A DNA stretch of 64,000 nucleotides, taken from positions 24,109 to 88,108 of the forward strand of contig JAGAQH010000025.1 of NCBI GenBank assembly GCA_017622815.1. Reading direction: 5' to 3'. Every line of letters starts with the position of its first letter. The stretch's first letter is position 1. The DNA is from Bacteroidaceae bacterium. Lineage in GTDB: Bacteria > Bacteroidota > Bacteroidia > Bacteroidales > Bacteroidaceae. Positions 1 through 64,000 of this stretch are shown here, piece by piece. The position numbers and the translations under genes are program-made. Below the pieces are notes generated by a model that was given only the letters and a program-made list of their open reading frames with translations, made no database searches and was not told where the DNA came from.

Positions 1-1296
1 TATTCCCTTGTCACCGTTCCGTCAGGCAGCAAGATAGATTGGGATGACGTGGCAGACCTCAGCCTTTGGTGTGGAATGATTGTCCAGATGAAGTATAGCC
101 CCAGTGCCAGTGCCTCTGGACTGTGGAAGGCGGAAGAGCCCTTGAAGCGTGTTTTCGGCTATGGTACGGTAAAGATTGTGGACCGTAGTTTGTATAGTTT
201 TGACGCATGGCACAGGATTCTGCAGAACGAGTTGCTCTCTGGCCGTCCCGTGGCCTATGTAGGTTATAGCAATATGATGATAGGACATGCCTTCAATATT
301 GATGGCATGGATGAGAATGGGCTATACCATTGCAACTGGGGGGAGAACGAGCAGCAGAACGGGTATTTTTCATTGGAGCATCTTTGCGAGATGCAACCGC
401 ATTGGGATGCTACGGATTGGGGACGTATGTCAGGATTTCATGCCAATCAATACATGCTGATTCTTCATCCGGACAGTGTCACTGACGTGCTGGAACCGGA
501 TACTATGGCTGACTTTGCCCATGCTGTAAGGGTGGACAGTATCTCATTCCGCAGACAAGTGACAGGTAGAGAATATGTACTGACCGACGTGACTTTGACC
601 AACCTAAGTTCAGACACTCTTTATCATACATATGAGGTCTTGCTCAATGCTCCGTCGGACACCTCCATTTTGGAACAATGTAAGGAGATATCGTTGTCCT
701 CTGTAAAGCTTTTTCCTGGCGAGACCAAGACGTGGCCAGTTGCCTGTCATTTTCCTGTCACACCGGGAGAGTGGCTTGTAAGTCTTACGTTTGACGGCAA
801 AGAGGTGGCATACACCAAGCGCACGCAGGCTATATCTCCAACCGCAGAACAACTCTCTTTCAGAACTGGTGATATCTCATATACGCCTGACGGAGGCGTG
901 AGAATCGTGTTGCAGGCATACAATTCCGCACGCGGAGGAACCTCAGGAAGACTGCTTTATTACAAGTTGTATAGAGATGGCGAGGATGTCTCTTGCTCAA
1001 TGGATTACCGTATCCAGAACCTGGCCGCCGGAGAGTCGGTCAGTGATACGTTGTACTTCAATAGATTGGCTCAAGGACAGAAATATATCTTGCGTGTGGG
1101 AGGTTGGAGTTCTACCCTTCATTCGGTGTCGTTCACAATGCCGGGCAATGCCACCGGTATAACCGCATGTCCCGAGGAAAATCCTATGCAGAATCATGGT
1201 AACGGCATATTGTATGATATGAATGGCAGGGAGGTGCTTTGTCCAGAAAAGGGTGTGTATGTAATAAACGGCAAGAAGGTGTATTATGAACGTTGA
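1..1296 (+). CDS. C10 family cysteine peptidase (streptopain/interpain-like), 3' part
   Basis: The frame is open from base 1, so the start, signal peptide, propeptide and catalytic cysteine lie outside the window. The catalytic histidine appears to be the codon at 286-288 in a GHAFNIDG context. It is followed by GLYHCNWG and NGYFSLEHL, which match the His and Asn/Trp blocks of C10 (SpeB-type) peptidases. After the protease core, about 280 residues look like beta-sandwich domains. The last ~45 residues (LYDMNGREV then KGVYVINGKKV) resemble the C-terminal tail common on exported Prevotella/Bacteroidales proteins, which I associate with cell-surface sorting. The family is secreted and proteolytic. 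The stop codon overlaps the next gene by 11 nt. Family assignment is fairly secure; activity cannot be judged without the cysteine. Confidence 0.82.
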   Translation, partial: YSLVTVPSGSKIDWDDVADLSLWCGMIVQMKYSPSASASGLWKAEEPLKRVFGYGTVKIVDRSLYSFDAWHRILQNELLSGRPVAYVGYSNMMIGHAFNIDGMDENGLYHCNWGENEQQNGYFSLEHLCEMQPHWDATDWGRMSGFHANQYMLILHPDSVTDVLEPDTMADFAHAVRVDSISFRRQVTGREYVLTDVTLTNLSSDTLYHTYEVLLNAPSDTSILEQCKEISLSSVKLFPGETKTWPVACHFPVTPGEWLVSLTFDGKEVAYTKRTQAISPTAEQLSFRTGDISYTPDGGVRIVLQAYNSARGGTSGRLLYYKLYRDGEDVSCSMDYRIQNLAAGESVSDTLYFNRLAQGQKYILRVGGWSSTLHSVSFTMPGNATGITACPEENPMQNHGNGILYDMNGREVLCPEKGVYVINGKKVYYER

Positions 1297-1822
1297 GGAG
1301 ATAATTGGCAAGTATTGTGACGGCCAGCAGGATTTGGAACAACTCCTGTTGCTTCATTCGCGTCAGGTTGCGGCAAAGGCCATGGAGGTGTTGGACCTCC
1401 ATCCCGAGATAAAGGCAGACAGGACATTCGTTTATGAGGCGGCAATGCTGCACGACATAGGAGTGGTGAAAACCGATGCACCAGGGATTGGGTGTCGTGG
1501 AAAGCATCCATATATATGCCATGGGATATTAGGGGCCGAGATACTCAGAAGCGAAGGATTGCCCATGCATGCCCGTGTGGCAGAACGTCACACAGGTACT
1601 GGTCTGACGAGAGCGACCATTGCTTCCCAAGGTTTGCCTTTGCCGGACGAGGATTTCTCGCCGGAAACCATCGAGGAGCAGATTGTCTGTTATGCCGACA
1701 AATTCTTTTCCAAGAGTCACCCTGAGCGCGTCAAGACAGTTGGGCAAGTCAGGCAGATGCTTGCCAAGTTCCCGGACGCCAATCTGGAACGATGGGACAA
1801 GTGGGTTGCGCTTTTTAGTTAA
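1286..1822 (+). CDS. HD-domain (HDIG-type) phosphohydrolase-like protein
   Basis: A 178-residue cytoplasmic protein with no signal peptide. Metal-binding HD motifs are visible: an early His in LLLHSRQVA (about residue 24), the HD pair in AAMLHDIGVV (about 55-56), HGILGAEIL, a later His in ERHTGTGLT, and a final Asp in CYADKFF (about 138). The length fits small single-domain HD hydrolases, which act on nucleotides or other phosphate esters; the substrate cannot be read from sequence. The start ATG lies inside the end of the peptidase gene (11-nt overlap), implying translational coupling, although a functional link to an exported protease is not obvious. Confidence 0.82.
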   Translation: MNVEEIIGKYCDGQQDLEQLLLLHSRQVAAKAMEVLDLHPEIKADRTFVYEAAMLHDIGVVKTDAPGIGCRGKHPYICHGILGAEILRSEGLPMHARVAERHTGTGLTRATIASQGLPLPDEDFSPETIEEQIVCYADKFFSKSHPERVKTVGQVRQMLAKFPDANLERWDKWVALFS

Positions 1823-1846
1823 AAGTTGCAATTAAGCATAATAGGC

Positions 1847-1878
1847 TTTGCTAATGTGACGGAAATGTTGTACCTTTG
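1847..1878 (+). promoter_or_regulatory. Bacteroidetes-type promoter for the lptD-like gene
   Basis: TTTG at 1847-1850, then 20 nt, then TACCTTTG at 1871-1878. This matches the -33/-7 consensus of the Bacteroidetes primary sigma factor. It lies 28 nt before the TTG start at 1906 and supports a short leader. Confidence 0.75.
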
Positions 1879-1905
1879 TCGGGATAACAGTTCGTTGGCG
1901 TAGCA

Positions 1906-4731
1906 TTGAAAATCAAGACGCATTATATACTTTTTATTATCAGTGCTTTAATGCTGTTGGCAGGCAATGCTGTGCCTGCCATGTCTGCGTATTGTGAAGT
2001 GCCTGACTCCATTGCTCTCATGCCAGATTCGCTGATGTTGAGGGATTCTCTCAGGAGAGCCGCGGCACTTGACAGCATGAAGGGGTACACCATTTATGTT
2101 GATTCAAGCACATGGGCCAAGGACACTACCAAGGTGGATACGGTTCCCTATAGCAAGAACTCCCTGGATGCACCTGTTGAATATACGGCTTCGGACAGTA
2201 TAACGTTTGATATGTTCGAGAGCCGTGCCAACCTGTATGGCAACAGTCAGGTTGACTATCAGAACCTTGAACTTACGGCAGACGAGATAACCATCTCCTT
2301 GGACAGCAGCCTGGTGCATGCATCAGGCCGTAAGGACAGTGTCGGGGAAATGATTGGCAAGCCCCTTTTCCGTCAGGGTAATGAAGAATACGAACCGGAC
2401 CGTATATCGTATAACTTCAAGACGCGTAAGGCATTCATCACCAATGTGTATACCAAGCAGGGTGAGGGCTTTATGACAACGGATGAAAGCAAGAGAGACA
2501 GTTCTGGCCTGATGTATTTGAACGGTGGCAAATATACGACGTGCGATGCCCAGCATCCGCATTTCTATCTGAAAATGACACGTGCCAAGGTTCGTCCTGG
2601 TAAGAACACTGTTTTCGGCCCCGCTTATCTTGTAGTGGAAGACGTGCCGTTGCCCTTGGCCGTGCCTTACGGATTCTTTCCTTTCTCGCATAGTTACCAA
2701 AGCGGTTTTATCGTACCATCCTATGGTGACGAAACGGAGCGAGGCTTCTATCTACGCGAGGGTGGCTATTACTTTGCCATAAACGACTATGTGGACCTGC
2801 AACTTCTTGCCGACATATACACCAAGGGTTCATGGGGTATTTCCGCCACGTCCAACTACAGGAAACGCTACAAGTTTTCCGGTAATTTCTACATCAGTTA
2901 CCAGAAGACAGTGTTTGAAGACAAGTCTACTCCCAATGTAGCCGACTTCAAGATAACCTGGACGCATAGGCAGGATCCAAAGGCCAATCCTTCTCAGAGT
3001 TTCTCGGCAAGTGTGAACTATGCCTCTACGTCGTACGACAAGAACAACCTGACTTCCCGTTATGATCCAGAGAGTTACACCCAGAGTACAAGGACAAGTT
3101 CCGTAAGTTACAGCAAAACCTTTGAGGATCTGGGCCTGACATTGTCCGGTTCATTCAACTTGTCCCAGAGTTTGAGGGACAGTATGGTTTCAGTTACTCT
3201 TCCCACCCTTAACATTACCCTTGCCAGACTGTATCCGTTCAAGCGTAAGCATGCCGTAGGCAAGGAACGTTGGTACGAAAAGATAGCCCTTTCGTACACT
3301 GGTACCTTGCAGAACAGCATCAGCACCAAGGACTACAAACTCTTCAAGAGCAACCTTATAAAGGACTGGCGCAATGGCATGAGGCATCAGGTGCCCATAT
3401 CTGCAAGTTTCCAACTGTTCAAGTACATCAACCTGACCACTTCCTTTAATTTTACCGACCGCATGTACATGCAGAAGATACGTCAGGATTGGGATGAGAA
3501 GAAGCAGAAGGTAGTAAGGGACACCACATTGGGATTCTATAATGTCTACGACTATAACATGAGCATGTCGCTCAATACCAAGTTGTATGGCACATACAAA
3601 CCGGCCAAATGGGCCGGAGGCAAGAAGATATACGCCATAAGGCATGTCTTCACCCCCAGTGTAAGTTTTTCCTACGCTCCGGATTTCGGTTCTGACTCAT
3701 ACGGTTATTACGGTACATACCAGCGTACAGACCGTGATGGCGTCCCCATGGGAGATCCCGTAGTGTATTCATATTTCGCCAATTCGCTTTACGGAACGCC
3801 TTCAAGGGGAATGCGCGGAAACATCACCATGGACGTGTCGAACAATCTGGAAATGAAACTCCACTCCAAGAAGGACAGTTCCGGATACAAAAAAATAAGT
3901 CTCATAGACGAAATCGGCGCCTCGCTCAGTTATAACATGGCAGCCAAGTCGCGTCCGTGGAGCGACTTGGGTATGCGTTTGCGCTTGAAATTAAGCAAGA
4001 GCAAGACCATCAGCCTTAATGCTGTTTTTGCCACCTATGCCTACGAGTTCGACAAGAACGGCAATGTCGTTGTCGGCGACAGGACAGAATGGAGTTATGG
4101 CAGGTTCGGACGTTTCCAGGGCATGAGCCAGAACTTCTCATACACCATCAACAACCAGACGTTCAAGAAATTGAGGGATAAACTGCTCGGCTTGGATTCC
4201 TCGCCAAAGAAGACTGACGATGACGAGGAGGGCGATGACGACTTTGATGATGAGGTTGACCCCGAAATGCAGAATGTTGATCCCGACCGTAGTAGGGGAG
4301 AGTCCGGTGCCAAGAAGAAGGAAGGCGGACATAGCGTGGATGAGGACGGTTACCTGAAGTTCCAGATGCCATGGAGCTTTACAGTGTCATACGGAGTTAT
4401 CATGCGTGAGAACACTTCTGCAAAGATTAACCCCAAGAACATGCGATACCCCTATAAGTTCACGCATACACTGAACTTTTCGGGCAATCTGCGCATTGCC
4501 GAGGGTTGGAACATAGCATTCTCTTCCGGTTATGATTTTAACTACAAGCGCCTCTCCATGACCACGGCATCGCTCAACCGCGACCTTCATTGCTTCTCCA
4601 TGTCATGCTCGATGGTGCTGATGCCATACAGAAGTTTCAACTTCAACTTCCAGGCCGATGCTTCGGCATTGAGGGACGTCTTGCGCTGGCGCAAGCAGAG
4701 TTCATACAGTTCCAACATAGAGTGGTACTGA
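1906..4731 (+). CDS. lptD: LPS-assembly outer-membrane protein, LptD/OstA-like
   Basis: A 941-residue outer-membrane protein that should insert lipopolysaccharide at the cell surface. TTG at 1906 is chosen because it precedes a good signal peptide (cleavage near PAMSA), an in-frame stop lies just upstream, and a promoter ends 28 nt before it. Residues ~90-200 match the periplasmic OstA/LptA-like jellyroll (NLELTADEITISLD, the TKQGEGFM region). The remainder is a long barrel with alternating aromatic strands, ending NIEWY. Unusual is a strongly acidic and charged stretch at about residues 766-810 (runs of D/E, then K/R) inside the barrel region, probably a loop. It is the only large gene here on its strand before the tRNA. 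Bacteroidetes LptD homologues are divergent, so the family call is good but not absolute. Confidence 0.85.
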   Translation: MKIKTHYILFIISALMLLAGNAVPAMSAYCEVPDSIALMPDSLMLRDSLRRAAALDSMKGYTIYVDSSTWAKDTTKVDTVPYSKNSLDAPVEYTASDSITFDMFESRANLYGNSQVDYQNLELTADEITISLDSSLVHASGRKDSVGEMIGKPLFRQGNEEYEPDRISYNFKTRKAFITNVYTKQGEGFMTTDESKRDSSGLMYLNGGKYTTCDAQHPHFYLKMTRAKVRPGKNTVFGPAYLVVEDVPLPLAVPYGFFPFSHSYQSGFIVPSYGDETERGFYLREGGYYFAINDYVDLQLLADIYTKGSWGISATSNYRKRYKFSGNFYISYQKTVFEDKSTPNVADFKITWTHRQDPKANPSQSFSASVNYASTSYDKNNLTSRYDPESYTQSTRTSSVSYSKTFEDLGLTLSGSFNLSQSLRDSMVSVTLPTLNITLARLYPFKRKHAVGKERWYEKIALSYTGTLQNSISTKDYKLFKSNLIKDWRNGMRHQVPISASFQLFKYINLTTSFNFTDRMYMQKIRQDWDEKKQKVVRDTTLGFYNVYDYNMSMSLNTKLYGTYKPAKWAGGKKIYAIRHVFTPSVSFSYAPDFGSDSYGYYGTYQRTDRDGVPMGDPVVYSYFANSLYGTPSRGMRGNITMDVSNNLEMKLHSKKDSSGYKKISLIDEIGASLSYNMAAKSRPWSDLGMRLRLKLSKSKTISLNAVFATYAYEFDKNGNVVVGDRTEWSYGRFGRFQGMSQNFSYTINNQTFKKLRDKLLGLDSSPKKTDDDEEGDDDFDDEVDPEMQNVDPDRSRGESGAKKKEGGHSVDEDGYLKFQMPWSFTVSYGVIMRENTSAKINPKNMRYPYKFTHTLNFSGNLRIAEGWNIAFSSGYDFNYKRLSMTTASLNRDLHCFSMSCSMVLMPYRSFNFNFQADASALRDVLRWRKQSSYSSNIEWY

Positions 4732-4791
4732 TGTCCTATATAATATAATAAGGTATATATAATAAGACTATAATGTAATAAGTGTATAATT

Positions 4792-5184
4792 ATGAAAAAG
4801 TATTTTTTGTTGGTGTTGCCTTTTGTGGCAATGATGTTCATGTCCTGCGACAAGGAAAGATCATATGAATATATAAACGCTTCGTATGTCACCCCCGACG
4901 ACGGCCTTATACCAGCCGAAGGAGGCGAGATAATAATAAAGGTGGCCTCTACGCATTCCTTCAAGATGTCATCGCCTTCTTCTGCATTCTCATTCTTCAA
5001 GGATGGCATGGTGACATATAGCAAGGACGGTGTCATGGTAGTGGAAACAGATCACACAATACACGTAGAGCCAAACGAGACTGGTCAGGAGAGGCAAATG
5101 TACATTGTGGCAAGACAGTTGCACAATTCGGAAATGGCATCCACTCTATATTTCCTTCAGCCCGCCAAGGAATCGGCAGAGTAA
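4792..5184 (+). CDS. small lipoprotein with BACON-like beta-sandwich
   Basis: A 130-residue exported lipoprotein. The N-terminal helix ends in a lipobox (MFMSC, lipidated Cys at 19). After the cysteine, the pattern IPAEGGEIIIKVAST...FKMSS, followed by acidic turns and a second hydrophobic strand set, resembles BACON-type or other Ig-like domains that sit near the outer membrane in Bacteroidetes. No catalytic motif is seen. It lies 60 nt after the lptD-like gene on the same strand, so it could be read through from that promoter. The intervening AT-rich stretch shows no clear terminator. Function unknown. Confidence 0.72.
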   Translation: MKKYFLLVLPFVAMMFMSCDKERSYEYINASYVTPDDGLIPAEGGEIIIKVASTHSFKMSSPSSAFSFFKDGMVTYSKDGVMVVETDHTIHVEPNETGQERQMYIVARQLHNSEMASTLYFLQPAKESAE

Positions 5185-5272
5185 AAACTATCCTTGTGCA
5201 AGGGTAGGAGATATGTTTTGCCTTGCATATGGAGGGAAAATTAGGGAAATATTTGATTTTTGCCTCTAAATG

Positions 5273-5304
5273 TTTGGTTATTCCCCATAAAAGTCGTACC
5301 TTTG
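5273..5304 (+). promoter_or_regulatory. promoter of tRNA-Cys
   Basis: TTTG at 5273-5276, 20 nt, then TACCTTTG at 5297-5304. This is a textbook Bacteroidetes promoter ending 20 nt before the mature tRNA 5' end. The region 5185-5272 before it shows no gene. Confidence 0.85.
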
Positions 5305-5324
5305 CACTCGCAAACAAGGAACAA

Positions 5325-5396
5325 GGTGCCTTGGATGAGTGGCTTAGTCTACGGTCTGCAAAACCGTCTACGGCGGTTCGAATCCGCCAGGCACCT
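5325..5396 (+). tRNA. tRNA-Cys (anticodon GCA)
   Basis: A cloverleaf can be drawn. The acceptor stem GGTGCCT pairs with AGGCACC (to 5395) and U is the discriminator base at 5396, as expected for tRNA-Cys. The anticodon arm is ACGGT-CTGCAAA-ACCGT, giving GCA, and the T arm GGCGG-TTCGAAT-CCGCC is canonical. CCA is not encoded. It is a single isolated tRNA with its own promoter and terminator. Confidence 0.95.
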
Positions 5397-5403
5397 CCTA
5401 CTG

Positions 5404-5439
5404 AAAGATGATGAACAGATTTTGTTCATCATCTTTTTT
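5404..5439 (+). terminator. intrinsic terminator after tRNA-Cys
   Basis: AAAGATGATGAACA (5404-5417) pairs perfectly with TGTTCATCATCTTT (5423-5436) over a 5-nt loop, running into a T tract. It begins 8 nt after the tRNA. Confidence 0.85.
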
Positions 5440-5502
5440 CTTGCCCTCATCCTTAGCCGGCTGGCACCATGCCTTTTGTGCTTTCCCATTTCCATTAAAA
5501 AC

Positions 5503-5632
5503 GTCCTCCCGGACAACACGTCCTTGTCCTCATTGAGAACGGGCTCGTGTTGTCCGGGAGGACAGGGTCGAGTCACCGAGGGTGACAAGGGCGTGTCACC
5601 CTCGGTGACAAGGACGTGTTGTCGGGAGGGCG
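5503..5632. repeat. 23-bp modular repeat locus 1 (15-bp stem words + 8-bp spacers)
   Basis: Six consecutive units begin at 5503, 5526, 5549, 5572, 5595 and 5618, exactly 23 bp apart. Each is a 15-mer starting GT, mostly ending GAC or AAC, followed by an 8-mer spacer such as ACGTCCTT or its reverse complement AAGGACGT. The 15-mer at 5503 is the exact reverse complement of that at 5549, and the one at 5572 of that at 5595, so hairpins with 15-18 bp arms can form. The locus fills the space between the tRNA terminator and the convergent mutS2 stop codon and may also end mutS2 transcription. Confidence 0.8.
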
Positions 5633-5633
5633 T

Positions 5634-8180
5634 TTATTCTATCTCCACCACCGTTATGCCTGCACCTCCGAAACGTACGTCTTCATCGCGGGCAGACTTG
5701 ACCTGGGGCACGCTGCGCAGATACTGGCGTATGAGTTGGCGAAGGATGCCGTTGCCAGTGCCGTGCAGGATGCGGATGCGCGATGCTCCCACCAGTATGG
5801 CATCATCCATGTAATGCGTTATGGTGTCCAGCGCTTCATCGCCGCGCATGCCTCGTATGTCTATTTCGGGGTGGAAGTTCAGATGGGTCTCGCGAATCTT
5901 GTCCTGAGTGTCGCGGCTCACGTATGTGGCCACCTGGAAGGACTGTTGCTCCTGCTTCTTCTCGGGTTTTGCCGGAACGAGTTTCTTAGCATCCATTACG
6001 CTCCTGACCATTCCGAACTGCACAGTTATCTTTTTCCCGTCAATCTTTTCCACTGTACCTATGGCCGTGGTACCTATTATCTTTACAGGCATGCCTACGG
6101 CAAAGACACTATCGTTCTTGGGCTTGGCTCCGAGAGCACTCAGCAATGTTCCAAGGGCAGGACGCTGTGCCTCCTGCGCGGCCTTTTCCGCTTTCTCGCG
6201 TCTGCGGTTCTCCTGGCGCTTCTTGCGTTCCTGTATCTGGCGCATCTTGCGCTCTATCATCTCGTCGTGTTCGCTGCGTGTGGCCTGGTCCAGTTGTTCG
6301 CGGAATTCGTTCAGTTCGCTGCGTATTTCGCGTGTACGTTCCTTGTCGGCCTGGGCCTCGCGAATCTCGCGGATCGTGTTCTCCACCACTGCATTCGAAT
6401 TCTGGATGATTTCTTCGGCCTGTCGGCGTGCGCCCTGGATGATTTCCTTGCGCTTGTGCTTCAGTTCCTCAATTTCTCGCTCATACCTCTGTATGGTCTG
6501 CTCCATCTGTTTCTCCTGCGAGTGTATGGTCTGGCGCTTGCCCTCCCAGTAGCGCTTGTCGCGCACTATGTCCAGAAGATACTTGTCGGCGTTCACGTAG
6601 TCCTTGCCCACAAGGTTTGTGGCGTCTGTGATGACCTCCTCTGGTATGCCGATCTTTCTCGCTATCTCTATGGCAAAGGAACTGCCCGGATTGCCTATCT
6701 GCAACTGGAAGAGTGCCTGCATCTGGTGTCTGTCGTAGAGCATGGCACCGTTTACCACACCATCGTGTGCATCGGCAAAGTGCTTCAGGTTCTGGTAGTG
6801 TGTGGTGATGACGGCAAAGGCGGATTTCTGCGTATACCGCATCAGTATGGCCTCGGCCATGGCTCCGCCTATTGTGGGTTCCGTACCACCGCCGAACTCG
6901 TCGATGAGCAGAAGGGTGGAGGAGTCGGCCATCTTCATCATGTTCTTCATGTTGAGCAGGTGGCTGGAGTATGTGGACAGATCGTCCTCTATACTCTGTT
7001 CGTCGCCTATGTCTATGGCCAGTTTGTTGAAGATGCCCATCTTGCTGTTCTCGCCCACGGGAACGGGCAGACCGCACTGAAGCATGTACTGTATCAGGCC
7101 TACGGTCTTCAGGCATACGCTCTTGCCACCGGCATTAGGGCCTGAGATGATGAGGATGTGCTGTTTCCTGTCTAGTTTAATCTCCAGGGGTACAACCTTC
7201 TTGCCCTGTTTCTCCAGAGAGAGTTTCAGCAGGGGATGCTGTGCCAATGTCCAATCTATGATGGGGTAGGGGGCAACGTTGGGACATACACCTCCTATGT
7301 GCTTGGCAAAGCTGACGCGTGCTCTCACGAACTCCAGATCGGCCAGGAAGGAGAATGCCCTGAGCAGTTCCTTGGTGTTGGGGCGGATGAGCATGGTAAT
7401 GTGCTTGAGAATCTGTATTATCTCGCGCTTCTCTTCGGCCTCCAGTTCACGGATGCGGTTGTTAGCCTCCACCACTTCCTGCGGTTCTATGAATACGGTT
7501 TTGCCAGTGGCGCTCTCATCGTGCACAATGCCTCTCAAACGCTTTTTCAGAGTGGGGCTTACGGGAATTACCAGTCGTCCCTCGCGGAAAGTCGGCGTAA
7601 CGTCCTGTGCCACCAGTCCTTCGTCCTTCACTGTCCTCAGTATGCTGTGCAGGGTGCGGTTCACGCTGCCCTCCGAGGCTCTCAGTTCGTGGCGTATGCG
7701 TGCCAGTTCGGGACTGGCCTCGTCCTTTATCTTGCCGTACTTGTCCAGAGTCTTGTCTATGGCACCGGCTACGGCTATGAAGGTGAATACCCCCATAGAC
7801 AACTGGTTCAGTGCAGGGTAGTTGTATTCCTCGGCATTGTCTGCGGTGGCTCTGATAATCTTGAGCCACGAATGGAGCGTGTCCAGCGACTTCTTCAGTC
7901 TGCCCAGATCATCTTCATCTATGTGTGTGCCCTCCAGACGGATGCGCTGTATGGACGGCCGGAGATCGTAGAACGCCATCTCCGGCAGTTCTACGGTCTC
8001 TTCCAGTATTTTCTTGAGTTCCTGGCTTTCCTGCAGCCTCAGGCGTATTGTCGCGGCCTCGGTCAGCATGTGCAGTTCTGCCACACGCTCTCTGCCAAGT
8101 TCGCTTTGGCAGAAGCCTGAGAGCAGGGCCTTTATGTCGTTAAACCCAATTTTGCTTTCGTAGTTCTCGGGGTAAATCAT
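5634..8180 (-). CDS. mutS2: endonuclease MutS2
   Basis: An 848-residue cytoplasmic MutS2. The order is MutS core/lever helices (1-300), ATPase domain with P-loop GPNAGGKS at 347-354 and Walker B LLLIDEFGGGTEP, a long charged coiled coil (about 520-650, rich in E/K/R/Q), a KOW-like region (VGMPVKIIGTTAIGTV), and a C-terminal Smr nuclease domain with EIDIRGMRGDEA and the LHGTGNG motif. Length is normal for the family. MutS2 acts on recombination intermediates and, in some bacteria, on collided ribosomes; it is not a mismatch-repair MutS. Its ATG overlaps the stop of the upstream peptidase gene by 4 nt, so the two are co-translated. Confidence 0.96.
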   Translation of the reverse strand: MIYPENYESKIGFNDIKALLSGFCQSELGRERVAELHMLTEAATIRLRLQESQELKKILEETVELPEMAFYDLRPSIQRIRLEGTHIDEDDLGRLKKSLDTLHSWLKIIRATADNAEEYNYPALNQLSMGVFTFIAVAGAIDKTLDKYGKIKDEASPELARIRHELRASEGSVNRTLHSILRTVKDEGLVAQDVTPTFREGRLVIPVSPTLKKRLRGIVHDESATGKTVFIEPQEVVEANNRIRELEAEEKREIIQILKHITMLIRPNTKELLRAFSFLADLEFVRARVSFAKHIGGVCPNVAPYPIIDWTLAQHPLLKLSLEKQGKKVVPLEIKLDRKQHILIISGPNAGGKSVCLKTVGLIQYMLQCGLPVPVGENSKMGIFNKLAIDIGDEQSIEDDLSTYSSHLLNMKNMMKMADSSTLLLIDEFGGGTEPTIGGAMAEAILMRYTQKSAFAVITTHYQNLKHFADAHDGVVNGAMLYDRHQMQALFQLQIGNPGSSFAIEIARKIGIPEEVITDATNLVGKDYVNADKYLLDIVRDKRYWEGKRQTIHSQEKQMEQTIQRYEREIEELKHKRKEIIQGARRQAEEIIQNSNAVVENTIREIREAQADKERTREIRSELNEFREQLDQATRSEHDEMIERKMRQIQERKKRQENRRREKAEKAAQEAQRPALGTLLSALGAKPKNDSVFAVGMPVKIIGTTAIGTVEKIDGKKITVQFGMVRSVMDAKKLVPAKPEKKQEQQSFQVATYVSRDTQDKIRETHLNFHPEIDIRGMRGDEALDTITHYMDDAILVGASRIRILHGTGNGILRQLIRQYLRSVPQVKSARDEDVRFGGAGITVVEIE

Positions 8181-10693
8181 AAGTTCTTTTCAGGGTACAT
8201 GTCGTTCCACCACGTCGGGTCGTCCTGCAGCCACTTCTGGAACCATGCCATGATGCTGTCGTGCCAACGTATGCGCTTGTGGTGGTCTGCTATATAGTGG
8301 TTCTCGCCATCCACCATTATGAAGGCGGTCTCCTTGCCCAGAATCTTCAGGGCGTTGAACATCTGTATTGACTCGCCCATGGGCACGTTGTTGTCCACGG
8401 TGCCGTGCATGAACAGAATGGGGGTGTTAATCTTGTGTGCATTGAACAATGGAGCATGCTCGGTGTAGAGTTTGCTGTTGTTCCAGGGGTATGAGTTGGG
8501 AGATGCCGCTGCACTGTAGGTATAGCCCCAGTTGCCCTCGCCCCAGTAACTTGCTATGCTTGAAATGCCGGCATGCGACATTGCAGCCGCAAAGATGTCG
8601 GTGCGGGTCTGCAGGTACTGTGTCATGAAGCCTCCGTATGAAGCACCCATACAACCTATCTTCTTGGGATTTACAAAGGGGTGTTCCTTTACGAACTGCT
8701 TTGTGCCGTTGATGATGTCGTCGGCAGTATAGTCGCCCCATGCATTGGAGTGTCGTGCAGCAAACTCCTGGCCGAAGCCGGTGCAACCGCTGGGTTGCAG
8801 AACGTAAACCACATAGCCCATGGCGGCCCATGCCTGATAGTTATATGGGCTTTCCAGCAGACGTCCTACGGGAGTTACGCCACCATAATAGTAGACAAGC
8901 ATGGGATATTGCTTTGTCTCGTCAAAGTATGGGGGCAGGTAGTAGCAACCTGTGATGCTGTCACCGCGTTCGGTCTTGTAAGTCCATTCGTTGCACGTAC
9001 CCATGGCAATGCCGGCCAGTCGGGTGGGGTTGAGGTCGGTGAGTGATGTGTGCTTGTTCTTCTTCAGGTCCAGAACCCAACTGTGGTCGGTGGTTTCTCC
9101 GCTCAGGCCGGTATATACCATCATGGGCTTTTCCTTGGCCAGACTGATGCTTCCGCTGATGTAGGGCTCGTTCAACTGGAGCATTTGCCACTTGCCGTTT
9201 CTCTGTCCCTTCTTTTCTGTCATGTCCATGCGGAACACGCTGACAAGATCCTTGTTCTCGCAAAGGGCATAGAGGTGGTTGTCGAAGGCAGACCACTGGA
9301 CGATCTTTATGTTGGGTGCGAGATCCTTGGTAATGGCTTCTACCTTCTTGGTGTCCAGATCCATAAGGAACAGTTCATACTCATAGTTGTTGGGAATCAT
9401 GCCCTCGGGGCAGACGTTTCCAATGCCGCCGAAAGCCTCGGGAGTGCCGGTGAACAGCAGTTTCTTGCCATCTGGTGAGAACTGTGCTCCGCGCACAAAG
9501 CCGTCTCTGTGGAAGAGAGTGTCCACCTTGCCCGTCTCCAGATTCATGAGCATACCCATGGTGAAGTAGTAGGGACGTTCGTTGGCAACATCGTCGGACA
9601 CGCTGATGTAGAGCAGTTTGCCGTCGTTGCTCATGGTGCCTCCTGTGCTGCGCAGACCGGTGGTTATCTGGCGGCGTTCGCCGGTCTTCACGTCAATTAT
9701 GGAGAAGTAGGAACGGTTTCTCCAACCGGGAAGCCTGTCGTTGGGTTCCAGAATCTGTCGCACCTGGTTGTGCATCTCCTTCTTGCCCTCTGTGCTTTGG
9801 CGAACGATTATCTTTGTGTCCTCGGCCACGAAAGAGATTCCCTCCTGGCTGGGGTGTGTATAGAGGTGCTCGGTCTTTCCGCTAATCACGTCCCTATACT
9901 CATAAATGCTCTTGTGGTTCTGGTCCACGGTGCGGCTTATGTATTTGCCACCCTTTGCGGCCCACTGCACGAAGTTGTGTGGCTGGTAGCGGTTGCCGGT
10001 CTGCAGGTCCACTATGTACTTTGTCCACTCGTTCTTGCCGTCAGCACGTGTGATGTAACTGTTTTCCAGTACGAAGCGACCGTCGGCAGAGATGCTGGTG
10101 CTGGACAGGCGCTGTCCGGTCATGTGGTCGTTGAGGGTGTAGTAGCGCTTCTCTCCGGCATTGACCTTCACGCCGGCGAAGTGGGAAGTCCACAGAGTGT
10201 CCTTGCCTGCCACAACTTTTATCTCCACGGTGTCGGGCTTGTCCTCCTTCTGCTGCAGTTTCAGCACGCAGTCGTGTCGTCCGGCTATGAGCGCAACTTC
10301 GCCACCCTGTTGTTTGCCATCGACAAACAGGGCATTCTTGCTCTTTGCCTTGATGATGAAACTGACCTTCTGGTACTGGTTGTTGTCCACCGTAAATCCA
10401 AGTTGGTAGATGCCCTTGCCATTGATGACGAAACCGGTGCTGTCTGTGGATGAAAGTTCGTGTGTACCCTCTGTGGCAGATTTTTTCCAAGCGTTCATAT
10501 CCATGGGCATGTCCCACTGCAGGTCGTCCTGGTTGTAGGGTCTGTCGTTGGCATCCTTTTCCGTAGTGGTCAGTACGTTGTGCTGTACGAAGGGACCAGC
10601 AACCTTCACGTTCTCCACACGGATTGTGTCCTTCTGTGCAAATGCTGATGTGCCGATGGCCAAGAGCATTACCATGTTCATTAGTTTCTTCAT
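8177..10693 (-). CDS. S9 family peptidase (dipeptidyl-peptidase IV-like)
   Basis: An 838-residue exported serine peptidase. The signal peptide ends near SAFA. A beta-propeller-like N-terminal part (about 190-560, with repeated phrases such as FSPDGKKLLF) precedes an alpha/beta hydrolase domain. The nucleophile is Ser685 in GASYGGF; Asp767 lies in HGTVDNNVP and His799 in GENHY, giving the expected Ser-Asp-His order. The family removes di- or tripeptides from peptide N-termini in the periplasm, in keeping with peptide use by Bacteroidales. It is the first gene of a two-gene transcript with mutS2 (ATGA overlap). Its exact specificity (DPP4, DPP5 or related) cannot be assigned. Confidence 0.9.
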   Translation of the reverse strand: MKKLMNMVMLLAIGTSAFAQKDTIRVENVKVAGPFVQHNVLTTTEKDANDRPYNQDDLQWDMPMDMNAWKKSATEGTHELSSTDSTGFVINGKGIYQLGFTVDNNQYQKVSFIIKAKSKNALFVDGKQQGGEVALIAGRHDCVLKLQQKEDKPDTVEIKVVAGKDTLWTSHFAGVKVNAGEKRYYTLNDHMTGQRLSSTSISADGRFVLENSYITRADGKNEWTKYIVDLQTGNRYQPHNFVQWAAKGGKYISRTVDQNHKSIYEYRDVISGKTEHLYTHPSQEGISFVAEDTKIIVRQSTEGKKEMHNQVRQILEPNDRLPGWRNRSYFSIIDVKTGERRQITTGLRSTGGTMSNDGKLLYISVSDDVANERPYYFTMGMLMNLETGKVDTLFHRDGFVRGAQFSPDGKKLLFTGTPEAFGGIGNVCPEGMIPNNYEYELFLMDLDTKKVEAITKDLAPNIKIVQWSAFDNHLYALCENKDLVSVFRMDMTEKKGQRNGKWQMLQLNEPYISGSISLAKEKPMMVYTGLSGETTDHSWVLDLKKNKHTSLTDLNPTRLAGIAMGTCNEWTYKTERGDSITGCYYLPPYFDETKQYPMLVYYYGGVTPVGRLLESPYNYQAWAAMGYVVYVLQPSGCTGFGQEFAARHSNAWGDYTADDIINGTKQFVKEHPFVNPKKIGCMGASYGGFMTQYLQTRTDIFAAAMSHAGISSIASYWGEGNWGYTYSAAASPNSYPWNNSKLYTEHAPLFNAHKINTPILFMHGTVDNNVPMGESIQMFNALKILGKETAFIMVDGENHYIADHHKRIRWHDSIMAWFQKWLQDDPTWWNDMYPEKNL

Positions 10694-10711
10694 TGTATGA
10701 TATTTTTGTTT

Positions 10712-10830
10712 GTTTTAGTTGTTGAGGTCTTTAGGGTCTTTAAAGTCTTTAGGGCATCTTCCGTTTTCCGTTTCCCGTTTGTAACTACTCCCCTCCCTTG
10801 TGGAGGGGGTGGGGGAGGGTCTTCTTCCCC
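10712..10830. other. S9 peptidase leader/relA 3' intergenic: short direct repeats and G/C-rich hairpin
   Basis: This 148-bp gap (10694-10841) separates relA from the downstream peptidase gene on the minus strand. It holds three near-copies of a GTCTTTAGG-like 10-mer around 10727-10755. It also has a hairpin with arms CCCCTCC (10790-10796) and GGAGGGG (10802-10808) followed by more G tracts. No T tract follows on the minus strand, so it is not a classical terminator. Such C/G-rich hairpins are common between Bacteroidales genes. Confidence 0.45.
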
Positions 10831-10841
10831 TTTCCGATTTC

Positions 10842-12758
10842 CTACTGTCTCGTCACGTCCTTCACACCTTTAACGGTCTTCAGTTTCTTGATAAGTTGTT
10901 GCAGACGGCTGGTGTCGTCCACCATTACGGTAAGAGTGCCGAAGAATATACCATCGTTGGAGTCTATGCTGATGCTCCTGAGCAGAATTCTTTCCTCCTT
11001 GCTGATTATGCTGGTGATATTGTTGACGATGCCGATGTCGTCATTGCCCACAACTCTCAGTGTGATTGGGTACTGTTGTCCTCCCTTTCCGGCCCATTCC
11101 GCCTTTACTATGCGGTAGCCGAAGCGGTCCTTGAGTTGCTTGGCATTGGGGCAGTCCGTGCGGTGTATCTTGATGCCGCCACCGCTGGTGACGAAACCGA
11201 ACACCTCATCGCCATAGACAGGTTGGCAACACTTTGCCATCTGGAAGTCAATGCCTTTCAGACTGCGGTCTATGACGAGAACGTCCTCCTTGCTCTTTTC
11301 CGTGTCTGTGCCGGCAGGTTCGGCCAGCACGAACTCCTTGGCACTGGTGTGCTCCGTGGTGGTTTTGCTCTCAGTGGGGTTCAGTCGGCCGGCATAGTCT
11401 TCAAGCACATCGTTGATGTCCAGTTCCTCTGCTGCCAAAGCGGCATAGAAGTCTGTCACCATCTTGTAACCGAAGCCCGTGATGGTGTGCATCAGGGTGG
11501 GCTCGTCGAAGTCCAGTTTGCGGTTCTTCATCTTGCGCTCCAGAACCTCCTTGGCCATCAGCGCCTGACGGAACTGCATCTCCTTAAGGCTTTGTCGTAT
11601 TTTGGCCTTGGCTCTGGTGGATGTGGCAATGTTCAGCCAGTCCTGTTTCGGAGTCTGGTTGCTGCTGGTCATTATCTCCACCTGGTCGCCGCTGTGCAGG
11701 ACCTGCTTTATGGGAACCTGCCTGCCTGCTATGCGTGCACCGGTGCACCGGTTGCCCAGTCCGGAGTGTATATGGTATGCAAAGTCCAGCACTGTGGAGC
11801 CAGCCTGTAGTTTGAACAAGTCACCCTTGGGGGTGAACACGAAGATGCCGTCCTCCTTGGCCTCCTTTACTCCCTTGTATCTCCAGTGGGCCGCCAGACC
11901 GTGTTCGGCTATATCGTCCATGCGCTCAGTGCGTATCTGCACCTCCACCCATTTCTCTTCAGGTCCCAGCACGGTGATATGCAAGGATTCGTATCCGTTG
12001 TCTTTGGGTACGGAAAGCCAGTCGCGCATCCTCTTGGGATTAGACTGGTACATGTCCGTGATTATGGAGAAGACCTGCCAGCAATCCTGTTTCTCCTTGT
12101 TGCGGGGAGAGTCCAGGATGATGCGGATGGCAAACAGATCATACACGCCGTCCACACCGACGTGCTGTTTTTTCATCTTTTGCCAGATGCTGTGTATGCT
12201 CTTTGTCCTGCCCTTCATGTGGAACCTAAGGCCAGCTTCCGTCAGTTTCTTTTCTATAGGGCCTATGAAGCGTGCCACATACTGGTCTCTGGACTTCTTG
12301 GTTTCGTTCAGTTTCTCCTTTATGTGGTAATAGGCTTCGTGTTCCAGATATTTCAGCGAGAGGTCTTCCAGTTCGGATTTCAACTTGTACAGGCCCAACT
12401 GGTGTGCAATCTGTGCCCACAGGACGCCGGCTTCACGGCTCTCCTTTTGTTTCAGTTCTCCGTTCTCCACATCCTTGATGTTGCGCATAAGTGCCACATG
12501 GAAGGCGATGAACATCATCACCACCTTCATGTCTGCCACCTCGGACATGATGAGGGCACGCAGGTTTTCGTTCTCCACGCTTGCAGACTTCTCCTTCAGC
12601 ATCTCAACCTTACGGACGGCGGTGACAAAACTGCTGCCTTCGTCAGAAAGAAGTTGGTAGATGTCTTCCGTTTCTCCGGTTTCTTCCTTCAATATTTCCG
12701 ACGTCTGCTGGGCTATTTGGACAGGGTCCAGGCCAAAGACTTCACATAAATGCAACAT
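10842..12758 (-). CDS. relA: RelA/SpoT family (p)ppGpp synthetase with shortened HD region
   Basis: A 638-residue cytoplasmic protein. A synthetase domain at ~180-295 carries GRTKSIHSIW, YDLFAIRII, the G-loop NGYESLH and EVQIRT. It is followed by TGS (~305-365), a helical linker, a Cys-containing zinc-finger-like/RIS domain (MAKCCQP, HRTDCPNA, ~505-555) and a C-terminal ACT domain (~565-638). The first ~140 residues align only with the tail of an HD hydrolase domain; no HD dyad or its partner motifs are visible and the first HD helices are absent. I infer synthetase-only activity. The start at 12758 is supported by a -7 box at 12779-12786, which leaves no room for a longer protein and gives a leader of perhaps a dozen nucleotides. 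It is divergent from the DUF4301 gene. Confidence 0.9.
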   Translation of the reverse strand: MLHLCEVFGLDPVQIAQQTSEILKEETGETEDIYQLLSDEGSSFVTAVRKVEMLKEKSASVENENLRALIMSEVADMKVVMMFIAFHVALMRNIKDVENGELKQKESREAGVLWAQIAHQLGLYKLKSELEDLSLKYLEHEAYYHIKEKLNETKKSRDQYVARFIGPIEKKLTEAGLRFHMKGRTKSIHSIWQKMKKQHVGVDGVYDLFAIRIILDSPRNKEKQDCWQVFSIITDMYQSNPKRMRDWLSVPKDNGYESLHITVLGPEEKWVEVQIRTERMDDIAEHGLAAHWRYKGVKEAKEDGIFVFTPKGDLFKLQAGSTVLDFAYHIHSGLGNRCTGARIAGRQVPIKQVLHSGDQVEIMTSSNQTPKQDWLNIATSTRAKAKIRQSLKEMQFRQALMAKEVLERKMKNRKLDFDEPTLMHTITGFGYKMVTDFYAALAAEELDINDVLEDYAGRLNPTESKTTTEHTSAKEFVLAEPAGTDTEKSKEDVLVIDRSLKGIDFQMAKCCQPVYGDEVFGFVTSGGGIKIHRTDCPNAKQLKDRFGYRIVKAEWAGKGGQQYPITLRVVGNDDIGIVNNITSIISKEERILLRSISIDSNDGIFFGTLTVMVDDTSRLQQLIKKLKTVKGVKDVTRQ

Positions 12759-12778
12759 AGGCTTCTCTATTTCGAATA

Positions 12779-12786
12779 CAAAAGTA
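12779..12786 (-). promoter_or_regulatory. -7 box of relA promoter
   Basis: On the minus strand this reads TACTTTTG, matching TAnnTTTG, and lies 20 nt before the relA ATG. No good -33 element is seen. The transcript leader would be extremely short. Confidence 0.6.
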
Positions 12787-12829
12787 CAAAAAAAGGAGGA
12801 AAAGAGACCTATATATTATAAATAATGTG

Positions 12830-12837
12830 TATATTTG
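12830..12837 (+). promoter_or_regulatory. -7 box of DUF4301 gene promoter
   Basis: TATATTTG at 12830-12837. It lies downstream of an earlier in-frame ATG at 12825, so the translation start must be the later ATG at 12864. With the relA box it makes a compact divergent promoter region (12759-12863). Confidence 0.65.
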
Positions 12838-12863
12838 CGAGGAAAACCATTAAATCCAATATT

Positions 12864-14381
12864 ATGTTAACAGAACAAGAACGTCAGCAAATCGCCCAGA
12901 AGGGTATCAGTGAAGAACAGCTTCAGGCACAGTTGAAGAGCTTTGAGAAGGGATTCCCTTTCCTGCGTCTTCAGGCAGCAGCAAGTACGACTAACGGCAT
13001 TATCGCTCCCACAGAAGATGAGCAGGAGGCATATGTGAACACATGGAACAGATACAAGCAGGAAGGGCATCACATCACCAAGTTCGTTCCTGCATCAGGT
13101 GCAGCCAGCCGCATGTTCAAGGCCATGTTCGAGTTTGTGGATGCAGACTATGATGTGCCCACCACCGACTTTGAGAAGAAATTCTTCCAGGATATAGAGA
13201 AGTTCGCTTTCTATCAGGCTCTGGACGATGCATGCAATGTTATTGAAGGCAAGGGCATCAAGGCACTGATGGAAGAAGGCAACTACAAGGCAGTTGCGGC
13301 CGCTATGCTGGATGCCGACGGCCTCAACTACGGTCAGTTGCCAAAGGGCCTGCTTCAGTTCCACTCCTATGATGACTGCGCACGTACTCCCCTTGAGGAG
13401 CACCTCGTGGAAGCTGCCCTCTATGCCAGCAGCCAGGGCGAAGCAGATGTGCACTTTACCGTAAGTACAGAGCATCGCGAACTCTTCGAAGCCTTGGTTC
13501 AGGAGAAGGTAGCAGACTATGAAAAGCAGTATGGTGTTCACTTCAATGTAAGTTTCAGCGAGCAGAAGCCCAGCACCGACACCGTTGCCGCCAACATGGA
13601 CAACACCCCTTTCCGCAACGATGATGGCACCTTGCTGTTCCGTCCAGGCGGTCATGGCGCTCTTATCCAGAACCTCAACGATCTGGAGAGCGATGTAGTA
13701 TTCGTTAAGAACATTGACAATGTCGTTCCCGATCGTCTCAAGGAAGACACTACCCAGTGGAAGCAGGTTCTGGCAGGTATCCTTATAGATGCACAGATTC
13801 AGACCTTTGCATACCTGCGTCTTCTGGATAGCGGCGATTATAACCACGACGACATAGAGAACATGATCCGCTTCCTGCGTCACACCCTGTGCACCGATCG
13901 TGCCGACATCAAGGAGATGGAGGATGCCGAGCTCGTTTGCTATCTGCGCGAGAAACTCAACCGCCCCATCCGCGTATGTGGTGTGGTGAAGAACGTGGGC
14001 GAGCCTGGTGGTGGTCCGTTCCTGGCATACAACCCCGACGGTAGCGTATCCCTGCAGATTCTGGAAAGCAGCCAGATAGACACCAACAATCCCGAGTACA
14101 TGCGCATGTTCACCGAGGGAACACACTTCAATCCCGTGGACCTCGTTTGCGGCATCCGCGACTACAAGGGCAACAAGTTCGACCTGCCTAAGTATGTTGA
14201 TCCCGCTACAGGTTTCATCTCATTCAAGAGTAAGTCCGGCCGCGAACTCAAGGCACTTGAACTTCCCGGTCTCTGGAACGGTGCCATGAGCAACTGGAAC
14301 ACACTGATGGTGGAGGTTCCTCTCTCTACCTTCAACCCCGTAAAGACCGTTAACGATCTGTTGCGCGAGCAGCATCAGTAA
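12864..14381 (+). CDS. DUF4301 protein; nucleotidyltransferase-like motifs
   Basis: A 505-residue cytoplasmic protein of a Bacteroidetes-specific family (DUF4301). Start 12864 (MLTEQERQQ) is chosen because the promoter box overlaps the longer frame. No signal peptide or membrane segment. Motifs recall sugar-nucleotide pyrophosphorylases: FVPASGAASRMFK (74-86) resembles the glycine-rich nucleotide loop ending in SRM, LFRPGGHGALIQNL (258-271) resembles the PGGHG/GNG block of UDP-sugar pyrophosphorylases, and VKNIDNV (281-287) resembles their N-x-DN metal/sugar site. I infer a nucleotidyltransferase fold; the substrate is unknown. Codon use is strongly biased (CGT/CGC, CTG, GAAG), suggesting high expression. 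It is followed by a structured region and terminator. Confidence 0.85.
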   Translation: MLTEQERQQIAQKGISEEQLQAQLKSFEKGFPFLRLQAAASTTNGIIAPTEDEQEAYVNTWNRYKQEGHHITKFVPASGAASRMFKAMFEFVDADYDVPTTDFEKKFFQDIEKFAFYQALDDACNVIEGKGIKALMEEGNYKAVAAAMLDADGLNYGQLPKGLLQFHSYDDCARTPLEEHLVEAALYASSQGEADVHFTVSTEHRELFEALVQEKVADYEKQYGVHFNVSFSEQKPSTDTVAANMDNTPFRNDDGTLLFRPGGHGALIQNLNDLESDVVFVKNIDNVVPDRLKEDTTQWKQVLAGILIDAQIQTFAYLRLLDSGDYNHDDIENMIRFLRHTLCTDRADIKEMEDAELVCYLREKLNRPIRVCGVVKNVGEPGGGPFLAYNPDGSVSLQILESSQIDTNNPEYMRMFTEGTHFNPVDLVCGIRDYKGNKFDLPKYVDPATGFISFKSKSGRELKALELPGLWNGAMSNWNTLMVEVPLSTFNPVKTVNDLLREQHQ

Positions 14382-14393
14382 TAGAGCGATATT

Positions 14394-14460
14394 GATTAGT
14401 CAACAGAACTCCGTGCCACTTGTGATATCCCTCTTTGCACGGCTCTTCTGATGCCTAATC
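14394..14460 (+). other. 67-nt imperfect hairpin downstream of DUF4301 gene (possible 3' UTR RNA)
   Basis: GATTAG...CAGAA (14394-14408) is largely complementary to TTCTG...CTAATC (14446-14460), and inside this CCGTGC (14411-14416) pairs with GCACGG (14437-14442). The stem has about 20 mostly paired positions around a 20-nt loop. It starts 12 nt after the stop codon and is followed by a strong terminator at 14481-14510. It could be an mRNA 3' structure or the body of a small RNA. Confidence 0.45.
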
Positions 14461-14480
14461 ACCCAGGGAGGGGTTTTTCT

Positions 14481-14510
14481 GGCATCCGCTGATTGGCGGA
14501 TGCCTTTTTT
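14481..14510 (+). terminator. intrinsic terminator of DUF4301 transcript
   Basis: GGCATCCGC (14481-14489) pairs perfectly with GCGGATGCC (14496-14504) over a 6-nt loop and is followed by six T. Confidence 0.9.
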
Positions 14511-15384
14511 GAGTTCTTATCTGCATGCCAAGACCATAATCATCAGGTTTCTGAAACAATGTCCAATATTCTTTGGATTGAAGTCAGTGGATGTACAAAA
14601 ACATTACAAAGTATCTCTTGAGAATCGCGTATTTGCAATCGTTTTGTCATTTGTATGTAAATATACTTTCCTTAGGAAATGCTTTCGTTAGTCAATATAT
14701 CTGTTTCTATGTGGCAAAGCATTGACTTGCCCAAGTCAATGTGTTTGTTTTGTAAAGTAAATACTACTTCTCTGGACGGATTATACAACTGTTTGCTTTA
14801 TGTTTTTGAAGGAAAAGGCATGAAATAGTACCTGTTTCAGTGCATTTATTGCATAAAACTGAAATCAAGAAGCATATCTTTTGCCATAACTGCATTACTG
14901 GCGGTGCTTAATCTCTCTACTTTAGCCCCAAAAGACAACTGTAAATTACATAAAATATCCTGACATTTTAGGTCTTGGTGGCTATTGTGTGACGATCTTG
15001 CCAACAAAGCCGTTTTTGACATAAAGGAATGCAACTCCCAGTTCTGATGCGGCACCGGTTTGTGCGGAGAGAAAGGTTGGCATCCACCTTGGTATACGGG
15101 TGCCATATTTATGATTTCTGTTTTTTTGTTTGTTACTTGGCGTTATTTGATGTTTGTGTTTATGTTGTGTTGTCTTCCTTATATTTTTTAACATATATTT
15201 CCTCATATTGAAAATATTCACTAACTTTGCAAAGAAAATGTGACCTCTAAAGATTGTAACGTCTGTATCTGCTTGTTTGCTTGATATTTAGGACGTGTGT
15301 CGGACAAGAGGTCCTGTACTATTATGTCCGCTCCTTTATGACGAGTTGGGTAGTGTATATAACACGAATATTCGCTAATTCAAG
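14511..15384. other. 874-bp AT-rich gap without a recognised gene
   Basis: The stretch is visibly AT-rich. Short open frames on both strands have no recognisable protein features. Seen here are a -7 box at 15222-15229 and, in the leader that follows, an inverted repeat CGGACA (15301-15306)/TGTCCG (15325-15330). The ~150-nt leader before the gene at 15385 is unusually long compared with other leaders in this window. Confidence 0.5.
15222..15229 (+). promoter_or_regulatory. -7 box, probable promoter of the seven-gene surface cluster
   Basis: TAACTTTG matches TAnnTTTG; at the -33 distance only a weak TTTCC is seen. It is the only convincing box between the upstream terminator and the first gene at 15385. 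Confidence 0.5.
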
Positions 15385-17934
15385 ATGAAAAAGTTTATAC
15401 TCCTTTTAATTGTAGCATTTGTAGGGCTTGTGGATATGCAGGCGCAAATGTATAATATATACGTTAGAAATGCGGAAGGTAAGCCCTTGAAGGGAGTCAT
15501 GGTATATACTTTCCCCATAAAGAATAAGGGTCTGGAAGCATATCGGGAAGCCGTTAGCAATTATGGAAGGTTTGATTTGGTCCGTAACGGTGTTGTTGCA
15601 AGAGGAGAGACTCAGACGGATGGATTGTGTGTTATTGAAGGCCGCAAGTCTGGAGCAATAATACTTGATGGCTATGGCGTATCCGGCGATATATATGGTA
15701 TATCTTTATATTACGTTGAAGATTATGTAAAAGGCTCTCTTGATAATACGATAGAATTAGTGTTAAAGTCAGAAGGCTCAAGTGAGGTCGGAATGGGAGG
15801 CCAGATTACGAGAAAAGAGTCTTCGGTTAAAGCCGGTGTCTTTAATGAGGGAAAGGCAACAAATATAAAGGAGAAGAGCATTAGGGTAAAACCGATATTG
15901 GAAGGAGAGGGATCAGGCCTTGCCATCAGAAAAAACAAGTATACGGTAGAGATTAATAGACCTATACGTATATCAGGAGATTATGCACGAAATGATTCCA
16001 GATTCGTTGCGTTTCCTTGGGTAGTACTTGAGAAACATAAGGATTCCGTGTTGTATACAATGCAACCTGTTGTAGTTGATGGTATTGAGTACCAAAAAGG
16101 TATGGAAAGAAGGATGAGCTTTGATGTTTCTCGTGACATGCTGGATAAATATCATTATGACAATAGTCTCTTCTTGTCGGATCATAACAGCGAGGAGATA
16201 CTTTATTCCCATTCCATATCCGTAGAGAAGGGTGAGAAATGGCATGTTCCTGGGGTAGTTTGGTTTGAGGATTTTAATTGTGTTTATTATCAGGATTCAA
16301 TCCTTTTTCATGATGGAAGGGAAATAGAGCCTATGCGTTTCCTTGAGTGGGAATCGGCACGCCAGCTCGTTGAAATAGACAAAACAAAATTCTATAAGCA
16401 AGGAACATATGAGGCTATACCGGATAGGTCAAGTTACAATTTGAGGTTTGAACAGGGTGACATTCACTTAAATTTGAGAGATAGCCTGACATTACTTCAA
16501 CGCGATAGGATGTTGACTTGGCTTGGAAATTACTACAACAACAAGGAGGGACAGATTGACACTATTATCGTAAGAGGATACTCTTCTCCTGAGGGATTTG
16601 AAAATAGAAACAGACAACTTGCCCGTAGCCGTGCAAAAACTATAATATCCTTATTATCAGGACACTTCCCAGATGTCCCTATAAAGTCAGAATTTAATGA
16701 GTATGACAATATCGTTCCCTGGGAAATAGTTGCTGATAGTATGAGCCTAATGGATGATTCCTTGGCTCAGAGTTATGCAATAGAAGTAAGAAAAATTATT
16801 GCAAGCAACAATAGCCTTGATGCTCAGTATCGTGTTATACATGCTAATCGTGCTATGTATAACTATATTGAGCAAAACGTGTTGGATAGGATAAGAGTTG
16901 TGGAAATACAGGCAAATGTTGTAATGCAGCGTATTCTCTCAAAGGAGGAAATAATAGAAAAGTATACGAACGAACCGGAGTTCAGGACAAGAATGGTACC
17001 GTATCAATATTATACAATGATATCATACCTTGCCGACGAGGAACAATGGGAAGAACTTTATAAGGTAGCTAAAGACGCTTATTATAAATATGATAAGGAA
17101 CGAGAGCTTGTTCGTATTAGTGCCGTTAAAAGCAAGGATGAAGTAACCCAGAAAGACACTATCGTAGGTACATATATCAAAACAATGGTTCCATATCCTT
17201 TGGCAGGATATTATTATGCAGTGGCTTCAATGAAGAAAGGGATAATCGACAAGAATATCCTAAAACCCTATCTTGATGATGGCCCTGTTGCCAAACGTGA
17301 TGTAATGAATAGTCTGCCTTTTGTAGTCGCGCAGGTATTGATGTATTGTCAGGATGAGGACTTCGAGGGGGCTAATGATTTGATAAAGAAATATCACCTT
17401 TTAGAATATCCGGAATTAAATGGTCTTGTAATGTTTGTTAAGTGTTTGAATTACGAACTTACAGATAAGTCTGTTTTGGATTACGTGATGTCAACTTCAG
17501 CAATGAATAAGGCTGTCGTATATATCGCAATGGGAAAATACAGGGAAGCACTGGAAATACTTTATGGGAAAGATGTTCCATATCCGGACGATAGAGTTGA
17601 GTACATGAAGGCTATAGCTCATTTCCGTTCGCAAAATTCTAATGTTACGAATTTGGAGGTTGATGGATACTCTGGTTCAAGGGTTTATGCTCAGGGCGAG
17701 TACGGGATTACCACAACAGCGTGGGCAGCGCCAATGCTGAATGCATTCTCTCTGAATGAAGATAATGTTAGGTATTTGGAGTCTGACGGATATTTTAATG
17801 ATGCATATCGGCAGATGTTGTTTTATTTTTGGGAACGTAAAAAGTCAGGTATCCCAATGGAGCAGATAGTCAGAGAGTATGATGCCTTAATTAAACAGAT
17901 GAGAGAAATACGCAAAAAGGCATGGAGCAATTAA
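15385..17934 (+). CDS. exported OmpA-like protein with C-terminal helical repeats (surface cluster gene 1)
   Basis: An 849-residue protein with a signal peptide (cleavage near MQAQ). Residues ~22-130 look like a carboxypeptidase-regulatory-like beta-sandwich (YVRNAEGKPLKGVMVYTF). Residues ~185-350 are unrecognised beta-rich sequence. Residues ~352-440 form an OmpA-like peptidoglycan-associated domain, with IIVRGYSSPEG followed by NRQLARSRAKTI matching the G-x-SSPEG/N-x-x-LA-x-x-RA pattern. The remaining ~400 residues are mostly helical, with TPR-like periodicity. The combination resembles DUF3868/OmpA-type proteins found beside DUF3575 genes in Bacteroidetes fimbria-like loci, but I cannot confirm DUF3868 by eye. 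It is first in a tight co-directional cluster (13 nt to the next gene). Likely role: anchoring to peptidoglycan. Low-GC codon use differs from flanking genes. Confidence 0.75.
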   Translation: MKKFILLLIVAFVGLVDMQAQMYNIYVRNAEGKPLKGVMVYTFPIKNKGLEAYREAVSNYGRFDLVRNGVVARGETQTDGLCVIEGRKSGAIILDGYGVSGDIYGISLYYVEDYVKGSLDNTIELVLKSEGSSEVGMGGQITRKESSVKAGVFNEGKATNIKEKSIRVKPILEGEGSGLAIRKNKYTVEINRPIRISGDYARNDSRFVAFPWVVLEKHKDSVLYTMQPVVVDGIEYQKGMERRMSFDVSRDMLDKYHYDNSLFLSDHNSEEILYSHSISVEKGEKWHVPGVVWFEDFNCVYYQDSILFHDGREIEPMRFLEWESARQLVEIDKTKFYKQGTYEAIPDRSSYNLRFEQGDIHLNLRDSLTLLQRDRMLTWLGNYYNNKEGQIDTIIVRGYSSPEGFENRNRQLARSRAKTIISLLSGHFPDVPIKSEFNEYDNIVPWEIVADSMSLMDDSLAQSYAIEVRKIIASNNSLDAQYRVIHANRAMYNYIEQNVLDRIRVVEIQANVVMQRILSKEEIIEKYTNEPEFRTRMVPYQYYTMISYLADEEQWEELYKVAKDAYYKYDKERELVRISAVKSKDEVTQKDTIVGTYIKTMVPYPLAGYYYAVASMKKGIIDKNILKPYLDDGPVAKRDVMNSLPFVVAQVLMYCQDEDFEGANDLIKKYHLLEYPELNGLVMFVKCLNYELTDKSVLDYVMSTSAMNKAVVYIAMGKYREALEILYGKDVPYPDDRVEYMKAIAHFRSQNSNVTNLEVDGYSGSRVYAQGEYGITTTAWAAPMLNAFSLNEDNVRYLESDGYFNDAYRQMLFYFWERKKSGIPMEQIVREYDALIKQMREIRKKAWSN

Positions 17935-17947
17935 AAAGGGTAGACTT

Positions 17948-18673
17948 ATGAAGCATTCACATAATTATCTTAGCTTATTCATGACGTTTTGTGTCGTCGT
18001 GTTTATAAGTAATGTAGCATATGCTCAAAGACCAACGCGTTCTGCGATAAACTTGGGACTTAGCGTTAAGTGGGCAAATATGAACATCGGTGCCGATACT
18101 CCAGAGGAATATGGTAATTATTATGCATGGGGTGAAACAGACACCAAAAGGTATTATGGTATATATTCAACATATAGGCATTATGATGAAAAAGTATACC
18201 ATAAATATACTTATAAGGAACTAATAGGGACAGCACCAGACTATTTGTTTATTCTTCTTCCTGAGGATGATGCCGCTTCAAAGGCTTGGGGAGACAGATG
18301 GCGCATGCCAACGGCAGATGAGATGAAGGAACTTGTAGAAAAGTGTCAATGGCGATATGTAATACATAATGGGACAAGGGGGTATTGGGTGAAGAACAAA
18401 TACCATGAATCAGACTCCATATTCATGCCATTGGTAGGCTACAGAGATTATGGTACATACAGATTCCGTCCAGGAACAGAGGGACGTTATTGGACTTCTT
18501 CATTGCTTGACTCGGATGCTGTTTCTAATGTAGAGTCAATTGAACCTAACAAGATGGATTCTTCAGTGTGTTTGAAAATATCTGTCAGCCATATACCGAG
18601 TATTGACTATATACCTCGACCGGTCGGATGTGCAATTCGCCCGGTGTTAAACGAAAAGCCATTTAGTAAATGA
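17948..18673 (+). CDS. exported FISUMP-domain protein (surface cluster gene 2)
   Basis: A 241-residue protein with a signal peptide (cleavage near AYAQ). The mature part carries landmarks of the Fibrobacter-succinogenes major paralogous domain: NLGLSVKWANMNIGADTPEE, YYAWGETD, WRMPTADEM with a following CQW, GYWV, RYWTSS and a final AIRPV. This domain is widespread on exported Bacteroidetes proteins and has no assigned catalytic activity. It is often an adhesin-like or glycan-associated module. The stop overlaps the next start by 4 nt (ATGA), so it is translationally coupled to gene 3 of the cluster. Confidence 0.82.
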   Translation: MKHSHNYLSLFMTFCVVVFISNVAYAQRPTRSAINLGLSVKWANMNIGADTPEEYGNYYAWGETDTKRYYGIYSTYRHYDEKVYHKYTYKELIGTAPDYLFILLPEDDAASKAWGDRWRMPTADEMKELVEKCQWRYVIHNGTRGYWVKNKYHESDSIFMPLVGYRDYGTYRFRPGTEGRYWTSSLLDSDAVSNVESIEPNKMDSSVCLKISVSHIPSIDYIPRPVGCAIRPVLNEKPFSK

Positions 18674-20403
18674 GAAAGATAGAACTTATACTTATATTGT
18701 TGTTCTTAGGAACATTGGCATTATATTCCCAATTACCAGTAAAAGGTGATTGGACAACCCGTTTAGGCAATGATCCGCATCAGGCAAAGGATGCAAGAAC
18801 ACTTTATCATAAGATATTTCAATCATCAAACTCGCCGGTGATAAGAGGAAATGAGGAGAAAAGTGTCGGATTGGATTTCTATGAGAGTTTCAAGAGATTA
18901 GATGACATTGCTCCTTATTGTACCTACTATTTCTATAATGGATATTTATTTGAAGAAAAGGAGAATGCAGAGTTAGGTCGTGTAGAGAAGAGTGCGTTTC
19001 AACGTCTATTGGACAATACTCAAGACCCTGCGATTAAAATGATTATCGTAGATGACATTTTAAGCGTAGGAAAACGTTTTGTTACAGATTTGGATAGTAT
19101 AAATGTTGTTCGCAATAATCGAGATACTACGGCAAAGGCATCTGATGATACATTAAGTGTACCTGTAGCCATGATCAAGTATGCTCACTTATATTATAAG
19201 TATGCAGGTAATCCAGATTATTATCCGTCAATTTTATATGACAAGGCTAAAGCTCGTGAAAACTTCAGAATGGCCTTTGCCTTGTTGCGTGAACAAAATA
19301 TCGAGTTTGCCAAGGAATTGGAAGCATACTATGTATATGAGTATTATTTGACATGCGAGGAACTGTACAACTCTGATAAGGAACAGTATTATGAACAATT
19401 TCTTGAAGACTATCTGGACATTATTCAAACATGTGACGAACTGTTATTGCCTTATTACAACATTCCGGATAGCATAAAGAACAATATACATAACAAAGAA
19501 TATTCTGTTTATCGTAGTTACAATAACTTTGCTAATAATATTCAGGTCAATCAGATTACAGGAGAGAGGATATTGCCTATAAAATATCGTTTCAGTCAGT
19601 CTGGTGCCGCGAATTCAGAGAGATTGGAATCATTTTACGCTGATAGGTTGGAATCACATCTAAATGACACGTCCTTTTTGGAACGTGCCGTGCATTTGAT
19701 GACCGAAAACGGGATGGTTGATAATGAAACTTATTATCGTTATTGTATGGCTTCATATAAATTACGTCCCACGTACGAGAATTGCATCGGTATGGGAAAA
19801 TACGTAGGAACCGAGGATGTTAGCAGAATGCGTGAGTATTATCTTGAGGCATTAGAAGATGCAGACACACCCGAGAAGAAGGTTATAGTATATTATATGA
19901 TAGGCTTATCTACATACTCATCTCCTCTGCAATATATAAATAATGTAAAGCGCGATGCAACAACGCTGAGACTTAAAGTAAAGGATGGTTATTCTGAATG
20001 GGAAAAGGAAATGGAAATAGGGAATGCCAATCTTGCAAATGTTATAGAGCATGCGGATGAGATTAAAGATAGTAGAATTCTTGAAATCAGAGACTATCCT
20101 GCCAGAGCACATTATATGATAGGCACTAATTTGAGATGGAAGGGATATGTTGATTATAATCCTCAAATATTCGAAGAGGCAAAAGAACATATATTGAAGG
20201 CTAATAGTTTGGACATTAAAGCAAAGGCCATTACTAATAGTATTGGTGTTAATATACCAAGTGTATTGTCGTTCATCCAAAAATATTCAGAGGAGTCAAG
20301 TGCCAGCAGGAAAAAGCTGAAGAAGAGCGGGCCTGCCCAAAGCGAATTCCAAGATTACCTTAGAAGGAAAAAGCTTGAGGAGGCATTCTGGAAAATGAAA
20401 TAA
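18670..20403 (+). CDS. exported TPR-like repeat protein of unknown function (surface cluster gene 3)
   Basis: A 577-residue protein with a short signal peptide (LALYSQ). The mature chain is almost entirely predicted helix with TPR-like spacing, for example AKARENFRMAFALLRE, SRMREYYLEALEDADTPEKK, YNPQIFEEAKEHILKANSLD and RAVHLMTENG. A basic, Ser/Lys-rich C-terminus follows. No enzymatic motif. The protein is probably periplasmic and a scaffold for envelope assembly, inferred from its export signal and cluster context. It overlaps the previous gene by 4 nt and is 33 nt before the next. I do not recognise a named family. Confidence 0.7.
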   Translation: MRKIELILILLFLGTLALYSQLPVKGDWTTRLGNDPHQAKDARTLYHKIFQSSNSPVIRGNEEKSVGLDFYESFKRLDDIAPYCTYYFYNGYLFEEKENAELGRVEKSAFQRLLDNTQDPAIKMIIVDDILSVGKRFVTDLDSINVVRNNRDTTAKASDDTLSVPVAMIKYAHLYYKYAGNPDYYPSILYDKAKARENFRMAFALLREQNIEFAKELEAYYVYEYYLTCEELYNSDKEQYYEQFLEDYLDIIQTCDELLLPYYNIPDSIKNNIHNKEYSVYRSYNNFANNIQVNQITGERILPIKYRFSQSGAANSERLESFYADRLESHLNDTSFLERAVHLMTENGMVDNETYYRYCMASYKLRPTYENCIGMGKYVGTEDVSRMREYYLEALEDADTPEKKVIVYYMIGLSTYSSPLQYINNVKRDATTLRLKVKDGYSEWEKEMEIGNANLANVIEHADEIKDSRILEIRDYPARAHYMIGTNLRWKGYVDYNPQIFEEAKEHILKANSLDIKAKAITNSIGVNIPSVLSFIQKYSEESSASRKKLKKSGPAQSEFQDYLRRKKLEEAFWKMK

Positions 20404-20436
20404 TAGTCTTTGTAAGGCATAATTCAATTAAATAAT

Positions 20437-21912
20437 ATGCATCATATATACAGTATATTACGCAACGCCGCTGTATTAGTTTGTATACATCTGTTTTTTT
20501 CAGAAAGCATGTATGCCCAGAACGAACAGTTGTTGTCTTCCACAAGGGGTATGTTGGATACAATTCCTGTGGAAGCAAGAAACGTGTTCTATAAATATGC
20601 ACATTTACAGGATACCGCGCGTCTTCAAACAATAAAGAAATATTCTCAGGACAGCTTTTATAAAAGATTTAGCTTTCATACCAATATTGTCGATTGGGTC
20701 ACTTTGCTTCCCAACTTAGGTATTGAGTATGACTTAAAAAGTTCTCCGCGTAACAACTACAGTTTGTCTGTATTTGGAAAGTATAACGGCAATAGCAAGA
20801 ACGGAAAGTTCGTATATAATGTAAAGTCTCTCCGATTGGAATTTCGTAAATATTGGCGTACCGGCAAATATGGAAGTTTAAATAGACACTATGACGACTT
20901 TGAGAAGATTCATACCGATATGTCCAGTATCTATTACAATGCTGATAGTTTGGCGGCGTACTCTTACTATGTGGATTCTCTTGGTAGCAAGGCCAAGGCT
21001 TTAGGAATTGACCTTGAGTCAATACGAGCATCCAGTGATATGACACCTGAACAACTGGATTCTTTGGACTTTGCGGAAGATTCGTTGGGTATAAAAACTC
21101 ATCGTTTTCGCAATTGGTTCTATAATAAGTATCATCAGTTCCGAAGAAATGTGACATCTGGACGAACTCTTGAGAATCCCCGGAATTGGAGAGCTTATTA
21201 TTTGGGACTATGGAGCGCTGTTGATGATTGGGATATATCGTTGACAGGAAAGGGGAAAGCCGGCTATGGCTTTGGCTTGGGTGTAGTGGCTGGTTATACT
21301 TTGCCTTTGTTGCCTCAGAAGTATCCAAAGGAAGGAAGTCTGGATCTGGATTTAGGGCTTGCCGTAGGTTGGAAGGCAGTAAAATATGATGCATATGTTT
21401 ATGATGGAATTAGCCATAATTATATCAATGATATTTCCAATTCACAAGATTCATGGAAAATTGTTCCGTATCCGGTGATACAAGATGTTCATGTCAGTCT
21501 GGTGTGGCGTTTTAGAGGAATCAAAAACAAGGTTCATAAATCGCTGATAGATGATTATCTCAATCAAGTCCTGGCATATCAAAGAAACATGAATGAACAC
21601 ATGAAAAAGTATAATGATGTTGTTCATCGTAGGGAGGAGTTGGATATGTTGATTAAGAATCGAATTATAGAGCAAGTTGACAGTACCCGTTTCTGGAATG
21701 AATTCCATAAGCGCAGAATACTTAATGCGATGAAAATAAAGCCCGACACTGTATTTGGTGAGCAGGATATGAAATTATATTATAATCTTGTGAAGGGTAT
21801 AAAGGAGAAAGAATTAGAAAAGTTGCTAAAACAAAGGGAAGACAGCATAAGTAAGTTGCAAAAGATAGAGGCTAAACGCTTGCGTAAATCTTTGAAGGAA
21901 GCTCAGAAATAA
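20437..21912 (+). CDS. exported DUF3575-like protein with inserted and C-terminal helical segments (surface cluster gene 4)
   Basis: A 491-residue protein with a signal peptide (SMYAQ). FHTNIVDWVTLLPNLGIEYDL at about residues 76-96 and the following SLSVFGKYN and LRLEFRKYWRTG strands match the start of DUF3575 domains. RAYYLGLWSAVDDW, GYGFGLGVVAGYTLPL and SLDLDLGLAVGWKAVKYDAY continue the same small beta-barrel-like fold after a ~110-residue charged insertion (about 150-250). The last ~110 residues are charged helix with a coiled-coil look (LEKLLKQREDSISKLQ). DUF3575 proteins are encoded beside fimbrillin genes in Bacteroidetes and are thought to be outer-membrane components. The insertion and tail make this one more than twice the usual length. 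Confidence 0.75.
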   Translation: MHHIYSILRNAAVLVCIHLFFSESMYAQNEQLLSSTRGMLDTIPVEARNVFYKYAHLQDTARLQTIKKYSQDSFYKRFSFHTNIVDWVTLLPNLGIEYDLKSSPRNNYSLSVFGKYNGNSKNGKFVYNVKSLRLEFRKYWRTGKYGSLNRHYDDFEKIHTDMSSIYYNADSLAAYSYYVDSLGSKAKALGIDLESIRASSDMTPEQLDSLDFAEDSLGIKTHRFRNWFYNKYHQFRRNVTSGRTLENPRNWRAYYLGLWSAVDDWDISLTGKGKAGYGFGLGVVAGYTLPLLPQKYPKEGSLDLDLGLAVGWKAVKYDAYVYDGISHNYINDISNSQDSWKIVPYPVIQDVHVSLVWRFRGIKNKVHKSLIDDYLNQVLAYQRNMNEHMKKYNDVVHRREELDMLIKNRIIEQVDSTRFWNEFHKRRILNAMKIKPDTVFGEQDMKLYYNLVKGIKEKELEKLLKQREDSISKLQKIEAKRLRKSLKEAQK

Positions 21913-21992
21913 GTGGATTGTTCCACTCTTCAAGCGTACGATATTCCTATAAAAAACAACATGTCTCAGCATCTTTGCGAGTAAGATAAATT

Positions 21993-23372
21993 GTGATGTA
22001 TATGCGTATTATTCTATATCTATTTGTCATTCTGCTTGTTCACTCATGTCAGGAATCTTTCAATGATAGATTTCTGGAACATGATAGCCAAAATCCAAGT
22101 AAAGACAGCGTTGTGGATATTGTGTCACAACAAATAGAGATAAGACCGCTTGTCTTTGACCCTTATTATTCTAATGCGCATCATGGTGATATGCATTATT
22201 CTGTGACGTCTTCTGCCTCAAACAAGAATAAGTCAGTATTTCATACATTTGCACTGAAGACACATAGCAAGAGGGTAGGAGGCAAGGCCGATTATATCTC
22301 TGCAAGTTATGGAGATCCGGACTATTGTTTGTTATGGAACCAGAAACTATCTTTTCTTCATTCGCAAACTCGAGGTGCTTTTATTGATGATAATGGTGCA
22401 TTGATGAAGCTTTGTTATAAATCCGACGGGCTTCCATATAGATACAAATTTTTCATGCTCGGTACCCAAGGTGCCCCTATTCAATTTAGAGCACAGGATG
22501 ATAACAAAATATATGCCAACATTGAAATAGATGGCACAAATGATATCGCACATAGTTTTGCATATCATACAGATGCTCAATTTGTAGAAGCAATCAGTTC
22601 GATGAATCCTGATGTCGCAAAAGTATTCACAGATACCGGTCAGGATTGTATGTATAACCATTTTTCCGGATTTTATGGAGTCCATCCTGTATTTAACATT
22701 AACCATCTATTAAGTAGATTCCAGATAGAGATTAAAGGTCCAAGGCAGGATTTTGACAACTCCTATGATTTCTTGAAGGTGTTTATTAAAGACATTTCCA
22801 TTGATGTCGTAAAAAATGTTGATGTATTAGTGGCTGATGATTCATGGGAGGCAGATAGTTATTGTAAAGCGTTTGATAAGGGGCAACTACTTTTCCCGGC
22901 ATCAGAACCTACGTCAATATCTATTCCTATAAAAAACAGCGTCATGGGTAATACCTCCTTTACTCAGACGTTATTCCCGCATATAGATTTTGATGCATTA
23001 CAGGCAGAGGCGCACTCTTTAAGTAATGATGTTGGGGAAACTGTAATACCAGAGGAGTCATATTGGCTAGGTCGTAGTGCCGTGGATACGATTTCCCCGT
23101 TGTTATATATCCCTGTGTTTCCTGCAGATGAGGCTAATTTGGTCATGACTATAAAATACCGGTATCTGCATACGCGTACTTCTCCAGAGACAGGCTCTGT
23201 TCATGTGGGTTTATATGAAGAGAATTTGTATAACGATTATATCTGGCAAGATTTAGAAGAGAAACTTACTATACCCCTTCCGCAAGCTACATTAGATGCT
23301 AATAGGGATAGTGTACATACGATAGATATAACTATATACGGCAAGTCGGTTATAGAGGCCGTTGTAAGATAA
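21993..23372 (+). CDS. fimbrillin-like lipoprotein (surface cluster gene 5)
   Basis: A 459-residue lipoprotein. The lipobox is LVHSC with Cys19 (if the ATG at 21993 is used; ATG 22002 gives the same signal). Two beta-sandwich domains are suggested. FNINHLLSRFQIEIKG (about 230-245) and FLKVFIKDISID resemble the strand pair that FimA/Mfa-type fimbrillins use before their conserved sequence. The final segment, with HTIDITIYGKSVIEAVV, matches the usual fimbrillin ending. Bacteroidetes fimbrillins are exported as lipoproteins, processed by an arginine- or lysine-type protease, and polymerised or used as anchor/tip subunits. No obvious Arg cleavage loop can be assigned here, so an anchor or accessory subunit is as likely as a shaft subunit. 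Low GC. Confidence 0.68.
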   Translation: MMYMRIILYLFVILLVHSCQESFNDRFLEHDSQNPSKDSVVDIVSQQIEIRPLVFDPYYSNAHHGDMHYSVTSSASNKNKSVFHTFALKTHSKRVGGKADYISASYGDPDYCLLWNQKLSFLHSQTRGAFIDDNGALMKLCYKSDGLPYRYKFFMLGTQGAPIQFRAQDDNKIYANIEIDGTNDIAHSFAYHTDAQFVEAISSMNPDVAKVFTDTGQDCMYNHFSGFYGVHPVFNINHLLSRFQIEIKGPRQDFDNSYDFLKVFIKDISIDVVKNVDVLVADDSWEADSYCKAFDKGQLLFPASEPTSISIPIKNSVMGNTSFTQTLFPHIDFDALQAEAHSLSNDVGETVIPEESYWLGRSAVDTISPLLYIPVFPADEANLVMTIKYRYLHTRTSPETGSVHVGLYEENLYNDYIWQDLEEKLTIPLPQATLDANRDSVHTIDITIYGKSVIEAVVR

Positions 23373-23390
23373 TTTAATATAAACATAGAA

Positions 23391-23960
23391 ATGAATATAG
23401 TCAAGACTGCTACACGACATAATATGAGAAGGTTATTTCTTATTGCTGTTTTAATTATGCCTTGTTCTTTGCTTAAGGCACAGATGCTTGCATTGAAGAC
23501 AAACGCACTGATGGATGCGGCATTGGTCCCGAATATTGGCCTTGAACTTGCAACTGGTAATAAAACTTCGTTGGCAGCAAATGGCTTTGCCAGTTGGAAC
23601 ATTTACGGGATGAAGGCAAAAACTTATGGTTTTGCGCCGGAGTTCCGTTACTGGCTTTCAGGTAACACCTTCTCAAAACTCTTTGTCGGAATAGGAGCAA
23701 CAATGGCTCATTATGATATTGCGGCAAGAAAAACAGAATACTTTGGTTCTGCTTATGGAGGCGGAATCAATGTTGGATATAACTACTGGCTGTCAAAGCA
23801 TTTCTCTGTTGAATTTCATGGTGGTGTAGGTGTCTATTATTATCATCATGCCAGTTTTCCTGTAACTGAGGTAATAAACGATATTCCCAAATACAATGAT
23901 TCTGGGTGGACATTGCTTCCTTATCAGTTAGGAGTAAGTTTTGTGTATGTTATAAAGTAG
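23391..23960 (+). CDS. DUF3575 outer-membrane-type protein (surface cluster gene 6)
   Basis: A 189-residue protein with a signal peptide (LLKAQ; start ATG 23391, or ATG 23424 at the core of the signal). MLALKTNALMDAALVPNIGLELATG is a textbook DUF3575 opening, followed by strands FAPEFRYWLSG, LFVGIGATMAHYDI, GGGINVGYNYWLS, FSVEFHGGVGVYYY and a final QLGVSFVYVIK. This predicts a single eight-stranded barrel. It is the normal-length counterpart of the enlarged protein two genes upstream. Spacing is 18 nt from the previous gene and 45 nt to the giant barrel-repeat gene. Confidence 0.85.
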   Translation: MNIVKTATRHNMRRLFLIAVLIMPCSLLKAQMLALKTNALMDAALVPNIGLELATGNKTSLAANGFASWNIYGMKAKTYGFAPEFRYWLSGNTFSKLFVGIGATMAHYDIAARKTEYFGSAYGGGINVGYNYWLSKHFSVEFHGGVGVYYYHHASFPVTEVINDIPKYNDSGWTLLPYQLGVSFVYVIK

Positions 23961-24005
23961 GCCCAATGCCTGTAATAGGATATTAAGATAATATTTGCGT
24001 ATTGT

Positions 24006-27000
24006 ATGAAAATAAGTCTTAGATATATTGTTGCTTTTTTGATGCTTGTCCCGTTGTCTGTTTCGGCGCGGCAAGATGTGAGCCTATTTGTGAATGGTCA
24101 AGTGTTGCCTGAAGAAAAACAGTATTCAGACAATCATTCACATTCTATCGAAGATGACGAAGAAAGGAAGAACACTCCATCTATAGGATTTGATCCGAGC
24201 AGTGTGCGCCTACAGAAGCGCTATCGTCCTTTAGAGAATGACAGCCTGTTTCCAAAACTATGGTGGCGCCGCTTTTATTTTGGTATAGGTGGAGGAATAC
24301 AAGGGTTGACAGACAATATCGGTATGGTAAGCAATGCTTCGGCTAATGCTTATTTGGGCTATCATCTGACACCGATACACAGTCTCCGTCTGAGTGGTTC
24401 TTATATAAAATATAATTTTAATGGCAACAACAAATCGGCAAAGTCATTAGGTATCGGCATAGACTATTTGGTCAACCTTTCAAATTTCGCATGGGGATAC
24501 GATCCTTCCCGCGTCTTTGAGGTAAGTACTGTTGTCGGCATAGGTGCCAGATACAGCAGAGCCGCTTTGCCAAGTAAGATCAATCCTTATGCCCATATCG
24601 GACTTAATGCAGATGTCTATATAAGCAAGTACGCATCCTTGTTTTTCGAGCCATATATCGGAGCGCAAAGGCAAATGAGTACTGTTCTCAATAACCCAAG
24701 CCGAGAAAAGTGGAATTTGATGTATGGCTTTTCTACGGGACTGCAAGTCTCATTGGAGAACAGGACAGACTATTTTTCTGAGGCTGACAGTATTTACAAG
24801 AAGATATTTCTTGATACAAGTATAGGAGTCGTGTCCTCCGGACGCAGTGGGGGAATCCTTAACCGTTTAGGTGTTGGATATCAGGCTGCATTGGGCCTAT
24901 GGATTAATCCTATGATAGGTTTGCGTGTGGGTGCTCACGGCGAGTCTTTTTATTGGACCTCCAGAATAAGGAATAAAAACAATGTTCCTGTCAGGTACTC
25001 ACACAACCAGGTCCTTGTAGGAGGACGTGCTGAATTGATGTTGGACCCTCTCAATTTTTCAAAGAAATGGAGAGAAGCACCTGAAGGCCACGATTTTGAC
25101 TTGAATTTACTTCTCGGTGGCGAATTGGGTTGGGAATTGAAGAACGGACTTTACGGAGAGTCAATAAGAAGAAGTCATGCTTATTATTATGGTATAACTT
25201 CAGCCTTACAGGCCTTGTATCGTATTGATAAAGGAACATATATATACATAGAGCCTCGCTATCAGGCTATTTATTATAATGACAAGAAGTCGGAGGGGTG
25301 GTCTCCATCGGATCATATCGCATCCATTAATGTAGGCTCACGTGTATACTTGACTAAACCATTCAGTTTCAAGCGTCCACAAGGTGCATATATCCCCCAT
25401 TGGTGGGTTGCCATTGATGCCGGTGCTCTAAAATACTATAATGCACCAAGGGTTACTAAGGGTGGGATTGGGTTAAATCCCACTATAGGCTTTGCTGCTG
25501 GTTATGATTTGTCCCCCTGGGCTTCTTTCCGTGCTCAGTTAGCATACCAGAGGCTTTACAATGTGCATACGGCACGTTATTCCGGTTACGCAGGTTCGCA
25601 GAAGCGTTATGGAGAGGGTCTTTGGGAATCTTCTTATGACGCAATGGATTTGCGCCTGTCCTATATGTTGAACCTGAACAATCTTCTGCAGGGATACGAT
25701 GGAGAGCGTCGTTTCAACTTGTGGTGGACAGTCGGACCTTCTCTGAGTTATATCTTTAATCAGAGCGACACATGGGTTGAGGGACAGAAGAACGTGTTGC
25801 CTGACTTGAAGCATATCGAACTGTCCAACTCACGTGAAGGCAAGATATCGCCGGGTATCAATACGTCGATTATGGCAGCACTTCGTGTCGCTCCCCAATA
25901 CGATGTTACTGTTGAGGCGATGGGACAGTATAATTTTATCCAGGGTACAAACCCGGGAAACAACCCTCGTCTGAACAATGTCAAATACGGGCTTACCGTA
26001 GGTTCAAGATACCATATTTATCAGAGAAGTGACCGTCAGCGTCTGTGGCCTCGTTTCAACAGATATTTCTTTGATTCATCGTTTGCATGGTCAACAAGTT
26101 CCTTGTCCAATGCATTCAAACTTAGCGGTACACAGTACAGCGCTTCTTTGGGTATGTGGTTTACTCCTTACATAGGAGCACGTTTGGGTGTCAATGCCCA
26201 AACCATGTATCATTCCTCTAATGTCAGCAAGCAGAATGGGGTAGATATCCGCAAATCCAAGAGCATCGCTACCGGTTCTGCACGTGCCGAATTGGTTGTA
26301 AGTCCCCTCAACCTCTTCCCCAAGTGGAGAGATAAGGAGGGTGGACATGACTTCGATGTAAATCTTCTTGGCGGTTTGGATTTAGGCGGAATTGCAAGGA
26401 CTCCATCAGAAAGAGATCCGGAACGTCTGCAGTTCTATTATGGACTTACCGGTGCAATGCAGCTATTGTACCGTATAAATAATCCCGGCACTTATATCTT
26501 TGTCGAGCCCCGTTTCCTGTCAGCATACTACAAGCGTCCTTATTATAATACCGGTGTTTATGAAACGGTATCTGACAAGATGTTCTCTTTGGGTGTGGGT
26601 ACCAGGGTTTATATGGACAATCCGTCATTCGTTCCCGTAGGCTCAGAGGAGATGAACCCTCGCTGGTGGGCAGGTTTGTCTTTTGGAGGAGTAAAGTTGC
26701 AACGCTCCGAGACATGGCGTCCCACCTCCGGCCTTGGTTTGAATCCGGCCCTTGCGATGTCCGTAGGTTACGACTGGAAACCGTTGGTGTCTTTCCGCGC
26801 CCAACTGGCATATGAACGTATAGGCAATTATGCAAGCTCTTCATACACCGGCATTAACGAAAACGGCAAGACGGTATATGGATACGGACTTTGGAACAGC
26901 AAGTACAATGTTATGGATTTGCGTCTGGCCTATATGCTTAATGTAAACAATTTCCTTCAGGGCTATAATCCTAACCGCAGGTTCAATCTGTGGCTTATAG

Positions 27001-28589
27001 GAGGTCCTGCCTTGACTTGGATTGTCTCCGAGAACAACACCTTCGTAGAGGGACAGAACGCTACCTACAAGCCGTTGAGAGAGCTTGAATTGTCAACCTC
27101 GCGTTCTGGCAGGGTTTCTCCTGCAGTTTCTATGTCGATGATGGCGTCCATGGCTGTGGCCAAGGATGTTGATGTCACGGCAGAGGTAATGGGACAATAC
27201 AATTTTGTCCATGCGACCAATCCTGGTTCCAATCCGATTATGAACAATCTCAAGTATGGCTTTACTGTCGGTGGCAGATACTATATCAAACCGTTCAAGT
27301 TGAACATACTTGATGAATTCAAATCCCAGCCATGGCACAGTGGATGGCAATTGGAAGGCTCCTACGGCTGGGCATTGCCTATGGACACGAAGAACGCTTT
27401 CCGCTCGAGTGGCAGTGCCATGTACGCATCCCTTGGATATTGGTTCAATAGCCTGCTGGGTGCAAGATTGGGCATAGGCGGTAATCAGACATATTGGACA
27501 GAGAACTCCGTCAGTGCCGTCAAGGAACCTGTCAGCGGTGTTACTGTCCATGCCCCGTACACAGTCTATAAGAGCCAGACGGCAGTCGGAGGCCGTATGG
27601 AACTTATGCTCAACCCTCTGAACTTGTTGAAGTCAAGACGCGAGGCCGAGGCGGCGCCACGATGGGACATGAACATGTCGTTGGGTATGAATTTTGGCGG
27701 CATACTGAAGGTTCAGGGCATGTCTCGCGGTTATGTCGGCTTTACTGGGGCCGTTTCCGCATTGTACAGGCTCTCCAATACCGTGCAGCTATATGTGGAA
27801 CCCAGATACGATTCGTATAGCTACAATGTGTACAACAAGGAAATCATGAGCAATGAGTCCTTCTCCGACCGCATGTTCACGGTCAGTGTTGGTGCCAGAA
27901 TATCACGCCCCGTTCAGCAGACGGAGGACACCGAAGACAAGGAACTCTTGGCCGGAGCACATCGTGGCTGGTGGACAGCAGTGTCGTTAGGCGGTAGCAA
28001 AATGATGCAGACTCTGCGTGTAAGCAGCGGAGGAACTACGCTAAATCCCTCTTTCGTCCTGTCTGCCGGCTATGACTTCACACGCTTGCATGGAATGAGT
28101 CTTCAGCTCTCCACCGATATCCATTCCCGTCAGCGTCCCGGACAGCCCTATAGTGTACGTTCATATGGTCTGGAGCGTAATTACACCGGTATGGTGGATA
28201 GCAGATACAGCATGATGGATGTTCGTCTGATGTATATGTTGAACATGACTAACTTGTGGACAGGGCAAGACAGACGTAATGCACTGGATGTATATCTGCA
28301 GTTCGGCCCATCGGTTTCAACTATCCTGTCGGAAAGCAATCGTTTGGCCGACGGTGAGCTGGCCGGAGGTTCTGACTTCAAATACAGAGGCAAACGTTAT
28401 GCCGGTGAAACTTCCATGGGACTTGTCATGGGTATATTGGCATCGCTGCCTCTCAACCAGAATTGGGCTTTGACAGCAGAGGCTTCCGGCCAAGGTTACT
28501 TTAACCGTTCGTTTATGCCGGAACAGCATAACCACTTTATGAACAACCTGAAGATAAACTTCTCGGTGGGTACAAGGTATTCGTTCTGA
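24006..28589 (+). CDS. giant outer-membrane protein of about seven tandem beta-barrel-like modules (surface cluster gene 7)
   Basis: A 1,527-residue protein with a signal peptide (SVSARQ, cleavage near 21-22), a ~60-residue polar linker, then about seven homologous modules of 170-215 residues: ~86-255, 266-450, 463-673, 685-872, 886-1095, 1111-1302 and 1320-1527. Each module has an opening G-rich strand, a [GY]-W or GYD turn, R-x-QLAY or RLG strands, a DLRL-Y-MLN-NNLLQGY or AELML-PLN block, an EP-RY or AEVMGQYN strand, and closes with VG-[ST/G]-R-x-Y. Odd- and even-numbered modules are closer to each other than to neighbours, suggesting duplication of a two-module unit. The protein ends RYSF, a typical C-terminal barrel signal, and copies of it close the inner modules too. 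It is probably outer membrane; whether it forms several barrels or one large one is unknown. No known family recognised. Confidence 0.8.
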   Translation: MKISLRYIVAFLMLVPLSVSARQDVSLFVNGQVLPEEKQYSDNHSHSIEDDEERKNTPSIGFDPSSVRLQKRYRPLENDSLFPKLWWRRFYFGIGGGIQGLTDNIGMVSNASANAYLGYHLTPIHSLRLSGSYIKYNFNGNNKSAKSLGIGIDYLVNLSNFAWGYDPSRVFEVSTVVGIGARYSRAALPSKINPYAHIGLNADVYISKYASLFFEPYIGAQRQMSTVLNNPSREKWNLMYGFSTGLQVSLENRTDYFSEADSIYKKIFLDTSIGVVSSGRSGGILNRLGVGYQAALGLWINPMIGLRVGAHGESFYWTSRIRNKNNVPVRYSHNQVLVGGRAELMLDPLNFSKKWREAPEGHDFDLNLLLGGELGWELKNGLYGESIRRSHAYYYGITSALQALYRIDKGTYIYIEPRYQAIYYNDKKSEGWSPSDHIASINVGSRVYLTKPFSFKRPQGAYIPHWWVAIDAGALKYYNAPRVTKGGIGLNPTIGFAAGYDLSPWASFRAQLAYQRLYNVHTARYSGYAGSQKRYGEGLWESSYDAMDLRLSYMLNLNNLLQGYDGERRFNLWWTVGPSLSYIFNQSDTWVEGQKNVLPDLKHIELSNSREGKISPGINTSIMAALRVAPQYDVTVEAMGQYNFIQGTNPGNNPRLNNVKYGLTVGSRYHIYQRSDRQRLWPRFNRYFFDSSFAWSTSSLSNAFKLSGTQYSASLGMWFTPYIGARLGVNAQTMYHSSNVSKQNGVDIRKSKSIATGSARAELVVSPLNLFPKWRDKEGGHDFDVNLLGGLDLGGIARTPSERDPERLQFYYGLTGAMQLLYRINNPGTYIFVEPRFLSAYYKRPYYNTGVYETVSDKMFSLGVGTRVYMDNPSFVPVGSEEMNPRWWAGLSFGGVKLQRSETWRPTSGLGLNPALAMSVGYDWKPLVSFRAQLAYERIGNYASSSYTGINENGKTVYGYGLWNSKYNVMDLRLAYMLNVNNFLQGYNPNRRFNLWLIGGPALTWIVSENNTFVEGQNATYKPLRELELSTSRSGRVSPAVSMSMMASMAVAKDVDVTAEVMGQYNFVHATNPGSNPIMNNLKYGFTVGGRYYIKPFKLNILDEFKSQPWHSGWQLEGSYGWALPMDTKNAFRSSGSAMYASLGYWFNSLLGARLGIGGNQTYWTENSVSAVKEPVSGVTVHAPYTVYKSQTAVGGRMELMLNPLNLLKSRREAEAAPRWDMNMSLGMNFGGILKVQGMSRGYVGFTGAVSALYRLSNTVQLYVEPRYDSYSYNVYNKEIMSNESFSDRMFTVSVGARISRPVQQTEDTEDKELLAGAHRGWWTAVSLGGSKMMQTLRVSSGGTTLNPSFVLSAGYDFTRLHGMSLQLSTDIHSRQRPGQPYSVRSYGLERNYTGMVDSRYSMMDVRLMYMLNMTNLWTGQDRRNALDVYLQFGPSVSTILSESNRLADGELAGGSDFKYRGKRYAGETSMGLVMGILASLPLNQNWALTAEASGQGYFNRSFMPEQHNHFMNNLKINFSVGTRYSF
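24261..28586 (+). repeat. seven tandem coding repeats (barrel modules)
   Basis: Protein-level tandem duplication of a ~200-residue module. DNA identity is already low between most copies. The pairs 2/4/6 and 1/3/5 (numbering from 0) share the longest phrases, for example NNFLQGY/NNLLQGY and WVEGQ/FVEGQ in modules 2 and 4. GC rises along the gene, with the last two modules visibly richer than the first. Confidence 0.75.
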
Positions 28590-28702
28590 TGCCCTGACGG
28601 CTCGGCAGTAGTGTTGGGACGAGAGTGGCTGACACTTTTGCCAACCAGTCATTATAAGCCGGAGATTTCTTTCCGATGTTGATAAAGGCACTTTTGGGGC
28701 CT

Positions 28703-28785
28703 CCTAAACAACAATCGCGTATCCTTACGAGGACACGCGATTGTTGTATAGGATGACGCGTCCTTGTTGTCGGGGAGGACTTTTT
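28703..28785 (+). terminator. compound hairpin/terminator and 23-bp repeat locus 2
   Basis: A hairpin with 18-nt arms (28703-28720 against 28735-28752, two mismatches) is followed by GTCCT...AGGAC (28760-28780) and five T. The same bases follow the 15+8 modular plan: a 16-mer at 28719-28734, ACGCGATT, the 15-mer GTTGTATAGGATGAC (28743), GCGTCCTT, and the 15-mer GTTGTCGGGGAGGAC (28766). It probably ends the surface-cluster transcript. The rest of the gap 28590-28921 shows no gene. Confidence 0.65.
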
Positions 28786-28921
28786 GGGCGTCAATGACGG
28801 CTGCTCTCTGTCTTCTGGAGCTATGACTGCTCTGTGCTATTCTGTTTTGTCCGGTGAATCGTCCCAAAGCATGCTGTCGCCGGCATTTGACGTTTCTGCA
28901 TCTTTACCCGGTACATATCGT

Positions 28922-29938
28922 TCAGATGTTGTGTTTCCTGTCCGATATAACAAACAGATTTGCCAGCAGGGTTCCGGAGATGGAGTGGTATGCGCAACTG
29001 ATGGCACAGGGAACAACACAAAGGATGGCCTCTGGATTGGTTGAAAGGATTTCGGGGTTTGCGAAGTAGGAGGCGGCCAGCACCGTTGCCATACCGGCAT
29101 TCTGCATGCCAACTTCTATGGACAGTGTACGTTTCTTGGCCTTGTTGAAATGAAACAGCTTTCCTACCAGATAGCCTGTGGCATATCCTGAAGTGTTGTG
29201 GCAGAACACTACACAGAGCATAAGCAGGAAGAGGGAGAAGCCGTTGCCGGCCAGTTGTGGCGTTACCTGTGCCACCACTCCGCCTACGATGAGTGCAAGA
29301 CACGTTACGCTGACACCCGGCATGACCGACTGGATGTCCTTGAAGATGCGCTTTTTGCCCAGCACGGTATTGGCAGTGAAACCTATGGCAACGGGTATTA
29401 GTGTAATAAGAAGTATGCCCTGGAACATGCCTGCGGCATCCACTTCTATCCTGCTGCCTGCCAGCCACCAGACGAGCAGGGGTGTCATGAGCGGAGCCAG
29501 TAGGGTAGAGGCGGTAGTCATGCCTACGGAGTATGCCACATCGCCACGACACAGGTATGACATTATATTGCTTGAAACGCCCCCCGGACAGCATCCCACC
29601 AGGATTATGCCTATGGAAAGATAGGGATTGAGCTGGAATGCTTGTGTCAGCGTCCAGGCTATCAGTGGCATGAGGGTATATTGTGCACAGGCTCCGATGA
29701 AGATGTCCAGCGGACGTCTGAACAGTTCCCTGAAATCCTCGGTGGTCAGTGTTAGGCCCATTGTCAGCATGATTATGCCAAGGATGATGCTGGAAACGTC
29801 TCCCTTCACCCAAGCGAATGTTTCAGGAATGAGGAAGGCCACAATGGCGGCTACTATAACATAGAGCGAGGAATGCGAGGCGAGGAAGCCGCTTGCCCGC
29901 AACAGCAGTGTTGTCATGTCTTGCATGTTCCTTTGCAT
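28922..29938 (-). CDS. bile acid:sodium symporter (BASS) family transporter
   Basis: A polytopic inner-membrane protein of about 338 residues with roughly ten hydrophobic segments. Family landmarks are LTMGLTLTTEDFRE, VGCCPGGVSSNIM (sodium-site region) and SIEVGMQNAGMATVLA. BASS proteins co-transport Na+ with organic acids such as bile acids or pantoate; the substrate here is not known. An upstream in-frame ATG at 29959 lies inside the stem of the prs terminator hairpin, so I prefer ATG 29938; 29926 or 29917 are also possible. It follows prs on the minus strand, separated by that terminator. No promoter of its own is evident. Confidence 0.88.
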   Translation of the reverse strand: MQRNMQDMTTLLLRASGFLASHSSLYVIVAAIVAFLIPETFAWVKGDVSSIILGIIMLTMGLTLTTEDFRELFRRPLDIFIGACAQYTLMPLIAWTLTQAFQLNPYLSIGIILVGCCPGGVSSNIMSYLCRGDVAYSVGMTTASTLLAPLMTPLLVWWLAGSRIEVDAAGMFQGILLITLIPVAIGFTANTVLGKKRIFKDIQSVMPGVSVTCLALIVGGVVAQVTPQLAGNGFSLFLLMLCVVFCHNTSGYATGYLVGKLFHFNKAKKRTLSIEVGMQNAGMATVLAASYFANPEILSTNPEAILCVVPCAISCAYHSISGTLLANLFVISDRKHNI

Positions 29939-29991
29939 GAAAAAGAAGAATCCCACCATATAGCCGTATCCATGGGATAGCGGTTATGGTG
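29939..29991 (-). terminator. terminator of prs
   Basis: On the minus strand, ATCCCACCATA (29991-29981) pairs with TATGGTGGGAT (29961-29951), extended by a partly paired CCGC/CGGC inner stem. The T/C-rich tail TCTTCTTTTTC follows (29949-29939). Confidence 0.7.
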
Positions 29992-30020
29992 GGATTGGTG
30001 TGTCTGTAATATACTTATTA

Positions 30021-30959
30021 TTATATAAGGTATTGGTCGCTGATGCTCTCGTTGTCCTGTACGCTGCGTATGGTGTTGGCAATGAGTTCCGCAACAGACA
30101 GCTGCTTCACCTTGGCACTTGAACCATGGTAGGGGATGGAGTCTGTGAAAATCATCTCCTCCAGGGCACATGCATCCACACGCTCGTTGGCGGGACCGCT
30201 CATGATGCAGTGGCTGGCCAATGCACGGACACTGCGGGCACCCTTCTCCTTCAGCAGGTCGGCGGCCTTGGTGATTGTGCCGGCTGTATCAACCATATCA
30301 TCAATGAGAACAACATCTGCACCTTCCACGTCGCCAATGACATCCATGTGAGCCACCTCGTTGGCCTTCTTGCGGGTCTTGTTGCACATTACCATGGGGC
30401 AGTTGAAGTATTTTGCATAGGAAGAGGCTCGCTTGCTGCCACCCACGTCGGGACTGGCTATTACGAGGTTTTCCAGTTGCAGGGACTTGATGTATGGGAG
30501 CAATACGCTGCTGGCATATAGGTGGTCAACGGGTACGTTGAAGAATCCCTGTTCCTGGTCGGCGTGCAGGTCCATGGTTATCATGCGGTCTATGCCGGCA
30601 ACAGTAAACATGTCAGCAACCAGTTTTGCGGCAATGCTCACGCGTGGCTTGCTCTTGCGGTCCTGACGTGCCCAGCCAAAGTAGGGGACTACTGCATTTA
30701 CCGTGCGTGCAGATGCTCGCTTTGCTGCATCTATCATCAGCAGAAGTTCCATGAGGTTGTCTGCTGTGGGGAAGGTGCTTTGAACCAGGTAGACGTCCTT
30801 GCCGCGTATGCTTTCTTCGAAGCAAACTTCAAATTCACCGTCGGCGAAACGAGTTACTGTCATGTTGCCCAGCTCACAGTTAAGGCTGGCGCAAATCTTC
30901 TCGGCAAGATAGCGTGTTGCTGTGCCGGAGAATACCTTGAATGACTTGTTCTCAATCAT
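30021..30959 (-). CDS. prs: ribose-phosphate pyrophosphokinase
   Basis: A 312-residue cytoplasmic enzyme making PRPP from ribose 5-phosphate and ATP, feeding purine, pyrimidine, histidine, tryptophan and NAD synthesis. Visible motifs are FSGTATRYLAEKI at the N-terminus, FADGE, YFGWARQDRK (ATP site), MDLHADQEQGFF (metal/PRPP synthase signature) and VLIDDMVDTAGT (ribose-phosphate loop). Length is standard. Start 30959 gives the canonical beginning. It is flanked downstream by a clear terminator and stands 62 nt beyond the thiE-like gene's 3' end on the same strand. Confidence 0.97.
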   Translation of the reverse strand: MIENKSFKVFSGTATRYLAEKICASLNCELGNMTVTRFADGEFEVCFEESIRGKDVYLVQSTFPTADNLMELLLMIDAAKRASARTVNAVVPYFGWARQDRKSKPRVSIAAKLVADMFTVAGIDRMITMDLHADQEQGFFNVPVDHLYASSVLLPYIKSLQLENLVIASPDVGGSKRASSYAKYFNCPMVMCNKTRKKANEVAHMDVIGDVEGADVVLIDDMVDTAGTITKAADLLKEKGARSVRALASHCIMSGPANERVDACALEEMIFTDSIPYHGSSAKVKQLSVAELIANTIRSVQDNESISDQYLI

Positions 30960-31021
30960 TGTCTTGTGGGATAATATTGGGTTCTTTTATTCTTTACATT
31001 CTTTCGATGTATGCTGTCTGG

Positions 31022-31630
31022 CTATTCCGATGCCTTCCTCAGTTTGTGGAAGTGCTTGATGACGTCTTTGAAGTCCATGCCGCTATGTATGTTGAAGCGT
31101 TTCCAGATGTCGCTGCACACTACAGCTCCTCCGAAACCAAGTTCGCGGACGCTTTCTATGTTCTCCAGTGTGATGCCGGTCTGTGCCATCACCCGCTTGT
31201 CAATAAGTCCGCGACGGCTTGCATCTCGCAACTGCTCATGGGTGTATGCCGCTTTGCTGTCGTTGCCCGATGCACTGTCGTATATGTTCCTGAGTATTAC
31301 ATACTGGCTTGTTTTCTTTGCTTCGGCCAGTTCCTCCAGACTATAGCATGTGCGTGTGGTCACTCCCTTGTAGCCATGTGGAATTTCCGGATTACGCTCT
31401 GATATGTGGATGCCCATCAGGTCGAATTCCTCTTTCAGATAGAAGTGGTCGTTGGTTATTATGCGTTGGTGATATTTTTGCGGAAGCAGTGTAAGCAGGC
31501 GTTCGCAGTATACCGGCTCGGAGTTGGGCTTGCGCAGATGCAAAATGTCCAAGCCTTCCTCAAACAGTGTTGCCAGTATCTTGTCTTCCTCTACGAAAAA
31601 GTTGGGGCTGCTAAGTAACAATAACTTCAT
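31022..31630 (-). CDS. thiamine phosphate synthase family (ThiE/TenI-like) protein
   Basis: A 202-residue TIM-barrel protein. Landmarks are EGLDILHLRKP near the N-terminus, RIITNDHF, LMGIHISERN and GFGGAVVCSDIW near the C-terminus, in the order of ThiE strands. ThiE joins the pyrimidine and thiazole halves of thiamine; TenI-like relatives are aromatases. The substrate-site sequence IHISER departs from the usual ThiE form, so either activity is possible. The start was set at ATG 31630 because an upstream in-frame ATG (31660) lies within the promoter -7 box. No other thiamine genes are nearby and no TPP riboswitch is seen. Confidence 0.75.
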   Translation of the reverse strand: MKLLLLSSPNFFVEEDKILATLFEEGLDILHLRKPNSEPVYCERLLTLLPQKYHQRIITNDHFYLKEEFDLMGIHISERNPEIPHGYKGVTTRTCYSLEELAEAKKTSQYVILRNIYDSASGNDSKAAYTHEQLRDASRRGLIDKRVMAQTGITLENIESVRELGFGGAVVCSDIWKRFNIHSGMDFKDVIKHFHKLRKASE

Positions 31631-31657
31631 GACTCCTTTTGCCGTTTGGTACAGATG

Positions 31658-31688
31658 CAAAGGTACGAATAAGTGTGATAATAACCAA
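31658..31688 (-). promoter_or_regulatory. promoter of the ThiE-like gene
   Basis: Minus strand TACCTTTG at 31665-31658, with TTG at 31688-31686, 20 nt upstream. It decides the start codon of the ThiE-like gene. Confidence 0.75.
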
Positions 31689-31802
31689 GAAATATTCTAC
31701 TAAAAGGATGAACTACGGGCAAAATCGGCACAACTCATTAAGTCCATGGCCTTTTTCTCACCGGGTAGTAGCCAACGTCTGTTATTGTATCATGCAAAAG
31801 CG

Positions 31803-31841
31803 AGGTCCCCCCAAAAGCGAAGTTGCTTCTGGGGGGGACCT
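31803..31841 (-). terminator. hairpin downstream of the RND efflux operon
   Basis: AGGTCCCCCC (31803-31812) pairs with GGGGGGACCT (31832-31841), with an inner AAGC...GCTT stem. A T run lies on the plus-strand side and a CGCTTTTG tail on the minus side. It sits 47 nt after the stop of the outer-membrane efflux gene and before the ThiE-like promoter, so it most likely ends the efflux mRNA. Confidence 0.65.
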
Positions 31842-31887
31842 GCTGTTTTTATGCTTTATTGCCTGATGCGATAAGGCCGAACTTATG

Positions 31888-33285
31888 TTATTCTGCTCCG
31901 CCGCCTAAGGCAAGGTACAGTTCTATTGTGGCATTGATTGCCTCCATGCGGTTGCTTATCTGGGTCATCTGGGCCTGGATAAGATTGTTGTGGGCTGTGA
32001 TGACATTCAGGTAGTTGGCACTGCTTCCGGCAAAAAGTTTTTTGGTAGCATTGTATGCAGTCTCCTGTGCCTGTACCTGCTTGTCAATCATCTCACGCAG
32101 TTCTTCGGCAGAGTGTACCTTCAGCATTGCTGTGTTTACCTCGTTTCCTGCAGAGATGACAGCGTTGGAGAAGTCGTTGGCAGCAATTTCCATCTGCGCC
32201 TTGCTGATCTTCAGTGATGCAACAAGTTTGCCGTTTTGGAAGATGGGCTGTGCCAGACTGGCCAGGGCCTGACCGATGAAGACACCGGGATTGATGTTGG
32301 CCTGGGAACCATTGGTGAAGCTGCCGACAGCGCTGAGGGTAAGGCTGGGGTAGAATGCCGACTTGGCCTGATTAACATCGTAGAAGGCAGATGCCAGAGC
32401 CATTTCGGCAATGCGTACGTCAGGACGGCGTGCCAGAATGCTGATGGGGGCACCGGTTGTCACTATGGCAGGTTGTTGGAAACTGGCCAGTGAAGTACGG
32501 CTGATCTTGGCTGAAGATTCGTTGAGCAGTGTGGACATCTGGTTTTCCAGAATGCGGATGTTGTCCTTTATTGTCACCACGCTCTGGCTTATGCTCCAGT
32601 ATGTTGCCTCTATGCTGGCAACTGCGGCGGTGTTGGCCTGGCCGGCATCCATCAGCAGTTTCTGCATCTTCAGGTATTCAGCCCAGTTGGCCTTGGTTTG
32701 CTCCATCAGGTTGAGCTGGGCGTCCAACTGTGCCAGAGTGTAGTACATGGTTGCTGTTGTTGAAACGAGGGAAGCCTGAACAGCCTGTTTGGCGGCACGT
32801 GCTTGCTCGCGGTTCATTTCAGCACCCTTCTTGGCATTGCGCAGCTGCAGGAGATTTACCTGTTGCCAGCCCAGGGTCATACCTATGTTGTAGGGCTTGC
32901 TGTTGGGCTGGTTTGAATAGGATGAACGCTCATATGGATCCCACATCTTGCTTACGCTGCCGTTGGCAGTGAGGCTGATGCTTGGGGCAAAGGCCAGTTT
33001 GGCAGCGGTCAGAGCATACTCTACTTGCTGTACAGCCAGGTCTGCATTCTTTACGTTGGTGTTTTGGGCCAGAACCTTCTCAATGAGTGTCTGAAGGGTG
33101 GGGTCGGTGAAGAGTTCACGCCACTTCAGGTCGCCCAATCCCAACGAATCTCCGCTTTGGGCATCACCATAGAGATTCTCAGTCTCTATGGGGTGTGCCA
33201 CCTTGTCGCGGTTGTAGTTTTTCATCACTCCGCAGCCTGTCAGTGACAGGGCTGCAAGTGATAGGATTATGATGTTTTTCTTCAT
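31888..33285 (-). CDS. RND efflux outer-membrane channel lipoprotein (TolC/OprM/NodT family)
   Basis: A 465-residue outer-membrane factor. Lipobox LTGC at Cys18. Two repeated long-helix/strand halves are visible: VKNADLAVQQVEYALTAAKLAFAPSI, and later RIAEMALASAFYDVNQAKSAFYPSL with LSAVGSF. The ISILARRPDVR motif of OprM-type channels precedes the second half. It ends the adaptor-pump-channel operon (48 nt after the pump gene) and supplies the exit duct across the outer membrane. Confidence 0.93.
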   Translation of the reverse strand: MKKNIIILSLAALSLTGCGVMKNYNRDKVAHPIETENLYGDAQSGDSLGLGDLKWRELFTDPTLQTLIEKVLAQNTNVKNADLAVQQVEYALTAAKLAFAPSISLTANGSVSKMWDPYERSSYSNQPNSKPYNIGMTLGWQQVNLLQLRNAKKGAEMNREQARAAKQAVQASLVSTTATMYYTLAQLDAQLNLMEQTKANWAEYLKMQKLLMDAGQANTAAVASIEATYWSISQSVVTIKDNIRILENQMSTLLNESSAKISRTSLASFQQPAIVTTGAPISILARRPDVRIAEMALASAFYDVNQAKSAFYPSLTLSAVGSFTNGSQANINPGVFIGQALASLAQPIFQNGKLVASLKISKAQMEIAANDFSNAVISAGNEVNTAMLKVHSAEELREMIDKQVQAQETAYNATKKLFAGSSANYLNVITAHNNLIQAQMTQISNRMEAINATIELYLALGGGAE

Positions 33286-33333
33286 CTTTCTTAAACTCTT
33301 TATTATAATAATGTGTGTTCGGAGAATATGGAT

Positions 33334-36300
33334 TTAGTATTTCTCCTTATGCCTTTGCTCGCGTTCCTCGCGTTCGTGACGGATGCGCTCGCGCTCCATC
33401 AGAACCTGTGCATCGGGTTCTTCTATCATAGCAGGTCGGATCTTCTCCTGTACCCATTCAAAGAATATGAAGAATACGGGCACGGTGAGCAGAATGGCAA
33501 TGGTTCCCAGGAACATACCGCCGATTACGGCGATACCGATGGTACGGTTACCATTGGCACCGGCACCAGTCATGATAACAAGGGGAATCATACCGATAAT
33601 CATGGTGAGTACGGTCATCAGAATGGGACGCAGACGAGCCTCGGCGGCAGCGTATGCGGCCTCAACGATACCCAGTCCCTTGCGGCGACGCTCCAGAGCA
33701 TACTCGGTGATAAGGATGGCAGTCTTTGCTAACAGACCGATAAGCATGATGACGGCAGTCTGCATGTAGATGTTGTTGTCAATCTTGCCCAGGAAGATGA
33801 AGGGCAGGACTGCATAACCTTGATTCCACAGCCATGCAAATCCGTAGGCACCCATCAGACCGGCAGGTACAGAGAGGATAACAGCCCAGGGAATGAGGAA
33901 ACTTTCGTAGAGCATGCTCAAAATCAGGAATATCAGCACGCAGCATACGCCATAGATGAGGTATGATGCCATGCTGCCCATCTGCTCATACTCTTCGCGG
34001 CTCATGCCACCATATTCAAAGGCATAGCCAGAGGGGAATACCTTGTCGAACTCCTCCTGTACGGCCACCATAACGTCGGTACTTGCATAACCGGCATTGG
34101 GGGTGAGGTTACACATGATGGAGCTGAACAGGTTGAAACGTGTGTCAATCTCAGGACCAAGAACAGATGTGAGCTTGAGGAACTGGGACAGAGGCGCCAT
34201 TTCGCTTCCGATGCGTACGAACATGTTGCCCAGGTCCTCTTCAGTGATACGGGCCTTCTCGTTGGCGGCCATCATCACACGGTAAACCTTACCGAACTGG
34301 TTCATGTTGCTTACGTATGCACCACCGCAGTAGGTACCCAGCGCACTGAGCACGTCGGCAGGCGAAACACCGGCACGCTTGCACTGTGCGGCATCTACCT
34401 CAACCTGAATCTGCGGGAAGTTACGTGCGTATGATGTCATGGCACGGGCCACCTCGGGACGCTTGCCCATGGCCTCGAGGAACTTGTTGGTATACTCCAG
34501 GAACAGTTCCTTGTCACCACCCATCTTATCCTGCAGGTTCAACTCGATAGAACCGGTACCATAGCCGGGAATCATACCAGGCTCGAAGGCAAAACACTGT
34601 GCTTCGGGAATCTCGCTCATCATGCGTAGGTTCAGTTTGGCATTGGCAACCATGGTGCTTGATGACAAGAAGTTGTCAATGGGGTGAAGCATGCCATAGT
34701 TACGCTCGTTCCAATGCTTCAGACGTACGATGGCCATACCGTAAGAAACACCCTGACCAGCCATGAAACTGTAACCGTTTACACGGATATAGTCCTTTAC
34801 CTCGGGGGTCTCCTGCATTATCTTCTCCACCTTGTCCATGGTCTTAACAGCAGTGCCAAGGTTGGTTCCGGGAGGTGTATTCATTACCAGCATTACCGTA
34901 CCCTGGTCCTCTGCGGGAACAAGACCTACGGACAGGTTGCTTGCAAAGAAAGCCATGCCGGCAAAGGCAACCAGAATGCTGGTGGGGGCAATCCAACGGT
35001 TCTTGGCGCGGATGAGTGCTGCCAGAATGTTGCTGTACTTGTGCAGCATGGCATTGTAGGATGCCTCATAGGCCTTGCGGGTATAGAAGTTGACAGTACC
35101 CATGAAACCCTTGCGGCGTTCGCCTGTTGCAGGCTTCATGAGCATGGCACACAGAGCAGGGCAAAGGATGAGGGCGCTGACGCAGCTAAGACCTACGGCA
35201 GTAGCCAGGGTTACACCGAACTGTGTGTAGAACATGCCGGATGTGCCGGGCATGAAACTTACGGGGATGAACACGGCCATGAAGACGAAGGTACATGAGA
35301 TTACGGCCATGGTAACGTCGCCCATCGCATCGCGTGTGGCTTCGTAAGGACTCTTGTAACCGGCATCGAACTTGGCCTGTACGGCCTCAACCACCACGAT
35401 GGCATCGTCCACCACCGTACCGATGGCAAGCACAAGTGCAAACAGAGTAAGCAGGTTGAGGGAGAAGCCTGCAATGGCCAGACATGCAAACGTACCTACC
35501 AGAGAAACGATAATTGACACGGCAGGGATGAAGGTTGCACGGAAGTCCTGCAGGAAGAAGTACACCACCAGTACCACCAGAATAATGGCAATGATGAGGG
35601 TTTCCTCTACATTATAGATAGATGCATTGAGGAAGTCGTTAGAAGACATTACGTTAACGAACTCCAGACCAGCAGGCAGATTCTCGCTCAGTTCGGCCAA
35701 CTTGGCATCGATAGCGTCGTTGGCTTCCTTGGAGTTTGTACCAGCCATCTGGAATATCATGAAGGTGGTAGAGGGGTTGCCGTTACAGGTGCCATAGAAG
35801 GCATAGCTGTTTGAACCCAGTTCCACGTCTGCTACATCCCCCAGGTGAAGTATGCTTCCGTCGGGCATGGCCTTGAGGACGATGTTCTCAAACTCCTCGA
35901 CAGACTTAAGACGGCCAGTGTATTTCAGAGTGTACTGATACACGTTCTCTATGCCGTTGCCACGGTTGGCAGTCATGGGCTTTTCGCCAAGCTGACCGGC
36001 AGGAGACTCGAGGTTCTGCTCGGCAAGCGCATAGGTTATGTCGGTGGGAACCAGTTTGTGCTGTGCCATCAGTTCGGGCTTCAGCCATATACGGAGTGAA
36101 TACTGACCGCCCATTGCCATAACGTCGCCTACACCCTTGATACGCTTGATTTCGGGGATGACGTTGATGTCAAGGTAGTTTGAAATGAAGTCCTGGTCGT
36201 ATTCGCCGTTTGTACAGGTCAGGGCGTTACCCTGCAGGAATGAAGTCTGGCGCTTCTGTGTGGTTACACCGATCTTCGTTACTTCCTGAGGCAGCAGTCC

Positions 36301-36648
36301 CTGTGCCTTTGATACACGGTTCTGTACGTTCACCGCAGCCATGTCGGGGTCGGTACCCTGCTTGAAGTAAACGGTGATGGAGGCTGAACCGGAGTTTGTG
36401 GATGTGGAGGTCATGTACATCATGTTTTCCACACCGTTGATACTCTCCTCCAAGGGCTGGATTACTGCGTTTGTAACTGCATCTGCGTTGGCACCGGTAT
36501 ATTGTGCATTGACGGAAATGGTTGGGGGTGCAATATCAGGGAACTGCTCCATGGGCAGTGTGAAGAAACTGATTGCACCCACTATCAGAATCATGATGGA
36601 GATGGACATCGCCATCACGGGTCTTTTAATGAATATGTTTCCTTTCAT
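33334..36648 (-). CDS. RND efflux pump permease (HAE1/AcrB-like)
   Basis: A 1,104-residue inner-membrane proton antiporter, slightly longer than AcrB. It begins MKGNIFIKRPVMA (usual IxRPxxA start) and contains two homologous halves. Proton-relay residues are visible: the Asp pair in IGTVVDDAIVVVEA (TM4, around residue 410) and Lys in GLLAKTAILITEYA (TM10). The C-terminus is an Arg/Glu-rich tail. It exports hydrophobic and amphiphilic compounds as a trimer with the adaptor and channel encoded on either side. It is the middle gene of a three-gene minus-strand operon, 56 nt after the adaptor gene. Confidence 0.95.
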   Translation of the reverse strand: MKGNIFIKRPVMAMSISIMILIVGAISFFTLPMEQFPDIAPPTISVNAQYTGANADAVTNAVIQPLEESINGVENMMYMTSTSTNSGSASITVYFKQGTDPDMAAVNVQNRVSKAQGLLPQEVTKIGVTTQKRQTSFLQGNALTCTNGEYDQDFISNYLDINVIPEIKRIKGVGDVMAMGGQYSLRIWLKPELMAQHKLVPTDITYALAEQNLESPAGQLGEKPMTANRGNGIENVYQYTLKYTGRLKSVEEFENIVLKAMPDGSILHLGDVADVELGSNSYAFYGTCNGNPSTTFMIFQMAGTNSKEANDAIDAKLAELSENLPAGLEFVNVMSSNDFLNASIYNVEETLIIAIILVVLVVYFFLQDFRATFIPAVSIIVSLVGTFACLAIAGFSLNLLTLFALVLAIGTVVDDAIVVVEAVQAKFDAGYKSPYEATRDAMGDVTMAVISCTFVFMAVFIPVSFMPGTSGMFYTQFGVTLATAVGLSCVSALILCPALCAMLMKPATGERRKGFMGTVNFYTRKAYEASYNAMLHKYSNILAALIRAKNRWIAPTSILVAFAGMAFFASNLSVGLVPAEDQGTVMLVMNTPPGTNLGTAVKTMDKVEKIMQETPEVKDYIRVNGYSFMAGQGVSYGMAIVRLKHWNERNYGMLHPIDNFLSSSTMVANAKLNLRMMSEIPEAQCFAFEPGMIPGYGTGSIELNLQDKMGGDKELFLEYTNKFLEAMGKRPEVARAMTSYARNFPQIQVEVDAAQCKRAGVSPADVLSALGTYCGGAYVSNMNQFGKVYRVMMAANEKARITEEDLGNMFVRIGSEMAPLSQFLKLTSVLGPEIDTRFNLFSSIMCNLTPNAGYASTDVMVAVQEEFDKVFPSGYAFEYGGMSREEYEQMGSMASYLIYGVCCVLIFLILSMLYESFLIPWAVILSVPAGLMGAYGFAWLWNQGYAVLPFIFLGKIDNNIYMQTAVIMLIGLLAKTAILITEYALERRRKGLGIVEAAYAAAEARLRPILMTVLTMIIGMIPLVIMTGAGANGNRTIGIAVIGGMFLGTIAILLTVPVFFIFFEWVQEKIRPAMIEEPDAQVLMERERIRHEREEREQRHKEKY

Positions 36649-36704
36649 CGTTGTTTCGTAGTTTAGTTTTGGCAGTTGTGCCGTTGTCGCTTTCCGTTAG
36701 TCTG

Positions 36705-37808
36705 TTACTTTACCTTCTGGCCTTCCTTAACCATACCTGCGCCTTCGGCTACGATTTCCTCACCGCCCTCAAGACCGGATGTTACAATGAACTGATTGCC
36801 GGCCTTGTGCTCGTTGACGGTTACAACCTTGCCATTGGCGATACCTTCCTTGTTCACGAGGAACACGCGGAAACGGTCCTGAGTCTGTACTGCTGCTGTG
36901 GCAGGAATGACAAGTACCTGGCTGTAGGGTGTGGGTATGATGACATTACCGGTGCTGCCGCTGTGCAGGATGCCGTTGTCGTTGTCAAACACGGCGCGGA
37001 GCTGTACGCTGCCGGTATTGCTGTTTACTATACCGCTGATGCTTTCCACACGGCCTTTCTTTTCGTAGGTGGAACCGTCAACCAGTGTCAGTGTCACTTC
37101 AGGCATGTTCTTGATTGCCTCGTTTATGGAGCCGCTCTTGCGCACGATTCCAAGAAGGTCGCGTTCTGACATGCTGAAGTATACCCACATCTGGCTGTTG
37201 TCGCTGATGGTGGTCAGAGGCTGTGCCATCTGTGCACCGACAAGTGCTCCCTGGCGATAGGGCAGGGTACCAACAACACCGTCAGAGGGAGACTTGACAA
37301 CAGTGTATGAAAGGCTGTTGCGTGCATTGACAACCTGAGCCTGTGCCTGTGCCACCTGTGCCTTTGCAGTGAGCAGTGTGTTGTGGGTGGCCTGCAGATC
37401 GAAGTCGGAGATGACGTTGTCTGCAAACAGTTTCTTCTTGCTCTCATAGTTCATTGCGGCAGTGGCTTCGCTGGCCTGTGCGGCTTTCAGTGATGCCTCT
37501 GCTGTGTTCAGGGCTGCCTGGTATGGAACCTGGTCGATGATGAACAGTGTCTGGCCCTTGCGTACAGCCTGGCCTTCGGTGACGCAAATCTGCTTCAGTG
37601 TGCCTCCAACCTGAGGGTAGATGTCAACGTCCTGACGTCCACGGATTGTAGCACTGTACTTTGTCTCTAATGTCAAATCCTGACGGCCGACCTTGGTGGT
37701 CTTGAAGGTCGCAGTGGGAATCTGCTGCTGCTTTTTCTCTCCACAGGATGCCAGCATAGCCGAAGCGGCGATGGCTACGGCAAAAACAATCTTTCCGTTT
37801 ACTTTCAT
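36705..37808 (-). CDS. RND efflux periplasmic adaptor lipoprotein (AcrA-like)
   Basis: A 367-residue membrane-fusion protein. ATG 37808 starts a lipoprotein signal peptide (AMLASC, Cys22); the longer frame upstream would run through the promoter. Domains in order are a beta-barrel/lipoyl half (YPQVGGTLKQICVTEGQAVRKGQTLF), an alpha-helical hairpin (AEASLKAAQASEATA...), the second lipoyl half (SPSDGVVGTLPYRQGALV), then barrel and membrane-proximal domains. It connects the inner-membrane pump with the outer-membrane channel. It is first of the operon; an upstream palindrome could bind a repressor, but no regulator gene is adjacent. Confidence 0.93.
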   Translation of the reverse strand: MKVNGKIVFAVAIAASAMLASCGEKKQQQIPTATFKTTKVGRQDLTLETKYSATIRGRQDVDIYPQVGGTLKQICVTEGQAVRKGQTLFIIDQVPYQAALNTAEASLKAAQASEATAAMNYESKKKLFADNVISDFDLQATHNTLLTAKAQVAQAQAQVVNARNSLSYTVVKSPSDGVVGTLPYRQGALVGAQMAQPLTTISDNSQMWVYFSMSERDLLGIVRKSGSINEAIKNMPEVTLTLVDGSTYEKKGRVESISGIVNSNTGSVQLRAVFDNDNGILHSGSTGNVIIPTPYSQVLVIPATAAVQTQDRFRVFLVNKEGIANGKVVTVNEHKAGNQFIVTSGLEGGEEIVAEGAGMVKEGQKVK

Positions 37809-37936
37809 TGTTTTTGTGTTTGTTTGTTTGTATTTCGTTGTTTTGTATCCTTTGTCGCCTGGGTTTGTCGCTCCATGTGCCGATGGCGCATGTGCAAGTG
37901 CCCGTTCTTGTATGAAAGGGCGCATTAAACCGCGTG

Positions 37937-37944
37937 CAAAGTTA
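37937..37944 (-). promoter_or_regulatory. -7 box of RND efflux operon
   Basis: Minus strand TAACTTTG. It gives a leader of roughly 120 nt before the adaptor ATG at 37808. Confidence 0.6.
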
Positions 37945-37970
37945 CACTTTTTTGTTGGATATATAAAGCA

Positions 37971-38004
37971 TATTAGGCAAAAGAGAACTCCCTTTTGCCT
38001 AATA
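37971..38004. promoter_or_regulatory. perfect palindrome upstream of RND promoter (operator or terminator)
   Basis: TATTAGGCAAAAG (37971-37983) is the exact reverse complement of CTTTTGCCTAATA (37992-38004), with an 8-nt centre. It lies 57 nt after the RNase G/E stop and just upstream of the efflux promoter. The lack of a clean T tract argues for an operator, but it could serve as a weak terminator for the RNase gene. Confidence 0.55.
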
Positions 38005-38060
38005 TTAAACACCCGGTTAACAATCATTAACTTAAAGGTAGTGTCTGTTGGTAAATGAAA

Positions 38061-39635
38061 TCAACGTATTTCTATTTCTTCCTGCACGTCAATCTCCTGT
38101 CCGTCGTTGTCGTAAAATTCGTACTGCAGAAGTCCGAGCTTCTGACTTGGGATAATTTTTACACCCAATCCATATCGCCATTGCCATTTCATTTTCAGGC
38201 TGCATAGGCCTTGGCAGATGTATGCATATGCATAGGGGTGCACATGCAGTGTGAATGACTTGATGCCAAGCCTGTTCTGCATCATCTGTATCTTGCCTTC
38301 AAGGACTTTGGTGAACAGCAGGCTGCTCTTGATGTTTCCTGTGCCATGGCATGTTGGGCAAACCTCTTCCACTTTCACGTCCATTACGGGGCGTACTCGT
38401 TGGCGGGTTATCTGCATCAGACCGAATTTGGTCAGTGGCAGTATGTTGTGCTTGGCACGGTCTTTCTTGAGATTCTCCACCATACGTTCGTACAGTGCCT
38501 GTCTGGACTCGGCATTTTTCATATCGATGAAGTCGACTACGATTATGCCTCCCATGTCTCTGAGACGTAGCTGCCGTGCTATCTCGTCGGCAGCACCAAG
38601 GTTCACCTCAAGTGCGTTGGCTTCCTGGGAATCTTCCTTTTTAGTGCGGTTGCCACTGTTTACGTCAATAACGTGCAGCGCTTCTGTGTGCTCGATGATA
38701 AGATAGGCTCCTCCCTTGTACGTTACTGTGGTTCCAAAGCCTGACTTGATTTGTCTGGTGATGTCGAAGTTGTCAAATATAGGCAGTGAGCCTCTGTACA
38801 TCTTGACGCACTCGACACGTTCGGGGGCTATAAGGCTTACGTAATCGCGTATTTCGTGGAAGACGTCCTCACGGTTTACGTAGATGCCCTCATAGGATGG
38901 GTTGAACAAATCCCTGAGCATGCCGACTGGGCGACTGCTTTCCTCGTATACCAGTGTGGGCAGTTCCTTGGCTTTCTGTGCGCGGGTCAGCGTGTCTGTC
39001 CACCGTTGGGTGAGGATTCTCATCTCGTTGTCAAGTTCGCTGGCCTTCTTGCCTTCTGCCACGGTCCTCACTATGATGCCCACGTTTTCGGGCTTTATGC
39101 TCTCGATAACCTGTTTCAGTCGTGCCCTTTCCTTTTGGTTCTTGATTTTTGAAGAAACGTTGACCTTGTCCTGAAAGGGCATGAGCACCAGAAAGCGTCC
39201 TGCGAAGGAGAGTTCGCATGTCAGACGTGGCCCTTTGGTGGAAATGGGCTCTTTTACAATTTGTACCAGCACCTCCTGGCCTTGTTGCAGGTAGTGCTGG
39301 ATGGCGCCCTCCTTGGGGCAGTCCTGTGTGTTTGGGGATTTGTCCTGTGGTGGCAGGTTCTTGCGGTCTGCTCTCAACCGCTTTGTGTACTTGGCGTACG
39401 AATTGAATTGTGGTCCGAGGTCCAGGTAGTGCAGGAATGCGTCTTTTTCATAACCAACGTTTACAAAGCATGAATTCAGTCCTGGCATCAGTTTCTTCAC
39501 TTTTGCCAGATATACATTGCCCACCTGGAAGCTTGCCTCCTGGCTCTCCTCCTGGTATTCCATCAGCCGCCTGTCCTCGGTCAGGGCGATTGATATTTTC
39601 TTGGGTTGTACGTCAATGAAAAGTTCGCTGGTCAT
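38061..39635 (-). CDS. rng: ribonuclease E/G family endoribonuclease
   Basis: A 524-residue cytoplasmic RNase that trims rRNA and initiates mRNA decay. Start ATG 39635 (MTSELFIDVQPKK) is the family-typical beginning. An S1 domain (~35-125: GNVYLAKVKKLMPGLNSCFV) is followed by the RNase H-like/DNase I-like catalytic part with metal-binding Asp in ALHVIDVNSG and IIVVDFIDM. The zinc-link CPTC is at 426-429. The C-terminus is short, with no degradosome scaffold, so it is closer to RNase G in architecture. It follows the 29-residue ribosomal-type gene on the same strand, 117 nt away, and may share its promoter. Confidence 0.93.
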   Translation of the reverse strand: MTSELFIDVQPKKISIALTEDRRLMEYQEESQEASFQVGNVYLAKVKKLMPGLNSCFVNVGYEKDAFLHYLDLGPQFNSYAKYTKRLRADRKNLPPQDKSPNTQDCPKEGAIQHYLQQGQEVLVQIVKEPISTKGPRLTCELSFAGRFLVLMPFQDKVNVSSKIKNQKERARLKQVIESIKPENVGIIVRTVAEGKKASELDNEMRILTQRWTDTLTRAQKAKELPTLVYEESSRPVGMLRDLFNPSYEGIYVNREDVFHEIRDYVSLIAPERVECVKMYRGSLPIFDNFDITRQIKSGFGTTVTYKGGAYLIIEHTEALHVIDVNSGNRTKKEDSQEANALEVNLGAADEIARQLRLRDMGGIIVVDFIDMKNAESRQALYERMVENLKKDRAKHNILPLTKFGLMQITRQRVRPVMDVKVEEVCPTCHGTGNIKSSLLFTKVLEGKIQMMQNRLGIKSFTLHVHPYAYAYICQGLCSLKMKWQWRYGLGVKIIPSQKLGLLQYEFYDNDGQEIDVQEEIEIR

Positions 39636-39751
39636 ATTGTTGTGTGATAATAAAAAATCCGGCACCTGCACCTTATATATAAAATATATGGCCGCTCGGC
39701 TACCGGACTTTGTTCCTTTGCGTATATTAACGCAGTCAGACGGCAAGCGTT

Positions 39752-39841
39752 TTACTTGCTCTTGTGTCTGTTCTTGCGCAGTCTCTTCTTACGCTTGTGA
39801 GTAGCCATCTTGTGGCGCTTGTGCTTCTTTCCGTTAGGCAT
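39752..39841 (-). CDS. 29-residue basic AURKAIP1/COX24-type ribosomal protein
   Basis: A very short gene starting MPNGKKHKRHKM and ending NRHKSK, with more than half of its residues Lys, Arg or His. This is the conserved mini-protein annotated in Bacteroidetes as AURKAIP1/COX24 domain protein; the family is related to mitochondrial small-subunit ribosomal proteins, so a ribosome-associated role is likely. A good promoter lies 43 nt upstream. It is located directly before the RNase G/E gene, a pairing that I believe is common in Bacteroidales. The open frame is far too short for ordinary gene calling; composition, start context and promoter support it. Confidence 0.85.
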   Translation of the reverse strand: MPNGKKHKRHKMATHKRKKRLRKNRHKSK

Positions 39842-39883
39842 AATTTTTAGAGATATTTGTTGTTAATACATAATTTCAGTGTG

Positions 39884-39891
39884 CAAAGGTA
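39884..39891 (-). promoter_or_regulatory. -7 box upstream of the 29-residue gene
   Basis: Minus strand TACCTTTG, with a T-rich TTTT stretch at the -33 distance. It gives a leader of about 35 nt. Confidence 0.7.
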
Positions 39892-39944
39892 ATGAATTTT
39901 ATCGGAACATAAAAGCCTTTGCTTCCTTTTTTTATTAAAAAAGT

Positions 39945-40700
39945 CTAAAAACCGTTGTCGGCGGCTGTCATGAGGGCGAGGTCGTATTTCAGCGGGTCCT
40001 CTTCCGACCATGTCCTGAAGATGCCGGTCAGTTCCACGCATGCTTTCCAGTCTGCCTGCTTGCGTTTGAGCAGTGGGGCCGTGAGTTGGCAGACGTGTAC
40101 ATCCATTACGGCATATAGTTTCCGCTGGTCCATTTCCTTCCACAGGCCGAGGTCGGGTTCGTTCTGCCTTATCATCCATCGGAGGTACATGCATATGCGT
40201 TTGCATGCCGATACGCCGGGTTTTCCAAGTCTTGCCGGTGCAAGCCATTGGCATAGTGTGGCTATAATGTCTTCAATGCTTTTGTTCCGGAAGAGTTTCT
40301 CCAGGGTGGTGGTGTCCTCCTTGCCGTTTCCGCCGAGTAGTGCCTGGCGGATGTTCTCGCAGACGAGTATGAATTTTTCCCTGTTCAGCGTGCGGTAGAC
40401 ACATCCGTTTTTTGCGTCCGAATAACTATGTGCGTATCTGCCTTCCAGAATGAAGTCTGCCGGATGCCATTGCATTTCGTCCCTCAGCATTTTCCGTGCG
40501 GCCTGTTTTATGGCCTTGCGGTTCCCCCAGGTAATCATGGCCACAAACAGGGCGCCAAGTTCTATGTCGAGTTGGTCGCGGGTATGTTCTTTCAGTTCGT
40601 AGACCAATCCGCAGGGGTCTGTTTCCAGAAACTTCTCCTTGCAGAAGTGCTGCCGATGGATTCTTTCCAGTATGTCCTTGTTGATTACGATGTTGCTCAT
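39945..40700 (-). CDS. TIGR02757 (DUF2400) family protein
   Basis: A 251-residue cytoplasmic protein of unknown function. The start was set to ATG 40700 (MSNIVINKDIL) because a -7 promoter box lies at 40709-40716 inside the longer frame. Family features are FLETDPCGLVYEL, ALFVAMITWGNRKAI (helix-hairpin-helix-like region resembling DNA glycosylases), a Gly/Ala-rich LGKPGVSACKRICMYLRWMIR, and LDVH-like VMDVHVCQLTAPL near the C-terminus. The relation to DNA repair is only a fold-level inference. Divergent from ssb, with both promoters in the 149-bp gap. Confidence 0.85.
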   Translation of the reverse strand: MSNIVINKDILERIHRQHFCKEKFLETDPCGLVYELKEHTRDQLDIELGALFVAMITWGNRKAIKQAARKMLRDEMQWHPADFILEGRYAHSYSDAKNGCVYRTLNREKFILVCENIRQALLGGNGKEDTTTLEKLFRNKSIEDIIATLCQWLAPARLGKPGVSACKRICMYLRWMIRQNEPDLGLWKEMDQRKLYAVMDVHVCQLTAPLLKRKQADWKACVELTGIFRTWSEEDPLKYDLALMTAADNGF

Positions 40701-40708
40701 GTCGGGCA

Positions 40709-40716
40709 CAAAGGTA
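40709..40716 (-). promoter_or_regulatory. -7 box of TIGR02757 gene
   Basis: Minus strand TACCTTTG, only 8 nt before the chosen ATG, so the mRNA may be nearly leaderless. A plus-strand TACCTTTG at 40737-40744 lies close by and may add to ssb transcription. Confidence 0.6.
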
Positions 40717-40792
40717 TGAAAAATATCTTTAATTTGTACCTTTGCCGACTTGTATTGCATCGAGTCTGCCGTTAACTTGTGTCGGCAAATGC

Positions 40793-40823
40793 TTGCCTGT
40801 ATCAGAATTATTCCTTAACTTTG
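40793..40823 (+). promoter_or_regulatory. promoter of ssb-gldE
   Basis: TTGC at 40793-40796, 19 nt, TAACTTTG at 40816-40823. It lies inside the longer open frame that precedes ssb and fixes the ssb start at 40850. Confidence 0.75.
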
Positions 40824-40849
40824 CACCGATTATATCTATTGCGTCAGTT

Positions 40850-41221
40850 ATGAACAAGGTCATGCTTATTGGTAATGTCGGCGTAGAACCCGATGTGCGT
40901 TATGTTGATGCCGGAGTGGCGGTGGCCAGTCTCCGTCTAGCAACCACGGAACGCGGTTATCGTCTTCAGAACGGTACCGAGGTGCCCGACCGTACCGAAT
41001 GGCACAATATTGTCCTGTGGCGTCAGTTGGCAGAGACGGTGGAGAAGTATGTCCACAAGGGTGACAAACTTTACATAGAGGGTAAGTTGCATACGCGTTC
41101 CTACGATGACCGTTCCGGACAGAAACGTTATGTCGTGGAGATATGGGCGGATGCCATGGAGTTGCTTTCTCCCCGCCGTCAGGACAATGCAGCCCCCAAT
41201 GTTGCGGAGCCAAGTGTTTAG
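40850..41221 (+). CDS. ssb: single-stranded DNA-binding protein
   Basis: A 123-residue SSB with an OB fold: MNKVMLIGNVGVEPDVRY, VASLRLATTERGY, TEWHNIVLWRQLAE, GDKLYIEGKLHTRSY and KRYVVEIWADAMELL, in the usual order. The C-terminal tail is short (~15 residues) and lacks the acidic DDDIPF-type tip of canonical SSBs, so this is probably a small paralogue rather than the main replication SSB; such short SSBs beside gldE are frequent in Bacteroidetes. It is 50 nt before gldE and probably co-transcribed. Confidence 0.92.
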   Translation: MNKVMLIGNVGVEPDVRYVDAGVAVASLRLATTERGYRLQNGTEVPDRTEWHNIVLWRQLAETVEKYVHKGDKLYIEGKLHTRSYDDRSGQKRYVVEIWADAMELLSPRRQDNAAPNVAEPSV

Positions 41222-41271
41222 TGGCTTCGGTTATGTTTTCATTGTATCAGTTAATTCATAGTATTCTTTAG

Positions 41272-42588
41272 ATGATTTCCTTTCCGGAATTAAATATGGC
41301 CTTTGCCATCAGTGTTACAGAACCTTCTTTGTGGGCTTGGATAGCCTTGGGTTGCAGTTGCCTGTTGCTTGTATGTAGCGGACTTGCCTCTGCCAGCGAG
41401 ATTGCTTTCTTCAGCCTTACTCCCCAGCATTTGGCCGAGATATCAGAAGAGCATCGGGCCTGCGATACGCGTATATTACAGCTTCGTGAACATAGCGACA
41501 GGACTCTGGCAACAATTCTCATATTGAACAACCTTGTCAATGTGGGTGTCATCATGTTGCTCAACTACTTTTTCATGGACTGGCTTCATTTTGGACCAGG
41601 TACAGAATGGCTGGAGTTCCTGTTGCTTACCGTGCTGCTGACTTTCCTGTTGTTGCTCTTCGGCGAGATTATGCCCAAGATATACAGTGCCCAGCACACA
41701 TTGTCGTTCGCACGTTTTGCCGCCCCCATCCTTTATGTGGTGCAGAAGATATTTTATCCGATTTCCTCCATGCTGATGCTCAGCAAGGCATTTACCGACA
41801 GGCTTGTCTCCAACGAAACCGAATCGTTGACGGTGGATGATTTGGAGAAGGCTATGGAATTGACCAATAAGACGGACATAGCCGAGGAAAGCCAGATGCT
41901 CCAGGGCATTATACGATTTGGCGGAGAGATGGCACGCGAGATAATGACTCCGCGTGTGGATATCGTGGATCTGGACATGGACACATCTTTCCAGGACGTC
42001 ATCAAATGCGTGGTGGAGAACAACTACAGCCGTATTCCCGTCTACAAGGGATCGGCCGACAACATCCAGGGCGTGCTTTATATCAAGGATCTTCTTCCGC
42101 ATCTGCAGAAGACCACATTCCGCTGGCAGAGCCTGATACGCCCTCCGTATTTTGTGCCTGAAACCAAGATGATTGACGACCTTCTGCGCGATTTCCAGCA
42201 GAACAAGGTGCACATTGCCATTGTCGTTGACGAGTTTGGAGGAACTTCCGGCATTGTCACCATGGAGGATATCATCGAGGAAATCGTGGGCGAAATAGAT
42301 GATGAGTACGATGACGACGAGAAGACCTATCAGCGCATGAACCAGAATACCTACGTGTTCCAGGCCAAGACCTTGCTGACTGACTTTTACAGAATTATGG
42401 GATTGGACGATGACTTCTTTGACGAGATAGAGGGCGACGCCGATACCCTGGCAGGTTTGCTGTTGGAGTTGAAGGGCGAGTTCCCGGCCATGCGCGAGCG
42501 TCTCGCTTACCGCAACTTTACCTTTGAGGTAATGGAAATGGACGAGCGCCGAATTGTCTCCATCAAGGTTATCCAAGGCAAGTCGTAG
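41272..42588 (+). CDS. gldE: GldE-like CNNM/CBS transporter-type membrane protein
   Basis: A 438-residue inner-membrane protein. An N-terminal CNNM (DUF21) domain of about 180 residues has hydrophobic segments and [10 protein letters not shown] and [13 protein letters not shown] motifs. It is followed by a CBS pair (~205-335, [10 protein letters not shown] and [17 protein letters not shown]) and a CorC/HlyC C-terminal domain (~355-435). The gene order ssb-gldE matches Bacteroidetes gliding/T9SS-associated loci, but no gldD follows here. Relatives bind Mg2+ or Co2+ transport substrates. Start 41272 was chosen; 41296 is an alternative. Many GldE-bearing Bacteroidales do not glide, so the name reflects homology, not motility. 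Confidence 0.85.
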
Positions 42589-42619
42589 CGTCTTCTGGGG
42601 CTTATCTCCTGAGAAATAA

Positions 42620-42669
42620 CATTGCCAATGTCCGGTAGGCGATATGATGCACTCCGAACATTGGCAATG
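42620..42669 (+). terminator. long inverted repeat after gldE
   Basis: The 16-nt arm at 42620-42635 is complementary to 42654-42669 at 15 of 16 positions (core CATTGCCAATGT/ACATTGGCAATG) around an 18-nt loop. It lies 31 nt after the gldE stop. The following CTTGTATTTGG is only weakly T-rich. Confidence 0.55.
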
Positions 42670-42714
42670 CTTGTATTTGGTCGTGAAACCTCTCCTCCTT
42701 GATGACTCGCCCTC

Positions 42715-42852
42715 GTTGTCCTCGGTGACTCGTCCTTGTCACCCTCGGTGACTCGCCCCTGTCACCCTCGGTGACTCGCCCCTGTCACCCTCGGTGACTC
42801 GTCCTTGTCACCCTCGGTGACTCGCCCTTGTCACCCTCGGTGACTCGCTCTT
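42715..42852. repeat. 23-bp modular repeat locus 3: six-unit tandem array
   Basis: Five uninterrupted 23-bp units start at 42738, 42761, 42784, 42807 and 42830. Each is the self-complementary 15-mer GTCACCCTCGGTGAC followed by TCG-Y-(C/T)-C-Y-T. A sixth, diverged unit (GTTGTCCTCGGTGAC core) starts at 42715. Each 15-mer forms a 6-bp stem with a CTC loop. The array lies between the convergent ends of gldE and the tamB-like gene. Units vary only in the spacer pyrimidines, indicating recent amplification. Confidence 0.9.
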
Positions 42853-42878
42853 GTCGTCCATGGGGATTTGTGGAGGGG

Positions 42879-45800
42879 TTATTTGTCTTCCTGTTTGTCC
42901 TTTTCGGTTTTCCTTGGCAACAACCAGAGGAAGAGGTCCGATAAGCGGTTGAAATCCTTCTTGAACTGTATGCCTATTCCTTGTGTGTTCATTGACGACT
43001 GGACAAAATAGCGGTCGTTTGCCTGGTTGTAGGCCTTCAGGGAGATGTTGCCGTTCTTGGTGAGAAGGTACTCCACTGATACGTCGCTGATGAAGTTCCT
43101 TTGGGTATAGTATTTCTCGCGATAGCCGAAGTTGCCGGATAGCAGCAGGCGGTTGTCAAAGAGGCGTCCGCTGAGCATACCCTCCACATCCATGTTGCGC
43201 CATCCGTCTTCTCCGGTTTTCAAGTTTGTTCCGAAACTCCAGTTGCTTGTGCCCACGGCATTGGAAATGAACTGGTTCAGTTGTGATGATAGGGTAGTGC
43301 TGAGTATGGAGTTTACTGCTGCGCTGCTTTGGAAATCCGATTCCGAGTCAAGGTTGTAGAACCGTCCCAATCCCAAGAGGTATATGGCCTGCATGTTGCG
43401 CTCCTCCTCTGTGCTGACGATGGAACGGACCATCTGCCGTTCGTCTTCGGTGGCGTTCGGAAGTTCAAAGTCGAACGAAACCATCGGTTGTTCCGGCCTG
43501 CCGGTAAGGTTCATTATGCAGTCCACGCGTGTCTTGGAGAATCCCAGAGAGTTTGTTGTCAGGTCGTCAAGCGAGACTCCATGTACGCTGTAGGTGGCTT
43601 TCAGGTTAAGGTCTGCTTTCATGGCATCTCCTCCGAAGACGATGGTGCCGTTCGGCTGGAACTTGAATTCCCTTCGTATGATGTCCTGTATGCTGAGCCT
43701 GTAGCTTCCGTTGTTTACACGGTACGTGCCGTAGATGTTGAATCTTCCCTTGTTGTGGTATTTTGCTCCTATAAATCCTCGGCCCATTATCTCTATCATG
43801 TCGCCGGACTTCCTGTCCATGAGCAAGCGTATTTTCGCCGCAGGCGTAATCTCCAAGTCAAAGTTGAGGTGGAGATCAGAAGAGGTGGATTCTTCTTCTG
43901 CCTCTTCCGTTTTTCTTGAGGTCTGCCCAGTCTTTGCTACGGAATTCTGCATATTGGCGGCCAGATTGCCTCCGATATTGTCCTGTTCTGTTCCGGTATA
44001 CTCCTTGATTGTGATAAAGCCAGCCTCTGTCAGTGCTTCGGGGGTGCTCACGTTGTATGTGAAGGTTGTTCCTTCTTCGGGCTTGGCGTCGATGTCTACG
44101 GTGAGGCGACCTGGTATGCCGCTAACTTTTATGTTTCCCGTGGCTATGCATGTGGCATAGAAGGAGTCTTCGCCAAAGTCCTTGAAATCGTACCCGAGAA
44201 GTTTGTTGGCACTGACCTTGAATTCGTACCTCAGGTTCTTGAAGTGGTCGTGGTTCATCCTTCCATCCAGAATGCCGGTATGCGGGATTTTGTTGTCGGC
44301 GGTGTGGTGCTTGAAGCCGCCGGGGCGCTTTATGGGTTTGACGGTGTCATCTATGAGCAGGGCGTTTATTTGTATGCATCCCGGGCTCAGGTGCACGCTG
44401 TCCTGCCGTATGTGGAACGTGGTGCCCAGCATGGGCAATTTGCAGTCGGCATAATCCAGCATCAGGTCGCCTTCCAGGTCAATGCCCTTGAATGGACCGA
44501 AAAGCCTGCATTTGCCGATAGCACGTCCTTGGAAATTTTCCAGGATGCCTTCTGTGAAGTGGTTCATGAAGGCGAGGTTGAAGCCTTTCGTGTCTATCCT
44601 CAGATCAAGTCCGTTCTGGCGCTCTTTGTCCCCGATGCTGAAGCCGCCTTCTATGTTGGTGTGGTGATTGTTTGCCTCGTCGGTAATGGTGGCGTCGAGT
44701 CCAAGCCAGTTGGGTTGCTCTCCCCATGTGGCATGTGCCTTTAGCGTGCCCTGGGGGGCTTTGTTGAAGCAGAAGTTGTCCACCCTGAGGTTTGCTGATG
44801 CTTGCGGGGATGCCAGCACGTTGGTGGCGGTGACTGATCCTGTTGCAAATCCGCTGAATTCAACGGACTTGAAGTTGACGAGATTCAGGATGTACTCAAC
44901 GTTTATATCTTGAAGTGTTAGTGTCAGCGTATCTGTATTGATGGCTGATATACTGCCATTTACTTCCAGTCCGCGATGTCTTGACTGGTAGACTCTGAAG
45001 CCCCTCACGCTTGCGGCGTTGTTCTCCCATCTTATTGTTGCGGGATTGATATACCACAGGGTGTCGGATATGGTCAGCGTTTCCGGTGCCACCCACGCTT
45101 CAATCCAGTCTTTTCCGTCTGCCGTCTTCTTGAAATTGGTGATGACGTCCATCTTGCCGGAGAACCTTGGACTCCTGTTGTTGTCCATGCTGGCTATGGT
45201 ACGAAGTCTGTTGTTGTTGGCATTGACGGTCAGGGCCCAGTCGACAAAACCGCCCTTTTGTCGTCTTTCTGTCCTGAAGTCGGATTCGATGATGTTGCTC
45301 TTTCCCTTGATGCGGATTTGGCTGTTCCTTAGTTCCTCGTTGCCAATGTGCAGACGTGGGATGCCGGCCGATAAGGTAATAGAGTCGTATCCCCTGATTT
45401 CACCGCTTATGCTTGCCCTTTCGGGGATGTATATGTCTTTGAGCAAGATGTTCCGTAGCAGGGTGGTGTCAAGGATGTCGAAGTCGAACTCTATTGTGTC
45501 CGCTTTATATGGGGTATGCTTATATGCTATCAGGTTGGGAAGCTGGCGATGCAGGGTGTTCTGTATAGTCGTTGCCAGTGTGCTGAATCTGAAGCGGCCT
45601 TTGGCAGACAGGCTGATGTCTTCGGATTTTATGTTCAGGGTTCTTTCCCTCTGTTTGTCGTATTCGGTGGTGACGGCCAGGTTCATGGGGCCCACTATGG
45701 CTGTATCCTGGTTTGAACTTTCCAGAAGGATGTCGTTGATGTGCAACGAGCCGTTCAGGTCGTCTATCGTTTTGCCGTGAAGGTCTATCGTGGCGTCCAT

Positions 45801-47420
45801 GGATATACGCTTGTCGGGATACCTGTGCCCGAGTGCAAGACGGTCTGTGTGGTATTTGCTGATGTTCAGTCCGCCGGTCACATGATGTCTGGTATCCTGC
45901 CTCCATGATGCGTGTGCCGTGATGCCGGCATCAGGTTCCTGTATGTCTGCATTTACCGAGATTTTCTTGTCCTTGATTTGCGCGCGTATTTCGGTGTCAA
46001 GGTATTCCTTGCCGTCAAAGACGAGTTCTGGCAAGATGCCGCGTATGTCAATGCTTGGGTTCCCGTTGTTGTCCTTTATGAGACCGGAGACCTCCACCTT
46101 GAGTGTGGCTTTGTTCAGGATGTGCTTCCCGTTGTCGGACAGCAGATTGTCCAGTTGTATCTTAGGCGATGAAACCGAGACATTGAGTCTGTTCCAGTCA
46201 TAGGCTTCTGCTGTGATTTCCACTTCGGCATGGCGGTTGTCTATGTTTATTGTGCCATATTGGTGATGGTCGGAGATATTGAGTCTTCCGGACAGGTCTA
46301 TCGTGTCCATGCGTGTCAGCAGTGGGGAAATCTCCTTGCCTTGGCCGTTGAGTTCTTGCGTCAGGTATTGTTGGAGGCGAGCATTGGTCTGCAATCTGTT
46401 GATTTCAACGATGTAGTCCGGGTTGTTGAGGTAATCGTTGACAAAGAGCCTGGCCGAAAGGCTTAGCGAACCGTTGTTGCTGAGGTTCAGTTGCGGTACA
46501 TTTATGCACTCCTCCAAGCCATAAAGTTTGCTGGTCAGTTCTATGGGGCTGTGGGCATTTGCCAGACGTGGGGCAAAGGCCTTGAAGTCCGATGGTGTGA
46601 GGTGTATGGCGGTTTCCGCATACCACGAGGTACTGCCCAGCCACTTCTTCATGTCCGTACCTTTGGGAGTGTCAGGCCATGTTGCCATGAAGGAGGGTAT
46701 GGAAAGGGTGGAGTGGGGAAGTTCTATGCAGAAGTCCTCTATCTTTGCAGCATTGCTGCCGGAAGAGAAGTCGCCCGCGATGTTTGAAATCTCGAATCCG
46801 CTTGCTTCCTTGAATGACAGGCGTTTCAGCGAGAGGTTCATCGTGTCGGCATCCAGAACTTTCAGGCGTGCCGTCAGTGCAATGTTCTGAAAGTGCAGAT
46901 GCGACGGGTCGAAGGTGCCGGCTTCCTTGCGTGGCATCCATTGTCTGTCCCACTTGACTTCTATCCTTCTGAGCACAAGATTGCCTATGCGGAGGTTGAG
47001 GGGCTTGCTTTCGGTGTTGTCGCTTTTGAAGGTGTCGAGGATAAACTGGAAGTTGGGCTTTTCCTGGGCCGACCTTTGATACAGGTACGCCTCCGTGCCG
47101 AAGAGTTGTGCATTGGCTATGCTGATTTTGCCGTCAAGAAGAGGGATGATTTCCAGTTTTGCAGCCAGGCGCGAAGCATGAAGCATGGTGCTGTCCTGCT
47201 TGTCCTTAAGGATAATGTCGTCTATTATAATGCGGTTCCATAGGCCCAGTCTTACTCTGCCGATGCTTATGTTCCAATCCCAAAGATTGTGCAACACATG
47301 TGATGCCACAGAGCCTGCCCATCTTTGCACGGGAGGAATATGCATGGCAACCTGCAGACAGAAGTAAAGTCCGCAGATTATGCCTATAGTCCACTGGATG
47401 GTGCGCTTTAATAGTCTCAT
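42879..47420 (-). CDS. tamB: TamB-like translocation/assembly module (DUF490) protein
   Basis: A 1,513-residue protein with an N-terminal membrane anchor (residues ~8-27) and a very long periplasmic chain of beta-strand repeats, as in TamB/AsmA-like lipid-transfer or barrel-assembly proteins. The last ~450 residues carry the TamB signature region: MLGTTFHIRQDSVH, GRFNIYGTYRVNNGSYRLSIQD, RREFKFQPNGTIVFGGD, ATYSVHGVSLDDL, RVDCIMNLTGRPEQPMVSFDFELPNA, and IYLLGLGRFYN. It ends with a basic tail after DLFLWLLP. TamB bridges the inner and outer membranes. No TamA gene is adjacent. Divergent from nqrA, with a promoter box at 47437-47444. Confidence 0.88.
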   Translation of the reverse strand: MRLLKRTIQWTIGIICGLYFCLQVAMHIPPVQRWAGSVASHVLHNLWDWNISIGRVRLGLWNRIIIDDIILKDKQDSTMLHASRLAAKLEIIPLLDGKISIANAQLFGTEAYLYQRSAQEKPNFQFILDTFKSDNTESKPLNLRIGNLVLRRIEVKWDRQWMPRKEAGTFDPSHLHFQNIALTARLKVLDADTMNLSLKRLSFKEASGFEISNIAGDFSSGSNAAKIEDFCIELPHSTLSIPSFMATWPDTPKGTDMKKWLGSTSWYAETAIHLTPSDFKAFAPRLANAHSPIELTSKLYGLEECINVPQLNLSNNGSLSLSARLFVNDYLNNPDYIVEINRLQTNARLQQYLTQELNGQGKEISPLLTRMDTIDLSGRLNISDHHQYGTINIDNRHAEVEITAEAYDWNRLNVSVSSPKIQLDNLLSDNGKHILNKATLKVEVSGLIKDNNGNPSIDIRGILPELVFDGKEYLDTEIRAQIKDKKISVNADIQEPDAGITAHASWRQDTRHHVTGGLNISKYHTDRLALGHRYPDKRISMDATIDLHGKTIDDLNGSLHINDILLESSNQDTAIVGPMNLAVTTEYDKQRERTLNIKSEDISLSAKGRFRFSTLATTIQNTLHRQLPNLIAYKHTPYKADTIEFDFDILDTTLLRNILLKDIYIPERASISGEIRGYDSITLSAGIPRLHIGNEELRNSQIRIKGKSNIIESDFRTERRQKGGFVDWALTVNANNNRLRTIASMDNNRSPRFSGKMDVITNFKKTADGKDWIEAWVAPETLTISDTLWYINPATIRWENNAASVRGFRVYQSRHRGLEVNGSISAINTDTLTLTLQDINVEYILNLVNFKSVEFSGFATGSVTATNVLASPQASANLRVDNFCFNKAPQGTLKAHATWGEQPNWLGLDATITDEANNHHTNIEGGFSIGDKERQNGLDLRIDTKGFNLAFMNHFTEGILENFQGRAIGKCRLFGPFKGIDLEGDLMLDYADCKLPMLGTTFHIRQDSVHLSPGCIQINALLIDDTVKPIKRPGGFKHHTADNKIPHTGILDGRMNHDHFKNLRYEFKVSANKLLGYDFKDFGEDSFYATCIATGNIKVSGIPGRLTVDIDAKPEEGTTFTYNVSTPEALTEAGFITIKEYTGTEQDNIGGNLAANMQNSVAKTGQTSRKTEEAEEESTSSDLHLNFDLEITPAAKIRLLMDRKSGDMIEIMGRGFIGAKYHNKGRFNIYGTYRVNNGSYRLSIQDIIRREFKFQPNGTIVFGGDAMKADLNLKATYSVHGVSLDDLTTNSLGFSKTRVDCIMNLTGRPEQPMVSFDFELPNATEDERQMVRSIVSTEEERNMQAIYLLGLGRFYNLDSESDFQSSAAVNSILSTTLSSQLNQFISNAVGTSNWSFGTNLKTGEDGWRNMDVEGMLSGRLFDNRLLLSGNFGYREKYYTQRNFISDVSVEYLLTKNGNISLKAYNQANDRYFVQSSMNTQGIGIQFKKDFNRLSDLFLWLLPRKTEKDKQEDK

Positions 47421-47436
47421 GGCGTTAATTCTTTGA

Positions 47437-47444
47437 CAAAAGTA
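47437..47444 (-). promoter_or_regulatory. -7 box of tamB-like gene
   Basis: Minus strand TACTTTTG, 16 nt before the ATG; short leader. No clear -33. Confidence 0.55.
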
Positions 47445-47488
47445 TGCCTTTTTTTTGATTATTTAAGTCTTTTGTCGGGAAAAAAGCG

Positions 47489-47496
47489 TATCTTTG
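47489..47496 (+). promoter_or_regulatory. -7 box of nqr operon
   Basis: TATCTTTG, 38 nt before the nqrA ATG. A TTTG occurs at 47471-47474 but the spacing (14 nt) is short. Confidence 0.6.
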
Positions 47497-47534
47497 TGCG
47501 AGATTATATCAACATTTCATTTTATTAACAGTAT

Positions 47535-48863
47535 ATGGCAAAAGTAATCAAATTGCGTAAGGGCCTGGACATCAACCTGAAGGGAAAGGCTGCCAAGGAG
47601 ACTGCTTCTGTGGAATGTCCTGGCGAGTATGCACTCTGTCCGGAGGATTTCACAGGACTGAAGCCCAAGGTGGTTGTCAAGGAAGGTGATGCCGTTAAGG
47701 CCGGTGATGCCTTGTTCGTGGACAAGACGCATCCTGAGGTATGTTTTGTCAGTCCCGTCAGCGGTACTGTGTCGTTGGTGGAACGTGGCGATCGTCGCAA
47801 GCTGTTGAGTGTCCGCGTAAAGTGCGACATGAAGTTTGAGGGCAAGACCTTCAAGACCGACGGCGACGTGAAGGCTTTGCTCATGGAGAGTGGTATCTTC
47901 GGTATGATCCGCCAGCGTCCCTATGACACTGTGGCTAATCCCGACGAGACTCCCAAGGCTATCCATGTCAGTGCGTTCAACAGTATGCCTTTGGCTCAGG
48001 ACTTCGAGTATGTCCTGCAGGGTCAGGAGGCAGAGTTCCAGGCTGGTATTACTGCACTGTCCAAGATTGCTCCCGTGCGTCTTGGCGTAAGCAGCAAGCA
48101 GAGTGCCAAGGCACTGCTTGGCGCGGCCAACTGCGAGGTTTATGTATTTGACGGTCCCGCTCCTGCCGGTAACGTAGGCGTGCAGATCAACCACATCGAC
48201 CCCATCAACAAGGGCGAGGTTGTCTGGACCTTGGGTGCTGAGGAGGTTATCATGCTCGGCCGCCTGATGAAGACCGGCAAGGTTGACTTTACCCGTACCA
48301 TTGCTCTGGCAGGTAGCGAGGTGAAGGCTCCCAAGTATTACAAGATGAAGGTGGGTCAGAAGTTGTCTACCCTCTTGGCTGGCCAGGTTGCAGAAGGTGA
48401 CGTCCGCGTTATCAACGGCAATCCCATGACCGGTGTCAAGACCTGCAAGGAAGGTTATCTCGCAGCACATGCTACAGAGGTTACCGCCATCCCCGAGGGT
48501 GCCGAGGCCGACGAGATGCTGGGTTGGATCATGCCTCGCTTCTCTATGTTCAGCACACACCGCAGCTACTTCAGCTGGTTGCTGGGCAGCAAGAAGGAGT
48601 ATGTTCTTGATGCACGCGTCAAGGGCGGCGAGCGCCACATGATCATGAGCGGCGAGTACGACAAGGTGTTCCCCATGGACATCTATGCCGGCTATCTTAT
48701 CAAGGCCATCATCACCGGCGACATCGACCGCCAGGAGGCTTTGGGTATCTACGAGGTTGCTCCCGAGGACTTTGCCTTGGCCGAGTTCGTCTGCAGTTCA
48801 AAACTGGAACTTCAGCGTATCGTGCGCGAGGGCTTGGATATACTTAAGAAGGAGAATGCTTAA
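47535..48863 (+). CDS. nqrA: Na+-translocating NADH:quinone reductase subunit A
   Basis: A 442-residue cytoplasmic/peripheral subunit of Na+-NQR, which oxidises NADH, reduces quinone and pumps Na+. It begins VIKLRKGLDINLKGKA with the typical early lipoyl-like/RnfC-like fold (VVVKEGDAVKAGDALFVDK, PVSGTVSLVERGDRRKLLS), then FGMIRQRPYD and ITGDIDRQEALGIYEVAPEDFALAEFVC near the C-terminus, matching NqrA. It has no Fe-S cysteine motifs, which separates it from RnfC. First gene of a six-gene operon in standard order. Codon use is highly biased, as for a strongly expressed operon. Confidence 0.96.
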   Translation: MAKVIKLRKGLDINLKGKAAKETASVECPGEYALCPEDFTGLKPKVVVKEGDAVKAGDALFVDKTHPEVCFVSPVSGTVSLVERGDRRKLLSVRVKCDMKFEGKTFKTDGDVKALLMESGIFGMIRQRPYDTVANPDETPKAIHVSAFNSMPLAQDFEYVLQGQEAEFQAGITALSKIAPVRLGVSSKQSAKALLGAANCEVYVFDGPAPAGNVGVQINHIDPINKGEVVWTLGAEEVIMLGRLMKTGKVDFTRTIALAGSEVKAPKYYKMKVGQKLSTLLAGQVAEGDVRVINGNPMTGVKTCKEGYLAAHATEVTAIPEGAEADEMLGWIMPRFSMFSTHRSYFSWLLGSKKEYVLDARVKGGERHMIMSGEYDKVFPMDIYAGYLIKAIITGDIDRQEALGIYEVAPEDFALAEFVCSSKLELQRIVREGLDILKKENA

Positions 48864-48917
48864 TAGAAGACGCAGCACTGCCGCGGCTTAGTCGGCGCAT
48901 GGTTCCGTGCCAGAAAA

Positions 48918-49027
48918 CGCAACGTGAAGCGAAGCGCCTCGCAACGTGAGGCGACGGACATCACAACGTGAAGCGGCGGGTTTCGCAACGTGAAGCGACG
49001 CCCCACGGAACACGAAGCGCAAAGCCC
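48918..49027. repeat. 22-bp tandem repeats between nqrA and nqrB
   Basis: Five direct units of exactly 22 bp start at 48918, 48940, 48962, 48984 and 49006. The first 14 bp are well conserved (CGCAACGTGAAGCG, with CACAACGTGAAGCG and CGGAACACGAAGCG variants); the remaining 8 bp vary. They occupy most of the 204-bp nqrA-nqrB gap, the largest gap in the operon. Unrelated in sequence to the 23-bp family. Confidence 0.9.
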
Positions 49028-49067
49028 ACCGGGCAATGTTGCAATTCAATACATTATTTATAATAAT

Positions 49068-50234
49068 ATGAAAGCTATTAAAAAACTTTTTGACAGTATG
49101 CGTCCGCACGTCCAGGAGGGCGGAAAGTTCCATGCTTTCCACTCGCTGTATGACGGCCTCGAGACATTTGCTTTCGTGCCCAATACAACTGGCCGTAAGG
49201 GTGGTGTAAACATCCACGACGCTATAGACAGCAAGCGCATCATGAGTTTTGTGGTGCTCGCATTGCTGCCCGCCTTGTTCTTCGGCATGTACAATGTGGG
49301 TTATCAGAATGCTTTGGCCGCAGGTGCGGACATGACCGACCACGTTGGCATGTTCCTCTTCGGTTTGGCTGCCGTTCTTCCCAAAATCGTAGTCAGCTAC
49401 GTTGTGGGTCTGGGCATTGAGTTCGTCGTTGCCCAGTGGAAGAAGGAAGAGATTCAGGAGGGTTTCCTCGTTTCCGGTATCATCATCCCCATGATTGTGC
49501 CCGTAAACACTCCTCTGTGGATTCTTGCCCTGGCTGTTGCATTCAGCGTTATCTTCGCTAAGGAAATCTTCGGCGGTACCGGTATGAACATCTTCAACCC
49601 CGCCCTGATTACCCGTGCATTCCTGTTCTTCAGCTATCCCAGCGCTCTGACCGGCGACGATACCGTGTGGGTGGCACAGAGTCCTATCTGCGGCCTCGGT
49701 CACACTGTACCCGACAGCTTCTCTGCCGCTACCCCTCTGGGTGAAGCAGCAGTAGGCAATGCCATTCCTTGCGAGACTATCTGCGATGCTATCGTAGGTC
49801 TTATCCCCGGTTCAATCGGTGAGACCAGCGTCATCGCCATTGCCCTGGGTGCCGTGCTGCTCCTGTGGACAGGCGTGGCAAGTTGGAAGACCATGCTGAG
49901 CGTATTCGTAGGCGGTGGCCTCATGGGCTGGCTGCTTGAAGGCGTGGGTGGCAACCAGTTGGAATGGTGGCACCACTTCGTTCTTGGCGGCTTTGCTTTC
50001 GGTGCTGTCTTCATGGCTACTGACCCCGTAACCAGTGCCCGCACAGAATGTGGCAAGTATGTATATGGCTTCCTTATCGGTGTTGTTGCCGTGATGGTTC
50101 GCGTGCTGAACCCCGGTTATCCCGAAGGCATGATGCTTGCTATCTTGTTGATGAACCTGTTCGCTCCGCTGATCGACTATGTCTTCGTACAGAAGAACAT
50201 CAGCATGCGTGCAAAACGTGCAACTAAAAAATAA
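49068..50234 (+). CDS. nqrB: Na+-NQR subunit B
   Basis: A 388-residue polytopic inner-membrane subunit carrying covalent FMN and the Na+ path. Start 49068 (MKAIKKLFDSMRP); a longer frame would read through the 22-bp repeats. The flavinylation threonine is Thr222 in DSFSAATPLG, a variant of the usual S-G-A-T site with Ala for Gly. Other family blocks are GGTGMNIFNPALITRAFLFFSYP, WWHHFVLGGFAFGAVFMATDPVTS and LNPGYPEGMMLAILLMN. FMN attachment requires an ApbE transferase, which is not in this window. Confidence 0.96.
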   Translation: MKAIKKLFDSMRPHVQEGGKFHAFHSLYDGLETFAFVPNTTGRKGGVNIHDAIDSKRIMSFVVLALLPALFFGMYNVGYQNALAAGADMTDHVGMFLFGLAAVLPKIVVSYVVGLGIEFVVAQWKKEEIQEGFLVSGIIIPMIVPVNTPLWILALAVAFSVIFAKEIFGGTGMNIFNPALITRAFLFFSYPSALTGDDTVWVAQSPICGLGHTVPDSFSAATPLGEAAVGNAIPCETICDAIVGLIPGSIGETSVIAIALGAVLLLWTGVASWKTMLSVFVGGGLMGWLLEGVGGNQLEWWHHFVLGGFAFGAVFMATDPVTSARTECGKYVYGFLIGVVAVMVRVLNPGYPEGMMLAILLMNLFAPLIDYVFVQKNISMRAKRATKK

Positions 50235-50243
50235 ATAAGGTAT

Positions 50244-51071
50244 ATGGCTACAAAGAAATTCAAGTGCGAGTTGTGTGGTTATATCCACGAAGGTGACAAG
50301 GCTCCAGCCACATGCCCCAAGTGCGGTGCCAGTGCTGACGCTTTCACAGAGATTGTTGAGGCAGGTGCCGAGGCTCCTGCCAAGAAGAAGGGACTGGACA
50401 CCAGCGGTAACGTCTATACTATAGTATATGCTTCTGTTATGGTCATCGTGGTTGCTTTCCTGTTAGCTTTCATTTCCAGTGTGCTCAAGCCCACTCAGGA
50501 TGCTAACGTGGAGAACGACACCAAGGGTCAGATTCTCACATCCCTGAATATTGACATCAAGGCTCCCGGCTTCAATGTTGCTGACGAGTTTGAGAACGTT
50601 CAGGACATGCTGTGGAACGGTACCGAGTTGACTCCCTATACAGGCAAGTTCCTCTCTTCTTATGGTTCTGCCATCAAGGCCGGCGAACTCCATGTGTTTG
50701 TTGCCCAGGCAAATGGGGAGACCAAGTACGTCCTGCCTGTAACAGGCCGTGGTCTTTGGGGTGGCCTTTGGGGTTACATTGCCCTCAATGCCGACAAGAA
50801 GACCGTTTATGGTACATATTTCTACCATGAGAGCGAGACTGCCGGCTTGGGCGCACGTATCGGCGAGCGTTGGTTCCAGGAACAGTTCAACGGCAAGCCC
50901 GTCTTCGCAGAAGGAAATACCGAGACTGTTGAACTGAAGGTGGTGAAGGCCGGTGCATCAAAGGCAGAAACTGAAGTTGACGGCGTTACCGGTGCTACCC
51001 TAACCAGCGTTGGCGTGTCTGACATGGTTCAGGACGGCCTCAGTGTTTACCTAAGTTTCATTAATAACTAA
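50244..51071 (+). CDS. nqrC: Na+-NQR subunit C with N-terminal rubredoxin-like domain
   Basis: A 275-residue protein. Residues 1-40 are a rubredoxin-like knuckle pair, CELCGYIHEG and CPKCGASADAF, with Cys 8, 11, 24 and 27, of the type found at the C-terminus of rubrerythrins. A ~20-residue Ala/Lys linker, a single transmembrane helix (~57-81) and the periplasmic NqrC domain follow, with the FMN-attachment Thr252 in GVTGATLTS. Ordinary NqrC proteins begin near the membrane helix, so about 45 residues are added and would lie in the cytoplasm, near NqrF and NqrA. An iron site there could take part in electron transfer or serve as a structural or redox sensor. The spacing of 9 nt after nqrB leaves no room for a separate gene. 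Confidence 0.95.
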   Translation: MATKKFKCELCGYIHEGDKAPATCPKCGASADAFTEIVEAGAEAPAKKKGLDTSGNVYTIVYASVMVIVVAFLLAFISSVLKPTQDANVENDTKGQILTSLNIDIKAPGFNVADEFENVQDMLWNGTELTPYTGKFLSSYGSAIKAGELHVFVAQANGETKYVLPVTGRGLWGGLWGYIALNADKKTVYGTYFYHESETAGLGARIGERWFQEQFNGKPVFAEGNTETVELKVVKAGASKAETEVDGVTGATLTSVGVSDMVQDGLSVYLSFINN

Positions 51072-51088
51072 TCAATAGAGAACGCAAT

Positions 51089-51724
51089 ATGAGTAAATTG
51101 TTTTCCGAGGAGAACCGCGCTGCGTTCTCCAAGCCGCTGAACCTCGACAACCCTGTAGTCATTCAGGTGTTGGGTATCTGTTCGGCTTTGGCTGTAACAT
51201 CACAGCTCAAGCCCGCCATTGTGATGGGCCTTAGCGTTACAGTCATTACGGCATTTGCCAATGTGATTATCTCACTGCTCCGCAAGACAATTCCCAATCG
51301 CATACGTATCATCGTGCAGCTCGTCGTTGTTGCCGCCTTGGTAACCATCGTTAGCCAGTTGCTTAAGGCATACGTCTACGATGTCAGCGTGCAGTTGAGC
51401 GTTTATGTAGGTTTGATTATTACCAACTGTATCCTGATGGGTCGTCTGGAGGCTTTTGCCATGCAGAACTCTCCCTGGCCTTCATTGCTGGATGGTATCG
51501 GCAATGGCCTTGGCTATGCCTGGGTGCTGGTAGTTGTAGGTTTCGTTCGCGAACTCTTCGGCTTCGGCACACTTCTGGGCTTCCAGATTATCCCCCAGAG
51601 CTGGTACGTGGAGAACGGAGGCTGGTACATGAACAACGGTATGATGGTTATGCCTGCCATGTCTCTCATTATCGTAGGTTGTGTAATTTGGGCTCACCGC
51701 TCATTAAACAAGGAGGAGAAGTAA
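51089..51724 (+). CDS. nqrD: Na+-NQR subunit D
   Basis: A 211-residue polytopic inner-membrane subunit with about six hydrophobic segments. The conserved membrane cysteines, Cys31 (LGICSALAV) and Cys114 ([12 protein letters not shown]), are those that share a [2Fe-2S] cluster with NqrE. Other blocks are [11 protein letters not shown] and [15 protein letters not shown]. It lies 17 nt after nqrC and 1 nt before nqrE. RnfE is the homologue in RNF; the operon order identifies this as NqrD. Confidence 0.96.
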
Positions 51725-51725
51725 T

Positions 51726-52352
51726 ATGGAACACATGATTAGTCTTTTCGTCCGCAGTATCTTTGTGGACAACATGATCTTCGCTTTCTTCCTGGGTATG
51801 TGCTCATACTTGGCCGTTTCCAAGAACGTGAAGACTGCTCTGGGTCTGGGTGTGGCCGTAACCTTCGTGCTGCTCGTCACCGTCCCCGTCGACTATCTGT
51901 TGCAGACCAAGGTTCTCGGTCCCGACTGTCTCGTTGAGGGTGTCGACCTCAGTTTCCTCGCCTTCATCCTGTTCATTGCCGTCATTGCAGGTATCGTGCA
52001 GTTGGTGGAGATGATCGTGGAGCGCTTCAGCCCCTCTCTGTATGCCTCTTTGGGTATCTTCCTGCCTCTGATAGCAGTAAACTGCGCCATCATGGGTGCC
52101 AGCCTGTTCATGCAGCAGCGCATCGGCATGGAGCCCACCAACTCTCAGTACATCGGTTCTGTGGGCGATGCAGTGGCATACGCACTGGGTAGCGGTATCG
52201 GTTGGCTGCTGGCCATCGTAGGTCTGGCCGCCATCCGCGAGAAGATGGCTTACACCGATGTGCCCAAGCCCCTGCAGGGTCTCGGCATCACTTTCATCAC
52301 CGTAGGTCTGATGGCTCTTGCCTTCATGTGCTTCAGTGGTTTGAACATCTAA
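51726..52352 (+). CDS. nqrE: Na+-NQR subunit E
   Basis: A 208-residue polytopic inner-membrane subunit, antiparallel homologue of NqrD. Cys26 ([14 protein letters not shown]) and Cys120 ([12 protein letters not shown]) are the cluster ligands. The family block [16 protein letters not shown] precedes the second cysteine, and [17 protein letters not shown] follows. It is separated by one nucleotide from the nqrD stop, with a GGAGGA-like sequence before its start (AAGGAGGAGAAGT), one of the clearest ribosome-binding sites in the window. Confidence 0.96.
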
Positions 52353-52371
52353 TACAAAGGAGGATATACAA

Positions 52372-53646
52372 ATGAATACAAATTTGATATTATGCAGCAT
52401 AGCAGTATTCCTGGTAATCATCCTTGTGTTGGTTATCATTCTGCTTGTTGCCAAGAAGTACTTGTCGCCCAGCGGCAACGTTACTATTACCATCAATGGC
52501 AAGGACAAGGTTTCCGTACCTCAGGGCGGTTCTCTGCTCAGCACCATGTCCGAGCAGGGCATCTTCCTGCCCAGCGCTTGTGGCGGTAAGGGTTCTTGCG
52601 GCCAGTGCAAGGTGCAGGTTCCTGCCGGCGGTGGCGAGATTCTGGACAGCGAAAAGGGCCACTTCACCCGTAAGCAGGTGAAGGAAAACTGGCGCCTGGG
52701 CTGTCAGTGCAAGGTTAAGAGCGACATGGAAATCAAGGTTGACGACTCTGTAATGGGCGTTAAGGAATGGGAGTGCACCGTTATCGGTAACCGCAACGTG
52801 GCCACCTTCATCAAGGAGTACAAGGTTGCCCTGCCTCCCGGCGAGCATATGGACTTCGAGCCCGGTTCTTATGCACAGATCAAGATACCTGCATTCCAGA
52901 TCGACTATGACAAGGACTTCGACAAGTCCCTCATCGGCGACACTTATCTGCCCGCATGGGAGAAGTTCGGCCTGTTCGGCTTGAAGTGCGTCAACGACAC
53001 ACCCACCATCCGTGCATACTCTATGGCCAACTATCCCGACGAGGGTGACATCATCACCCTGAACGTGCGTATTGCCACTCCTCCCTTCAAACCCAAGGAG
53101 CAGGGTCCCGGCTTTATGGACGTCAATCCCGGTATCGCTTCATCTTACATCTTCAGCCTGAAGCCCGGCGACAAGGTAGTCATGAGTGGCCCCTATGGTG
53201 AGTTCCGTCCCAACTACGACACCGGCCGTGAGATGATTTGGGTTGGTGGTGGTGCCGGTATGGCTCCCCTGCGTGCTCAGATCATGCACATGCTCAAGAC
53301 CCGTCAGTGCCGCGACCGCCAGATGCACTATTTCTATGGTGCACGTGCCCTGGAGGAAATACCCTTCCTGGACGACTTCCTGGCATTGGAGAAGGAGTTC
53401 GACAACTTCCACTTCCACCTGGCACTGGACCGTCCCGATCCCAAGGCCGATGCAGCAGGCATCAAGTACACTGCTGGCTTCGTAGCACCCGTTATGGGCG
53501 ACACCTACCTGAAGCAGCACGAGAGCCCCGAGGATTGCGAGTACTACCTCTGTGGTCCTCCAATGATGGCCAAGACCGTCCTCGACCTTCTGGACAGCCT
53601 CGGTGTGGAGAAGGACATGATCCACTTCGACGACTTCGGCGGATAA
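52372..53646 (+). CDS. nqrF: Na+-NQR subunit F (NADH dehydrogenase subunit)
   Basis: A 424-residue electron-input subunit. An N-terminal membrane helix (~5-28) is followed by a [2Fe-2S] ferredoxin domain with Cys70, Cys76, Cys79 and Cys111, then FAD-binding (RAYSMANYPDEG, a variant of the usual RxYS motif) and NAD-binding (MIWVGGGAGMAPLRAQI; YLCGPPMM) domains. It ends IHFDDFGG, the canonical NqrF terminus. NADH is oxidised on the cytoplasmic side. A GGAGGATAT ribosome-binding sequence precedes the start. Last gene of the operon, followed by a hairpin terminator. Confidence 0.97.
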   Translation: MNTNLILCSIAVFLVIILVLVIILLVAKKYLSPSGNVTITINGKDKVSVPQGGSLLSTMSEQGIFLPSACGGKGSCGQCKVQVPAGGGEILDSEKGHFTRKQVKENWRLGCQCKVKSDMEIKVDDSVMGVKEWECTVIGNRNVATFIKEYKVALPPGEHMDFEPGSYAQIKIPAFQIDYDKDFDKSLIGDTYLPAWEKFGLFGLKCVNDTPTIRAYSMANYPDEGDIITLNVRIATPPFKPKEQGPGFMDVNPGIASSYIFSLKPGDKVVMSGPYGEFRPNYDTGREMIWVGGGAGMAPLRAQIMHMLKTRQCRDRQMHYFYGARALEEIPFLDDFLALEKEFDNFHFHLALDRPDPKADAAGIKYTAGFVAPVMGDTYLKQHESPEDCEYYLCGPPMMAKTVLDLLDSLGVEKDMIHFDDFGG

Positions 53647-53676
53647 TCCCCGTCCGGTCAACATACAAAAGCAGAA

Positions 53677-53710
53677 TGCGCCATTGCCCTCTTCAGGGTA
53701 TGGCGCATTT
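53677..53710 (+). terminator. terminator of nqr operon
   Basis: TGCGCCAT (53677-53684) pairs with ATGGCGCA (53700-53707), with an inner CCCT/AGGG stem. The tail TTTGCCG follows directly. It starts 31 nt after the nqrF stop. Confidence 0.75.
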
Positions 53711-54250
53711 GCCGTATTTCAGGCAACTGGACAAGACTCTGCGACATGCTTCGTGAATTCCGCTATGAGGGCTACCGTGCCAGCATGGATTAGTGTCCGC
53801 TTGTTGATATGCAGGAAGGAAAGGGAACAGGATGCTTGTTTTTCCTGTTTTGTCTCATCTGTTGTATATGTTCCCTCTAAAAAAAACGAGAGCGGCGCTA
53901 AAATGGCCACCCTCGGCGATAAAGTTTACGGCCAGTGGCGGTTCATTTTGGCGCCACTGAGGACAGGAATGGGACTTCTGTGAGATCTATTCCTGATACT
54001 ATGAAGGATACAGCAGTTTCGGCATCTTGAAGCATTCCATTTGCCAACCCCAGACATCAGCAGGACCTATTCCTTCCCGCCAGGGTCGAATCGGTATTTG
54101 AATGTCATGCTGACGTATTGGTGCACTGTCTACATCCCGCTTTCAATATGGAATGTGGGTGTGATTTCTGGATATTCTATACTACTCGGACATACTTCTG
54201 GGAGTAGCGGTAGGTGCAAAGCCACCGAAGGCTAAAGGACGCTGGTTCTG
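53711..54250. other. 540-bp gap without a recognised gene; one strong hairpin
   Basis: Open frames here lack start contexts and protein features. At 53894-53910, GGCGCTAAAATG plus GCCAC pairs with GTGGC (53935-53939) and CATTTTGGCGCC (53944-53955), giving 17 pairs (one G-T) with a 4-nt bulge and a 24-nt loop. A weak AGCC/GGCT hairpin near 54221-54234 may end the DUF4476 transcript from the minus strand. The sequence looks like decayed coding or mobile DNA but nothing identifiable remains. Confidence 0.45.
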
Positions 54251-54685
54251 TTAGAACTCCGATGGCTTAAGTTGGTGGGCCTTTCGCAAGATTTCCAAAG
54301 CCTTGTCTTTGTTAGAGGAGAAAGTGAATTGTTTCACTACCTCTGCTACGTCTCTATCTATCATCCGGGGTGCAATAACTTTCAATGCCTTTAATTTCCC
54401 CTCGTCAAAGGAAATCATCGAGAGGAGTTTTGCGCACTGCTTGCTATTGAAGAAACTGCTAATGCAAGCCACTTTGATGACTCCAATTTTCTTGTCAGTG
54501 AAAGAGGCATCATCCACTACTTCGCACATCATCGTAAAGTCTTTATGATGCATTGCCTTAGGGCGAAACTTCCCCCTCATTTCCTTCCTGTGGTGATGCT
54601 CCACTTCCTGTCTCTGCTCTGACGCCATCATTGGCATGGCAAAGGTAAATAGTGCGAATAGTGTAATTACAGATATCTCCTTCAT
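54251..54685 (-). CDS. exported DUF4476 protein
   Basis: A 144-residue protein with a signal peptide (MMASEQ). A His/Arg/Lys-rich stretch (VEHHHRKEMRGKFRPKAMHH, ~28-47) precedes a helical DUF4476 domain: DDASFTDKKIGVIKVACISSFF, AKLLSMISFDEGKLKALKVI, DRDVAEVVKQFTFSSNKDKAL. DUF4476 proteins are exported, of unknown function and common in Bacteroidetes. It is the last gene of the ECF-sigma operon (25 nt after the 379-residue gene), so its expression is probably linked to that sigma factor. The His-rich segment could bind metal. Confidence 0.78.
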   Translation of the reverse strand: MKEISVITLFALFTFAMPMMASEQRQEVEHHHRKEMRGKFRPKAMHHKDFTMMCEVVDDASFTDKKIGVIKVACISSFFNSKQCAKLLSMISFDEGKLKALKVIAPRMIDRDVAEVVKQFTFSSNKDKALEILRKAHQLKPSEF

Positions 54686-54710
54686 AATCTTCTAATGTTT
54701 GAAAGTTCAC

Positions 54711-55850
54711 TTAGTCCTCTAATAATATGTCCATGTCGTCCAAACTGTTCAGGAATACTTGCAAAAGGAAATTCGCAGGTTTTTCCTCATTATTCTCGTC
54801 TATATATATGCAGTTGGGACTTCCTGGCTGTATCCACGAAATGGATAAGACGTCCAGTTTGGGTAGTGCATCAATGTACCAGGCAAAGGACCTTGTAAGT
54901 ACCACGCCATTAGGAAGGGTTACCTGTACATAATAGCCGGGAATGTCGTTCAGTATACGGTACAGTTCTGTTTTCACTTCATCTGTAGCAGTGGTGAGCA
55001 GAATTGTTACACGTTTGTTTATTGACTTTACAGCGGCACGCTTAGATGTGTCATCCGTTGATGTGTCTAAAAGTTTACCAAGAACTCGTACCTCCGGGAG
55101 CATGTGTTTTGTCGTAAATTCTCCTATAATTATCCCCCCCTCCAATCTCTCGTTTTTCATTTTTAGGAAAGGACCATCATCTCCGATATAGTCAGCGTAC
55201 AAATCATCCGTTTCCACATCATCCGTTTCCACATCATCCGTTTCCGCATCAGCCTTTGATATATTGCTTTGCTTCAGAGCATACTCATAATGCTCCTTGC
55301 TGAAGGGACCGAATATGCGGAAGGTCTGGAACTTGACAACCTGACGTTTGTTGTTCATCCTTTCCAGCCACCATTCTATGCCTATGACATGTCTGTAGTA
55401 TGGATTCTGTTTGCTGTTGAAGCGCACTACGGCATAGTTGCGCCCCCTGCCGCCTACCACAAACGGGGCGATGTTCTCTCCAAAATACATCTGCAATCTT
55501 TTGCTCTCGATGGGATTGTCTGTGCGCAACAGGTTGGATGCGCTGAATCCGCCAGTGTAGTGCGGCATATCCAGGTCGTGTGCCTGAAGTATTGCTGCTA
55601 TGAGGTTTTTTACATCCTGTTGCTCTTTCTTGCTTTCATACGGGAATTCATATATTCTGGTATCCAGATAATACGTAGAGTCCAGGCGGTCGCGCCCCTG
55701 CTCGCTGGCCTTGCCCACCATCTTGTCAGCAGACATGAACTTGATGAGATGGCTTATCTTGTCAGACTTGCCGGTAAGTTTGTAATCAGATTGTGCAAAA
55801 CAACCAATGGTTATTGTTGCAAGGATGATAGATGATAGAATGTGTTTCAT
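54711..55850 (-). CDS. exported protein of unknown function in the ECF-sigma operon
   Basis: A 379-residue protein with a signal peptide (GCFAQ; the Cys in TIGCFAQ might instead be a lipobox, but spacing and the residue after it favour a normal signal peptide). The N-terminal half (FMSADKMVGKASEQGRDRLDSTYYLDTRIYEF) resembles small exported proteins that accompany sigma/anti-sigma pairs in Bacteroidetes, but I do not recognise a domain. An acidic repeat of ETDDV units (about residues 201-215) splits the chain. The C-terminal third is beta-rich and acidic. The start overlaps the anti-sigma stop by 4 nt, so it is translationally coupled and probably part of the same envelope-stress circuit. Confidence 0.72.
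   Translation of the reverse strand: MKHILSSIILATITIGCFAQSDYKLTGKSDKISHLIKFMSADKMVGKASEQGRDRLDSTYYLDTRIYEFPYESKKEQQDVKNLIAAILQAHDLDMPHYTGGFSASNLLRTDNPIESKRLQMYFGENIAPFVVGGRGRNYAVVRFNSKQNPYYRHVIGIEWWLERMNNKRQVVKFQTFRIFGPFSKEHYEYALKQSNISKADAETDDVETDDVETDDLYADYIGDDGPFLKMKNERLEGGIIIGEFTTKHMLPEVRVLGKLLDTSTDDTSKRAAVKSINKRVTILLTTATDEVKTELYRILNDIPGYYVQVTLPNGVVLTRSFAWYIDALPKLDVLSISWIQPGSPNCIYIDENNEEKPANFLLQVFLNSLDDMDILLED
55206..55250. repeat. in-frame 15-bp triplication
   Basis: Three direct copies of ATCCGTTTCCACATC (the third with one change) within the unknown ECF-operon gene, encoding repeated acidic ETDDV units. Copy number could change by slippage without shifting the frame. Confidence 0.9.
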
Positions 55851-56404
55851 AATGATAGTTCCGGTGTGTTATGTTCGTTAGATGCGTTTGTGCAGATTTC
55901 CTCCATCAGGGTGTAATACAGATGTTCCTCGTATTTCTTCTCAGCAATTGTCTGTTGCGTAACCTCGTCAAGCAGATTGCACATCATTTCCATTTCGTCA
56001 ACTTCCGTGCACTCTTGATTTGTTTTTGCTTCAGCCTCTACCGGTGTTGCCGTAGGTGGCGGCATCTTTTCCGTTTGTGACAAACGTAAATTTGTGGTTT
56101 CGCTGACTGGAGGGGGAGGTGGTACGGGTATTGCAACGTCGCTCTCTACCCCTGATGGCTGGGCAACAGGTCCGCCCTCTGTTGGTGTCTTTGCCTCAGC
56201 GATGGTATTTTTGTTGCCATTGCCAGTGCGCACCAGCATTGGCAGAGATATGCCCACCGCAATCACCAGGCATGCGGCCGCCGCCCATGGCCATAGGCGT
56301 AGCGGCTTGCGCGGACGTGCTATGCGGTCATATTCCTGGCTGAGGTCTGCCTCGAAGATGTCAATGTCTTCTGCTGCCTGTCGTATAAGTTCCTTGTCAA
56401 TCAT
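55847..56404 (-). CDS. probable anti-sigma factor with one membrane helix
   Basis: A 185-residue protein. An N-terminal cytoplasmic part (~1-37, acidic then Arg/Lys-rich) is followed by one transmembrane helix (~38-60, WPWAAAACLVIAVGISLPML) and a periplasmic part with a Pro-rich linker (IPVPPPPPV) and an acidic helical end (EMEMMCNLLDEVTQQTIAEKK). No zinc-binding HxxxCxxC ZAS motif is visible, so this would be a non-canonical anti-sigma factor. The role is inferred from topology and from the 4-nt overlaps with the sigma-factor gene upstream and the exported protein gene downstream. Confidence 0.7.
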   Translation of the reverse strand: MIDKELIRQAAEDIDIFEADLSQEYDRIARPRKPLRLWPWAAAACLVIAVGISLPMLVRTGNGNKNTIAEAKTPTEGGPVAQPSGVESDVAIPVPPPPPVSETTNLRLSQTEKMPPPTATPVEAEAKTNQECTEVDEMEMMCNLLDEVTQQTIAEKKYEEHLYYTLMEEICTNASNEHNTPELSL

Positions 56405-56889
56405 GTGTCTTTAATCAGTTTTAGTAGATGTTTCTTTGCCGAACTGATGATGGTGCTGGCCGAACGGCGGCTCATCCCCGTCTTTTTTGCTATCTCCTCC
56501 AGAGGCATGTCGTCCTGATGTTTCATCCTTATCAGCCTCTGCTCGGACGGAGGAAGTTTTCGTATGGCATTTTCTATCTCGGCATGCCGTTCACCGTTTA
56601 GCAGCGGAGTGTCGGCGGAATCATGTCCGGCAGACTCCGTAACGCTTTCCAATGGTTCGGATTCTCGCAATCGTTGCCGCCTCCACACGCTGACGCACAG
56701 GTTCTTCGTTGCCTTTATGCCCAAGGCCTCAACGTTGTCGCCCTGTCGCCACCCTCGTTTCAGCATCCTCACATAAACCTCCTGGACAACATCCTCGGCA
56801 TCCTCCTCGTTGTGGAAGAAATCCATGGCCACCCTCAGCATCTGAGGGCGCATCCCTATCAGTTTATGTTCGAACTCAGTTTGTGTCAT
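56401..56889 (-). CDS. ECF sigma factor (RpoE family)
   Basis: A 162-residue sigma-70 family protein with only regions 2 and 4. Region 2 is at ~10-75 (AMDFFHNEEDAEDVVQEVYVRMLKR) and region 4 at ~110-160 (LPPSEQRLIRMKHQDDMPLEEIA and the helix-turn-helix MSRRSASTIISSAKKHLL). It should direct RNA polymerase to a small regulon in response to an envelope signal relayed by the membrane protein encoded next. First gene of a four-gene minus-strand operon joined by ATGA overlaps. Its own promoter carries a housekeeping-type -7 box. Confidence 0.93.
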   Translation of the reverse strand: MTQTEFEHKLIGMRPQMLRVAMDFFHNEEDAEDVVQEVYVRMLKRGWRQGDNVEALGIKATKNLCVSVWRRQRLRESEPLESVTESAGHDSADTPLLNGERHAEIENAIRKLPPSEQRLIRMKHQDDMPLEEIAKKTGMSRRSASTIISSAKKHLLKLIKDT

Positions 56890-56927
56890 CTATCTATATA
56901 ACGCACAAGGCAGACAAATGTCAAGTG

Positions 56928-56935
56928 CAAATATA
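56928..56935 (-). promoter_or_regulatory. -7 box of ECF-sigma operon
   Basis: Minus strand TATATTTG, 38 nt before the ATG at 56889. No clear -33 element, and no obvious ECF-type autoregulatory motif. Confidence 0.55.
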
Positions 56936-56995
56936 CGAAAAAAAGAATGTAATATTTCCTGTACCCTTCCTGCAGCCTTCATGACATCGGATTTT

Positions 56996-57079
56996 GTCCT
57001 CCCCGATGACACGCCCTTGTCATCGGGGAGGACACGCCCTTGTTCTCATTGACGACACGTCCTTGTCATCGGGGAGGAC
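56996..57079. repeat. 23-bp modular repeat locus 4
   Basis: Units at 56996, 57019 and 57042 are exactly 23 bp (15-mer plus ACGCCCTT or ACGTCCTT), and a final 15-mer lies at 57065-57079. The 15-mers at 57019 and 57065 are identical (GTCATCGGGGAGGAC) and are the exact reverse complement of that at 56996; the one at 57042 is GTTCTCATTGACGAC. It lies in the 569-bp divergent gap between the sigma gene and rpmB. The rest of that gap (57080-57370) shows no gene. Confidence 0.85.
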
Positions 57080-57372
57080 AAAATGCTGTTGTCGGAAGCC
57101 GCTCATTGCTGCTATGCATCGGGCGCATATTCCGTCCCTATGTCGCCATATATCCCGTCCCTATGTCACTATACCTTATTATTATATTATCAGGTCGCTT
57201 AAGGCCGGGGCGTCTCATTGTCAAAGGGTAATCTTCCCCTATGGTCGCTTCCGGCATAGGGAAAGGTACACTTTCCCCGAAGGAGGCGGTGGCTTATCAC
57301 ACGGCAAAATCGGATGCGACAGGTTCTTGTCGTGCGAAAATGCTTGATATGTGGAGTTTTTCTCCGTAAATA

Positions 57373-57404
57373 TTTGCATTATTCGCAAAAAGGCGCTACC
57401 TTTG
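57373..57404 (+). promoter_or_regulatory. promoter of rpmB-rpmG operon
   Basis: TTTGC at 57373-57377, 19 nt, TACCTTTG at 57397-57404; 54 nt before the rpmB ATG. Confidence 0.85.
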
Positions 57405-57458
57405 TGCCCTGTTTGGAAGATGTTATTGGAAAAGTAACAAAAGAAAGGAAGATTAGAA

Positions 57459-57719
57459 ATGTCTAAGATTTGTCAAATTACCGGTAAGAGAGCCATGGTT
57501 GGTAACAACGTGTCTCACTCAAAGCGTCGCACAAAGCGCACTTTCGATGTGAACCTGTTCCACAAGAAGTTCTACTATGTTGAGGAGGATTGCTGGATCA
57601 GCCTGCGTATCAGCGCAAGCGGTTTGCGTTTCATCAACAAGGTAGGCCTGGATGCAGCGTTGAAGAATGCTGTGGCTCAGGGTTATTGTGATTGGAAAAC
57701 TATTCGTGTAATCGGTTAA
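57459..57719 (+). CDS. rpmB: 50S ribosomal protein L28
   Basis: An 86-residue basic protein starting [21 protein letters not shown] and containing [12 protein letters not shown] and [15 protein letters not shown], as in L28. It lacks paired CxxC zinc motifs, so it is the zinc-independent form. An AAAGGAAGATT sequence precedes the start. First gene of the rpmB-rpmG-DUF4295 operon. Confidence 0.98.
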
Positions 57720-57738
57720 TTTCAGGAGGAACTAAAAC

Positions 57739-57927
57739 ATGGCAAAGAAAGCTAAAGGCAATCGCGTCCAGGTAATCCTGGAGTGCACCGAGATGAAGGA
57801 GAGCGGTCTGCCCGGAACATCACGTTACGTGACAACCAAGAACCGCAAGAACACTCCCGAGCGTATGGAGCTCAAGAAGTACAACCCCATTCTTAAGAGA
57901 ATGACTGTGCACAAGGAGATCAAGTAA
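57739..57927 (+). CDS. rpmG: 50S ribosomal protein L33
   Basis: A 62-residue protein starting [18 protein letters not shown], with [23 protein letters not shown] as in L33. Only one cysteine is present, so this is the zinc-independent type. Ribosome-binding sequence AGGAGGA precedes the ATG. It lies 19 nt after rpmB. Confidence 0.98.
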
Positions 57928-57956
57928 TAAACACACACAATCACTCAGATTAAGTT

Positions 57957-58112
57957 ATGGCAAAGAAAACAGTGGCTACTCTGCAGACAGGTAAGACAGA
58001 TGGCCGTTCCTACACCAAGGTTATCAAGATGGTAAAGAATGCATCTGGTACCTATTCTTTCGATGAGCGCATGGTCCCCAACGAGGCCGTAAAGGATTTC
58101 TTCAAGAACTAA
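57957..58112 (+). CDS. DUF4295 small basic protein
   Basis: A 51-residue protein, MAKKTVATLQTGKTDGRS..., ending AVKDFFKN, rich in Lys and small residues. It matches the Bacteroidetes DUF4295 family, which follows rpmG in this position in many genomes as I recall and may be ribosome-associated. Its first residues echo the L33 start but the rest differs. It lies 29 nt after rpmG and 36 nt before the operon terminator. Confidence 0.88.
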   Translation: MAKKTVATLQTGKTDGRSYTKVIKMVKNASGTYSFDERMVPNEAVKDFFKN

Positions 58113-58148
58113 TCCCTTGCTCCCTTGTACTTTTACCAATAGAGAATC

Positions 58149-58185
58149 AATCCCCGGCCTGAGACAGGCTGGGGATTTTCTTTTT
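58149..58185 (+). terminator. terminator of rpmB operon
   Basis: ATCCCCGGCCTG pairs with CAGGCTGGGGAT (one mismatch or bulge) over an AGA loop, followed by TTTCTTTTT. Confidence 0.88.
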
Positions 58186-58228
58186 AACACGCTTTATACA
58201 ATATGTAGTACTTTTTAAACTTTTAGCG

Positions 58229-58259
58229 TTGCCTATGTGGCATATTCTTGCTACCTTTG
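58229..58259 (+). promoter_or_regulatory. promoter of bat operon
   Basis: TTGC at 58229-58232, 19 nt, TACCTTTG at 58252-58259; 34 nt before the first ATG. Confidence 0.8.
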
Positions 58260-58293
58260 CATGCAGAACAATAAAATGTACATTTAAAACACA

Positions 58294-59286
58294 ATGAACT
58301 CTTTTGATATTCGTGCTCTCAACGAGCAGATAGAGCGCCAAAGCGCATTCGTTACCAACCTGCAGACGGGAATGGCTCAGGTTATTGTAGGCCAAAAGCA
58401 TTTGGTGGAGTCTCTACTGATAGGCCTTCTTAGTGATGGTCATGTGCTGCTCGAGGGTGTGCCCGGTCTTGCCAAGACGCAGGCTATCAAGACACTGGCT
58501 TCGTTGGTGGATGCGCAGTTCAGCCGTATTCAGTTTACTCCCGACCTGTTGCCTGCCGACGTAATCGGCACCATGATCTATTCCCAGAAGGAAGAGAGTT
58601 TCCAGGTGGAGAAGGGGCCCGTGTTTGCCAACTTCGTCCTGGCGGATGAGATAAACCGTGCCCCGGCCAAGGTACAGAGCGCATTGTTGGAAGCCATGCA
58701 GGAGCGTCAGGTGACCATCGGCAAGGAAACATTCCAGTTGCCCAAACCCTTCCTCGTCCTTGCAACACAGAACCCCATTGAGCAGGAGGGAACATATCCT
58801 CTGCCCGAAGCCCAGGTGGACCGTTTCATGCTTAAAGTAATCATAGACTATCCGAAACTGGAGGAGGAGAAACTGATTGTACGCCAGAACATCAAGGGCG
58901 AGGCACCAGCCATCACTCCGCTGATGAGCACACAGGAAATCATGGAGGCGCGTGCCGTGGTACGTCAGGTTTATCTGGACGAAAAGATAGAGCAGTATAT
59001 AGCCGACATCGTGTTTGCAACACGTTATCCCGAGAAGTATAATCTCAAGGACATAAAGGATTACATAGAGTTCGGCGCCAGCCCCCGTGCAAGTATAAAC
59101 CTCGCATTGGCAGCAAGGGCATACGCATTCATCAAGCGTCGCGGATATGTGATACCCGAAGATGTCCGTGCCGTGGCTCATGATGTGCTGCGCCATCGTA
59201 TCGGCTTGTCCTACGAGGCGGAAGCCAACAACATCACCTCCGAGGAAATCGTCAGCAAGATTATCAACAAGATTGAAGTACCCTGA
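58294..59286 (+). CDS. moxR: MoxR-family AAA+ ATPase of the bat operon
   Basis: A 330-residue cytoplasmic ATPase. Walker A GVPGLAKT at 55-62, Walker B VLADEINRAP at ~110, sensor-type TQNPIEQEGTYPLPEAQ at ~150-166, and a C-terminal lid (ASPRASINLALAARAYA). MoxR proteins work with the vWA-domain proteins encoded downstream, probably as a chaperone-like system for metal insertion or envelope stability. First gene of the Bacteroides-type bat (aerotolerance) operon. Confidence 0.95.
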   Translation: MNSFDIRALNEQIERQSAFVTNLQTGMAQVIVGQKHLVESLLIGLLSDGHVLLEGVPGLAKTQAIKTLASLVDAQFSRIQFTPDLLPADVIGTMIYSQKEESFQVEKGPVFANFVLADEINRAPAKVQSALLEAMQERQVTIGKETFQLPKPFLVLATQNPIEQEGTYPLPEAQVDRFMLKVIIDYPKLEEEKLIVRQNIKGEAPAITPLMSTQEIMEARAVVRQVYLDEKIEQYIADIVFATRYPEKYNLKDIKDYIEFGASPRASINLALAARAYAFIKRRGYVIPEDVRAVAHDVLRHRIGLSYEAEANNITSEEIVSKIINKIEVP

Positions 59287-59320
59287 TCTGTTCTCCAGGA
59301 CATTGTGCAAGTAGACGGGC

Positions 59321-60190
59321 ATGGAAACGAGTGAATTGCTAAAGCGTGTCAGGCAGATTGAAATCAAGACAAAGGGTTTGTCCAATAACATCTTTGCCGG
59401 TGAGTATCATTCTGCCTTTAAGGGCAGAGGTATGGCCTTTGCCGAGGTTCGCGAATATCAGTATGGCGATGACATCCGTGATATAGAGTGGAACGTCACC
59501 GCCAGATTCAACAAACCTTTTGTGAAGGTTTTCGAGGAGGAACGCGAACTTACGGTAATGCTATGCGTGGACGTGAGCGGTAGCCTTGAGTTCGGTTCAA
59601 ACGTGCAGACGAAGCGCAGGATGCAAACGGAGATTGCTGCCACCCTGGCATTCTCGGCCATACAGAACAACGACAAGATAGGTGTGATATTCTTTTCCGA
59701 CCGTATAGAGAAGTTCATTCCACCCAAGAAGGGCCGCAAGCACATTCTGTATATAATCCGTGAACTGCTGGAGTTCAAGCCGGAAAGCAACCGTACCGAT
59801 GTTGCTTGTGCCGTAGAGTATCTGACTTCTGTTATCAAACGCAGATGCACAGCCTTCCTGCTCAGCGACTTCATTGACGACAAGGACTTCCGCCAGCCTC
59901 TGACTATCGCCAATCGCAAGCACGACGTCGTGGCGGTGCAGGTGTATGACCGCCGTGTGGCGGAATTGCCCGATGTGGGTCTGATGCAGGTGCGCGATGC
60001 TGAAACGGGAGAGGAGATGCTTGTAGATACCGGCAGCAAGAAAGTGCGTAATATGCATGCCGCATGGTGGAGAGGCCAGCAGAACCGTCTGAGGGAAATA
60101 TTTACCCGTAGCGGAGTAGACAATGTCAGTGTACGCACGGATCATGACTACGTTACGGCCCTTATGGGCTTGTTCAAGCAACGAGCCTGA
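59321..60190 (+). CDS. DUF58/von Willebrand-like protein of the bat operon
   Basis: A 289-residue cytoplasmic protein. The DUF58 block is GRGMAFAEVREYQYGDDIRDIEWNV-like (motif at ~30-57), followed by a vWA-type strand with MIDAS motif DVSGS at ~84-88 and LLSDFIDD later. DUF58 proteins accompany MoxR ATPases. It lies 34 nt after moxR. Confidence 0.93.
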   Translation: METSELLKRVRQIEIKTKGLSNNIFAGEYHSAFKGRGMAFAEVREYQYGDDIRDIEWNVTARFNKPFVKVFEEERELTVMLCVDVSGSLEFGSNVQTKRRMQTEIAATLAFSAIQNNDKIGVIFFSDRIEKFIPPKKGRKHILYIIRELLEFKPESNRTDVACAVEYLTSVIKRRCTAFLLSDFIDDKDFRQPLTIANRKHDVVAVQVYDRRVAELPDVGLMQVRDAETGEEMLVDTGSKKVRNMHAAWWRGQQNRLREIFTRSGVDNVSVRTDHDYVTALMGLFKQRA

Positions 60191-60273
60191 CATTTCCGGT
60201 GTGGAGAGCGGAGGAAAACGATAAACAGACTTTTGATATGCATTGTTACAAACATACGAATACATGTAAAGGC

Positions 60274-61359
60274 ATGGATATAATTAGCAGAGTGGCAGCA
60301 GTACTTGCTGTTGCTTTGCTTCTTGTTCTGCCTGTTGACGCACAGGTAACGGTAACTGCACGTCTGGACAGCATGCAAATGTTTGTCGGCCAGCAGGACG
60401 GACTGGAACTGGAAGTCTCCATGCCTGCAAGCGGAAAGTTGCAATTACCGGCACTGAAAAAAGGCATGGAGATAATACCCGGTGTGGAGATTGTGGATAT
60501 GGATGCTCCCGACACTGTGAGTATGAACGAAGGCAAACAGCTGCAGGTAACACAACGCTATGTCATTACGGCATGGGACTCGTCATTCTATTACCTGCCC
60601 CCTATGCAGGTTATGGTGGACTCGTCGGTATATGAAAGTAAAGCTTTGGCTTTGAGGGTTTATACTCTTGATGTTGATACTCTTAACGCAGAAGTATTCT
60701 TCCCTCCTCGCGACATCCAGGATCTGCCGTTCTCTTGGGAGGACTGGAAACAGATAGCCTATAGCCTTCTGGCAATACTCCCATTGGTGGCACTGATTGT
60801 AGCCATGGCCGTTCTGATAAAGAAAGGCAAGCCCATATTCCGTATAATCCGACGCAAGAAGAAAATACCGGCACATCAGGTTGCCATAAGCGAGATAGAA
60901 CGCATAAAGGCACAGCGCACCTGGGCTAAGGAGGACAGCAAGGAGTACTACACTTTGCTCACCGATGCATTGAGGACTTACATACAGGAACGCTATGCAT
61001 TTTCTGCAATGGAGATGACAAGCTCCGAAATTATCGAGCGCCTTACACAGGACGGCGACCAGAAAAGCCTTGATGAATTACGGGAGATTTTCCGTACTGC
61101 AGACCTGGTCAAGTTTGCGAAATGGAGTACGCAGATCAACGAAAACGATGCCAATCTCGTTGCAGCACTGCAGTATGTGAACGAGACAAAGATTGAAGAA
61201 GACCCGAATGTACAGCCAGAGCCCGAGGTGATAAAGGAAACGGACAAGCAGCGCCAGTTGCAGGTAGTTGCCATGCGTGTCATAATCCTGATTGCCGTGA
61301 TAGTCATAGCATTCATACTTGGATCGATGGCATGGCGCCTGTATGATATGTTTGTCTGA
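60274..61359 (+). CDS. BatD-like membrane-anchored protein
   Basis: A 361-residue protein. Start ATG 60274 (MDIISRVAAVLAVALLLV) gives a clean signal peptide ending VDAQ; the longer frame adds 25 residues lacking one. The periplasmic Ig-like part (QVTVTARLDSMQMFVGQQDGLELEV) resembles the N-terminus of BatD/oxygen-tolerance proteins. A transmembrane helix (~180-205) is followed by a charged cytoplasmic part with EYYTLLTDALRTYIQERY and a second helix near the C-terminus. It occupies the third position, between DUF58 and batA, as a short BatD-like protein does in other Bacteroidetes bat operons. Confidence 0.82.
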   Translation: MDIISRVAAVLAVALLLVLPVDAQVTVTARLDSMQMFVGQQDGLELEVSMPASGKLQLPALKKGMEIIPGVEIVDMDAPDTVSMNEGKQLQVTQRYVITAWDSSFYYLPPMQVMVDSSVYESKALALRVYTLDVDTLNAEVFFPPRDIQDLPFSWEDWKQIAYSLLAILPLVALIVAMAVLIKKGKPIFRIIRRKKKIPAHQVAISEIERIKAQRTWAKEDSKEYYTLLTDALRTYIQERYAFSAMEMTSSEIIERLTQDGDQKSLDELREIFRTADLVKFAKWSTQINENDANLVAALQYVNETKIEEDPNVQPEPEVIKETDKQRQLQVVAMRVIILIAVIVIAFILGSMAWRLYDMFV

Positions 61360-61399
61360 CAGACAATGACACGAATGTAGGAATAAGAGTATAAACAAT

Positions 61400-62398
61400 A
61401 TGGAATTCAATAGTCCCTTATATTTCCTGTTGCTGGTTCTCCTCATACCTTATGTCATTTGGTATGTGTTGTATCACAAGAAGTCCACTCCTTCCATAAG
61501 GATAAGCTCTACGGCAAGTTTCTTGCGCGCAAAGAGCACATGGAGGATATGGCTCACTCATGTCCCTTTCCTCCTGACGATAATAGCATACACAGCGATG
61601 GTATGTGCTTTGGCCCGTCCGCAAACGGCAAATTCGTGGAGCAACACTAGTGTGGAGGGTATTGATATAATGCTGTGTATGGATGTGTCTACCAGTATGC
61701 TTGCCGAGGATTTGAAGCCAAATCGTGTGCAGGCTGCCCGTAACGTGGCCATTGAATTTATCAACGGCAGAAAGAACGACAATATCGGACTGACCGTATT
61801 TGCCGGGGAAGCATACACCCAGTGTCCCATGACTATGGACCACACCGCTTTGCTGAATCTCTTGAGTGGGATGGACTGCAATATGGCCATGCACGGAATG
61901 CTGGAGGATGGTACTGCCATAGGTATGGGTATTGCCAATGCAGTGTCCAGATTGAAGGAGTCCAAGGCCAAGAGCAAAGTTGTTATCCTTCTCACCGACG
62001 GAACAAACAACAGAGGCGATATATCTCCTGGTATGGCTGCAGATATTGCCAAGAGTTTCGGTATAAGGGTTTACACCGTAGCAGTAGGTACTAATGGCAC
62101 GGCTCCTTATCCTATGTATGTGGGCGGCCACAAGGAATATGTCAATGTTCCTGTGGAGATAGACACCAACACATTGTCCATGATAGCGGACAAGACGGAT
62201 GCAAAGACGTATAGGGCAACAAATACCGAGAAACTGTTTGAAGTCTATGAAGAAATCGATCAGCTGGAACGCACCAAGATGAATGTTCGCAAGTACTCCA
62301 AGCGTTACGAATCTTATCAGCTGTTTGCTCTAATATCCCTCGTCTCTCTTGCATTGTCAATACTCCTTAAGGCAACAATATTGAAGAGACTCCCTTAA
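61400..62398 (+). CDS. batA: BatA, vWA-domain membrane protein
   Basis: A 332-residue inner-membrane protein: hydrophobic helices at ~5-25 and ~55-75 and at the C-terminus, with a vWA domain between (~90-280). The MIDAS motif DVSTS occurs in LCMDVSTSMLAEDLKP; the threonine- and Asp-containing MIDAS parts are VILLTDGTNN. It binds a divalent metal and probably protein partners. It lies 41 nt after the BatD-like gene and 12 nt before batB. Confidence 0.94.
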   Translation: MEFNSPLYFLLLVLLIPYVIWYVLYHKKSTPSIRISSTASFLRAKSTWRIWLTHVPFLLTIIAYTAMVCALARPQTANSWSNTSVEGIDIMLCMDVSTSMLAEDLKPNRVQAARNVAIEFINGRKNDNIGLTVFAGEAYTQCPMTMDHTALLNLLSGMDCNMAMHGMLEDGTAIGMGIANAVSRLKESKAKSKVVILLTDGTNNRGDISPGMAADIAKSFGIRVYTVAVGTNGTAPYPMYVGGHKEYVNVPVEIDTNTLSMIADKTDAKTYRATNTEKLFEVYEEIDQLERTKMNVRKYSKRYESYQLFALISLVSLALSILLKATILKRLP

Positions 62399-62409
62399 AC
62401 CTGTGAAGT

Positions 62410-63438
62410 ATGTTTAGATTTGAAACTCCTGAATATCTGTATCTGCTGTTGTTGCTGCCTGCTTTGGCTGTGGCACACTATTTATGGGCATTTAGGAAGA
62501 GACGTAATCTCAGACAGTATGGCGATCCGGCTTTGTTGAAGTTGTTCATGCCGGATGTCTCAAGACTCAGGACAGAACTGAAGTTCTGGTTCCTTCAGCT
62601 CTCCTTGCTCTTCCTCATCATAGCCCTTGCCCGTCCGCAGTATGGTACACGGGTAGATACACGCAAGCGCAGTGGTATAGAGGCAATAATAGCTATGGAT
62701 GTCAGCAACAGTATGCTGGCAGAGGATGTCCGTCCCAACAGATTGGAAAAGGCCAAGATGATGGTCTCCAATCTTGTTGACAATATGACCGACGACAAGA
62801 TAGGACTGATAGTTTATGCCGGTCAGGCCTTTGTCCAGTTACCTATTACCAGCGATTATGTGTCGGCAAAGATGTTTCTCGAAACAATATCTCCGTCAAT
62901 GATAGAGATGCAAGGCACAGACATTGCCACAGCAATATCATTGGCCTCCAACAGCTTTACGTCTCAGGAAGGAGTTTCGCGTGCCATCTTCGTGATAACA
63001 GACGGTGAAGATAACGAGGGTGGGGCAGTGGAGGCTGCCAAGGCCGCAGCACAAAAGGGAATACATGTCTATATGCTTGGTGTCGGAGAGCCAGGAGGCG
63101 CTCCAATACCCATACCTGGTACGGGACAGTACATTATAGACAACGAAGGCAATACTGTCATTTCCCGCCTGAACGAGGATATGTGTCGCGAGATAGCCAA
63201 TGCCGGTAACGGAAACTACATTTATGTCGACAACAGCAGTTCTGCACAGAAGAAACTGGACAAGTATGTGGAGAATCTTGGCAGGGTGGAGATGGAATCT
63301 TCCATCTTCTCTGAATATGACGAGCAGTTCCAAAGTTTTCTTCTCTTGTCTGTGTTGTTTCTGGTGCTGGATGTCCTGCTTTTGGGACGCAAGAACCATG
63401 TATTGCAGAGATTTACATTCTTTACCAAGAAAAAGTAA
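62410..63438 (+). CDS. batB: BatB, vWA-domain membrane protein
   Basis: A 342-residue paralogue of BatA with the same layout: membrane helices near the N-terminus, vWA domain with MIDAS DVSNS in IAMDVSNSMLAEDVRP and VITDGEDNEGG, and a final transmembrane helix. BatA and BatB are thought to form a membrane complex. It lies 12 nt after batA and 17 nt before batC. Confidence 0.94.
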   Translation: MFRFETPEYLYLLLLLPALAVAHYLWAFRKRRNLRQYGDPALLKLFMPDVSRLRTELKFWFLQLSLLFLIIALARPQYGTRVDTRKRSGIEAIIAMDVSNSMLAEDVRPNRLEKAKMMVSNLVDNMTDDKIGLIVYAGQAFVQLPITSDYVSAKMFLETISPSMIEMQGTDIATAISLASNSFTSQEGVSRAIFVITDGEDNEGGAVEAAKAAAQKGIHVYMLGVGEPGGAPIPIPGTGQYIIDNEGNTVISRLNEDMCREIANAGNGNYIYVDNSSSAQKKLDKYVENLGRVEMESSIFSEYDEQFQSFLLLSVLFLVLDVLLLGRKNHVLQRFTFFTKKK

Positions 63439-63455
63439 GATCATAGAAATACGTT

Positions 63456-64000
63456 ATGAAGCGATATCTGATATTTCTGATTATATGTATGACCTGTGCC
63501 GGTGCAATGGAGGCACAGACCTTGCGTGACTATGTTCGCAGAGGCAACCGTCTGATGTCGGATACCTTGGGGGGAAGCGACTTTTCAGAGAAGGCCATTA
63601 TACAATACAGAAAGGCCATGGAGATAGATTCCACTTTCAGCATTACGCGCTATAATCTTGGTAATGCATTGATAAGACAGGGCAAGCCCCAGGATGCCAT
63701 GGCAGAATTCCAGGCAGCGGCAAAGTATGAGAAGGACAAGAAGCGTCTGTCTGACATTTACCACAATATGGGAGTGTTGTTACAAGCATCGAAAGAATAT
63801 GCCCATGCAGTAGAGTGTTATAAGGAGTCATTACGAAACGACCCGTCCAACGACGAAACGCGTTACAATTACGTTTTGGCCAAGTGGCATCTGAAGAATC
63901 AGCAGAACGAGAACCAGAACGGTGAAGACAACAAAGAAGACAAGCAGGAACAGCAAAAGAAAGAAGAGAATAAAAAGGAACAACAACAGCAACAACAGCA
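63456..64000 (+). CDS. batC: BatC, TPR protein (5' part)
   Basis: Begins at ATG 63456 with a signal peptide (MKRYLIFLIICMTCAGAMEAQ) and runs off the window after 181 codons. Two or three TPR units are visible: AIIQYRKAMEIDSTFSITRYN, AMAEFQAAAKYEKDKKRLSD and AVECYKESLRNDPSNDETRYN. A long low-complexity Gln/Glu/Lys/Asn stretch (QQNENQNGEDNKEDK, then a poly-Gln run) follows. In other bat operons batC has the same TPR plus charged-tail layout and is periplasmic. Confidence 0.9.
   Translation, partial: MKRYLIFLIICMTCAGAMEAQTLRDYVRRGNRLMSDTLGGSDFSEKAIIQYRKAMEIDSTFSITRYNLGNALIRQGKPQDAMAEFQAAAKYEKDKKRLSDIYHNMGVLLQASKEYAHAVECYKESLRNDPSNDETRYNYVLAKWHLKNQQNENQNGEDNKEDKQEQQKKEENKKEQQQQQQ

Follow-up and report, generated by a model that had tools for sequence, protein, structure and literature searches.

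Gene content of the locus

The window, by which we mean the entire 64,000-nucleotide stretch of DNA analysed here, comes from the genome assembly of a gut bacterium of the Bacteroidaceae, 2.57 Mb long and 88% complete. Seven genes on the same strand, separated by gaps of no more than 80 bases, extend from position 15385 to 28589 (Table 1). The last of these is a real and repetitive open reading frame (ORF; 24006-28589, forward strand) encoding 1,527 amino acids, and the whole protein passes the Pfam cut-off of PF13505 (OMP_b-brl) with 30.9 against the required 28.7 bits. Its N-terminal extension reaches residue 85, directly followed by module 1. The preliminary description had proposed a single polypeptide of this length with about seven modules, and the ORF, the module map and self-comparison confirm both the chain and the modules.

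Among named records, relatives of the protein occur in three Bacteroidaceae assemblies of the ruminant gut: one from dairy cattle colon, whose best segment is 96% identical and truncated at the contig end, one from water buffalo caecum (55%) and one from yak colon (56%). The best 120 of 168 database relatives are 98-100% identical to the 1,527-residue protein. Because 116 of these 120 have exactly the same length, with the other four at 1,515-1,523 residues, the number of modules looks fixed among them.

Other genes in the window include one for an LptD-type protein at 1906-4731 on the forward strand (PF19838, E 4.7e-163) and, on the reverse strand, an RND-type pump gene (PF00873) that adjoins an HlyD-type membrane-fusion gene (33334-38027) and a gene for a TamB protein of 1,513 residues (42879-47420; PF04357, E 1.3e-51).

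Table 1. Genes of the seven-gene run and parts of the array protein, in window coordinates (L numbers denote loci of relatives)
Feature	Position	Strand	Evidence
849-aa OmpA/TPR-type protein (TPR label by eye)	15385..17934	+	weak stretch like the OmpA C-terminal domain (PF00691 E 0.0045, below cut-off); homologues near relatives' arrays
241-aa protein, weak Lcl_C	17948..18673	+	PF07603 E 0.0015, below cut-off
577-aa protein without Pfam family	18670..20403	+	homologues in L004, L005, L041, L055, L062
491-aa protein, partial DUF3575	20437..21912	+	PF12099 E 3.4e-8, over cut-off
459-aa lipoprotein-like protein (LVHSC), remote fimbrillin relative	21993..23372	+	no Pfam match; hhalign
189-aa DUF3575 protein	23391..23960	+	PF12099 E 4.1e-37, positions 3-177/177
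Predicted multi-barrel protein, A-B-A-B-A-B-A	24006..28589	+	ORF; PF13505 over cut-off; module map
N-terminus resembling a signal peptide (judged by eye, roughly residues 1-21), then extension up to M1	24006..24260	+	sequence
M1, family A, 8 predicted long strands	24261..24806	+	module map; AlphaFold
M2, family B, 8 predicted long strands	24807..25397	+	module map; AlphaFold
M3, family A, 8 predicted long strands	25398..26063	+	module map; AlphaFold
M4, family B	26064..26660	+	module map
M5, family A	26661..27341	+	module map
M6, family B	27342..27965	+	module map; PF13505 positions 21-174/175, E 2e-5, alone below cut-off
M7, family A, C-terminus VGTRYSF	27966..28586	+	module map; PF13505 positions 23-172/175, E 0.005, alone below cut-off

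Two alternating families of modules

The seven modules start at residues 86, 268, 465, 687, 886, 1113 and 1321 and were cut at lengths of 182-227 residues. Self-comparison, which had been suggested as a check on the repeats, gave significant internal homology, with Smith-Waterman z scores against 200 shuffles far above chance (93 for M3-M5 and 56 for M2-M4). M1, M3, M5 and M7 resemble one another and make up family A, and M2, M4 and M6 likewise make up family B. Sequence identity is 51% between M3 and M5 and 25-34% in three further A pairs for which it was calculated; the three B pairs share 35-39%. Pairs of one A and one B module score at the level of shuffled sequences (z of at most 1.5), with the exception of M1-M4 (z 2.7). 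When the profiles of the two families were aligned by hhalign, they matched with an E-value of 2.8e-26 over 168 of 179 columns, which means that all modules share one barrel ancestor and that A and B are well separated. The original account of a single repeat of about 200 residues occurring seven times thus holds for the homology of the seven modules, but the repeat is of two alternating kinds.

The modules had also been described as closing with a strand of the VG-x-R-x-Y type in six cases, and with RYSF in the last. A VG-x-R motif does close six modules, M2 to M7, but the last module is one of those six, the strict form with tyrosine is limited to M2, M4 and M5, and the closing strand of M1 reads GLQVSL. 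Two further VG-x-R matches fall inside modules. Pfam searches with single modules were mostly weak, with three of the seven matched at E-values up to 1, and PF00691 is absent from the Pfam matches of the whole protein within the same limit. A profile search of solved structures returned one match (E 0.85) and nothing relevant. Among NCBIfam models, CglE (NF033755) was considered and rejected, as it scored 35.1 bits against a cut-off of 70 and covered residues 1319-1412 only. DUF3575 was likewise unconvincing as a relative of the modules, with hhalign probabilities of 43.7 for A and 1.6 for B. An Mfa_like match and a lipobox, which characterize type V pilus subunits, were sought in the 1,527-residue protein; there was no such match, and the protein has no cysteine anywhere.

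Composition of arrays among relatives

Profiles built from the modules of the window were iterated and run on the ORFs of relatives' loci. From 344 sequences with at least two modules we kept 286, dropping those contained in another sequence and leaving near-identical ones in place. Module order was counted in 110 complete, unmasked, genome-derived ORFs of at least 450 amino acids with at least two modules, including that of the window (112 before two L156 frames with masked stretches were left out). Since these ORFs were gathered through their resemblance to the window's protein and to an A-B-A alignment, the sample is no random census; 92 of its 110 ORFs have B modules. Strict A(BA)n order is found in 88 of those 92, comprising 50 ORFs with three modules, 23 with five, 12 with seven, two with nine and one with 13. 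The four others are two AAAAABA arrays (L055:7877-12010 and L062:4145-8296, mixed arrays from the genus of the window), one ABAAABA and one ABAB. The ABAB frame (L072:1533-3752) has four modules, and since the genome search reports an internal stop in the locus, this gene may be interrupted. An A module at both ends and an odd number of modules are therefore seen in 91 of the 92. Clustering at 90% identity leaves 103 ORFs, with 82 of the 86 that have B modules in strict order, and the smallest margin between A and B scores over 405 modules is 28 bits. The remaining 18 ORFs are A-only arrays of three to eight modules, even numbers included; loci of the A-only class are L036, L074, L075, L077-L080, L084-L085 and L087-L096. 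Homologues with other module numbers, which the preliminary description had proposed to look for, are thus present, ranging from three to 13 modules in arrays with BA pairs (BA arrays) and from three to eight in A-only arrays.

Database proteins with at least two modules were counted apart from the genome-derived ORFs. These 164 proteins, with P0002-P0121 left out as nearly identical to the window's protein, comprise 65 AAAA, 53 AAAAA, 33 ABA, five ABABA, three BA and two AAAAAAA arrays, plus one each of AAABAB, ABABAA and ABBA. Alternation is strict in 38 of the 44 that have B modules, and the six exceptions are P0134, P0170, P0172 and three short proteins of 366-498 residues. Two shorter relatives, P0168 and P0169, carry MatE (PF01554) in their database records and are perhaps products of assembly or gene-calling joins.

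A tree built from the B modules of 24 proteins, in which some deeper nodes are poorly supported, suggests how the arrays have grown. In the window and four relatives, the first, second and third B modules form three position-wise clades within one clade (support 0.998). In the 13-module protein all six B modules cluster together (support 0.97), as do the four of a nine-module protein at L020 (support 0.90). These groupings support the view that BA pairs were multiplied separately in several lineages.

Predicted fold of the modules

AlphaFold was run once, on residues 60-686 covering M1 to M3 with a 40-row alignment, and the result was read as strand positions. As proposed in the preliminary description, the prediction serves as a check on the barrel reading, and it places eight long strands in each module, or 24 in all (mean pLDDT 82.6, pTM 0.73), with two extra short strands of three and five residues in M3.

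Barrel closure was tested by coevolution, ranking antiparallel strand pairs (28 for each module and 120 for concatenated neighbours). Among the 28 pairs in A modules (N 996, Meff 716), the first eight places go to exactly the sequential ones from s1-s2 to s7-s8 plus the closing pair s1-s8, which is eighth. The closing pair ranks seventh when only A modules of BA arrays are used (N 360) and ninth with those of A-only arrays (N 644), with one non-neighbour pair above it in each case. When neighbouring A modules are concatenated (N 515), the two closures rank 17 and 22 of 120 and the s8-s1 bridge between modules ranks 98. For B modules (N 212, Meff 166) the sample is shallow and s1-s8 comes 16th of 28; when A modules were reduced to an equal number, its rank ranged over 4-19, with a median of 8 in 24 draws. 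Depth is also insufficient for the A-B and B-A concatenations, which place closure at 51-76 of 120 and the bridge at 116 and 94, respectively. In the pool of A and B modules, the seven neighbour pairs are in the top ten and s1-s8 is absent from it.

The best evidence that one module corresponds to one complete barrel comes from the host's own OmpA of 390 amino acids (L002:1363-2535), which consists of a single barrel and PF00691. This protein matches module A over its whole length (positions 1-170 of 173, 119 bits), and module B over positions 1-183 of 189 (50 bits). Because coevolution closes the barrel in A modules and gives no support for a bridge from one A module to the next, the array most likely consists of small barrels in series rather than one giant barrel. 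AlphaFold and coevolution together predict more than one barrel per chain, at least for the four A modules; a reading as linked closed barrels is supported for these and likely for the B modules. The preliminary description had offered linked barrels, one large barrel and a stalk side by side, and among these the evidence favours linked closed barrels, for which we infer a location in the outer membrane.

Genes conserved next to the arrays

The two DUF3575 matches in the host genome are both at the array locus. With purpose-built profiles, and leaving out 10 arrays with less than 3.5 kb upstream as well as masked frames, we find a same-strand DUF3575 gene no more than 5 kb away at 74 of 75 BA and 12 of 12 A-only arrays (86 of 87 in total). 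OmpA/TPR-type genes are found within the same distance and on the same strand at 70 of 75 and 12 of 12, respectively (82 of 87), and both genes are kept in 81 of the 87 loci. One relative has two five-module arrays in 19 kb (L029:7580-10630 and L029:14728-17691), each preceded by OmpA/TPR-type and DUF3575 genes of its own.

The small family of the 459-residue lipoprotein-like protein matched fimbrillin-type proteins with an hhalign E-value of 5.1e-18 over 238 columns, in a single comparison that included the signal peptide and used seven Pfam-positive and three untested fimbrillin-type proteins. With 26 arrays that have less than 4.5 kb upstream and masked frames left out, 36 of 68 BA arrays and none of three A-only arrays have a fimbrillin-type ORF no farther than 8 kb away. 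Candidate lipoproteins were examined at six relatives' loci, and Mfa_like_1 passes the Pfam cut-off at five of them; it has no match in the window's operon or in the host genome (at 88% completeness). A fimbrial role is therefore not general, as the host has no Mfa_like_1 match and 32 of the 68 BA loci and all three A-only loci are without a fimbrillin-type ORF. In Bacteroides thetaiotaomicron, passages of one study list a fimbrillin-type gene, BT4227, and DUF3868 and DUF3575 genes among BT4233-BT4236; as far as those passages go, the genes appear in expression tables with no function given (PMC10434189).

Proposed role and alternative explanations

Our interpretation, held with moderate confidence, is that the seven homologous modules of two alternating families each form their own closed eight-stranded outer-membrane barrel, and that the chain, working with DUF3575 and OmpA/TPR-type partners, acts as a raft that anchors a surface structure or helps to assemble it. 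The array chain would be secreted into the periplasm and inserted into the outer membrane one barrel at a time, with the repeated VG-x-R closing strands as putative signals. A and B barrels may then line up against each other in a row or raft that has A at either end and whose length would be set by BA duplication, and a periplasmic N-terminus would have the loops facing outwards. Finally, the raft and its DUF3575 and OmpA/TPR-type partners may anchor or help assemble a surface structure, of the fimbrillin type in many loci; this is the weakest step, because nearly half of the BA loci (32 of 68) show no fimbrillin-type ORF nearby. More tentatively, A(BA)n arrays could represent a distinct class of outer-membrane scaffold, in which the two barrel types alternate in their packing along the chain, B can be placed only between two A barrels, and BA duplication in separate lineages tunes the size of a raft of three to 13 barrels beneath surface fibres that are made with DUF3575 and OmpA/TPR-type partners.

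In an adhesin or surface-display array, which we regard as an unlikely though serious alternative, the barrels would merely hold outer loops that bind partners, and the neighbouring genes would be incidental. The BA loci without a fimbrillin-type neighbour fit this explanation, as does sequence variation among the 116 close relatives of 1,527 residues (the four of other lengths left out), where 31 of 346 sites vary in the predicted outer loops against 31 of 840 in strands (Fisher p 0.0005). The loops vary modestly, however, at 9% of sites, which does not exceed the 17 of 195 seen in the linkers and N-terminus; inner turns, at 10 of 146, are also about level with the loops, so the outer face is not singled out. 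The retention of both DUF3575 and OmpA/TPR-type genes at nearly all loci further suggests a shared machine rather than incidental neighbours. We consider it very improbable that the protein is a multi-channel porin, with every barrel letting small solutes through. The predicted barrels are the sole, indirect point in its favour; eight-stranded barrels are usually too narrow to conduct, and the charged residues that A and B both conserve on strands 3, 4 and 7 suggest a filled core. Such residues fit small plugged barrels of the OmpA and OmpX kind rather than channels, and thus favour a scaffold over a pore.

The two remaining explanations carry almost no weight with us. A single very large barrel of about 56 strands, serving as a wide secretion channel in the manner of SprA, would agree with a single chain whose three modelled modules are strand-rich throughout; against it, coevolution closes each A module and ranks the A-A bridge 98 of 120, the same module is the single barrel of OmpA, and the 13-module relative would require about 104 strands. 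It is just as hard to credit a stalk of barrel-like sheets that stands in the periplasm or outside the cell and is no membrane protein. The regular spacing of the repeats would agree with it; against it are the homology of module A to the OmpA barrel over its whole length, the matches to PF13505 and the closing strands of the outer-membrane protein type. We retain the raft of separate barrels as the preferred reading.

Comparison with known systems

Multi-barrel outer-membrane proteins were reportedly described by Solan and colleagues in PNAS in 2021, with eight-stranded domains said to prevail and to have arisen by independent amplification. The array resembles these proteins in having several barrel domains in a chain, and differs in that two families alternate (strictly in 88 of 92), with A at the ends and odd numbers from three to 13, and in the conserved DUF3575 and OmpA/TPR-type genes nearby. 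OmpA, as represented by the host protein, shares its barrel with module A, but combines one barrel with PF00691, which the array does not have. SprA is a large outer-membrane protein of Bacteroidota that forms one 36-strand barrel, whereas the array appears to link several small barrels.

Passages of PMC11494523 treat multi-barrel chains as an established class and cite Solan and colleagues for it. They also describe GfcD as two barrels in one chain, predicted to have 12 and 13 strands with a periplasmic domain between them, and propose a role in polysaccharide export. GfcD is thus like the array in its multiple barrels, but in that account has no tandem eight-stranded repeat. According to a 2025 review of gut Bacteroidales (PMC12632263), the type V (FimA/Mfa) pili of Bacteroidota are built from pilins of the anchor, the stalk and the tip. 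The fimbrillin-type ORFs near 36 of 68 BA arrays are a point of likeness to this system; the passages of the review on these pili name no barrel array or membrane platform.

Among the matches listed in a search of the open-licence literature, no paper title names alternating barrel arrays. While multi-barrel proteins have already been described, the alternation, the odd-number pattern, the repeated expansion of BA pairs and the conserved gene set are new here. Together they give multi-barrel proteins a sharp grammar of two kinds of module in near-strict alternation, with A at the ends and odd numbers, a parity that the all-A class breaks. This grammar makes the packing of barrel against barrel, and the folding of several barrels with repeated closing signals, directly testable. 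It also draws attention to an uncharacterised conserved gene set, consisting of DUF3575, an OmpA/TPR-type protein and a barrel array, near many fimbrillin-type genes of Bacteroidaceae.
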